Part shown: positions 1-34,548 of the stretch, in pieces
Layout: each line of letters opens with the position of its first letter
Position numbering within the stretch: position 1 is the stretch's first letter
Source of the DNA: Desulfovibrio sp.
GTDB taxonomy: Bacteria; Desulfobacterota; Desulfovibrionia; Desulfovibrionales; Desulfovibrionaceae
DNA length: 34,548 bases
Direction of reading: 5' to 3'
Assembly: GCA_017454855.1 (NCBI GenBank)
Contig: JAFTCE010000134.1
Coordinates: 1-34,548, forward strand
Notes under the pieces: generated by a model
Seen by the model: the letters and a program-made list of their open reading frames with translations, nothing else
What the model was told of the DNA's origin: nothing
Databases searched by the model: none
Made by a program: the position numbers and the translations under genes

Positions 1-3000
1 CTGCGCCAGATGACATTTTTCTGGTGCGGACGGAGCTTAACATCGGGATTGGCGTTAACAAGTTCAATATGTTGTCCATTGTAATTTGGAGGGACATGCG
101 TGTTGAAACGCTCGTTATAGAGTTTTGTAAGTTGCTCTCGTCGCTCGTCGTCAGTCCATATCCAATCCTTGAACGCCTGCTTGATTTCATCAGCCTTTTG
201 CATGGCGGCAGCGGTCAATTCCTGATCTACGACCATGACAGGTTTGCCGTTGTCATCACGCATCCCTGAATCCTTTTCCACCTTGATGGGTGTACCGCGC
301 AACAATGATTCCACTAGGCGTTCAGCAGGATATTCAGGGATACCCCACACGCTCCGGTTGACCGTACCGTCGAAGATATTCACCTTTGCGTTCCACTTGC
401 CCAGTGCGGAGATATACTGCACTTGTGCGGTGTCTGCACTCAACACTTCTTCAAGGAATTTTTCGATGACTTCCCCCGGCAGCCAGGTGGAACCGAACTG
501 AACGCCAATATCCACGGCTTCGATGTCCGGCGGCATGGCGTCTTTCAGAGCGACCACATTCGCATTGAACTGCGGGTCCTTTGCGGCGGCCTTTTCCGCT
601 TCATGGAGCTTGTGACGCACATTTCCCGAAAGATAACGCTCGCGGATTTCCCATTCATTGCTGCCGGGATTGAGAAAAACAAGGTTGCTTCGCCGTAATT
701 CCTTCTGGGCCTCATCGGGGGCGATGTTTGCCAGTTCGCCGATGCGGTCGAAATTGATCTTGCCGTTTTCCCGAAGACAGATAATCAGGGCGTCCTGCGG
801 GTTATCCACACGGGATACCGGCACGGCGGGCGCAAGGACGCGCTGCTTGAAGATTGCGGCTTTTTTGGCCGAGGGGCGGCGAGCTTCTCCGCCAGTGCGT
901 CTTGCAAGCTCAGGGGAGATGCCCTTGTCATATTCCAGTTCCAGAGATTGAACCAGAGAGCTTTCCGGGTCATCCCGAAAGATGCTGCGGTTGGTGGAGG
1001 AATTGAGCAGCCCGAATTTTTTTACAAAATAATCGTATTTCGTATTGAGCTGATAGCGCAGACGCATCAACTCCGCCGTGTCGGCATCGGGGGCCTTTTC
1101 CGCATTGAGCAAATCCCGCAGGGCGTCGCGCACGTCGATAAGCGCGGCCAGCCGGGGGCGTTCACTATCCCGCTTGAGCGGCACGGGAGCATAGATGGCA
1201 TTGCCGTACTCGCCCGCGGTTTTGCAGACAATTCTACCCGTATGCGGCTCTTTGCAGAAAGCGCCATCCTTGAGCGCCCTGAAATATGCGGAGTCTATGA
1301 AACCGGTATTGAGTGACGCTTCTTCCGCAACCTGAATTTCGTCTTCGGTTTCTTTGGGCGTGTAGATGTCCTGCGGCAATGCCGCAAGGCGTGAAGAAAT
1401 CTCTTTATTTAGATCGGTCTCAGGCGGGGTTTCACAATTCACTGTTTCCCGGTAGGAGCCGCCAGACCTGACAAGCTGCCCGATCATTTGCTCCGGGTGA
1501 TCCACAAAGTAGCTGTTGACGTTCACATCAACAAAGCTCACTTCGTCGGGGTCATACACGGACATGGGTTGCGTATGCACCCAATCCCTGTTTTGCGGAT
1601 TAGTTGTCTTTTGAAAAAAGACGATGTCCGTAGTCACTTCGGTAAGTGCGTTTTCGCGGAACGCGGTCTTGGGCAGGCGGATGGCCCCAAGGAACTCTGC
1701 CTGATTGGCGATATGTTCCCGTACCGAAGTGTCCACAGCATCCATGAAGTATCGGCTGACCACAAAGGCCGCTATGCCGCCGTCACGCAGCTTGTCGATG
1801 CTTTTCGTCAGGAAATAGTTGTGGATGGAAAATATGTTCAGCTCCGGATGCTTCTGGTCAAACAGATGCTGCGAACCGAAAGGCGGATTGCCCACGGCAA
1901 GGTCGAAGGTGCCGGGGCGTATGACAGTGCGTTGGTAGCCGTCGGGAATGAGATTGGCTTCAGGATAAAGATAGTGGATAATTTGCGCGGAAATGGCGTC
2001 CTGCTCCACAGCGGTGAATCTGGCATCGAGGGATGGGGGACAGAGGCCGATGAAGTTACCGATGCCCGCTGACGGCTCAAGGGCATTCAGGCTCGTGTCC
2101 TTCATGCCAAGTCGCTCAAGACCGTCATAGATGCCGCGAATGACCGTTTCCGAAGTGTAGTGGGCATCCTGCGTGGAGCGCCTTGCTTTTGCATACTCAT
2201 CCGGGGGCAGGAGGCGGCGCAGCTCTTCGCCGCGCTGCCTCCATTCCGTGTTCTGGCCGTCAAACGCCTGGGGCAAGCCGCCCCAGCCCACATACCGGAC
2301 AAGAATACGTTTTTCTTCCGGGCTTGCCTCCTGGGCATTTTCTCCATCTAGGCGTTTGAGGAGCCGGATGGCCTTGATGTTGTCCTCGTACTTGACAGCG
2401 GCCCCGCCTACGCCGAGGTCGTCGCCCAATGCGATGCGGTAGTTCTCACGCGGGTATCGACTTCTAACCGGGCCAGTATCTCCAATTCCGTCATCCCCTG
2501 CGCTTGCATCTTCGCTGCCGACGCCGTGCTCAAGGCGTCCTTCTCCATCTCCGTCTGCTCGTACAGACGGTGCAGCAGGATGTCCCCGTCCTGCTTCGTC
2601 TCCAGCTCCTTCAGCGTCTCCGGCTCGTTGAGCGCCCAGCGATCCAGAATCAGATACGCCGAGCGGAGGAAGTTCTCGTCCTTCCTCACGCGTCGTATTG
2701 TTTCGGGGCGCAGTACCTTCGCGGCGATTTCCAGAGGTTGCGTTTGACGATCCAGCATGATGTGCCTCCGTTGGGGTTGTCTTCGGGTTCACGCCGAAGT
2801 TGAAGTTTATGACTTCCTGTGTCGTCAGGAAATCATATTTTTTCTTGGCGTACAGTTGTTCCGGGGTATCCCAGTCTCCGTCCATGACCTGCATGAGGCC
2901 GGGGTCGAAGCTGTGCATCCGCGTACCGTTGGGAAACTCGTAGACCCCTTCGCCCTTGCTGTTGGTGCCTACGCGCCGCATGTTCTCAATATCATCTTCT

Positions 3001-3266
3001 GTCTGAACAAGGGCTGATTCTGTCCGGCGCGACTCCGGCGCGGAGGCCGGAGTCGCATCAGATATTGGGCTGTGAGATGGCACAGACGCGGCAGGTCGTT
3101 CGTCGGGTGCCGCCTTTTGCAATGCCGTATTTTGTGTCTGATGCGTGGCGGGAACCGGCACGGCATCGTCAGCGGCATTTTGGGTGCGGATGTTGGTGAT
3201 ATGATCCGCGAAGATGTCAAAGAGCGTCAGTTGCCTTGGGTCATATACTGTTTTGCGTCTGGCCAT
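1..3266 (-). CDS. Methylase-helicase fusion protein (N12-class adenine methylase / SNF2-type helicase), C-terminus cut by window edge
   Basis: Open for 1088 codons and still open at the window edge. It starts at the ATG at 3266, preceded by a strong GGGAGG site, and begins MARRKTVYDPRQLTLFDIF. Residues 1-170 are an N-terminal region. Residues about 170-270 are a low-complexity Gly/Ala/Asp/Glu/Arg linker. The conserved entry motif ENYRI follows, then an amino-methyltransferase domain with SAM loop EPSAGIGNF (about 397-405) and catalytic NPPFG (460-464). A later segment contains YLSGNVRHKL. The last readable residues, RPHQKNVIWR, resemble the sequence just before the Walker A of the SNF2-type helicase half, which lies outside the window. 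Proteins of this architecture are common on large conjugative elements and phages; their role is thought to be DNA modification or protection of the element. It lies 18 bp after the rdgC-like gene, probably in one operon. Family assignment is firm; the exact function is unknown. Confidence 0.9.
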   Translation of the reverse strand, partial: MARRKTVYDPRQLTLFDIFADHITNIRTQNAADDAVPVPATHQTQNTALQKAAPDERPAASVPSHSPISDATPASAPESRRTESALVQTEDDIENMRRVGTNSKGEGVYEFPNGTRMHSFDPGLMQVMDGDWDTPEQLYAKKKYDFLTTQEVINFNFGVNPKTTPTEAHHAGSSNATSGNRREGTAPRNNTTREEGRELPPLGVSDSGSLGAQRAGDAEGAGDEAGRGHPAAPSVRADGDGEGRLEHGVGSEDASAGDDGIGDTGPVRSRYPRENYRIALGDDLGVGGAAVKYEDNIKAIRLLKRLDGENAQEASPEEKRILVRYVGWGGLPQAFDGQNTEWRQRGEELRRLLPPDEYAKARRSTQDAHYTSETVIRGIYDGLERLGMKDTSLNALEPSAGIGNFIGLCPPSLDARFTAVEQDAISAQIIHYLYPEANLIPDGYQRTVIRPGTFDLAVGNPPFGSQHLFDQKHPELNIFSIHNYFLTKSIDKLRDGGIAAFVVSRYFMDAVDTSVREHIANQAEFLGAIRLPKTAFRENALTEVTTDIVFFQKTTNPQNRDWVHTQPMSVYDPDEVSFVDVNVNSYFVDHPEQMIGQLVRSGGSYRETVNCETPPETDLNKEISSRLAALPQDIYTPKETEDEIQVAEEASLNTGFIDSAYFRALKDGAFCKEPHTGRIVCKTAGEYGNAIYAPVPLKRDSERPRLAALIDVRDALRDLLNAEKAPDADTAELMRLRYQLNTKYDYFVKKFGLLNSSTNRSIFRDDPESSLVQSLELEYDKGISPELARRTGGEARRPSAKKAAIFKQRVLAPAVPVSRVDNPQDALIICLRENGKINFDRIGELANIAPDEAQKELRRSNLVFLNPGSNEWEIRERYLSGNVRHKLHEAEKAAAKDPQFNANVVALKDAMPPDIEAVDIGVQFGSTWLPGEVIEKFLEEVLSADTAQVQYISALGKWNAKVNIFDGTVNRSVWGIPEYPAERLVESLLRGTPIKVEKDSGMRDDNGKPVMVVDQELTAAAMQKADEIKQAFKDWIWTDDERREQLTKLYNERFNTHVPPNYNGQHIELVNANPDVKLRPHQKNVIWR
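2408..2758 (-). CDS. Possible overprinted gene inside the methylase-helicase linker (116 aa, unknown)
   Basis: This frame is shifted relative to the methylase-helicase gene and lies wholly inside it. It starts at an ATG with a near-ideal GGAGG site six bases upstream. The product starts MLDRQTQPLEIAAKVLRPE and looks like an ordinary helical, Leu/Glu-rich soluble protein up to about residue 103, after which it runs into the conserved part of the host gene. Codon third positions are GC-rich in this frame, as in real genes here. The host frame over the same bases encodes only a disordered-looking linker. I recognise no family. Alternatives are a chance open frame, or a short translated product that only regulates translation of the large gene. 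Confidence 0.45.
   Translation of the reverse strand: MLDRQTQPLEIAAKVLRPETIRRVRKDENFLRSAYLILDRWALNEPETLKELETKQDGDILLHRLYEQTEMEKDALSTASAAKMQAQGMTELEILARLEVDTRVRTTASHWATTSA
2765..2769 (-). promoter_or_regulatory. Shine-Dalgarno site inside the methylase-helicase gene
   Basis: GGAGG on the minus strand, six bases before the ATG at 2758. It sits inside the coding sequence of the large methylase-helicase gene and is the main reason to take the nested 116-codon frame seriously. Confidence 0.5.
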
Positions 3267-3284
3267 GATATGCACCTCCCGCCT

Positions 3285-4232
3285 TTATTCGGGAAGAGCA
3301 ATCTTTGCTATGACCTCTGCCACGGACACGCAGCATTCGGCCTTGAGGATGAAGTCTGCCTCGCGTTCTGCGCCCCGTTCCGCCTTGGGCAGCTTGAGGC
3401 CGGACACCGTGAAATCGTCGGCCAATGTGAGGACGACAGCTTCACCAGGCTGGGATTCGTCTCCGGCCTCTCCATGATAGAAATCCAGCGAAATCCCCAT
3501 CTTTCTGATGAGAAGCCCGTTTTCCAATGCCTTTTTGCCCGTTTCCATATCTCCTTTGGCAACCACGGTGGCTTTTTCTTCTGCCCCTTCGGGACTGGAC
3601 AAAGTGACAGCGTAGTTGTCGGGCAGCACATCCACCCAAACGCCATCGGCCAACTGGTAGCGGCGGGGCCGCTCATCCAGATACACGCTTTGGAAAAAGG
3701 CGGCCATGTCGATGTCGGGCAGAACCGGCTCCGTCTTTACGCCGAACGTCCGCTCAAAGATTTCCAGCGTCAGCGATACGGCCTGATCTGCTGTGGCTGA
3801 AAGCATCAGCGTCCCACCCGGCACATCCCAGATGCAGTCCACCAGAGTGGGCACGAAATCAGCTTTGGCCGCAACTTTTGCGGTGACAATTTCCTTGAGT
3901 TCCTTTTTTCTGACGCGGGAGATTTTGCCGTCGTTTGCGTCCTTTTCCTTCTTGATGGCTTCGGCCAGCCGCATTTTGACGGCGGCGGCAGAGGGTTTGC
4001 GTTCATCAATGCGCATGGACAGGGCGATGAAGCGTTCAATATCCGGGCCGGAGCGGAAGCTGGTGTCCAGCGGGTCGCCCAGGCCGACCCAGCCGACGCG
4101 CTTGCCGTCCGGCCCGACGGCCTCCGGCTGGGCGCTGAAGGCGGCGGATTCCAAATTTTCGGAGTAATCCCCGGCCTCCCCGGAGACCTTGAATACCCGC
4201 ATGGCAGTGGTTGAAGTCATGAAACCTGACAT
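3285..4232 (-). CDS. RdgC-like recombination-associated DNA-binding protein
   Basis: Product of 315 residues. The start is the ATG at 4232 with GGAGG seven bases upstream. RdgC-like features in order: an N-terminal strand region with GWVGLGDPLD (about residues 47-56), the IDERKPSAAAVKMRLAEAI segment, a basic stretch RVRKKELKEIV, then a WDVPGGTLMLSAT segment and ERTFGV. RdgC binds double-stranded DNA as a ring and limits RecA loading; plasmid copies are thought to protect incoming or replicating DNA from recombination. That role is inferred here. It follows the DsbA-like gene after a long AT-rich hairpin and precedes the methylase-helicase gene by 18 bp. Similarity was judged by eye, and the middle of the protein is divergent. 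Confidence 0.72.
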   Translation of the reverse strand: MSGFMTSTTAMRVFKVSGEAGDYSENLESAAFSAQPEAVGPDGKRVGWVGLGDPLDTSFRSGPDIERFIALSMRIDERKPSAAAVKMRLAEAIKKEKDANDGKISRVRKKELKEIVTAKVAAKADFVPTLVDCIWDVPGGTLMLSATADQAVSLTLEIFERTFGVKTEPVLPDIDMAAFFQSVYLDERPRRYQLADGVWVDVLPDNYAVTLSSPEGAEEKATVVAKGDMETGKKALENGLLIRKMGISLDFYHGEAGDESQPGEAVVLTLADDFTVSGLKLPKAERGAEREADFILKAECCVSVAEVIAKIALPE

Positions 4233-4260
4233 AATAATTCCTCCGTGGTTGTGATATAAA

Positions 4261-4299
4261 GATATAAAAATATTTTTGCAAGAAAAATATTTTTATATC
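4261..4299. repeat. Perfect AT-rich inverted repeat (17-bp arms, 5-base loop)
   Basis: The arms at 4261-4277 and 4283-4299 are exact reverse complements around the loop GCAAG. The element lies in the gap between the DsbA-like gene stop (4325) and the rdgC-like start (4232). It could be an operator, a hairpin affecting transcript stability, or a partial terminator for the DsbA-like gene, since each arm carries a run of T or A. A direct repeat GATATAAA precedes it at 4253-4260, giving the 12-mer GATATAAAGATA that recurs upstream of dotD. Confidence 0.75.
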
Positions 4300-4324
4300 T
4301 ACAGGGAGAGGGCGCTATCGAAGG

Positions 4325-5071
4325 CTACAGCATGGCCTCGTTCATGCGTCCTCGTGTGATGACCTGAATGATTTCACGCTGCGCGGCGGCATCGCCGGAG
4401 CGGGCCTTTTTCGCAAGTTCCAAAGCCGGCGCAATTTGGTCTGCGGAAAAGTCGCAGGACGGAAAGCGGATGCCGCCCAGCACAAAGGTCGGCGTGGAGG
4501 GGATGTCCTGCCCCTGCTCCATATCCTTCTGGACAGTCTGAGCAGCCTCGCCCTCCAGTATTTCTGCCAGGGCGTCAGGCGGGACAGCTGCTTCGGCGCT
4601 CATCCTGAGCAGGGATGCTGCGTAAGGCGGAGGCAGCAAATCAGATGTCGGCACAACGGCGTCCCAGAAGTTGTTGGCCGCCGTTTGCGAGAAATGGCGC
4701 AGCGCCTCATAGGCAAGCGCCTTTTTCATGCTTTCCCCATAGGTATTGGCGGGCCGGTGGCGGACGACGATGCACCATTCCGGGTGTGCCTGTTGCGCCT
4801 TGATGACTTCGCGGATGCCGCAGTACCGGCATTCCATGCTGCCCCAAAATTCCAGGATTTCACCCCTAAACGTCGCAGCATCCCGGCCGTCGGCGCATGT
4901 GCGTCCCTTGAGGTGTTCAGCAGGGGAAAACGGCACGGCAATATCCTTGGCGACACCAGCGGCGGCATCCCGCTCAACGACGGCACGTTCCGGCATGCTC
5001 GCTATGGCAACGCTTGGAGCCATAAGATCCATAAAATATGTGAAAAGCAGTAAACATAAATAGTTATGCAT
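4325..5071 (-). CDS. DsbA-like periplasmic thiol oxidoreductase
   Basis: Product of 248 residues. The N-terminus is hydrophobic (about residues 4-25), consistent with a signal peptide. A thioredoxin-fold active site CRYC is at 81-84, in the context EILEFWGSMECRYC. The cis-proline loop appears as STPTFVLGG near residue 192. Proteins of this type oxidise or isomerise cysteines in exported proteins. Several secreted products of this window carry paired cysteines (the 140-residue protein at 10967 and the TraW-like protein at 24848), so they are plausible clients; that is inference. It is transcribed leftwards, divergently from the HigB-type toxin gene across a 75-bp gap. The full name (DsbA, DsbG or a conjugation-specific variant) cannot be fixed by eye. 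Confidence 0.75.
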   Translation of the reverse strand: MHNYLCLLLFTYFMDLMAPSVAIASMPERAVVERDAAAGVAKDIAVPFSPAEHLKGRTCADGRDAATFRGEILEFWGSMECRYCGIREVIKAQQAHPEWCIVVRHRPANTYGESMKKALAYEALRHFSQTAANNFWDAVVPTSDLLPPPYAASLLRMSAEAAVPPDALAEILEGEAAQTVQKDMEQGQDIPSTPTFVLGGIRFPSCDFSADQIAPALELAKKARSGDAAAQREIIQVITRGRMNEAML

Positions 5072-5146
5072 GGTATCCCTCTCTCTGTTATTCCAGTATT
5101 GAAATAATCATCTTGACATTATACCAAAAAACGGCTTTTTTATGGC

Positions 5147-5464
5147 ATGGACATCCTGCAAAATGACACACCGTGGAAGGTCGGTATCACCGCAAAGGCC
5201 GCACGGCAAAAACGCAAACTTCCACCGGAGATACAGGACAGGTTCCTCGCTTTGGTGCTGGACATAGCCTTCAATGGCCCTGAGCAAACGGGTTGGCGCA
5301 ATTATGGGCTTATAGTTGGTGCGGATGATGTTCACCATTGCCATTTGAACAGCAATCGGCCCCGGTATGTTGTTGTTTGGAAAGTCATCGACAGGGAAAT
5401 ACAGATAATAGAAATCCGGCATATAGGGCCGCATGAAAGCGTAAACTACAAGAAATTCAAATAG
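5147..5464 (+). CDS. RelE/HigB-family toxin
   Basis: Product of 105 residues with the RelE/HigB fold pattern: basic helix AARQKRKLPPEIQDRFLAL, then HHCHLNSNRPRYVVVWKV and a final strand IQIIEIRHIGPHE. Toxins of this group cleave mRNA at the ribosome. The antitoxin gene starts 10 bases downstream, in the toxin-first order typical of higBA. A TTGACA hexamer at 5113-5118 and TATACC at 5120-5125 lie just upstream, but no well-spaced promoter is clear. An in-frame upstream start is unlikely because the ATG at 5147 begins a normal-length protein. The plus orientation, opposite to the transfer operon, fits an independently acquired cassette. Confidence 0.85.
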   Translation: MDILQNDTPWKVGITAKAARQKRKLPPEIQDRFLALVLDIAFNGPEQTGWRNYGLIVGADDVHHCHLNSNRPRYVVVWKVIDREIQIIEIRHIGPHESVNYKKFK

Positions 5465-5474
5465 GTATTTAGAT

Positions 5475-5852
5475 ATGAACGCTGAACTGCGAATTGCATC
5501 CACAAATGCGGAGCGAACTGTAATCAACCTTGCCATTCCATCCGGGAAGGCGAAGGCTGTTCTGGACGCTATCCGTGGCATGTTGCCGCTTGCCGGATTG
5601 AAGGTTCGGCAATTGAATGATGATGGCGAGGAACTGTTGAGTATTGCAGAGGTTTTCCCGGAAGCAACTCCTGCGATGGTTTTGAGAGGTTTTAGAGGAA
5701 AGAATGAATGGACGCAGCAGGAGCTTGCCGAAAAATTAGGGACAACACAAAATTGCATTTCTGAAATGGAAAGCGGCAAGCGTAGTATTTCCAAGGCGAT
5801 GTCGGAACGACTGGGCAAAGTGTTTTCTGTGTCGTATAAATTATTCCTTTGA
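5475..5852 (+). CDS. HigA-type antitoxin, XRE helix-turn-helix
   Basis: Product of 125 residues. The first half (1-75) is an extra domain beginning MNAELRIASTNAERTVINL. The second half is an XRE helix-turn-helix with WTQQELAEKLGTTQNCISE and MESGKRSISKAMSERLGKV. Such antitoxins bind the toxin and repress their own promoter. It lies 10 bp behind the RelE/HigB-type toxin gene and is surely co-transcribed with it. The long N-terminal domain probably contacts the toxin; that is inference from gene pairing. Confidence 0.85.
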   Translation: MNAELRIASTNAERTVINLAIPSGKAKAVLDAIRGMLPLAGLKVRQLNDDGEELLSIAEVFPEATPAMVLRGFRGKNEWTQQELAEKLGTTQNCISEMESGKRSISKAMSERLGKVFSVSYKLFL

Positions 5853-6155
5853 TGATTGTGACGATTTATTATCTTAACATTTTGATACTGAAATGTCGTT
5901 TGATACACTATATATTTTACGTATAATGATTTCATCAATGTCCGTCGCTGCCCCCAAAGTATAGCTGGACAAGGAGCAGTGAAAGGATTTTGGAACGTAG
6001 CCGTGAGCCTGAGTGGTTCACGGCTACTTTGATATGATTTCCAAATGCTTTTTCTGCCCAAAATATCATTATCAGTCGGGACAAAATCCGTCTGCGATGC
6101 CAACATCTTTTCAAACTTCCCTTGGTCGAAGGACATGTGGGAAGGTGGGACGGGC
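5853..6155. other. Gene-free spacer between the two toxin-antitoxin pairs
   Basis: About 300 bp with no convincing gene. It begins AT-rich (5853-5940) and contains a 10-bp perfect hairpin at 5997-6027. On the minus strand a short open stretch from an ATG at 6136 reads MSFDQGKFEKMLASQTDFV and looks protein-like for about 40 residues, but has no recognisable family. It may be a remnant of a gene disrupted when the toxin-antitoxin cassettes arrived. Confidence 0.5.
5997..6027 (+). terminator. Hairpin downstream of the HigBA-type pair
   Basis: GTAGCCGTGA and TCACGGCTAC form perfect 10-bp arms around an 11-base loop, followed on the plus strand by CTTTGAT-like sequence with only a short T run. 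It lies 145 bp after the antitoxin stop. It may end that transcript, but the weak T tract and the distance leave other roles open. Confidence 0.4.
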
Positions 6156-6184
6156 TTGCCATTTGGGGTATTTCGAGTTATATA
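6156..6184 (+). promoter_or_regulatory. Candidate promoter of the MazEF-type pair
   Basis: TTGCCA (6156-6161) and TATATA (6179-6184) are separated by 17 bases and lie 26 bp before the antitoxin ATG. The -10 region sits inside the near-palindrome TTATATAAAAATATAA, a plausible operator for the AbrB-type antitoxin. Confidence 0.5.
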
Positions 6185-6209
6185 AAAATATAATTTTGGG
6201 GAGATCGCC

Positions 6210-6467
6210 ATGTATACGAGCACGTTGAGAAGGGTCGGCGGCTCTGTGATGTTGGCCGTTCCGCCGGCGGTTCTGGAAATGCTGCAAATGGAATCAGGTT
6301 CAGCGGTCAGCATGGCCGTGGAATCCGGGCGTTTGGTCATTGAGCCGCGTGCCAGGAAGAAGTACAGCCTGCAAGAACTGCTGGCCCAATGCGACGCTTC
6401 CGCACCCGTTTCCGACGAGGACAGAGCGTGGACGGCTGCAACGGCTGTGGGTAAGGAGCTGCTTTGA
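6210..6467 (+). CDS. MazE/AbrB-type antitoxin
   Basis: Product of 85 residues with an N-terminal AbrB/SpoVT swapped-hairpin DNA-binding pattern (TLRRVGGSVMLAVPPAVLEML, then SGSAVSMAVESGRLVIEP), followed by an acidic C-terminal tail (SDEDRAW) of the kind that binds MazF. It is preceded by GGGGAGA about ten bases before the ATG. It overlaps the toxin gene by four bases (TTGA). Expected role: neutralises the toxin and autorepresses the pair. It resembles the ChpS/PemI branch rather than MazE itself. Confidence 0.85.
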   Translation: MYTSTLRRVGGSVMLAVPPAVLEMLQMESGSAVSMAVESGRLVIEPRARKKYSLQELLAQCDASAPVSDEDRAWTAATAVGKELL

Positions 6468-6799
6468 TTCGGCGCGGCGACATATATCTGGTTGACCTTG
6501 ACCCGACCGAGGGGCACGAACAGCAGGGAACACGTCCGGTTCTGATTGTTTCCCCTGATGCGTTCAACAAGGTGACTCAAGTTCCCGTGGTCTTGCCGAT
6601 TACCAGCGGCGGCAACTTTGCCCGCACCGCAGGTTTCGCCGTATCCCTCAGCGGATGCGGCACACGCACCACAGGCGTGGTGCGCTGTGACCAGCCCCGC
6701 GCCCTTGATTTGCGGGCGCGCTCCGGCAGACGTCTGGAAACTGTGCCTCCCGTCATCATGGAAGAAGTCCTCGCCAAGCTGGAGACCATTTTCAGTTAG
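6464..6799 (+). CDS. mazF: MazF/PemK-type endoribonuclease toxin
   Basis: Product of 111 residues. Diagnostic features are RRGDIYLVDLDPTEGHEQQG at the N-terminus, RPVLIVSPDAFNK, the PITSGG loop and the C-terminal VIMEEVLAKLETIF helix. MazF toxins cut single-stranded mRNA at short motifs. The start is a TTG overlapping the antitoxin stop (TTGA), so the toxin is translationally coupled and probably kept low. It ends 16 bp from the convergent dotL stop. Like the HigBA-type pair, it is opposite in strand to the transfer genes and probably stabilises the element. Confidence 0.9.
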   Translation: MIRRGDIYLVDLDPTEGHEQQGTRPVLIVSPDAFNKVTQVPVVLPITSGGNFARTAGFAVSLSGCGTRTTGVVRCDQPRALDLRARSGRRLETVPPVIMEEVLAKLETIFS

Positions 6800-6815
6800 A
6801 CGAAGCGGTGTCCGG

Positions 6816-8594
6816 TTACGCAGCATTGCACACCTCTTTGCCCTTGGTCAGTTGCAGCAGCTGGGGCACACGCAGTTGCGCCCCCTTGAGCGGGGGATTG
6901 GCGTAAAACATGTCACCGCGCACAACTTGGCCGGAGAAGATAAAATGCGCCTCTCCTTCTATCTGTTCTTGTAAATCCCGCAGTTCAACACGGTCTTCTT
7001 TTTCAATGGTGGTGGAAAGCGTGTCGGCATAGCCTATGCCGCCATCGTCCTTGATGCTGAATCCAGAGCTGCGTATCACTGTACTTTGCCCGGCCTGTCC
7101 GCGTATCAGTTCCCAGGTCTTTTCCGCATCCTGCAGCTTCATGAATATTTTGATAGATGTGTTTGCGACCATCTGCTGTGCGCCTTTTTTGTCAGCCTCA
7201 AGAATGCCTGCATAATCCTGCGAGGCTACAATAGCGGCGATGCCGAGTCCGCGCCCTTGTGTCAGAACGACCTCAAATCCCGGCGTTACAATGGCGGCAT
7301 ATTCATCCACGATGCAGAGATAGGGGCCGATGCCCACGGCTTCAGTAGGCAAGGCTTCCAGCACGTCAGCGGCATCGCCCTCAATGTTTGCGCCAAGGCC
7401 GACAGCGCAGGCGTTGCGGATTGCGCTCAAACTGATCTTGCCCAGGCTTGCCAGTTCAGCTGGAGCCTTTTCCAGCGACGGCAGCAATACGACCAGTATG
7501 CGGCGCTGCATGATGGCGTCCGCGAAATCCACTTCCCCGTCCTCCGCCCCGTAGATATGGGAATATGTGTCGGTGAGGCTGGAAAGAGCTTTTCCGAAGT
7601 AGGACTGCGCGTAGCCGAATTGTTCCGCGAAGGACGAGGGCTGATCCTTGAGGTCGCGCCCGGCAACCCAGCCGGATGTGGTGAGGGCGGCCTGTATGGA
7701 AGCGCGTGCCTGTCCGTCCAGTTCAGGGCGCATGGCTAAGTCCACGCATTTCTCAAGGGAAAGCGTGTCACGGATAAGCGCCGTGCCCAGTTTGACCAAG
7801 CCTTTGTCACGCAAATCCACCAGCGCATACATGACGCCGGAAATGAGCGTCTGAGCCTTGTCGGCAAAGATACTGTTGGCCCCTTCCGAGGGCGGCATCA
7901 GGGACACAAGCAACTGTGTCAGCGCCTCGGCGGAGCCGAATGTGAAGGGGTTATTGGAATTGGAGAGGCGACGCGGGGACTTGCCCTTGACCTTGCCGGA
8001 AGTGCCGTAGTTCAGGACGCGGAAATCGTCGTCCCGTCCGAGGAATCGCGCCATCTGCCATATCTGCACGGCCAGCTTGGGGCTGGCCTTGGGGTCGATG
8101 TAGAACAGGCCGCTGCCCGTGGCCAGCGAATTGTAGGACAGGGACACCAGCGTTTCGGTCTTGCCGGAGCCGGTGGTTCCGAACAGGAGGCAGTGCGTCA
8201 AGATGTCCTTGGCCTTGAGCCACAATTCTTTCTTGTCTTGAGCGCGGTTGCCGAGAAAGAAGATTCCTTCCGGTCTGGCAAATCCGCGTCGTCCCGGCAG
8301 CGGATCGCCCTTGTCACGACCGGCCAGACCTTTGGGGAGCCGGAATGGAAGCCGCTCATGGCTTATGGTGATGCAGCGGATACCGAAAAGCAGGAGTGAG
8401 ATTATCGTGGACAGCGGCGTAGCGGCAGGAATGATGATTATCAAAACGCCCATGACGCCGATTCCGACAATCTGTACCGAGGGGTTCTGCAACCAAGCGG
8501 CAAATCGTGACAGCGGAGGGCGCACATCCCGTAATAACTGTTTTCTGTCTTGAGTATCGCTGTCTTCAAGACCGCGAATTTTTCTATCAGACAT
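6816..8594 (-). CDS. dotL: DotL/IcmO (TrbC)-type coupling ATPase
   Basis: Product of 592 residues from the ATG at 8594, chosen because AGGAG lies just upstream; an earlier ATG at 8624 overlaps the methylase gene. Two membrane segments lie at about 40-57 and 61-78, followed by RLPFRLPKGL. Walker A GTTGSGKT is at 139-146, and the Walker B region is LCIVDEYAAI. It is the inner-membrane coupling protein that delivers the relaxase-DNA complex and protein substrates to the type IVB channel. Legionella DotL is about 780 residues. This one ends soon after the ATPase domain and so appears to lack the C-terminal tail that recruits IcmS, IcmW and DotN there. It is the last gene of the long transfer operon, ending convergent to mazF. 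Confidence 0.93.
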   Translation of the reverse strand: MSDRKIRGLEDSDTQDRKQLLRDVRPPLSRFAAWLQNPSVQIVGIGVMGVLIIIIPAATPLSTIISLLLFGIRCITISHERLPFRLPKGLAGRDKGDPLPGRRGFARPEGIFFLGNRAQDKKELWLKAKDILTHCLLFGTTGSGKTETLVSLSYNSLATGSGLFYIDPKASPKLAVQIWQMARFLGRDDDFRVLNYGTSGKVKGKSPRRLSNSNNPFTFGSAEALTQLLVSLMPPSEGANSIFADKAQTLISGVMYALVDLRDKGLVKLGTALIRDTLSLEKCVDLAMRPELDGQARASIQAALTTSGWVAGRDLKDQPSSFAEQFGYAQSYFGKALSSLTDTYSHIYGAEDGEVDFADAIMQRRILVVLLPSLEKAPAELASLGKISLSAIRNACAVGLGANIEGDAADVLEALPTEAVGIGPYLCIVDEYAAIVTPGFEVVLTQGRGLGIAAIVASQDYAGILEADKKGAQQMVANTSIKIFMKLQDAEKTWELIRGQAGQSTVIRSSGFSIKDDGGIGYADTLSTTIEKEDRVELRDLQEQIEGEAHFIFSGQVVRGDMFYANPPLKGAQLRVPQLLQLTKGKEVCNAA

Positions 8595-8604
8595 TTGGGG
8601 GCTC

Positions 8605-9078
8605 CTATGTCTCTGTTGAAGCAATCTGTCTGGTATGTGGCCCTTCCTGCCTTTTCAGAGTCCACGAAATCGCAAGGGCAGACGGAAACGGCGCCGGGTT
8701 TGGAGCATTGCCGAATTTCAACCGTCCGCGAAGAAAACGCACGTCAGCATATGGCTGCACATAGTCCTGCCACCATGCCGTGTCTGTACGGGCAGGCAAG
8801 AGTCCTACAACCAGTGCGCCAAGTTCTGCCGATTTGTATGCTTTGCGTACCCAGCTGTTGATCTCACGACCGTAAGGCGGATTCATAAACACACGATGAA
8901 TGCCCCAATCCTGAGTGAGGCCATCCTCTTGTACAGTGAAATGATATCGACATGTTGCATTGTTATGTGTGCTGCACGGGTCCAGTGTGAAGCAAAAAAG
9001 AGCGTTCAGGCGATCAAAAAAATCTTGCGGTGTTGCCCATTCGTCGGAAGCACTGGAAAACATGACGGTATCGTTCAT
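8605..9078 (-). CDS. Phage-type DNA N6-adenine methyltransferase (Dam-like)
   Basis: Product of 157 residues. It has the pattern of the phage/plasmid adenine methylase family: DEWATPQDFFDRLN near the N-terminus, FTLDPCSTHNNATC, catalytic NPPYG at 66-70, then WVRKAYKSAELGALVVGLLP, and the C-terminal RFLRGRLKFG. It would methylate adenine in short sites on the element. It lies between dotM (5 bp upstream) and dotL (10 bp downstream), inside the coupling-protein pair, so it is expressed with the transfer apparatus. The ribosome-binding site is weak (AT-rich leader), suggesting coupling to dotM translation or low expression. The target site is unknown. Confidence 0.88.
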   Translation of the reverse strand: MNDTVMFSSASDEWATPQDFFDRLNALFCFTLDPCSTHNNATCRYHFTVQEDGLTQDWGIHRVFMNPPYGREINSWVRKAYKSAELGALVVGLLPARTDTAWWQDYVQPYADVRFLRGRLKFGNAPNPAPFPSALAISWTLKRQEGPHTRQIASTET

Positions 9079-9083
9079 AATAA

Positions 9084-10445
9084 TTATTTTATTTGCACTA
9101 CTAGTGACGGATTATTCTCGTGATAATTAACGAAGCCACTGGAAGAACAATCGTCAACGGGTTCAGACGAAGACTGTTTCCCATAAATCGGATTTTTTTC
9201 CTCCGTGTTTTCTGCTATAAATTCTTCACAGTCATTTGGAAAATTTTGATCTTCAACAAGGATACTCTCATTTTTATCCTTCAGCCATCCTTGTGCATCC
9301 AATGCAGATTTCAGACTTACGACAGCAAAATGCACCGTCGCTATAGTATGCTTATATCCGTCATGCATTTCAGCGTCATAGTGCGCCCACGCAGCGAATG
9401 CCTCTACCCAGGCAGTGCGCCCGCCGCATTGGTTGAGGGCATACCAAAGCGGCCGGTCGAGAGGACGGACAAACAGAAATTGCGAGGCAGCGAGGACGCC
9501 TTTCCTTCGGGCCAGCGTCAGCAGGGCCATGAACCACGGAAGCTGAAAACCTTTATGAATGATAAGAAGATGGTCTTCGAGCAGTTTTGCATGATTCTGT
9601 AAGACGGACGCGCATCTGTTCTGAAAATTCTCGGCACTAACAATCGGGCATGAGGGAATACCGTTGTTTTCCACATAGGCCAGCGACATGGCATTCAACA
9701 ACGATATGGCAGTGTTTTTCTCTCCGGCCGCATACGCGAGGAAGGCAGCGGCAAGGGCACGTCGCAGGGGCGGCAGGTCAACAACAGAGGTGAATATCTC
9801 GCCAAGCTGCTCGATGAAGATTTTTTCCGCCTGACTCTCGTAGTAGTCGGCTTTTCCGAAAGCGGGCATATCCGCATACCCAAGGCCATCGCGTAATATT
9901 TCATTGGGCTGAAATGCGTTACCATTCTCTTTCAAAAGAAGCCCATGTTCTGCGGCGAATTGAAGGGGGCTGCGGGCTATGCGCCAGGGCCCGGCATCGA
10001 ACGATTCCTTGGACAGAAGATATTTGCCCTTGCCGACCACCGGACAAAGACAGGGGAATGACTCGGCATTGTTGACGAGCAGGGATTCCATACTGAAGCT
10101 GCGCGTGAGCTTCTTGGTTTTTGCCATGAACAAAGCAGAACCGCCCAGAACGGCCAGCACAACCAGTAATGGCCATCGCGCCCATGAGCCGGCATAGCTC
10201 AGTATGGCGGTCATTTCCTCCCATGTGAGCTGTTCCGGGGCCAGTGTGCCGATTTCTTTCCAGCGTTCAAACGCTTCCTCGAAAAAAATGATGAAGGGCC
10301 GCAGTTCCCATCGGGCGATGGTCAGCAGCATTCCGTTCACCGAACCGGCATGGGTCGCGTAGACGAAGGGCGCGACCAGAATGCCGATGACAATGGCGGC
10401 CATGAGCAGGAGGAAGCGCGTATCCTCGTTTTTTTGTCCGTTCAT
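9084..10445 (-). CDS. dotM: DotM/IcmP (TrbA)-type coupling complex protein
   Basis: Product of 453 residues. Membrane segments lie near residues 11-30 and about 90-107, followed by a large cytoplasmic domain. DotM-type signatures include WRIARSPLQFAAEHGLLL, FLFVRPLDRPLWYALNQCGG and AAWAHYDAE near residue 360. DotM partners the DotL ATPase and, in Legionella, helps recognise substrates through its cytoplasmic domain. The C-terminal 70 residues are polar and low in complexity, unlike the conserved core. It starts 4 bp after the transglycosylase stop and is followed by the methylase gene rather than directly by dotL. Confidence 0.88.
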   Translation of the reverse strand: MNGQKNEDTRFLLLMAAIVIGILVAPFVYATHAGSVNGMLLTIARWELRPFIIFFEEAFERWKEIGTLAPEQLTWEEMTAILSYAGSWARWPLLVVLAVLGGSALFMAKTKKLTRSFSMESLLVNNAESFPCLCPVVGKGKYLLSKESFDAGPWRIARSPLQFAAEHGLLLKENGNAFQPNEILRDGLGYADMPAFGKADYYESQAEKIFIEQLGEIFTSVVDLPPLRRALAAAFLAYAAGEKNTAISLLNAMSLAYVENNGIPSCPIVSAENFQNRCASVLQNHAKLLEDHLLIIHKGFQLPWFMALLTLARRKGVLAASQFLFVRPLDRPLWYALNQCGGRTAWVEAFAAWAHYDAEMHDGYKHTIATVHFAVVSLKSALDAQGWLKDKNESILVEDQNFPNDCEEFIAENTEEKNPIYGKQSSSEPVDDCSSSGFVNYHENNPSLVVQIK

Positions 10446-10448
10446 GTG

Positions 10449-10970
10449 TCACCAGTCCTTGCGTTGTCCGTTGGCGTATTCGATGAGAGATGCGACCCGC
10501 CCCTGACGGAGTTTCACCAGATTTGCCCGCAACCGCCCAACGTAGGCGTTGTGGAATTTTGGGGTGCGGGAATGGTACGCGCCCAATGCCTCCCAAAGTG
10601 AACGCGACCGGCCCATCTCCTTCCGCAGCAGCCATGCCGCTGCCTGGGCATTGACGCAGGCGTCACCCAATACATCCTCCGGGCGCCATCCCGCTTCCAG
10701 CAGTTCCTCTATGTGACAGGTGTTGACCTGAAATGGCCCCATGTCCCATGTGCCGTTGGTGTTGCTCAACGCTAAGCCCGGTTGCCCGCCTTCAGTTGCG
10801 AGGATGCCCAGAAGCGCGGCAAGGGGAACTCCGAACCTGTCTGCCGCTTGCCGGATGCAGGAAAGGGAAAGGTTAGCCTGCGCCGGAACAGCCACCCTGC
10901 CACGGGCATGGGTAGAAAGCGGCACTATGCAGACCAGCAGGGCTGTGGTTATGAGCAACAGCCGTTTCAT
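10449..10970 (-). CDS. Lytic transglycosylase of the transfer system (SLT / VirB1-like)
   Basis: Product of 173 residues with a signal peptide (about 1-22, ending STHA). The SLT-type catalytic glutamate is E60 in LLGILATEGGQPG, followed by NTNGTWDMGPFQVN (71-83). Later AQAAAWLLRKEMGR and ALGAYHSRTP match the fold. The enzyme cleaves peptidoglycan locally so the secretion channel can cross the wall. Its start overlaps the stop of the upstream 140-residue gene (ATGA), indicating coupling, and dotM follows after 3 bp. Confidence 0.88.
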   Translation of the reverse strand: MKRLLLITTALLVCIVPLSTHARGRVAVPAQANLSLSCIRQAADRFGVPLAALLGILATEGGQPGLALSNTNGTWDMGPFQVNTCHIEELLEAGWRPEDVLGDACVNAQAAAWLLRKEMGRSRSLWEALGAYHSRTPKFHNAYVGRLRANLVKLRQGRVASLIEYANGQRKDW

Positions 10971-11389
10971 TTCAGTTTCCTCATCAGGGGATTGGAAATA
11001 TTCGACGCGCTCATGCCGACCTGGAAGGGGTGGTTTGTGCCCAGCACGCCTTCGATCTCGTTTTCCACTTCAGCCGAGGCTGCGTGAATCTTGCTGTCTA
11101 TGTAGGAATTGCAGTCGCGGCAGATGCTTTCGAGGATCTGATCCATTGACGGCACGGAAACGCCCATAGAGAAGGAGTCACCTACCGCATTCAGCGAATC
11201 CAGACAGCTTGTGAGGGCGGAACGATTTTCCTCCGGCGCGGGCATGACCGTATTGAGTGTGCGTTGTGTCTGTTCCGAGCGTGCTTGAGCGGCGGCTTTG
11301 GCGGCGCATTCCATATCCTCGCAGGATGCCTTGGTTTGCACAGGCCATACCGCCAGACAGAGGGCTATAAGCAGAAGGGCCTGCTTCAT
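10967..11389 (-). CDS. Small periplasmic protein of unknown function
   Basis: Product of 140 residues. The start at 11389 is set by an ATGA overlap with the topoisomerase stop. Residues 1-21 are a clear signal peptide ending QTKA. The mature protein begins SCEDMECAAKAAAQARSEQ and has two cysteine pairs (SCEDMEC and ESICRDC) plus a further cysteine. The C-terminal part (SYIDSKIHAASAEVENEIEG) looks helical. I recognise no family. Position between topoisomerase and transglycosylase, with overlaps on both sides, suggests a transfer-channel accessory. It is a plausible substrate of the DsbA-like enzyme encoded at 4325-5071. Confidence 0.8.
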   Translation of the reverse strand: MKQALLLIALCLAVWPVQTKASCEDMECAAKAAAQARSEQTQRTLNTVMPAPEENRSALTSCLDSLNAVGDSFSMGVSVPSMDQILESICRDCNSYIDSKIHAASAEVENEIEGVLGTNHPFQVGMSASNISNPLMRKLK

Positions 11390-13677
11390 TTCTTCATACC
11401 TCCCCAAACAGGTTTGTTGTTGTCGTCGCGGGCGAATACGGCCTTGCCGCTTTTGTGTCCCGATTCGTTGAAACAGGCCCAATAAAATTCCCCCGGTTTT
11501 TTCTTGCTTGCCTGACGCCTGAGCGGTTGCTTGCACTCCGGGCAGAGGTGCAATACGGGTTTGCCGTTGGCGTCATCAAGGAACAGCGGCTTTGCAGAAG
11601 GATGTCCCTGTTCATTGAAGCAGCCCCAGCGCCACGCTCCATCTTTCCCCCTGAACCGTTTGAGGGGCGTCCGGCAGACCGGACAGGGGAAGGCGATGCG
11701 GACCAGAGGCTTCCCGTCCTTGTCGTCCAGAAACAGGCTCTTGCCGGTTTTGTGCTTGTTCTTGTTATGGCAGGCCCAATAGAAGCCGCTTCCTTCCTTG
11801 CTGTGGAATCGGCGCAGCGGTTGCCCGCATTCCGGGCACGGGGTTGTGCCCGGCATGGTCTTGATGGTCAGTGACGCTATGGCTTCCAGATACCGGGGAA
11901 GCGCGTCGGCTACCCCTTGAAGAAAATCGTTCAGCGACACCTTGCCCTCGGCCACATCCTCAAGACGGCTCTCCCAATCTGCCGTAGTCAGCGGATCTTT
12001 CAGGGGGCCGGGCACAAGTTCGATGAGCTGCCGCCCCAGAGGCGTGGACACGATTTTCTTGCCGTCCATGCGCAAAAGTCCGCTTTTAAGCAATTCGTCG
12101 AGGATGGCGGCGCGTGTGGCGTCCGTGCCGATCCCTTTGGTTTTTTTCAGCATCTCCTTGGTGTTGGCGTCGGCCTCCACAAATCGGTGCACATTTTCCA
12201 TTGCCTCCAGCAGCGTTCCGTCTGTGAACCGTGCAGGCGGTGTGGTCTTCCTGGCCTCGGTTTTGCCCTCTGCACAAATGACTGTCTCACCCTTGGCTAT
12301 GGCGGGAACGACGATTTCGCCATCGTCATTCTTGCTGCCTTCAAAGGCCGTCCAGCCGGTCTCAAGGACGCGCTGCCCGGAGGCTTTCCAGAGTGTGTCC
12401 GCCACGGAAATATGGACTTCACGCGCCTCATAGCGCATGGCCGGATGAAACTGGAGGGCGTAGTTCTCGCAGACGAGTTCATAGATCTGTCGCTGGGTTG
12501 GAGGCAGTTCTGCAGCGGGCAGTTCTCCTGTGGGTATGATACCGTGGTGGGCTGTCTGCCTGGCGCTGTTCCAGGCCGGGCTTTTCAGTGACGCGTCGGC
12601 CTTGGCTGCGATGGTGGCCACATGGGCCAGTGAACCGTCCAGCTTGGCCAGGGCTGCGAGGATGTCCCTCCCTTCCGCGTGCTGGTCGTCGGGCAGATAG
12701 CGGCAGTTGGTGCGCGGATAGGATGTGAGGCGGGCGAGGTACAGGGCTTGCGCCGCGTCAAGCACCTGTTTGGCCGAAAGGCCGTATCTTGATGATGCCG
12801 CTTGGGACAGTGCGGAGAGAGAATAGGCCAGAGGCGGCAGTCTTTTTTTCTCCTCAATGGCGGAAAACACCACCTCGCCTTGCGCATTGGTGACAGCGGT
12901 GCAAATCGTATCAGCCCTGGCCTTGTCCACAAGCCGCCCTTCAGAGTCCAGCCCTTCCATATCGGCAGCGGGCTTAAATGTGGCCCATAGGCTGTCATCG
13001 CCGTGTGCGAATAGCGCCTTGAGGACATAGAATGGATGCGGTTGGAAATGCTCAATCTCCAGATCGCGCATGACCACCAGATTGAGCGTGGGCGTTTTGA
13101 CCCTGCCTATGCGGAGGGGGCCGTCCTGTCCGGCCTCACGTCCCTTGAGCGTCATGGCCCGCGTGGCGTTCATGCCCACGAGCCAGTCGGCGCGAGAACG
13201 GGCGCGGGCTGCGTCACGCAGCGGGGCATACTCAGTATTGCGACGCATTCTGTCCAGGGCCCGCCGCACAGCTTGAGGCGTAAGGCCATCGTCCAGCCAG
13301 AGGCGCAATACCGGCCCCTGATAGCCAAAATGCTCCAGCACCTCATCAACGAGAGCCTGTCCTTCACGATCCGGATCACCGCAGTTGACCACCGTGTCGG
13401 CTTTTCGCAGCAGTTCCTTGATGACAGCAAGTTGTCCCGCCGCAGTCGTCTTTGGTTTGTTGCGCCATTGCGCAGGAATGATGGGCAGGGAATCTCTCGT
13501 CCATCTGGCGAGGGCAATGTCATAGTCTTCGGGCATGAACTCCTCAAAGAGATGACCGGCGCACCATGTCACAATGTCAGAGCCGCAACGGATGTGGCCC
13601 CTGGCTGGAGCAGGATTGCCCAGCCCTGCGGCGATAGCCTCACCCTGGGAGTGCTTTTCAGCGACAAAAACGCGCAT
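11386..13677 (-). CDS. topB: DNA topoisomerase III (type IA)
   Basis: Product of 763 residues, started by an ATG with GGAGG upstream. The TOPRIM domain begins MRVFVAEKHSQGEAIAAGLG and carries the metal motif DPDRE at 101-105. The active-site tyrosine is Y320 in ARLTSYPRTNCRYL. After the catalytic core come three copies of a four-cysteine zinc-ribbon module (about residues 620-755), each with a CP-x-C core and a later W-A/G-CxN sequence. Plasmid TopB/TraE-like enzymes decatenate or relax DNA during replication and transfer. Its place between antirestriction genes and the transfer channel suggests it processes transferred DNA. Full length, no defects seen. Confidence 0.95.
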   Translation of the reverse strand: MRVFVAEKHSQGEAIAAGLGNPAPARGHIRCGSDIVTWCAGHLFEEFMPEDYDIALARWTRDSLPIIPAQWRNKPKTTAAGQLAVIKELLRKADTVVNCGDPDREGQALVDEVLEHFGYQGPVLRLWLDDGLTPQAVRRALDRMRRNTEYAPLRDAARARSRADWLVGMNATRAMTLKGREAGQDGPLRIGRVKTPTLNLVVMRDLEIEHFQPHPFYVLKALFAHGDDSLWATFKPAADMEGLDSEGRLVDKARADTICTAVTNAQGEVVFSAIEEKKRLPPLAYSLSALSQAASSRYGLSAKQVLDAAQALYLARLTSYPRTNCRYLPDDQHAEGRDILAALAKLDGSLAHVATIAAKADASLKSPAWNSARQTAHHGIIPTGELPAAELPPTQRQIYELVCENYALQFHPAMRYEAREVHISVADTLWKASGQRVLETGWTAFEGSKNDDGEIVVPAIAKGETVICAEGKTEARKTTPPARFTDGTLLEAMENVHRFVEADANTKEMLKKTKGIGTDATRAAILDELLKSGLLRMDGKKIVSTPLGRQLIELVPGPLKDPLTTADWESRLEDVAEGKVSLNDFLQGVADALPRYLEAIASLTIKTMPGTTPCPECGQPLRRFHSKEGSGFYWACHNKNKHKTGKSLFLDDKDGKPLVRIAFPCPVCRTPLKRFRGKDGAWRWGCFNEQGHPSAKPLFLDDANGKPVLHLCPECKQPLRRQASKKKPGEFYWACFNESGHKSGKAVFARDDNNKPVWGGMKK

Positions 13678-13689
13678 ACGAGACCTCCG

Positions 13690-15048
13690 TTATCTCATCC
13701 TGATCCGGGGGGAATCCTCTTGTTTGACCGCAACCGGCGAGGAGTTTTTGATCGGCTCGCAGTTCCTCAAGAATGAATTGATGGTGCGGGCTAAGTCCGT
13801 GTAATCGCTGCCGCCATAATGCATCTCCGGGGCAAGAAGTAGCCGGCTGACTCTGCGCAGTTCCTCCCGCATTTCCTTGAGGTCGGCTCTGTCGATGACG
13901 CCCTTAACGCGGCAGCCTTCAGCCTGCATGTAGGGATTCATATTCAATGGAGAGAGCGTGCTCGACAGCAGTTGCTCTGTGACATATTTCGTTTTGTTCA
14001 GTTCCTGCGCGGCATAGAGTTGTTCCCATGTTTTCCTGGGGGGAAACCATTGCGCCTTCGGCTGCTCGCCACTGTAGAACTGATGCACAATAGACAACAT
14101 CTCACCGGCCCTGTGGACAGCCTGAAAGATACATGAAATCATTGTATCTTCAGGCGCAAATCGCCAGTTGTAGGGCTGAAAGCTCTGCGTATGGCATTTT
14201 TCCTTATATCCAAGATAGCGCATGGCAATGATTGTGAATATGTCAGCAGCCATATCTTCAATCATTTGATCTTTGGCATTGTTTGAAAAATATGCCGGGT
14301 GTCGGTTTTCACGATGCCTCGCACCGGTAGCTTTGTAAAATTGACGAAGAATGATTGTCGGATAGACTCGTTCAGGGATATTGGCATCACGGCATGAAGC
14401 CGGAAGAAGGATCGTATCATCCCTCAGATTATATCGTGCAGTTTTGCATGGAGAGTAATAGATATTCATACCGGATGCAGCGACAAACCTGAAGACTATT
14501 TCCAACTGCTCTCTATGTGAGAGCGGTTGCTGTATAAATTCTTTCTTTGGGAAATTCTCAATTTGGCAGGCGTTGTATACCGTGACAGGAATAAAAAGAA
14601 CTGCCCGTCCGACCTTGGGGATAGGTTTGCCGGCCTCATGGCGTTGCAATAACTCTGCGAAGTCGGCTTCAGACATCGCATAGCGCTGCCCGTCATCCCC
14701 GTAATAAAACGGTAACTGCTGGGGGCGCAGGATGACCACGCCCTGTTCCTGAGATGGGACTTTGAGGTCAGTACAAAGGTGACTGCATTGAAAACCGGAG
14801 AGCTCCTCACGACCGATCCAGCGATTGTCGGTGTAGCCGTTTTCAATTCCGGCAAGCATGAGACGCACCATGTTCGGCCCGCAGTATTCTTTGCCGGTGA
14901 AGGGAGAGAACGGCATGGATGTGGGGCCGTCCATTTCTCTGGCATCCCTGGAAATGGAATTGATGGACTTCAGAATTTCAAGACTCATTTCAGTTTTGAA
15001 CCTCTGACTGGCCTTGATGCGGCTGCGAAATTCCTCATCTGTGATCAT
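13690..15048 (-). CDS. ArdC-like antirestriction paralogue 3 (degenerate zincin motif)
   Basis: Product of 452 residues. Two adjacent ATGs (15051, 15048) follow AGGAG; the second has better spacing. An ArdC-type N-terminal ssDNA-binding domain is marked by FSPFTGKEYCGPNMVRLML, GYTDNRW, GVVILRPQ and FIPVTVYNACQIENFP. The expected HExxH zinc site is RQFYK (235-239), so both histidines and the glutamate are replaced. A shared C-terminal motif is present as VHQFYSGEQPKAQWFPP. The protein ends in the basic RIRMR. Known ArdC proteins protect incoming DNA from restriction and have a metalloprotease domain; here the enzymatic part is probably lost. It overlaps nothing and follows paralogue 2 by 31 bp. 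Confidence 0.8.
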   Translation of the reverse strand: MITDEEFRSRIKASQRFKTEMSLEILKSINSISRDAREMDGPTSMPFSPFTGKEYCGPNMVRLMLAGIENGYTDNRWIGREELSGFQCSHLCTDLKVPSQEQGVVILRPQQLPFYYGDDGQRYAMSEADFAELLQRHEAGKPIPKVGRAVLFIPVTVYNACQIENFPKKEFIQQPLSHREQLEIVFRFVAASGMNIYYSPCKTARYNLRDDTILLPASCRDANIPERVYPTIILRQFYKATGARHRENRHPAYFSNNAKDQMIEDMAADIFTIIAMRYLGYKEKCHTQSFQPYNWRFAPEDTMISCIFQAVHRAGEMLSIVHQFYSGEQPKAQWFPPRKTWEQLYAAQELNKTKYVTEQLLSSTLSPLNMNPYMQAEGCRVKGVIDRADLKEMREELRRVSRLLLAPEMHYGGSDYTDLARTINSFLRNCEPIKNSSPVAVKQEDSPRIRMR

Positions 15049-15079
15049 CATTTCTCCTTCGTACCGTAATATAGAGATA

Positions 15080-16489
15080 TTATCGCATCCGAATGCGCTG
15101 CTGTGCGTTATCAGGATTTTTGACTGTCTCTGATGCTTCATTAGATGTGTCCCGTTGCCTGTGAATGCCCATTCCGCTATATATCTCTTTGTTATTATTG
15201 AGATAATACCAAAGGGACAACATTTTTTGCGCGAGACGTTTCTGTCCGTCATCCCATTGCATCGTACTGTTATTATGAAGAATGTGACTTATATCAAACA
15301 ATTCAATCTTCATGTCATCAAAATCTCCATCTAGAATAACCTTTTTTATGTGTTGTGCCTTATCCTGTGTATCCGGCTTTGATGCAAAATAGTGATATGA
15401 ATATTTCAGCAAATCTTTCATAATGGATATCGTTGCTGCATACTCCTGACGTTTATATATTATATCCCATTGATTTTTATTGCTAAACCAAGGAACATTC
15501 GGTTGCTCTCCCATGTTGAACTGGTGCATGACTGTCAGCATTTTCCCAGCAGCCGAGGCCTGCTGAAAAAAAAACTCCAGATCTTCAGGCATTGCCTCTG
15601 TTTTGAACAGGGCAAAATGCCATGCTACATCATGGAATTGTTGTGGGATACCTATGTAGGCGCTTGCCAGGACTGTAAAGAGGTCAGTGTCGGCATCTTT
15701 CATGGAGTAGATGCTGCCGTTCATGTTATATTCAGGAACAAGTCGGCATTCACGACTGCCGGCCATTGAGGCATGATAGAATTCACGCAAAAGTAATGTT
15801 GTAAATGAATAATCTTCATTACGGGCAATCATTTTTGAAGCTGAAATATAAATTGTGTCATCTAATTCAGAATAATGAGAGTCGTTCCTGTTCATGTAAG
15901 TAACTCGTATCCCGGAACATGCGACAAATTGTGAAACAAATTTCTGTATATCAGATAATAATAACAAAGGCTTAATTTCATTTTTATCGGGGAAGCCTTT
16001 AATATTCGCAGCATTATATACGGTGTATGGTGTAAATAGTATCGCATAGTATATTTGAGGGATTGCATCGCCAGCTTTGCGGCGTTGACATAATGTAGTA
16101 TATTCATTCTCGCTCAACACCTTGCGAGTGCCGTCGCGCAGAGACACATAAGGGATTTCTTCCGGTCGGAGCACCTTGACGCCGGGACCAAGATGTTCGG
16201 TGTCAATTTCCAAATTTGGCTGTGATTTTTGCACATGTTCAATTTGTTCGCGGGTGAGCCAGCGGTTGTCATGGTATCCCTTTCTGATGCTCTCCAGCAT
16301 GAGCATGATCATATTGGCGCCGGAAAATTCCTTTCCGCTGATTGGATTGAATGGGATGTAAATGTTACTGATGGAAATTGATTTTTTATTCCGTATTTTT
16401 TCCACAGTGGATAAAATGTGTTTTGCCATTGCAATGCGAGCCTTACGGCTTTGCTGTAGCCTTGTGACTGTCACTTCTGTCTGGCTCAT
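15080..16489 (-). CDS. ArdC-like antirestriction paralogue 2
   Basis: Product of 469 residues. N-terminal ArdC pattern: FNPISGKEFSGANMIMLML, GYHDNRWLTREQI, VKVLRPEEIPY and FTPYTVYNAANIKGFP. The zincin helix reads LLLREFYHASMAG, with REFYH at 235-239; the first histidine of HExxH is arginine. The third-ligand region is TDLFTVLASAYIG. It then has VMHQFNMGEQPNVPWF and ends QQRIRMR. The gene is visibly more AT-rich than its neighbours, with many AAT, ATA and TAT codons, suggesting separate acquisition rather than recent duplication. A role in protecting transferred DNA is inferred from the family and from its place in the transfer operon. Confidence 0.82.
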   Translation of the reverse strand: MSQTEVTVTRLQQSRKARIAMAKHILSTVEKIRNKKSISISNIYIPFNPISGKEFSGANMIMLMLESIRKGYHDNRWLTREQIEHVQKSQPNLEIDTEHLGPGVKVLRPEEIPYVSLRDGTRKVLSENEYTTLCQRRKAGDAIPQIYYAILFTPYTVYNAANIKGFPDKNEIKPLLLLSDIQKFVSQFVACSGIRVTYMNRNDSHYSELDDTIYISASKMIARNEDYSFTTLLLREFYHASMAGSRECRLVPEYNMNGSIYSMKDADTDLFTVLASAYIGIPQQFHDVAWHFALFKTEAMPEDLEFFFQQASAAGKMLTVMHQFNMGEQPNVPWFSNKNQWDIIYKRQEYAATISIMKDLLKYSYHYFASKPDTQDKAQHIKKVILDGDFDDMKIELFDISHILHNNSTMQWDDGQKRLAQKMLSLWYYLNNNKEIYSGMGIHRQRDTSNEASETVKNPDNAQQRIRMR

Positions 16490-16501
16490 GTTCTTTCCCT
16501 G

Positions 16502-16640
16502 CTATTCTGTTTTCTGCATAGTCCTTTGTGTCGCATCTGCCGCTACGGCGGATGTCGTGTCCTCCTGCAAATGCGCATCATGACCATCAACTCCAGCACC
16601 AATCACATCCTTGGCACGGTTCTGTGACGCGGCGCATTGG
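16502..16640 (-). pseudogene. Possible frameshifted C-terminus of ArdC-like paralogue 1
   Basis: The paralogue 1 frame stops at 16603, but the next frame stays open to a TAG at 16504-16502 and reads NRAKDVIGAGVDGHDAHLQE and onward as an ordinary polar tail of about 38 residues. The TAG then sits 12 bases before the next gene's start, a normal operon spacing, whereas the present stop leaves an unusual 113-bp gap. One missing base near 16610-16640 would explain this. It could also be chance. Confidence 0.35.
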
Positions 16641-18207
16641 CGGCGCTGTCCTTTTCAGGTGCGTTTTGACGTGCGGCATTGGCTTGTCGTTCCTCCAACT
16701 CCATGCTCAAGGCAGAAGCCATGCTGCCGCAGAGCGAGGCAATGTCGCGGGCAGATTCGGGAGGTTGCTTGAGAGCCAGATCCAGAAAGTCAGGGTTGCG
16801 GAGTATGGCCCGCACCTGCTTGACGGGATCGTTAAGCGCCTTGTATGCGGCGGCATCCATCTTGGGCTCGGCGTCCTGTTTCTCCCCTTGCCCCATGTCC
16901 ATCTGGATAACCAGTTCAGGTCGTTCAAAGTATTTCCCAATGGCGTCGGCCAGTTTGGCCGCGAGGGGCATGGAGCGTACAGCGTCCGACGAGAGCAGCT
17001 CTTGCGCTTTGGCAAGACTGTCTCTTACGGACTTTTCCTTGCCGTCATTGAGAACGCTTTGGGCTGTCTCGGCGAACTCAGTCGTGGAGGTGTTGCGGGC
17101 GAGGATGCTTGCTGCCCTGTGCAATAAATCCCGTCCCAGAAAAGTCCGTGTCCGTTCCTTTTGCTTCTCCCGCAATGCTGTCCATTCGTCAGAAGGCGGG
17201 AACCATTTCATTTCGGGCGGTTCTCCTTCATGGAACTGGTGCATGGCTGTCAGCACCTTCCCAGCATCGGCGGCGGCATGGAACAGCGCTTTTGCATCTG
17301 TCCCTGCGAAGCGGGTCTGCCAGTCTGTCACCTCTGTGGCCAGACTCTTGGCGTCCTGGCGCATTCCCATGTACTGCGCTGCCATAAGCGCAAACATGTC
17401 TGCCCGCATCTCCTCAATCGCGTGTTCCTTGAGGGTGTGCGCCTTGAACGGAGAGGCAAGACGATTCTCCCGGTTCTTGCCTGCTGTGGCGTGAAAGAAT
17501 TCGCGGAGCAACAGGGCGGAGTAGGCCGGACTGCCCGACGGGCCGAAGCTCAGGGGGCTGGGCAGCACAACCTCGTCCTTCGCATCGTCATACGAAGCCG
17601 TGCCTTCGTGCGAATGCGCCACGGATACGCCTGAAGAAGCCACGAAACTTTGGAGGAACGCCTTTCCTTCGGCCGGATTCATGGCGGGGGCGGGATGTTC
17701 TTTGGGCGGGAAATTCTGCACCTGTTCCGCATTGAACACCGTGTACGGGCAGTACAGGATAGCGGTCTTGATTTCGGGGATTTTTTCCCCTTTGGCTTCT
17801 CGCTTGCGGAGATCCTCAACTTCGTTGGGATTCAGGGCGTGGCGTCTTTTGTCCTTGGACATGACATAGGAGACAGCCTGCGGGCGCAGCAGCTTGATAC
17901 CCTGTTCTCCCTTGCGGACATGGATGTGGAGATCGGGATTATCAGCACGAACCTTGTCAATCTGTTTCATGGTCATCCATCGGTTGTCCGCATAGCCCTT
18001 TTCCATGCTCGCAAGTATGAGGCGTGTCATGTTTGCGCCGCTGTACTCTCTGCCGGTAACGGCGGAGAACGGCATGGCGTGGCCCAGGGGCAGGGCGTCT
18101 GTGCGTTTGGCGAGGGCTGCCATAGAGCGGGCGATACCCTGGGCGAAATCTTGCTGTGCTTCGGTGCTCAATTGGATGCGTGTTTTTTTATCCGGCGTCT
18201 GGCTCAT
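16603..18207 (-). CDS. ArdC-like antirestriction paralogue 1
   Basis: Product of 534 residues. The ATG at 18207 overlaps the upstream stop by one base (TGATG) and has GGAGG upstream. ArdC-type N-terminal domain: FSAVTGREYSGANMTRLIL (47-65), GYADNRWMTMKQI, IHVRKGEQGIKLLRPQ and YCPYTVFNAEQVQNFP. The zincin helix is LLLREFFHATAGKNRENR, with REFFH at 235-239 in place of HExxH. An acidic EEMRADMFALMAAQYMG follows, matching the third-ligand helix. The shared motif AMHQFHEGEPPEMKWFPP is at 321-338, and a longer helical C-terminal region follows. This is the longest and most GC-rich paralogue. It probably binds ssDNA and protects incoming DNA; protease activity is doubtful because of the changed motif. 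Confidence 0.83.
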   Translation of the reverse strand: MSQTPDKKTRIQLSTEAQQDFAQGIARSMAALAKRTDALPLGHAMPFSAVTGREYSGANMTRLILASMEKGYADNRWMTMKQIDKVRADNPDLHIHVRKGEQGIKLLRPQAVSYVMSKDKRRHALNPNEVEDLRKREAKGEKIPEIKTAILYCPYTVFNAEQVQNFPPKEHPAPAMNPAEGKAFLQSFVASSGVSVAHSHEGTASYDDAKDEVVLPSPLSFGPSGSPAYSALLLREFFHATAGKNRENRLASPFKAHTLKEHAIEEMRADMFALMAAQYMGMRQDAKSLATEVTDWQTRFAGTDAKALFHAAADAGKVLTAMHQFHEGEPPEMKWFPPSDEWTALREKQKERTRTFLGRDLLHRAASILARNTSTTEFAETAQSVLNDGKEKSVRDSLAKAQELLSSDAVRSMPLAAKLADAIGKYFERPELVIQMDMGQGEKQDAEPKMDAAAYKALNDPVKQVRAILRNPDFLDLALKQPPESARDIASLCGSMASALSMELEERQANAARQNAPEKDSAANAPRHRTVPRM

Positions 18208-18416
18208 CAGTCTGCCCTCCGTAAGACCACGCGCACGGCGTCCTGGGCCTCAATCGGTGAAAGTAAATTCGCATTGATGGCTTCTTCGGGCGTCATAAAG
18301 AACGCCCCGTTTGCTATTTGTCTGTCCAGCATTTCCGGCGTCATGACGATGGTGGGCACGCCTTTGGAACGCACCGCTTCATCATAGAGGCCGTAAGAAT
18401 TCTTTTGTCCCCGCAT
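18207..18416 (-). CDS. Small hypothetical protein between icmT and ardC-like genes
   Basis: Product of 69 residues from the ATG at 18416, chosen because GGAG lies five bases upstream and the start then falls 13 bp after the icmT stop. A longer frame from 18464 would overlap icmT. The protein begins MRGQKNSYGLYDEAVRSKG and contains TPEMLDRQIANGAFFMTPEE; no membrane segment is seen and no family recognised. Its stop overlaps the next ATG by one base, so it is probably co-translated with the ArdC-like gene. Confidence 0.65.
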   Translation of the reverse strand: MRGQKNSYGLYDEAVRSKGVPTIVMTPEMLDRQIANGAFFMTPEEAINANLLSPIEAQDAVRVVLRRAD

Positions 18417-18429
18417 AGATGCTCCGTTG

Positions 18430-18702
18430 TTACCAGCGGCAACGGCGCCGCCATTGCCGTTCATTGCTCATAGTTTCCCGCCGATGCCCGATGCATTGCA
18501 GCCGTAAAAAGCGCAGGCAGGCCATCGGCGTCATGCCCGTCCTCTGCATGAGATACAGTCCCACAATGCTTGCCGCAGCGACGGCAGCGGTGAAGTAGCT
18601 CCAGTGGAAAAGCCACAGGCCGATGGGAAAGATGGCGCGGGCGTCCAGCGGCCCGATTTTGGGCGGGATGCCTGTGTCGCGCCAAAGGAGTTCACCGGCC
18701 AT
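18430..18702 (-). CDS. icmT: IcmT/TraK-type inner-membrane protein
   Basis: Product of 90 residues. IcmT pattern: LLWRDTGIPPKIGPLDARAI, then FPIGLWLFHWSYFTAAVAAA with a first membrane segment, a second segment IVGLYLMQ, and RTGMTPMACLRFLRLQCIG. IcmT is a small conserved component of type IVB systems, TraK in R64, where it also follows the DotB gene TraJ. The ATG overlaps the upstream stop by one base (TGATG). Length matches the family. Confidence 0.85.
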   Translation of the reverse strand: MAGELLWRDTGIPPKIGPLDARAIFPIGLWLFHWSYFTAAVAAASIVGLYLMQRTGMTPMACLRFLRLQCIGHRRETMSNERQWRRRCRW

Positions 18703-19085
18703 CAGTCACGCTCCAGAGCGTCCGGTGTTTTTTTGGAGAAGGGGTCGAAGTTGATGATGAAGGAATCATAGTCGTCTCCGAAGGGAACGGTTTCCTCAAC
18801 GGCGTTCTCCACACGTTCCGCCGTGGAGGTAGCGGCGTCGCTTTGTGCCGCAGAATCGTCTGTGCCCTTGGGGCCGTTGTCGCGGGGCTGCGGAACACGC
18901 ATCTGAAGCCGGGCAAGCCCGGTCTTGGTGTCGGGCAAAGGCAGCGACCACAGTTGGATATTGAACGAGCCGTCAGCATTCCTGAATCCGGTGCCGAGGC
19001 GATGCCAGTGTGTCTTGATCTGCTTGTTTTCCACATAGTCGCGGGTTGCGAACACTTCAAAATGCGTTGTGGTTTCAGCGGTCAT
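18702..19085 (-). CDS. Hypothetical protein between dotB and icmT
   Basis: Product of 127 residues. The first 65 residues read like a compact beta-rich domain (HFEVFATRDYVENKQIKTHW, then FRNADGSFNIQLWSLPLP and LARLQMRVPQP). This resembles small plasmid proteins with a single-stranded-DNA-binding-like fold, but I cannot name a family. The second half is acidic and disordered-looking, ending NFDPFSKKTPDALERD, somewhat like the acidic tail of SSB proteins. No signal peptide or membrane segment. It starts 9 bp after dotB and overlaps icmT by one base, so it belongs to the transfer operon. Confidence 0.75.
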   Translation of the reverse strand: MTAETTTHFEVFATRDYVENKQIKTHWHRLGTGFRNADGSFNIQLWSLPLPDTKTGLARLQMRVPQPRDNGPKGTDDSAAQSDAATSTAERVENAVEETVPFGDDYDSFIINFDPFSKKTPDALERD

Positions 19086-19094
19086 ATGTTCCTC

Positions 19095-20231
19095 CTACAG
19101 TGTGATGTGTTTGCGTTCGGCCATGATGGCCTGATAGTCTGATTTTGAGATAATCTCCTGCTCATAGCATCTGAGAGCGTCCTCTTGAATGCATTGCCCA
19201 TGTTCAAGCAACTGTTCTTCACAAACTCGAATGAGGCGCTCTGGTGAAGTATCAAGCAATGTTTCCCGTATTTCCGGCGTAAAGGGCAGGTATTCCCGCA
19301 ATGCGACACGGCTGTAGCCGTCCTCGCCTCGTACGAGGCGTTGGGAAACAATGAGCCGGAGGCTTGCAAGCAATGTCGCTGTGATTTGAGGACGTTCCGC
19401 ATAGGGGAAGACATTGATGATGCGTGTGAGGGTCTCAGGCACGGAGCGGGTATGCACCGTGGAATAGGCGGCAACGCCGATTTCCGCGCTCTCGATCATG
19501 CCGCGCAGCGTTTCAGGGTCGCGTGATTCGCCGATCAGCACCACATCCGGCGCGGTGCGTGTGCAGTTGCGGACGGCGGAGATGAAAGAGGCCAGATGCT
19601 CCGGCACAGAGCTTTGCGACACCGGCCCGCGCCGCTGGGGAATGGCGTCCAGGTCAAATTCAATGGGGCTTTCATAGGCAGCCACATGCCGACCGCCGAT
19701 TTCCAGAATACGGCGCAGGATAGCCGCCAGCAGGGTGCTTTTCCCGCTGCCCATGACGCCCGTGACCAGCACAAGGCCATTTTCGGGGAAGGCGTGTTTC
19801 AGAATCTCCGGCTCAACATAAAGGGTGTCCAATTCGCGCGGTTCTGAGGGAATCGTGCGGAACACGATTTTGCACCCGGTGGCATAGTCATAGGCCACGG
19901 GGGTGGCATTGCCGCGATAGCGGAAACGTACTCCGCGTCCGTCGCCAATCTGGTGCGCGAAGTCATAGTCCGCAGCACCGGATTGCAGATAGGCGGCAAC
20001 CGAGTTGTTATTGGTGAATGTCTCCAATGCGGCAAACAATTCGTCGGCAGAAATCGTCCGGTTTGTCACAGGTCTCCACAGACCGTGCAGACGCATCCAT
20101 GCCCTGTCGCCGGAGCGAAACAGCATGTCCGACATGCCGAGATGCGTCCCCCACAACAACAGTTCGTTGATGTCTTCATAGTTCCAGCGAAAATCCGGCT
20201 CGTTGGGGTAGAGTTCACTTGTTGCGTCCAT
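19095..20231 (-). CDS. dotB: DotB/TraJ-type secretion ATPase
   Basis: Product of 378 residues from the ATG at 20231, which has GGGAGA seven bases upstream; Legionella DotB is 377 residues. Walker A GVMGSGKST is at 158-166, the aspartate box near EFDLDAIPQRRGP (190s), Walker B-type VVLIGESRD at 230-238, and the His box STVHTRS at 257-263. It is the hexameric PilT/VirB11-family motor docking on the DotO ATPase at the channel base. Its start overlaps the end of dotC by 17 bp, implying coupling. Confidence 0.95.
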   Translation of the reverse strand: MDATSELYPNEPDFRWNYEDINELLLWGTHLGMSDMLFRSGDRAWMRLHGLWRPVTNRTISADELFAALETFTNNNSVAAYLQSGAADYDFAHQIGDGRGVRFRYRGNATPVAYDYATGCKIVFRTIPSEPRELDTLYVEPEILKHAFPENGLVLVTGVMGSGKSTLLAAILRRILEIGGRHVAAYESPIEFDLDAIPQRRGPVSQSSVPEHLASFISAVRNCTRTAPDVVLIGESRDPETLRGMIESAEIGVAAYSTVHTRSVPETLTRIINVFPYAERPQITATLLASLRLIVSQRLVRGEDGYSRVALREYLPFTPEIRETLLDTSPERLIRVCEEQLLEHGQCIQEDALRCYEQEIISKSDYQAIMAERKHITL

Positions 20232-21546
20232 TATGGCGTCTCCCTTTTGTGTGTTTGGTTTCCGATTGAGGAATGACAAAGGCGGACGGAGCGGTGATAC
20301 GGAATACCTGCTGTCCGATGTTCAGGCGGTTGCCGCAGTCCGAGATATTCATGCCCAGATCGGCTTGTGCTGTTTTTACGTCGCTGATGAGATGCTGTGC
20401 GGTCAGCAGGTGGTAGAGCATGATGCCCTTGTAGTCGCGTACCATGCGGGCCACGTTGTCAGCGAAAAGCTGGTCGGCTTCTTCCATGCCCTGCGCCCAT
20501 GCTTCGCGCACGGCGTCCTGCCAGATGCCGCGTTCCTCGCTGTTTTTGGGCAAAACCGAGGGATTTGGTGCTTCCGGCTGGGGGAAGTCGTCTGCCATGA
20601 GATAGGTGCGCCAGTGCGGCACCACGGAGATGTATTTGGCGTTTTGCAGCAGTTCAAAGGTCGAGGTCGCGGCTGTGGCTGTGACGTTTTCCTCAATGCG
20701 CATGGAAGCCCCTGCGCGGGCCAATACCGGCGGCAGAATGAGGGCCTCGCCCTGCGTCATGACGAGCGGCGCGAAGTTGAAGGCACTGTCCATGACGGCG
20801 CTGTGTCGGTACACCTCGTCCAGAAGTTTGCCGTACCTCCAGGCGATGGCGCTTTGCAGCGTCACCATGTGCGCGGCCTCGCGGATAGCCGAGGGGCGAA
20901 GCTGCTTGACGGCATTATCCTTCACGGCAGCCGTTCCCTTCATGTCAAGCAAATCACGGAGAACGTCCGGTTCTGCGGCACGAGATGCGGAACTTGTGTA
21001 CGGCGACGTCAGGGCAATGACCGTGCCTTTGCCCTTGTCCGACAGCGGCGGCATGGGCGCAGGCGGTTCGGAGACAGCGACAGTCGGTGCGGATTGGGCG
21101 GCGACCTGCAACGGTCGGGAGGTTTTGCCCACGCAGGCGGAAAGGAATACTCCCGCGATCAGGAGCAACGGCAAGGCGCTGTGGATACGGGTCACACGGC
21201 GTTCCCGCCACGCCCATATTCCCAGCATGAGGGCAGAGCCGGCAACAGCTCCGAGGAGGAATACGGCCGTCAAGACAGGAAACATAGCGCGACGTTCGTC
21301 TGCCGTGGAAACCGCCGCTTTGAATCCGTCCTCATAGCCGTCGTGATAGGCCGGGCTTTTTCCCGAATCTGACGACAGGTACATGGGCAGAATCGGCGGG
21401 ATGATGATGCTCAGGTTGCGCGCGTGCAGTCCATCCGCCACGGCATTGCCGTTGCCCTGTCCGTCAAGCAGATTGAGGCTCACGGTCAACGCGCCGACGG
21501 AGAGCAGCGAAAAGGCGATACAGAAGGGAAGCAACCATTTTTTCAC
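20215..21546 (-). CDS. dotC: DotC/TraI-type lipoprotein with an N-terminal membrane module
   Basis: Product of 443 residues from the GTG at 21546, which has GGAGG nine bases upstream, just after the dotD stop. Residues 1-117 hold two membrane segments (about 4-23 and 89-112) around a soluble loop. Then a basic RERRVTR leads into LPLLLIAGVFLSAC, a lipobox with cysteine C138. The rest (139-443) matches DotC: LRPSAIREAAHMVTLQSAIA, FNFAPLVMTQGEALILPPV, VPHWRTYLM and MEEADQLFADNVARMVRDY. DotC is an outer-membrane lipoprotein of the core complex. Family proteins are about 270-300 residues and start at the lipoprotein signal. A GTG at 21195 (codon 118) could start a normal-length DotC, but no stop separates the two parts. 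Confidence 0.85.
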   Translation of the reverse strand: MKKWLLPFCIAFSLLSVGALTVSLNLLDGQGNGNAVADGLHARNLSIIIPPILPMYLSSDSGKSPAYHDGYEDGFKAAVSTADERRAMFPVLTAVFLLGAVAGSALMLGIWAWRERRVTRIHSALPLLLIAGVFLSACVGKTSRPLQVAAQSAPTVAVSEPPAPMPPLSDKGKGTVIALTSPYTSSASRAAEPDVLRDLLDMKGTAAVKDNAVKQLRPSAIREAAHMVTLQSAIAWRYGKLLDEVYRHSAVMDSAFNFAPLVMTQGEALILPPVLARAGASMRIEENVTATAATSTFELLQNAKYISVVPHWRTYLMADDFPQPEAPNPSVLPKNSEERGIWQDAVREAWAQGMEEADQLFADNVARMVRDYKGIMLYHLLTAQHLISDVKTAQADLGMNISDCGNRLNIGQQVFRITAPSAFVIPQSETKHTKGRRHNGRNK

Positions 21547-21548
21547 GG

Positions 21549-22019
21549 CTACTTTCCTCCCTCTGCGCTGCGGGCCAGCGTGACAATGCGGTTGACGGCA
21601 TCTACACGCACGACGGCCTGGGGCTGCACTTGCCACGCCACATCCTCAAGCAAAGTATAGGCGGGCTTGTTCAGGCCGTTGACCACCACGGGCAACAGTT
21701 GGGCCGAGGGCTTGCCCATCTCCTGATAACGGTAGCCCACCATCAGGCAGATTTCCTTGAGAATGCCGTCAGCCGGGCCAGTCCAGGACACGGAAAGCGG
21801 ACGTTCCAGTGTCGGGTCGGGCGGCGGCAGAATAGGCTGAACGCCTTGGCCGCGCAGTTTTGCCAGAATGGCAAGATCGCTGTGCGCCTGTTCAGCGGCA
21901 GCACCGAGCGTTACGGCCACAAAATCGGCGGGCGATGTGGCGTGGTTATGCGCCGCCTGCCGAGCCGTGCAGCCCGTGAGCACGGCTGCGGCCAACAGGG
22001 GGACAAGGTATTTCTTCAT
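21549..22019 (-). CDS. dotD: DotD/TraH-type outer-membrane lipoprotein
   Basis: Product of 156 residues. A lipoprotein signal MKKYLVPLLAAAVLTGC places the modified cysteine at 17. The C-terminal half contains LSVSWTGPADGILKEICLMV and VNGLNKPAYTLLEDVAWQV, the secretin-N-like fold of DotD. It forms the outer-membrane core with DotC and DotH. AAGGAGCG lies before the ATG. It is the first gene of the second transfer block, next to the RHH gene on the other strand, so its promoter lies in the 78 bp between 22020 and 22097. Confidence 0.9.
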   Translation of the reverse strand: MKKYLVPLLAAAVLTGCTARQAAHNHATSPADFVAVTLGAAAEQAHSDLAILAKLRGQGVQPILPPPDPTLERPLSVSWTGPADGILKEICLMVGYRYQEMGKPSAQLLPVVVNGLNKPAYTLLEDVAWQVQPQAVVRVDAVNRIVTLARSAEGGK

Positions 22020-22097
22020 GGGGACGCTCCTTGATTTTTCGTCGAGATATATTTATTGCGAATCTATCTTTATATCTTATGCGCTTTGGAGTTTGCC
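22020..22097. promoter_or_regulatory. Divergent regulatory region between dotD and the RHH gene
   Basis: This AT-rich 78-bp gap must carry the plus-strand start signals of the RHH gene and probably those of the dotD operon. The minus strand reads GATATAAAGATA (22076-22065), the same 12-mer found before the rdgC-like gene at 4253-4264. It is a candidate operator for the RHH protein. No pair of well-spaced promoter hexamers could be settled by eye. Confidence 0.45.
22065..22076 (-). repeat. 12-mer GATATAAAGATA shared with position 4253
   Basis: Exact copy of the 12-mer at 4253-4264 (there on the plus strand). Both copies lie in AT-rich gaps immediately upstream of minus-strand genes (dotD and the rdgC-like gene). 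Chance is possible because both gaps are AT-rich. Confidence 0.4.
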
Positions 22098-22283
22098 ATG
22101 CCCGCAGAATCGGAAGATGTCAGAATCGGCAAGTATTTCAGGCTGGAACGCGGCCTGGTGAAGCGAATGCGCATATACGCCGCCGAGCATGACATGAAGG
22201 AAACGCAAGTCATTGAGGAAGCCCTACAGTTGCTCTTTGCCCAGGCCGAACAGCCAGATGCCGAAGGGAACAAAACGTCGTGA
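22098..22283 (+). CDS. Ribbon-helix-helix (CopG/Arc-type) DNA-binding protein
   Basis: Product of 61 residues from the ATG at 22098 with GGAG upstream. Sequence pattern: a short strand GKYFRLERG, then helices LVKRMRIYAAEHDMKETQVI and EEALQLLFAQ, typical of RHH regulators. It is the only plus-strand gene inside the transfer cluster. It reads convergently into the end of the IcmV/TraX-like gene (60 bp overlap) and divergently from dotD. A role as repressor of the transfer operon or of its own promoter is likely, by position. It could also be an orphan antitoxin; no toxin partner is adjacent. Confidence 0.72.
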   Translation: MPAESEDVRIGKYFRLERGLVKRMRIYAAEHDMKETQVIEEALQLLFAQAEQPDAEGNKTS

Positions 22284-22676
22284 TTCCAGCACCCACAGAC
22301 GCCAGAGCGTGGTAAACACGCCCACGACGCTGACCGTGAGACAGGCCGACAGACAGAAAAGCAGCAAGGCTGTGCTGATGTATGCCGCCTGGAGGACAAC
22401 AGCGGCGGCCAGAACCAACGGCAGCGCGAAACACAAAAGCCGCAGTTTCAAGTCCCGCAGGACGCCGGGAATCTGCCCCTCCTCAATGCCCCATGCCGCA
22501 AGCGTCCGTGAGAACTCTTCCCGCAATGGGATTTGCGCTTCCGCGTCCCTGTCTTGCCGCAAGGACGTCAGGCGGGAGCGGATGTCTTCCCGCAAACCGG
22601 CGATATGGGCGCGGCTGGGGTCTGTGCGGCGCGTGACCGCATCCCTGACCTTTTGCGCAGTCTTCCGAAAAAGCAT
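22224..22676 (-). CDS. IcmV/TraX-like inner-membrane protein
   Basis: Product of 150 residues from the ATG at 22676, which has GGGAGG five bases upstream; a farther ATG (22691) overlaps the dotA stop. The N-terminal half is basic and cytoplasmic (LREDIRSRLTSLRQDRDAE). Two membrane segments follow (about 85-105 and 108-128), then LWRLWVLESRRFVPFGIWLF. Topology, length and position directly after dotA match R64 TraX and Legionella IcmV, but primary similarity is weak. The last 60 bp overlap the RHH gene on the opposite strand. Confidence 0.55.
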   Translation of the reverse strand: MLFRKTAQKVRDAVTRRTDPSRAHIAGLREDIRSRLTSLRQDRDAEAQIPLREEFSRTLAAWGIEEGQIPGVLRDLKLRLLCFALPLVLAAAVVLQAAYISTALLLFCLSACLTVSVVGVFTTLWRLWVLESRRFVPFGIWLFGLGKEQL

Positions 22677-22687
22677 TGTGACCTCCC

Positions 22688-24703
22688 TCATTCGCCCGCG
22701 TTTTCGTCGGGAGCGGGCGTTGCTTTGCGCTTTTGAAGCGCTGCGGCCGCCCTATTGAAGCCCTGGCGCATGACATTGGCGGCCGGGCTTGCGGAGCTGC
22801 TGAACGTGTGCTTGATGTTGGCCTGGTCTTCCTTCTCGCCCAGGTTGTGGAACTGCTGGCCTATCCAGTTGGTGACGTGTTCCGGCAGATAGTGGATGAG
22901 CGAGAAGAATTTGTTGGCGAGCAGCATGGTGGTGGAACCGAGGATGACCAGCATGGCCATCGTGCCGAGGATGCCCACCATCTTTGTTTGGGAAGCTCCG
23001 CTGACGAACATTTCAAAACCGGTGCCCACCAGTCGGCCGATGACATTGACCAGAATGACGGCACAGAAGAAACCCGCCACCATAAGCGGGGGCCGGATGA
23101 GGATGCCGAGGAACAGCAAATATCCCCGTTTACCATGCTGACCGGCCGCACCGTCGCCTTCCGGCAGGGCGTGTGCGCACACCCACAGGGGCGCGGCAAC
23201 AAGCGATTCCACAATAAGGATGACCCAGCCCGCCAGCGCGGCAATCCAGCGGATGAACGGGATGGCCGGAAGGTAGAAGGCCAGCAGAAGACCGTATGTC
23301 ATCAGGGGCAGGACTGCGCAGAACAGGAAGAAGGAGATGAAGGGCGCGGCTTTTTCCCCGACGACAGGAATGAGCGAGGACGCCCCAAGCACGCCCATCA
23401 GCCCCCAGGCCGCGCCCATGATGTAGTCACCTATGCTGGACAGGGCCATAATGGGGTCATTGGAGGAAAGCATTTCCACGCTTTCGGTCAGGATGTTTGC
23501 TGAAATGGTATTATTGATGAAACTTCGTATTGTACTCCAGACAGCGTCAAAGACGCCTTCCTCGTCAGTCACGGAGGGCGATGAGGTTATGTCCGAGATA
23601 CCGCGCCGGTTGGCGTAGGCCGTGCGGATGTAGTTCTTGAGGCGCAGTTTTACAGCTTCGGCATCCTGTAAGCCATGTGTCCAGCCCCTCCATTCCGAAG
23701 CCGTCCATTCCGGCGCGGCGTAAGTAATGCCGGAATACATGGCGTCGCGGACTTCCTGATTTATCCATGCAATGGACCAGTAGGACGAACCGGCGATAAA
23801 CCAGCCGTATTGATTGGCTATTTCCTGAAAATTCTTGAGCTTGGTGTGCAGTTGCCCGCCCTTGGCGTAGCTTTGCAGTCCCGAAAGGATGTTGGCGTTG
23901 ATACTGTTGGCGGCGTTGTAGAGAGCAAGCGGATCAATGTCCTCAGCCGGTGTCTCCGGGTTTGCCAGTTGCGCGGCCACGGTCATCAACGATGACACGG
24001 CGGGTTCCACGGCATTTCGTTTACCCGTGCAGAGCGCGTCGGAACTGTCCAGGCATTCGATGGTGATGGAACCGGCATTCCCATTGAAGATGAAGCGGTA
24101 CTCCCCCCCCTTGCCGAAGATGTTGTCGCTGTAAGTCCAGCTCCCGCCCGGAGTCACGGCCAGCCCCCGGCGTTCCTGCAGATAGTATTGCAGCGTCAGC
24201 GATTCCAGCGCGCCATTGGCGATGGCGGAATACTGCGTTACATTCTGGTCGGGAGCCTGAACCGTGATTTGCCCGCCATGTTCCACAAAGTAATCCGCGC
24301 CGAGTTCCCAGACATAGTTGCCCAGATTGATGGACCAGCCGATGGCAGCCAGAAGGGCCACCTGGAACAGCGACAACCCTTTGAAAATGGGCGCGAGTCC
24401 GCCCATCGCGCCCACAAAGCGCAGCGGCATCCACAGGGAAGAATACTTTTTCCCGAACGCACTGCCCTCATGGGCTGTGCCTGCCACGGCGACGGTCATA
24501 ACCCAGACGAACAGGGCCGAGATGACGGCCAAAGCCACCAGATTGCACGCGCTGAATATCTGGAGCATGAGTTCCGCAGACTGTGAACCGCCGAGGCCCT
24601 GTCCCCATGTTTCCCAGCCTTGGCCGAGCAAGCTGTCCAAAAACTGCTTGCTGTAGTCAGTCTTGAGCAGGATTTCATTGGTGGCTGGAATATCGCTTGC
24701 CAT
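22688..24703 (-). CDS. dotA: DotA/TraY-type polytopic membrane protein
   Basis: Product of 671 residues. Membrane segments lie near the start (ACNLVALAVISALFVWVMTV), at FQVALLAAIGWSINLGNYVW, and several in the second half (LLAFYLPAIPFIRWIAALAG, GYLLFLGILIRPPLMVAGFF, and the stretch ending MLLANKFFSLIHYLPEHV). A large periplasmic domain separates them. DotA-type signatures include SLWMPLRFVGAMGGLAPIFKG and the IRPPLM loop. DotA is an inner-membrane component required for channel function. Legionella DotA is about 1050 residues, so this is the shorter conjugation-type form (R64 TraY about 745). It overlaps or abuts the IcmV-like gene. Confidence 0.92.
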   Translation of the reverse strand: MASDIPATNEILLKTDYSKQFLDSLLGQGWETWGQGLGGSQSAELMLQIFSACNLVALAVISALFVWVMTVAVAGTAHEGSAFGKKYSSLWMPLRFVGAMGGLAPIFKGLSLFQVALLAAIGWSINLGNYVWELGADYFVEHGGQITVQAPDQNVTQYSAIANGALESLTLQYYLQERRGLAVTPGGSWTYSDNIFGKGGEYRFIFNGNAGSITIECLDSSDALCTGKRNAVEPAVSSLMTVAAQLANPETPAEDIDPLALYNAANSINANILSGLQSYAKGGQLHTKLKNFQEIANQYGWFIAGSSYWSIAWINQEVRDAMYSGITYAAPEWTASEWRGWTHGLQDAEAVKLRLKNYIRTAYANRRGISDITSSPSVTDEEGVFDAVWSTIRSFINNTISANILTESVEMLSSNDPIMALSSIGDYIMGAAWGLMGVLGASSLIPVVGEKAAPFISFFLFCAVLPLMTYGLLLAFYLPAIPFIRWIAALAGWVILIVESLVAAPLWVCAHALPEGDGAAGQHGKRGYLLFLGILIRPPLMVAGFFCAVILVNVIGRLVGTGFEMFVSGASQTKMVGILGTMAMLVILGSTTMLLANKFFSLIHYLPEHVTNWIGQQFHNLGEKEDQANIKHTFSSSASPAANVMRQGFNRAAAALQKRKATPAPDENAGE

Positions 24704-24712
24704 GACACTTCC

Positions 24713-24838
24713 TTACATTCGCTGATGGTTCATCTTCACTCGCAAAGGCCGTATTCGATTGGCAGGAAAACCGGCTTGCACAGGGCAAGTCTTCTGTTTT
24801 GTGCCCCCATTGCGGCAATCTTCAGTAACTGAATACAT
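24713..24838 (-). CDS. Possible small gene between the TraW-like gene and dotA (41 aa)
   Basis: This 41-codon frame fills a 144-bp gap exactly. Its ATG is 9 bases after the TraW-like stop and its TAA is 9 bases before the dotA ATG, with AGGGATAA upstream as a weak ribosome-binding site. The product begins MYSVTEDCRNGG and ends VKMNHQRM, is polar and has two cysteines. No family is recognised. The tight fit to both neighbours is the evidence; it could also be a coupling leader for dotA. Confidence 0.35.
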   Translation of the reverse strand: MYSVTEDCRNGGTKQKTCPVQAGFPANRIRPLRVKMNHQRM

Positions 24839-24847
24839 GAGTTATCC

Positions 24848-25963
24848 CTATTGCTGTGTGCCCACCATGAGTCCGTAGAGAGTGTCCAAATCTTTCCCTG
24901 TCCTCCCCTCAAGGCGCGTGAGGTAGTCCAGCGCGTCCACAACGGCCAAGCGGTCAAGCAGTTCCGTATTTTTGTGGGTCATTTGCAGTTGGATGGCCTG
25001 GAGCAAGACAAGTTCGCGTAAAAGCCCAGGTTCTGTTTCTTCAGCGATGTGCGTGAACCAGTTGGGATTGCCCAGACGTGTCTGCACCAGCAGATTGAAC
25101 AGCGCGGCCTCTGAGAGCTTGCCGTCCACAATGCCGGGAGGCGTGCCGGCTGCGCCCGCTTCCTGCCATTGCTCTCTTGCCCAGGCCGTCACGTCATCCG
25201 GCAATGTCGGGGCATGAAAGGCTACATGGAAGTTGAGAAGCTCCGTCGCGTTCTGGATGCGACCCTGATGGACCAGCCGTGCGGCTGTGTATGCCTCTCC
25301 GGCCGGTGTTTCCTTCTGTGTTTCCGTGGGCAGGGGCAGGGGGCGCGGATCGGCCAGCGTCTTGATGGTTTCGTGCGCTTGTGCCAGTTGGTCGGCAGTC
25401 AAGGTGCGTTCGAGCGGGAACAGCACATCCGGCATGGTCTTCACATCGGGATGCTCTTCATCCAGAAGACGGCGCAGGTACTCCAAGGGCTTGGCAGAAG
25501 GCGTGTTGCCGTAGTCTACCTGCTTATGGCGCATATCCTGATGCAACCGTGTCCCGGCTTGCAGCCCTACCTGAAGGCCCGCGCCTACTGCCGTGGAGCC
25601 GCACAGGCCGTTGGGTTGTCCGGCTTTCCCGTAGAGGTCGCTCGTCTTTTGCGCTTCCCTTGCGGCGGCATGGCCCTTGAGCGCGGCCACCGTGGATTCT
25701 TTCAAATCCACAAGGGCCCGCACAATGGATTGTGAGCTGACGCGGATGGTTCCGATAATGTTCTGCGCGGCTTCCGTAATCTCAGTGCGGATGCCCTGGG
25801 CTTCTGCATTGGTGTTGGAGTTGACTTTCTGGACAATTTGCATCTGCGTGTTGAACAGCATCGCCTCAATGCTGCCGCAGTCGCAGCCGGATGCACGGGC
25901 AAGCGCCGTGGGCAGCAGGGTCGCCGCAAGCAGCGGCAGCGTCATGTGAATGAAAAGACGCAT
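24848..25963 (-). CDS. TraW/IcmX-like periplasmic protein
   Basis: Product of 371 residues with a signal peptide (1-24, ending LARASG) and an immediate CDCGS. The N-terminal mature part is a helical or coiled region (IQNATEL-type helices later, VQKVNSNTNAEAQGIRTEI early). A Gly/Cys segment GQPNGLCGSTAVGAGLQVGL (about 118-137) and repeated helical blocks to the C-terminus follow. It sits between dotO and dotA, where R64 carries traW and Legionella places icmX near dotA. The assignment rests mostly on position, export and size. AGGAG precedes the ATG; the gene starts 2 bp after dotO. Confidence 0.6.
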   Translation of the reverse strand: MRLFIHMTLPLLAATLLPTALARASGCDCGSIEAMLFNTQMQIVQKVNSNTNAEAQGIRTEITEAAQNIIGTIRVSSQSIVRALVDLKESTVAALKGHAAAREAQKTSDLYGKAGQPNGLCGSTAVGAGLQVGLQAGTRLHQDMRHKQVDYGNTPSAKPLEYLRRLLDEEHPDVKTMPDVLFPLERTLTADQLAQAHETIKTLADPRPLPLPTETQKETPAGEAYTAARLVHQGRIQNATELLNFHVAFHAPTLPDDVTAWAREQWQEAGAAGTPPGIVDGKLSEAALFNLLVQTRLGNPNWFTHIAEETEPGLLRELVLLQAIQLQMTHKNTELLDRLAVVDALDYLTRLEGRTGKDLDTLYGLMVGTQQ

Positions 25964-25965
25964 TG

Positions 25966-28947
25966 CTATGCTCCTTCCTCATTTTTTAGGATTTCCCCGG
26001 CAATTTCCTGTGTCACGCTAACAAGGGCTTCTTCTGTTCCGGTGTGGTCGGACACCAGCCGCTTGCGGCGTTCAACCTCAGCCTTTGCCGAGCCGCCGGG
26101 AAAACGCAGAGCCAGACGGCGCAAGGCTTCTGTCGGGGAGAGATGCCGGTAAAGGGTATTGCGGATGGTCACATCCTCCGTGGTTGTGGAGAACGCCCAG
26201 AGCGCCTGTCCGCCGATGGTCATGGTGAGGGCAAGCTGGGCAAGGCCGGAGCCGGTGCGGAATACGCCCACAAAGTTCGCACCCGCCGGGCCGGGCTTGC
26301 CGAGATGCGTCAGTGCATGTTTACAGGCGGCATTGAGGCCGAAGCGTTTCACCAGATTGTCAGCGCCCGTATCCGTGCCGCAGCCGAGCAGCACCACGGT
26401 TGTGGCGAGTTCACAGATGATGTCGGGAATGTCGTCGATGGATTGGGTGTAGAGGCCCAGCGAAAGATTCCATTTGCGGGATTCCCGCGCCATCGTGGAC
26501 ATGTCCGCGAGAAGCTGGTCGGCCACGGAGGTGTTTTGCGTGACGCGGTGCGCCTCGTCATAACAAAGCCGTTTGGGGTCTTCCCGTATGGCCTCAATGC
26601 GCTCCACATGGTAGGCTTGGTATTTTGGGGGCATCTGCTGCACATCGGCGGGCATCAGAAAGAACCTTGAGCCAAGGATGTGCCTCGCCAGCATGTACAT
26701 GACGGCAGATTGCCTGTCGGCGGTCTGTCCGCCGCGCGGGGCGACCTCATCAAGGTCAAGGCTGACAATCTGTGCGTCGCCCAGATCGAATTGCGTGGGG
26801 CGTTTCAGCACCACATAGGTTTCAATGGCGTCGATGATGGAGCGCCAGACATTCTTTATGGTTTCCTTGTCATATGTCTGCTGGATGCCCTTGTTCTGTG
26901 AAATGTGCGTGCTGATGTCGGCCAGCATAGGCACAGCGTAGCGTTGTGCCTGATGCGCTTCATGCACAAAGCCCTTTTCAAAGAGGGCGTCCACGACTTC
27001 CCACCATGTGGTATGCGCATCCACCTTGATGGCCTCGCGCTGAAGGAGCTTGTGCAGCTCCGGCAACCGTGTCGCTTCATATTTGCGGGGCATGATACCG
27101 TCGGAAAGGTACTCGTAGGCCAGATCAACGGCTCGTTGTAGCAGCCCAGGCACTCCGTCGGCGGGAGCTTTGGCGTCCAGAGGCGTGGCCAGAAGCGAGA
27201 GGAAATTGACCAGGAACGCCTTGTGCGCCGGCAGCGGACGGCGCAAACCGAGGGGCGTGTCAAAGGGGTTGATGGCATATGCCTCCGCCATACGCAGGCG
27301 ATGGTAAGCCACCAGATGCTTTTGTCCCTCCGGCAAACTTTCCCTGAGCAGGGTGATAAGGCCGGAACTGGACGGCCCCACATCCACAATGGAGAGCCAC
27401 GGCAGACGGGAAACGCCCGCCTGCGTCACAAAGGAAAAGTTGAGAGCGTTGAGAAAAACGGACTTGCCCGCGCCCATCGGGGCCACGCCCAGGTCAATCC
27501 ACGCGGCCTGTTCCGCACTGTTCGGCGCAAAGGGGATGATTTTGCCGTCACGGGAGCGCAGGAGCAGACTTCCCTCCCGCCACGGGGAGGCCGGTCGTAA
27601 GGGCAACATGCCAAGGGCGTCGGGCAGAGGCGCGGCTGTTACTGGCGCGGGACTTGTGGGCATCATGGCCGGGAGTGTGGCTGTGAAGCCTAGAAGCGGA
27701 TCGCCAATGGCCTCGGACACATCCGACGTGCCCCATCCCTGAATGGCCTTGGCGAGCTCCGCCACACGGCGACGCAGTCGTGAAAGTGCTGTCGGGGCAT
27801 CTGCATCCCGCGTCCATGTGCAGAAGCACAAGCTGAATTTGACGCAGCATACGCCCTCCAAATCCAGTTCCCGCAGGGCATCAACGGCACGGTTAAAGCG
27901 TTTGTTGTCTGAACCGGCAAAAGCGAGGATGGAGGCCAGCATGGGTTTGAGGCCCAGCTTCAGGCCGCCGTTGCCCAGCAAAAAGGACACGCGGCACGGT
28001 ATGCGTTCATCTCGCCTGGCCAGCGAGGAGAACAGTTCCGCAAAGGGCTTGGGTGTTTGAGGCATGAGCGTCATAATGAGCGGACCGTAGATGCGGTCGC
28101 CGATGCGGATGGTGCTGCGTGAAGCCATGCGCCCTTCACGCGGCCAGAGTTGCCGTCGGAAATCAGGGTAGATGACCTGATGCAACGCGTCGCTGGGCGG
28201 CGTTCCTTCATCCGGCAGTCGAAGCGGCAACGGATCGCCGGGAATGAGGGGCTGCCAGTGGCGACTCGTGAACTCCGGGTCAATGCAGACACGCACATCC
28301 CGCAAGGCTTCCTTGGGCGACAGGGCATACACCAGCAAATCCGCCTGCCGAAAGGCGTCAAGTACGCCGGCTACGAAACCGCCGTGGGCGTCATGTAACG
28401 CCGCGAAACCGCGAGAAATCTGCTGACAACCTTTGGGACACGGCGTTTTCGCCATGGCGACCGCGCATTCCCTGTTGGCTGCTTTGCGAAGCCGTGGAGC
28501 CAGCACATCCGGGCGCGTCCATAAGACCAGCCATGAAGTCTCCACAGCGCAATATCGTTTGAGCGCGTCAGTCCAGTTGTCGAACAGGGGGCCGAGTTCC
28601 ATGCCCAGGTTGCGCGTGGTGATAATTGAGGGCGCGAACAGTTCTTCTACACGAGCTTTCCCACCTTCAGGGTCAAAGTTGAAGACGCATTGCAGCAGAT
28701 GTCCCGGCTTGGCGAAGGAGGATTGCAGCTTTTCCTGCAACACGTCGATGATGCGGTCGTATTCCTTGGCATCTATGTGCTTGAGAGAACCTTCCAGCCG
28801 CAGGATGCTGACAAGGCTGCCGTCGTCTGCCACGATGGCGTCGCCGTCCACGGTTTCCAGGCGACAGTAACTGCTCACAGGGGCGCAAAACACTTCAGAA
28901 AGGGATTGCATTCCGTTCACAAGGCCGGTGATAAGGTTGTTCAGCAT
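25966..28947 (-). CDS. dotO: DotO/IcmB (TraU, VirB4-like) secretion ATPase
   Basis: Product of 993 residues from the ATG at 28947, which overlaps the dotI stop (TGATG). N-terminal domain: LETVDGDAIVADDGSLVSIL and following, as in IcmB/TraU. Walker A GVAPMGAGKS is at 487-496, and the Walker B region KRLCYDEAHR near residue 790. Length matches Legionella DotO (about 1000). It is the main energy-providing ATPase at the inner-membrane base of the channel, onto which DotB assembles. No defects seen. Confidence 0.95.
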   Translation of the reverse strand: MLNNLITGLVNGMQSLSEVFCAPVSSYCRLETVDGDAIVADDGSLVSILRLEGSLKHIDAKEYDRIIDVLQEKLQSSFAKPGHLLQCVFNFDPEGGKARVEELFAPSIITTRNLGMELGPLFDNWTDALKRYCAVETSWLVLWTRPDVLAPRLRKAANRECAVAMAKTPCPKGCQQISRGFAALHDAHGGFVAGVLDAFRQADLLVYALSPKEALRDVRVCIDPEFTSRHWQPLIPGDPLPLRLPDEGTPPSDALHQVIYPDFRRQLWPREGRMASRSTIRIGDRIYGPLIMTLMPQTPKPFAELFSSLARRDERIPCRVSFLLGNGGLKLGLKPMLASILAFAGSDNKRFNRAVDALRELDLEGVCCVKFSLCFCTWTRDADAPTALSRLRRRVAELAKAIQGWGTSDVSEAIGDPLLGFTATLPAMMPTSPAPVTAAPLPDALGMLPLRPASPWREGSLLLRSRDGKIIPFAPNSAEQAAWIDLGVAPMGAGKSVFLNALNFSFVTQAGVSRLPWLSIVDVGPSSSGLITLLRESLPEGQKHLVAYHRLRMAEAYAINPFDTPLGLRRPLPAHKAFLVNFLSLLATPLDAKAPADGVPGLLQRAVDLAYEYLSDGIMPRKYEATRLPELHKLLQREAIKVDAHTTWWEVVDALFEKGFVHEAHQAQRYAVPMLADISTHISQNKGIQQTYDKETIKNVWRSIIDAIETYVVLKRPTQFDLGDAQIVSLDLDEVAPRGGQTADRQSAVMYMLARHILGSRFFLMPADVQQMPPKYQAYHVERIEAIREDPKRLCYDEAHRVTQNTSVADQLLADMSTMARESRKWNLSLGLYTQSIDDIPDIICELATTVVLLGCGTDTGADNLVKRFGLNAACKHALTHLGKPGPAGANFVGVFRTGSGLAQLALTMTIGGQALWAFSTTTEDVTIRNTLYRHLSPTEALRRLALRFPGGSAKAEVERRKRLVSDHTGTEEALVSVTQEIAGEILKNEEGA

Positions 28948-29666
28948 CACGCATCCCGCTTCAAAACAACTTGTTCAATGACAACGCCACGGGGCGAGCG
29001 CACCGTGGAGGCCCGACGCGCCAGAACAACGGCCAGCAGTTTTTGCGTGCTTTCCACGCCCTGGCTGGATTCGTAGGAAATGATGATGGGGAACTCGATT
29101 TTCCACGACGCCTTGCCGTCAATCATGCCGGAGGCCACAATGACCGGAGCCTGAGTGACAACGGCAGAGGCCGAGAGTCGCTTGTCCTGAATCATGCCCA
29201 GAATGCCGGAACTCTCCAGCGAGGACAGGAAGGACTTGAAGGCCGGTTCGGAGAAGTGTTCCCGGGCAGCAGTCAGCTTTTTGCGCCATTCGAGGAAATC
29301 GAGGGACACTGCATTTGTCACGGTTTCAGTTGCCCAGTTCAGCAAGCCCTGCTGGGTCAGCACGGGTTTGTCCAAGGGCACCATTTCTGCAAGCCGCAAA
29401 TCCGGTGTGGCCGCGAAAAAGACGGGTGTGGGCCGTAACACAACAAGAGCGCCGATGACGGTGATGGAAAGGCACAGCCCTCCGGCCAGTACAATCGCAA
29501 TCTGCATGGCTCGCCGATAATGAGCTTGGTACCATTGCAGCCCGCCGTAGACTGTTTTGCCGTCAAACAGGGGCGAGGGCGCATCTGGCTCAGGGTTTTC
29601 GACCGCATTTTTCTGCGACGCCGGAGCGTCGTTCTTGTGGAACAGCGAGGAAGATTTGTTCCGCAT
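28947..29666 (-). CDS. dotI: DotI/IcmL (TraM)-type inner-membrane protein
   Basis: Product of 239 residues. A cytoplasmic N-terminus is followed by a single membrane segment (about 54-77), then a VirB8-like periplasmic domain with FFAATPDLRLAEMVPLDKPV, LLNWATETVTNAVSLDFLEW and the C-terminal strand EFPIIISYESSQG. DotI is the partial VirB8 counterpart of type IVB systems. GGAGAG precedes the ATG. It lies 12 bp after the IcmD-like gene and overlaps dotO. Confidence 0.93.
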   Translation of the reverse strand: MRNKSSSLFHKNDAPASQKNAVENPEPDAPSPLFDGKTVYGGLQWYQAHYRRAMQIAIVLAGGLCLSITVIGALVVLRPTPVFFAATPDLRLAEMVPLDKPVLTQQGLLNWATETVTNAVSLDFLEWRKKLTAAREHFSEPAFKSFLSSLESSGILGMIQDKRLSASAVVTQAPVIVASGMIDGKASWKIEFPIIISYESSQGVESTQKLLAVVLARRASTVRSPRGVVIEQVVLKRDA

Positions 29667-29678
29667 GGCCGCTCTCCG

Positions 29679-30071
29679 CTACCTCAAACCGAGTTCGTTC
29701 AAGCCCGTGGTTTGATCGGACCCGAACAGCGTGGCCGAAAAGGAGCTGATGACCGCGCTTGCTCCCAGAATCAACATGGCGACGCCGATTTTGATGAAGC
29801 CGCCGGGGTAGGTGTAGCCGCCGCTGCCTTGTTTACTGGCCTTGTAGAGTTCAAAGCCGCCCCAGAAGAACATGCCCGTTGCCATTGTGAAGCCGAAATA
29901 CATGATGCCCTTTGCCGCGCCTTTCGCGTTTTGCGCCACGTTTTGGCCGATTTCACCCAATGCGACCGCAGCCATGACGATTTGAGGCGCGTAAAGGACA
30001 CAGGCGAACATGACGATGTGCGCCATCGAAACCCTCAAGGGAGAAAGACCTGTCAGGAAATTATTGTTCAT
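29679..30071 (-). CDS. IcmD/DotP (TraR)-like small membrane protein
   Basis: Product of 130 residues from the ATG at 30071, which has AAGGG eight bases upstream (an upstream GTG at 30080 is possible). A signal-like hydrophobic N-terminus ends near IVMAAV. Two more hydrophobic segments follow: GIMYFGFTMATGMFFWGGFE and FIKIGVAMLILGASAVISSF. Pattern and size fit IcmD/TraR, and the order IcmC-IcmD in front of the VirB8/VirB4-like genes matches Legionella and R64. Primary sequence identity is low. Confidence 0.65.
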   Translation of the reverse strand: MNNNFLTGLSPLRVSMAHIVMFACVLYAPQIVMAAVALGEIGQNVAQNAKGAAKGIMYFGFTMATGMFFWGGFELYKASKQGSGGYTYPGGFIKIGVAMLILGASAVISSFSATLFGSDQTTGLNELGLR

Positions 30072-30082
30072 GAGATGCACCC

Positions 30083-30586
30083 TTATCCGATGATTTTTGC
30101 GATATACGATTGCACGTCGCCTCCAACGGTAGCGCCGATGCCCCGCAGAAAGGTGACAATGTTGGCCGCAATGATGCCGCCGACAATATGTGTGATGGCT
30201 CGTGCGATGCTTCGTGACTGTTGTTCTTCAGCCAGCAGGCAAATCCCACGCGCAATCCCGATGAGGCCAATTGTCATGATGGCATACACGGCGAACTGGA
30301 TATATACAGACGCCGGAGAAGATGGCGGGCTGTAACTGAGGGACTGTTCTGAGCTATGATTGAAAAGTGTCATGCTCAGAGAGTCCATGAAACTTGGCAT
30401 GTTCAGCAGCAGAACGGCAGCGGTGATGGCCAGCAGTGTTGACCGTTTGCTGACACGGTTTTTGTTGTCCGCAGTCACATACAGTGCGCGAAAAGCCGTT
30501 ATCAAACCAAGGACATAAATGATGACAATGATTGTCTGCCACCATTGCTGCAAATGGGGAATGACGTTGGCGACATAGTTTTCCAT
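30083..30586 (-). CDS. IcmC/DotE (TraQ)-like membrane protein
   Basis: Product of 167 residues with about four membrane segments: TIIVIIYVLGLITAFRALYV, then STLLAITAAVLLLNMPSF, YIQFAVYAIMTIGLIGIARG and HIVGGIIAANIVTFLRGIG. The GIARG and GGIIAANI patterns and the position between dotG and the IcmD-like gene fit IcmC/DotE/TraQ. It starts one base after the dotG stop with GGGGAAA as the ribosome-binding site. By-eye similarity only. Confidence 0.62.
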   Translation of the reverse strand: MENYVANVIPHLQQWWQTIIVIIYVLGLITAFRALYVTADNKNRVSKRSTLLAITAAVLLLNMPSFMDSLSMTLFNHSSEQSLSYSPPSSPASVYIQFAVYAIMTIGLIGIARGICLLAEEQQSRSIARAITHIVGGIIAANIVTFLRGIGATVGGDVQSYIAKIIG

Positions 30587-30587
30587 G

Positions 30588-31712
30588 TCATTTCCCCTTG
30601 CTGTCCTTCACATTCATGATGAGGACGCCAATGGGCGAACCCGCTTCCAGATACACAGTCGGAGGGCGGTCAAAGTTCTTCTCAAAGATTTTGCCGGATT
30701 TCTCCCCAACCTTCCCGGCGGCTATCCACGCCTGGTCTTCGAGGGAGTAGTCGTTCCACAGCAGATAGTCGGATCCGGAATTGCTGTAGCCGCCATAGAG
30801 CGTGCTGGTGGCTCCGCTCAATCGTTTGACCTGCCCCAAACCTTCCAGAAAGGAGGACGCAATCAGTCCACCCCAACGGGAGAGGAAATGCGTATCGACA
30901 GAGCTTGCGACGGATGCTTCTGTGGTTTCAGGGTCAATGGCGTATGCCTCCACCTGAACCCGTGAGCCGTCGGGAAGAACGGCATTGGTGAAGGCGAGGA
31001 CAAGCCGTTCATCATGCCGCTGGAAGCGCCCAATGAGCTTTGTCTTGTTGTATTTCCCAGCCGTGACCGTAGCCATGACGGCCGAGGGCACATCCGAGTT
31101 CACGCCCGTGTCCACCACGGCATAGAGGATGTCACCCGTCCGAAGGGAACGGTGCGAAACCGTTTCATCGGACTTGGCAGAATCGGTCGCGGCTGGGATT
31201 TCCTTTTGCACCTCCTTGGAGAAATCGCGTTGATAGAACAGGGAGGCCTGAGCCACTGACACGGAATTGAGCCGTTCCTCCAGGGCTTGCAGGTCTTCCA
31301 GCATCCTTTTGAGCCGGTCATTGTTGTTGGGACGCGGCTGTTGCCGTATCGGCATGGGACGCGCAACAGGTAGAGGCTGTTGCTGAAGCGGCTTCGCCTC
31401 ATCCCGACGTGTGAGCAGGGATGAGCGTTTGCCCGTGGGCGTGGCAATATAGCTGTCACCGGCCTGAAGGGCGGCGTCTGCTTGTTGCTGGTCGTACTGC
31501 TTCACCTTGTTGTTGTATTCTGGGGTGCCGGAGCCTCCCGCGCCACCTTTGACTCTCTCAGTCGGCGGCGGATTGATGGCCGTAGCGGTGTCTGGTCTGT
31601 CCGGATTTGAAAACACGCCGAAAAGAAACAGACCCCCAGCGCACACAAGAGCGCCGATACCGCCCCAAATATAGACGCGACGCTTGTTTTCCATGCTTAT
31701 GATGTCACTCAT
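30588..31712 (-). CDS. dotG: DotG/IcmE (TraO)-type core protein, VirB10-like
   Basis: Product of 374 residues. The start overlaps the dotH stop (ATGA). One membrane segment at 14-33 (WGGIGALVCAGGLFLFGVFS) is followed by a Pro/Gln-rich linker and the C-terminal TrbI/VirB10-like domain: RTGDILYAVVDTGVNSDVPS, KLIGRFQRHDERLVLAF, VQVEAYAIDPETTEASVA and SRWGGLIASSFLEGLG. DotG spans inner and outer membranes in the core channel. Legionella DotG is over 1000 residues because of long pentapeptide-like repeats; R64 TraO is about 430. This copy is the compact type with no repeats. Confidence 0.93.
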   Translation of the reverse strand: MSDIISMENKRRVYIWGGIGALVCAGGLFLFGVFSNPDRPDTATAINPPPTERVKGGAGGSGTPEYNNKVKQYDQQQADAALQAGDSYIATPTGKRSSLLTRRDEAKPLQQQPLPVARPMPIRQQPRPNNNDRLKRMLEDLQALEERLNSVSVAQASLFYQRDFSKEVQKEIPAATDSAKSDETVSHRSLRTGDILYAVVDTGVNSDVPSAVMATVTAGKYNKTKLIGRFQRHDERLVLAFTNAVLPDGSRVQVEAYAIDPETTEASVASSVDTHFLSRWGGLIASSFLEGLGQVKRLSGATSTLYGGYSNSGSDYLLWNDYSLEDQAWIAAGKVGEKSGKIFEKNFDRPPTVYLEAGSPIGVLIMNVKDSKGK

Positions 31713-32749
31713 TGCGCGGACTCCCTGATTTTGAAGGTCTCCACAACACCGTTACGGGAGAGCATGATGCGGGGAGTGACAGGCAATTCGTAACATTTGA
31801 TGCCACCGGCACCATTCACAACAGAAATCCACGCGGGCCACATAAGCGAGTGAGCTGTCCGCAAGTAGTGTTTTCCAGCCAGTTTCCATAGGATTGTGTT
31901 GTCATCCGTGGGGATGCAGCTCACACGGGTTGCACCTGGCGGCGGAACATGGTCGAGAAAAGCAATCATGGTTGAACTTGCAGTTTCCTTGACCTCCTTT
32001 GTCAGTGGTGACTGTGCATTGGGGCCGAAATGGGCGAGCTGGAAAAGGACAAGACCATCGGCATTGCGTTGCGGGGATCGTACGGAATCGCTTTCCAGGC
32101 GGATGACAAGGGGAATGTCCTGCTTTGCCAGTGTCACAACGATGTTGGCCGAGCCGTATGGCTGGATAGGCATCACATTGAGCAGATTGCCTTCAGGCAG
32201 TTCCGGGCGTAGAATCTGAAAGGCTTGTGGGCCGCCGTTGGTTACTGAAGTGATGGGCCAGGGCTGGCCCGTGGTGTCGTGAAAGACGAGAGAGGTGGCG
32301 ATGTTTGCGGTGCAATGCACCACAGCCGGGGCATGACCCGGCTCCAGCGTCACCCGAACAGTCTTGCTTCCAAGCGACGGCGCAACGGGGAGCAGCGCAC
32401 GCTCTCTCTGGTCGGAGCGTTCGCGGTATTCCAGTATCTGCTCCTGATTGAGCGGCATCATCTGACGCAGGGATTCCTGAAACAATGCTTGGGCATCATC
32501 CGGCTTCACCTCTGGAGCAGCGGAAGCAGCCGTGGAGGATTCCTGCTTTGCGGGCTGCTGTACGTCCTCTGTGTTCTTGGCCGGATATTGGGCAGGCGGT
32601 TGCCCAAGCACCACGCCCTGCTGGGGGCCGCCTTGTTGAAGGCTGCTTGCGGGCTTCGCATTTGAGGCGCCATCAGAGGCCGCAAAAACGGATATGGCAG
32701 CGGACATCCCCATGATGAGCAAAAGAGCAAACAGGGTTTGTGGTTTCAT
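31709..32749 (-). CDS. dotH: DotH/IcmK (TraN)-type outer-membrane core protein
   Basis: Product of 346 residues with a signal peptide (about 1-24, ending VFA). After a low-complexity Gln/Ala-rich stretch come DotH-type elements: FQESLRQMMPLNQEQILEYR, VRVTLEPGHAPAVVHCTANI, DTTGQPWPITSVTNGG, LLNVMPIQPYGSANIVV and KHYLRTAHSLMWPAWISVV. DotH forms the outer-membrane ring with DotC and DotD. It is the first clear channel gene, 17 bp after the replication-type gene, so both may share a promoter upstream of 33858. Confidence 0.93.
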   Translation of the reverse strand: MKPQTLFALLLIMGMSAAISVFAASDGASNAKPASSLQQGGPQQGVVLGQPPAQYPAKNTEDVQQPAKQESSTAASAAPEVKPDDAQALFQESLRQMMPLNQEQILEYRERSDQRERALLPVAPSLGSKTVRVTLEPGHAPAVVHCTANIATSLVFHDTTGQPWPITSVTNGGPQAFQILRPELPEGNLLNVMPIQPYGSANIVVTLAKQDIPLVIRLESDSVRSPQRNADGLVLFQLAHFGPNAQSPLTKEVKETASSTMIAFLDHVPPPGATRVSCIPTDDNTILWKLAGKHYLRTAHSLMWPAWISVVNGAGGIKCYELPVTPRIMLSRNGVVETFKIRESAQ

Positions 32750-32766
32750 ACTTCACCTTCTGCCAA

Positions 32767-33858
32767 TCATGCTGCGAGAGGGATTTCGCGTTGACGCTTT
32801 TGCAGAAACTGCAAAGGCGGCAAGGTATTGTCATGCGGCACATCAGAAGCGAGAGGTGCAAGGCCCTTGCTGTGCATGTGGACCCACAGGCCCCAGACAG
32901 GGCCTCTCCCGCTATGGTCGGAAAATCTGGCGAAGAAAGCCTCAAAGAGAGGCCGGAGGGCATCGCTCTTTTCTGCTTCGGTCTTCTTGCGTTGCTCCAG
33001 TTCAATCAGGATGCGGTTCGAGCGTTCCTGCCAAGCCTTGTCTTCAGTTGAAGGGAGTTCCTCTGCGGGCTGTTCATCCAGCCAACGCTGTCCCTTGAGC
33101 CAGTTTGACAGCATGGGCACATAGCGGCCGTGTTCCTTGAGCCAGTTTGCCGAGGAACGAAGCCGATTGATGATGGCGAGCAATACATCAAGCGCAGGAA
33201 GCGAACCCTTCTTCCAGAGTTTGTGCCATATGGCGCGGGCCAATTCTTTGCCTTCCCTGCGCGGGTAGATGGCCCAGAGCATCTCAAATGCTTTATTGGC
33301 AACGAGAAATACCCATCGAACGCCTGAAATGGCTTTCCCAGAAAAGGAAGAATCACCCGCCCCATTTTCTGGGGGGAGGGGGGGATTTGTATTTTTAATA
33401 TTTATCTTATTAGAGTAGCCAATTTTTGACGATTTACCATCAAATTTTGACGGTTGACTGTCAAAATTTGACAGTGGGGTATCAATTTCTGACGGACAAT
33501 CATTAAACGTAACATCATTAAATGATTTTGTCCTGGCATTCGGGTTATTCCTTCCTCCATCAGGAGTGTCATCCCCGTCAGGACGGAGCAAATAGAAAAT
33601 TGAATGACGATGTTGTGTCGTTTCGATGTGAATCAGCTTTTCTTCTACGAGTTCAGACAAATACTTCTTGATGCTGTTAACGGAGCATGACAAGTGCCCC
33701 GCCAGTGTTTGTTGGTAAACAACGCAGTAGTCATGGTCACCGGCATAGCTGCATAAAACTGCATAAAGCATTTTTGAACCTACAGACATTTTTCTCTTAA
33801 TAATGAAAAATGGTACTATTGGGCCGAAAATGTTTCCCTTGGGGATGAATGTCTTCAT
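32767..33858 (-). CDS. Winged-helix replication-type protein (Rep/primosome-like)
   Basis: Product of 363 residues with GGAG upstream of the ATG. The N-terminal 95 residues form a winged helix-turn-helix domain (VPFFIIKRKMSVGSKMLYAV, then LAGHLSCSVNSIKKYLSELV and EEKLIHIETT), like HTH_36-type replication proteins. A Ser/Asn-rich linker follows. The C-terminal part has AFEMLWAIYPRREGKELARA and HGRYVPMLSNWLKGQRWLDE, as in phage and plasmid replisome organisers. The protein is likely an origin-binding or helicase-loading protein acting on the repeat-rich region to its right. It could instead be a transcription regulator of the transfer operon it heads. Confidence 0.65.
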   Translation of the reverse strand: MKTFIPKGNIFGPIVPFFIIKRKMSVGSKMLYAVLCSYAGDHDYCVVYQQTLAGHLSCSVNSIKKYLSELVEEKLIHIETTQHRHSIFYLLRPDGDDTPDGGRNNPNARTKSFNDVTFNDCPSEIDTPLSNFDSQPSKFDGKSSKIGYSNKINIKNTNPPLPPENGAGDSSFSGKAISGVRWVFLVANKAFEMLWAIYPRREGKELARAIWHKLWKKGSLPALDVLLAIINRLRSSANWLKEHGRYVPMLSNWLKGQRWLDEQPAEELPSTEDKAWQERSNRILIELEQRKKTEAEKSDALRPLFEAFFARFSDHSGRGPVWGLWVHMHSKGLAPLASDVPHDNTLPPLQFLQKRQREIPLAA

Positions 33859-33919
33859 GATGTATGCTCCATGCTCAAACCAGAAACCCGGTGAAAGGGT
33901 TTTCCATGACTTGAAGCCG

Positions 33920-34018
33920 GTCTTTTGAGCTGGTTACTTGCGCCGGGTAGTTTTGAAACTTCAGGCCCGGCGGCTACTATTAAGCGCAAGCAGTCCCAAC
34001 GTGGCGGTCTCAAAAGAC
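33920..34018. repeat. Nested inverted repeats (about 99-bp structured element)
   Basis: The outer arms GTCTTTTGAG (33920-33929) and CTCAAAAGAC (34009-34018) pair perfectly over 10 bp. Inside, CTTGCGC (33937-33943) pairs with GCGCAAG (33984-33990), and CGCCGGG (33941-33947) with CCCGGCG (33966-33972); the two inner left arms share three bases. The element could fold as one branched structure in DNA or RNA, about 60 bp upstream of the replication-type gene. Confidence 0.65.
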
Positions 34019-34251
34019 GGGGGGAGCACGGATAGCAAGATGCCCAGGGAGCAGAAGGTTTGGAGAATGGAGACAGGAGGAGCTTGTGCGCAGAGCACCC
34101 ACTGGCCGACGGACTGAAGCCGAGGGCAGAACGAGGTGCCGGGAAGGCGTATTTGCTGTGAAAGAAGCTTGTCGCTGAAAATTATTTTGAAAAAACTGAA
34201 AATTTAATATAACATGATGAATTTTAAGACTAAATCTTGAGAAATATGAAA

Positions 34252-34275
34252 AATTTGGATAGGAATTTGGATAGG
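34252..34275 (+). repeat. Two tandem 12-bp direct repeats (iteron-like)
   Basis: AATTTGGATAGG occurs twice back to back at 34252-34263 and 34264-34275 within AT-rich DNA. Tandem repeats of this kind next to a replication gene are usual initiator binding sites, but two copies are few for an iteron set. Confidence 0.55.
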
Positions 34276-34394
34276 GAAAAAGGGAAAATACCCTGAATTC
34301 GGCTTCCCCGTCTGGTTCGGGAATCTTCCGATATATATATGAAATAAAAGAAAAAATGACTAAAATGAACGCGGAATGATTATATGGGAGGGAG

Positions 34395-34409
34395 TCTCTC
34401 TCTCTCTCT
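34395..34409 (+). repeat. TC dinucleotide run
   Basis: Simple TC repeat of about seven units. On the minus strand it gives a GA-rich run. No gene is controlled by it in an obvious way. Confidence 0.6.
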
Positions 34410-34433
34410 TCTGGGCAGGGAATGGGGCGAATG

Positions 34434-34460
34434 AAAAAAACGCAAGCCTTTCGGCCTGCG
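34434..34460 (-). terminator. Intrinsic terminator, minus strand
   Basis: On the minus strand CGCAGGCC and GGCTTGCG form an 8-bp stem (one G-U pair) closed by a GAAA tetraloop and followed by seven T residues. It lies 40 bp after the stop of the partial minus-strand gene at the right edge, which supports both calls. Confidence 0.7.
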
Positions 34461-34500
34461 GCTACTGCGCTCCTGTGGGCGGCTGCGGTTGTAATGATGA

Positions 34501-34548
34501 TTATGTCGCCTCCGTAGCCGCCTTTTCAATCAGGGCGTTGATGTCCTC
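34501..34548 (-). CDS. C-terminal end of a minus-strand gene entering from the right
   Basis: The last 15 codons before a TAA read EDINALIEKAATEAT. Only this fragment is visible, so no function can be given. The terminator 40 bp downstream suggests a real transcription unit ends here, separate from the transfer operon. Confidence 0.45.
   Translation of the reverse strand, partial: EDINALIEKAATEAT

What the first reader, a model, noticed from the sequence alone, without database searches (positions are those of the whole stretch)
13690..18207. Three tandem ArdC-like proteins with an altered zinc motif at the same residue position
Where ArdC-type metallopeptidases have HExxH, these have REFFH, REFYH and RQFYK, all at residues 235-239. 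The first His is Arg in all three, and paralogue 3 has lost every ligand. All share a C-terminal motif around MHQF, GE-x-P and WF that I do not know from standard ArdC. This looks like a divergent antirestriction subfamily retaining DNA binding while losing or changing protease chemistry, kept as three copies in a transfer operon.
Basis: partly seen in the sequence, partly recalled or inferred. Interest (0 to 1): 0.75.

Follow-up and report, generated by a model that had tools for sequence, protein, structure and literature searches.

The report
Tripled pseudo-protease ArdC in conjugation operon
Three neighbouring genes in a bacterial DNA-transfer operon encode relatives of the anti-restriction protein ArdC whose protease site has been lost, and two of them end in the same tiny tail as several DNA-transfer enzymes, suggesting that they travel with the DNA into the next cell.

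Summary
In detail: three tandem ArdC-like genes with REFFH, REFYH and RQFYK where ArdC has HExxH, at residues 235-239 once gene 3 is started at 15048. All match ArdC-N; p1 is predicted to fold like R388 ArdC. They belong to a family of 26 proteins (21 of 348 genomes of the class) found in one slot of a type IVB conjugation operon; 23 other operons show one copy, this one three. Twelve of 26 keep the metal site; 14, including these three, have Arg for the first His and have also lost ArdC's catalytic Tyr and the N-domain WxxxW loop. Close R-type pairs have dN/dS 0.12-0.21: maintained though probably protease-dead. H- and R-type bodies have been swapped between near-identical operons. Unexpectedly 25 of 26 end R-M-R plus at most one residue, a tail also on 7 of 11 relaxases read, on Mob_Pre proteins and on SNF2-helicase proteins of related genomes, but on 0 of 366 machinery hits and 0 of 239 background genes. 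Best reading: ssDNA-binding pseudo-proteases that accompany the transferred strand, with RMR as translocation signal. Function and translocation are inferred.

The parts
16603..18207 (-). p1, ArdC-like R-type, 534 aa
17491..17505 (-). REFFH, p1 residues 235-239
   Evidence: coordinates worked out by hand from the start codon
17332..17334 (-). p1 Glu292, position of ArdC catalytic Tyr255
   Evidence: Tyr in 12 of 12 H-type, 0 of 14 R-type
15080..16489 (-). p2, ArdC-like R-type, 469 aa, GC 0.41
   Evidence: ArdcN E 1.3e-8; GC
15773..15787 (-). REFYH, p2 residues 235-239
15083..15091 (-). C-terminal RMR of p2 (ends RIRMR)
13690..15048 (-). p3, ArdC-like R-type, 452 aa from the start at 15048, GC 0.50
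   Evidence: ArdcN above cut-off; start choice; AlphaFold2 pLDDT 87.8
14332..14346 (-). RQFYK, p3 residues 235-239
13693..13701 (-). C-terminal RMR of p3 (ends RIRMR)
11386..13677 (-). topoisomerase III, downstream neighbour of the slot
   Evidence: Topoisom_bac E 9e-101; follows the ArdC-like gene in 23 of 23 relatives, with a Dam gene between in L054
18207..18464 (-). small conserved gene u85 (85 aa), upstream neighbour of the slot
   Evidence: upstream in 21 of 23 relatives; not detected in L054, contig edge in L086
18430..18702 (-). small conserved gene u90 (90 aa)
6816..8624 (-). TraD/TraG-type coupling protein
   Evidence: TraG-D_C E 2e-10
8605..9078 (-). Dam-type orphan adenine methylase
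9084..10445 (-). DotM
10449..10970 (-). SLT transglycosylase
19095..20279 (-). DotB-type secretion ATPase
   Evidence: T2SSE; the name DotB is by position and recall
20215..21636 (-). TraI/DotC
   Evidence: T4SS_TraI
21549..22019 (-). DotD lipoprotein
22688..24703 (-). DotA/TraY
   Evidence: TIGR04346 E 1e-136
25966..28950 (-). large ATPase candidate (DotO/TraU position)
   Evidence: weak TraC/VirB4 matches far below cut-off; name by position, inferred
28947..29666 (-). DotI/IcmL
30588..31712 (-). DotG/TrbI-type
31709..32749 (-). DotH/IcmK

Best explanation
p1-p3 are pseudo-metalloprotease forms of ArdC (R-type) in a type IVB conjugation operon of a Desulfovibrionaceae-like bacterium. They probably arose by copying of the single ArdC-like gene that related operons carry next to topoisomerase III. 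SHOWN by sequence: ArdC-type domains; loss of the first metal His together with the catalytic Tyr and the WxxxW loop; purifying selection on the R-type in relatives; exchange of H- and R-type bodies between operons; a C-terminal R-M-R tail (p2, p3 and 23 relatives) shared with several relaxases, Mob_Pre proteins and SNF2-helicase proteins. INFERRED: the ArdC-N domain coats the transferred single strand; the dead zincin domain is a scaffold; the RMR tail docks the protein to the coupling protein, so that it is delivered with the strand and shields it from restriction in the recipient; p2 and p3 have diverged to serve other partners or restriction systems. Proteolysis is not needed for this.
For: ArdC domains and fold. 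R388 ArdC E229A, a metal-ligand mutant, still supports conjugation to P. putida (PMC7213743, passages). First-His position: H in 12, R in 14 of 26, nothing else. Tyr255 position: Tyr in 12 of 12 H-type and 7 of 7 outgroups, 0 of 14 R-type. WxxxW: 12 of 12 H-type, 0 of 14 R-type. Close R-type pairs dN/dS 0.12-0.21, zincin part 0.13-0.28. Same slot in 23 of 23 other operons. L041/L042: dS 1.24 in residues 1-350, 0.21 after residue 386 of the same gene, 0.42-0.63 in three other genes; L050/L086: 1.71, 0.24, 0.29-0.58. Machinery tree rejects an R clade, p-AU 1e-78. Tail: 25 of 26 members, 0 of 366 machinery hits; 0 of 239 background genes; 7 of 11 relaxases above Pfam's cut-off and 6 of 6 weaker matches, the five of these six that were scanned being Mob_Pre; SNF2-helicase proteins.
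Against: R388 ArdC was needed in the recipient, not the donor (PMC7213743), so delivery is not required there. p1 ends PRHRTVPRM and fails the tail pattern. Four of 11 relaxases read lack the tail, one of them (L186, ending RME) very close to tailed ones. Tailed Mob_Pre-like proteins also lie far from the operons (for example G006 at 1.89 Mb against 2.65 Mb), so the tail need not belong to this transfer system. No PF03432 relaxase was found in the window's genome (draft assembly). dS of p2 and p3 is saturated or nearly so, so selection on them is untested; p1 against L047 gives 0.30. No DNA binding, antirestriction or transfer was measured. E229A was tested in one recipient species in the passages I saw.
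Confidence: 0.5

Rival explanations
1. The R-type proteins still hold a metal or have a new chemistry: p1 keeps E236, H239 and E266, and Arg could take part in a different hydrolytic site.
For: 11 of 14 R-type members keep both Glu at the E228/E229 positions although the H205 position is H, K, E, S or R.
Against: No metal-binding residue that is new to the R-type is found in all its members; the nearest, an acidic residue at p1 position 69 in 12 of 14, lies in the N-domain. The catalytic Tyr is lost in 14 of 14 and the E202 position is G, L or Q in 7 of 14.
Confidence: 0.08
2. p2 and p3 are decaying copies without function, seen by chance in one genome.
For: Branches of about 2.1-2.3 changes per column against about 0.6 for p1; lower GC (0.41, 0.50); seen in 1 of 24 operons.
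Against: Full-length open frames, a conserved MHQF/GExP/WF block, a confident p3 model with the same order of elements as p1 over most of its length and RIRMR ends in both.
Confidence: 0.2
3. R-type proteins act as regulators or decoys of active H-type ArdC-like proteases, of their own or of competing elements, rather than as strand-coating proteins.
For: H- and R-type members live together in 2 of 11 genomes with an R-type (G048: L043 and L048; G241: L084 and L085); regulation is a common role of pseudoproteases (general knowledge).
Against: In 9 of 11 genomes with an R-type, the window's included, no H-type member of the family was found (only the top candidates per genome are scored there).
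Confidence: 0.15
4. The RMR tail binds something other than this system's coupling protein, and the ArdC-like proteins are simply made in the recipient, as R388 ArdC can be.
For: R388 ArdC acts when expressed in recipients (PMC7213743); tailed Mob_Pre proteins also lie far from these operons; no direct evidence of translocation.
Against: The tail is shared by primase-type relaxases near the operons, Mob_Pre and SNF2-helicase proteins and absent from 366 machinery hits; in the related N. vulgaris plasmid ArdC, helicase-related protein and relaxase all lack it together.
Confidence: 0.25

Closest known systems
ArdC of R388 (PDB 6i89, 6sna)
   Different: First metal His is Arg and the catalytic Tyr is lost; extra C-terminal helical region; RMR tail on p2 and p3; three tandem copies in a type IVB operon. 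R388 ArdC is 297 aa with intact HExxH.
Polyvalent proteins with ArdC-N and MPTase domains (PMC5512222)
   Same: Same domain pair; proposed there to travel with DNA as full-length proteins (passages, section 8)
   Different: That section describes HEXXXH and other active-site variants; the parts I read report no MPTase type without the metal site. The R-type lacks it.
Positively charged C-terminal signals of T4SS effectors (VirB/D4 Arg motif, cited in PMC10025392, passages)
   Same: Short positively charged C-terminal end on T4SS substrates
   Different: Here a near-invariant R-M-R at the very end, on ArdC-like, relaxase, Mob_Pre and SNF2-helicase proteins of genomes with type IVB conjugative elements; for Dot/Icm effectors the same review describes an E-block.
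ArdC-like protein of Nitratidesulfovibrio vulgaris plasmid pDsulf-L2-2 (L092)
   Same: ArdC-like gene shortly upstream of topoisomerase III on a plasmid with Dot/Icm-type genes
   Different: HEFYH and Tyr intact, no RMR tail; its relaxase and helicase-related protein also lack the tail.

Membership tests
ArdC family | ArdC-N domain (PF08401) | tested here: met
   All three above cut-off
ArdC family | C-terminal zincin-like domain (PF18818) | tested here: met
   p1 above cut-off and fold match over both domains; p3 below cut-off only, p2 no profile hit, both aligned to p1 over the domain
ArdC family | antirestriction activity | not testable with these tools
   needs mating experiments
active gluzincin metalloprotease | HExxH plus third-ligand Glu | tested here: not met
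   p1 REHEE, p2 REHKD, p3 RQKED in place of HEHEE
active gluzincin metalloprotease | Tyr at the ArdC Y255 position | tested here: not met
   0 of 14 R-type
active gluzincin metalloprotease | a metal site, if need be rebuilt in space by other residues | tested here: inconclusive
type IVB conjugation element | Dot/Icm core genes with coupling protein | tested here: met
type IVB conjugation element | relaxase | tested here: inconclusive
   none in the window genome by PF03432 (174 contigs); relaxase matches 16-26 kb from the ArdC-like gene in single-contig relatives G006, G073, G078, G255
T4SS substrate with the RMR tail | RMR at the C-terminus of p2 and p3 | tested here: met
T4SS substrate with the RMR tail | RMR at the C-terminus of p1 | tested here: not met
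   ends PRHRTVPRM
T4SS substrate with the RMR tail | tail needed for transfer | not testable with these tools
   needs a fusion-transfer assay

The most novel reading that the evidence does not exclude
A three-residue C-terminal R-M-R tag is the substrate signal of a family of type IVB conjugation systems, worn by relaxases of unrelated kinds (relaxase-primase and Mob_Pre), by SNF2-helicase antirestriction-like proteins and by ArdC-like proteins, so that the element ships a protective escort with its DNA. The ArdC escort exists in two interchangeable bodies, protease-competent and protease-dead, swapped by recombination in one slot, and one element has expanded the dead form to three diverged copies.
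Probability: 0.45. Interest if true: 0.75.

Novelty: new variant of a known kind. Interest (0 to 1): 0.6.

Why it matters
What ArdC's protease domain does is open: a ligand mutant still works in conjugation (PMC7213743). Natural protease-dead alleles, kept under selection and swapped against apparently active ones, give matched pairs for asking what the protease is for, and point to the WxxxW loop of the DNA-binding domain as its possible partner. The RMR tail, if confirmed, would be a simple searchable signal for proteins that a type IVB conjugation system sends along with DNA.

Tried and rejected
Start of p3 at 15252: rejected, it overlaps p2 and puts the motif at 303-307. Repeated independent loss of the first His: the machinery tree alone would need 5 changes (L081 and L086 have only 34% and 38% of its columns), but the ArdC trees without catalytic columns need one, and the dS step inside the gene shows exchange. 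Root: with outgroups the best tree nests the H-type inside the R-type; an R clade has p-AU 0.089, not rejected, so whether Arg arose once is unsettled. N-terminal extension of L047 as a fused second ArdC copy: no support. Shared helical insert of p1, p2, p3 (and L047): only weak sequence support in a tiny database (E 5e-5 to 0.06 among p1-p3); the p1 and p3 models have helices in the same order at 338-430. IMG/VR searches with single proteins found no relative; plasmid searches with p2 and p3 found only matches under 60% identity and under 80% coverage. NCBIfam and PADLOC had no match for p1-p3. The comparison of the p3 model with the PDB did not run. An Arg235-Glu266 salt bridge in place of the metal stays a guess. 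Dropped rows: G049, G130, G161 and two further G239 proteins (E 1e-31 to 1e-43) were not counted as family; L090 and L091 (G239) served as outgroups; L038 and L039 were left out of the trees (L039 too).

Tail counts: of 19 PF03432 matches, 13 are above the cut-off: 11 C-termini read, 7 with the strict tail (L174, L179, L183, L184, L185, L187, L216), 4 without (L173, L178, L180, L186); one is a 187-aa fragment and one could not be read because the script picked another frame. All 6 below the cut-off have the tail; 5 of these 6 were scanned and are Mob_Pre. With the looser pattern 2 of 239 background genes match. Gene calls took longest ORFs and miss some real genes; the Fisher value (16 of 439 against 0 of 239, p 0.001) counts homologous elements more than once and is nominal.

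Literature: searches; none of their listings showed, by title or abstract start, a report of this family or of an RMR tail. I read passages of PMC7213743 (and part 1 of its section 8), PMC5512222 (and its section 8), PMC10025392 and PMC11288057, nothing else.
Full report
CHECK. The window (34,548 bases, GC 0.55) carries a minus-strand type IVB transfer operon (DotH, DotG, DotI, DotA, DotD, DotC, DotB-type ATPase, DotM, coupling protein). Between the DotB-type gene and topoisomerase III lie p1 (16603-18207), p2 (15080-16489) and p3 (13690-15048). Their motifs REFFH, REFYH and RQFYK are at residues 235-239, given the p3 start at 15048; identity to p1 is 31% and 29%.

FAMILY. Profiles of the three and their relatives find 23 further close members in 20 genomes; with the window, 26 proteins in 21 of 348 genomes of the class (only top candidates per genome are scored). 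Weaker matches in G049, G130, G161 and two more in G239 were not counted. An even draw of 395 genomes of the phylum gives matches at E 1e-60 only within the genus. Each of the 23 loci shows one copy; topoisomerase III follows in 23 of 23 (a Dam gene between in L054; the topoisomerase frame is in two pieces in L053 and L083), u85 precedes in 21 of 23. Only the window has three.

TWO TYPES. At ArdC's ligand positions 12 of 26 are H-E-H-E-E and 14 of 26 have Arg first; no third residue occurs. The R-type lacks Y255 (0 of 14; H-type 12 of 12; outgroups 7 of 7) and the WxxxW loop of the N-domain (0 of 14 against 12 of 12; both Trp in 5 of 7 outgroups). Elsewhere HExxH is the rule: 80 of 80 viral ArdC-like ORFs recovered; one other degenerate case, HQFCR, is L038. 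No metal-binding residue new to the R-type is shared by all its members. Close R-type pairs have dN/dS 0.12-0.21, H-type pairs 0.08-0.20, p1 against L047 0.30.

SWAPPING. With catalytic columns left out, the ArdC tree separates H and R by one branch (87/94; body only 90/93; neither reaches the tool's starred level). The tree of six machinery proteins mixes them (5 changes, at least 4 forced; R clade rejected, p-AU 1e-78). L041 (R) and L042 (H) are 84-96% identical in DNA from 225 to 1,500 bases upstream, 61-78% over the first ~1,050 bases of the gene, 86-94% over its last part and mostly 81-92% in the topoisomerase gene with dips to 69%. dS is 1.24 in residues 1-350, 0.21 after residue 386 and 0.42-0.63 in topoisomerase, DotM and coupling protein; for L050/L086 1.71, 0.24 and 0.29-0.58. 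The body tree rejects L041+L042 (p 2e-4) and L050+L086 (p 4e-51). Rooting is unsettled: with outgroups, H nests in R, and an R clade has p 0.089.

THREE COPIES. p1-p3 form one clade (96/91; 100/94 with outgroups), p2 and p3 being sisters on long branches. GC is 0.58, 0.41 and 0.50. The p1 and p3 models share the order of C-terminal helices at about 338-430. Local copying is the simplest reading, but long-branch attraction and capture from another element are not excluded.

TAIL. 25 of 26 members end R-M-R plus at most one residue, even the two short members without the rest of the C-terminal region; p1 is the exception (PRHRTVPRM). In both models the end has very low confidence, as a disordered tail would. 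Of 366 machinery hits none has the strict tail. Of 11 relaxases above Pfam's cut-off whose end was read, 7 have it, among them those 16-26 kb from the ArdC-like gene in G006, G073 and G255 (HTRMR, RVRMR, HTRMR); 4 do not, one ending RME. In G078 the relaxase lies in two frames, the second ending RMRMR. Six weaker relaxase matches all have it; the five scanned are Mob_Pre proteins, and some lie far from the operons. Large SNF2-helicase proteins carry it too: two scanned have an Eco57I-type methylase domain (L194, L214), one shows helicase domains only (L231). In 14 background stretches 0 of 239 genes have the strict tail and 2 a looser one; 4 of 98 and 12 of 341 genes in element neighbourhoods have the strict one. 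In the N. vulgaris plasmid the ArdC-like protein, the helicase-related protein and the relaxase all lack it. Positively charged C-termini are known T4SS signals (PMC10025392, PMC11288057, passages), and ArdC-N proteins have been proposed to travel with DNA (PMC5512222). I therefore read RMR as the probable translocation signal. After checking, the odds of the best and the boldest reading were lowered by 0.05 each, because most of the extra tailed relaxase matches proved to be Mob_Pre proteins, some of them remote from the operons.

MECHANISM. Most likely relaxase, SNF2-helicase and ArdC-like proteins are recruited by their tails and enter the recipient with the strand, where the ArdC-N domain covers it; in the R-type the zincin domain is a scaffold. 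Each functional step is inferred.

Noticed in passing
window 8605-9078 (-): A Dam-type orphan adenine methylase inside the transfer operon, also in or next to the operon in L053, L054, L085 and L086: a second possible antirestriction gene.
   Followed up: partly
window 5108-6826 (-): A 572-aa protein of partly low GC with no Pfam match, with relatives beside the coupling-protein gene in some related operons.
   Followed up: no
L194:2045-8707, L214:52-6012, L231:14584-19824: Very large SNF2-helicase proteins, two with an Eco57I-type methylase domain, ending in RMR within these elements.
   Followed up: partly
L188-L192, L213:3692-4936: Mob_Pre proteins ending GMRMR or GTRMR in several genomes, as if mobilisable elements had adopted the same tail.
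   Followed up: partly
L217 (G078:C1 near 2307000-2308600): Relaxase in two open frames (187 aa and 363 aa); the second ends RMRMR.
   Followed up: no
L053 and L083: The topoisomerase III frame after the ArdC-like gene is in two pieces in these two operons.
   Followed up: no
L047:9286-11979: R-type member of 897 aa with an N-terminal extension of about 330 residues without relatives in the loci held.
   Followed up: partly
L038:9191-10402: Another ArdC-like protein with a degenerate site (HQFCR, Lys at the third-ligand position) in a Desulfovibrio MAG, outside this family.
   Followed up: no
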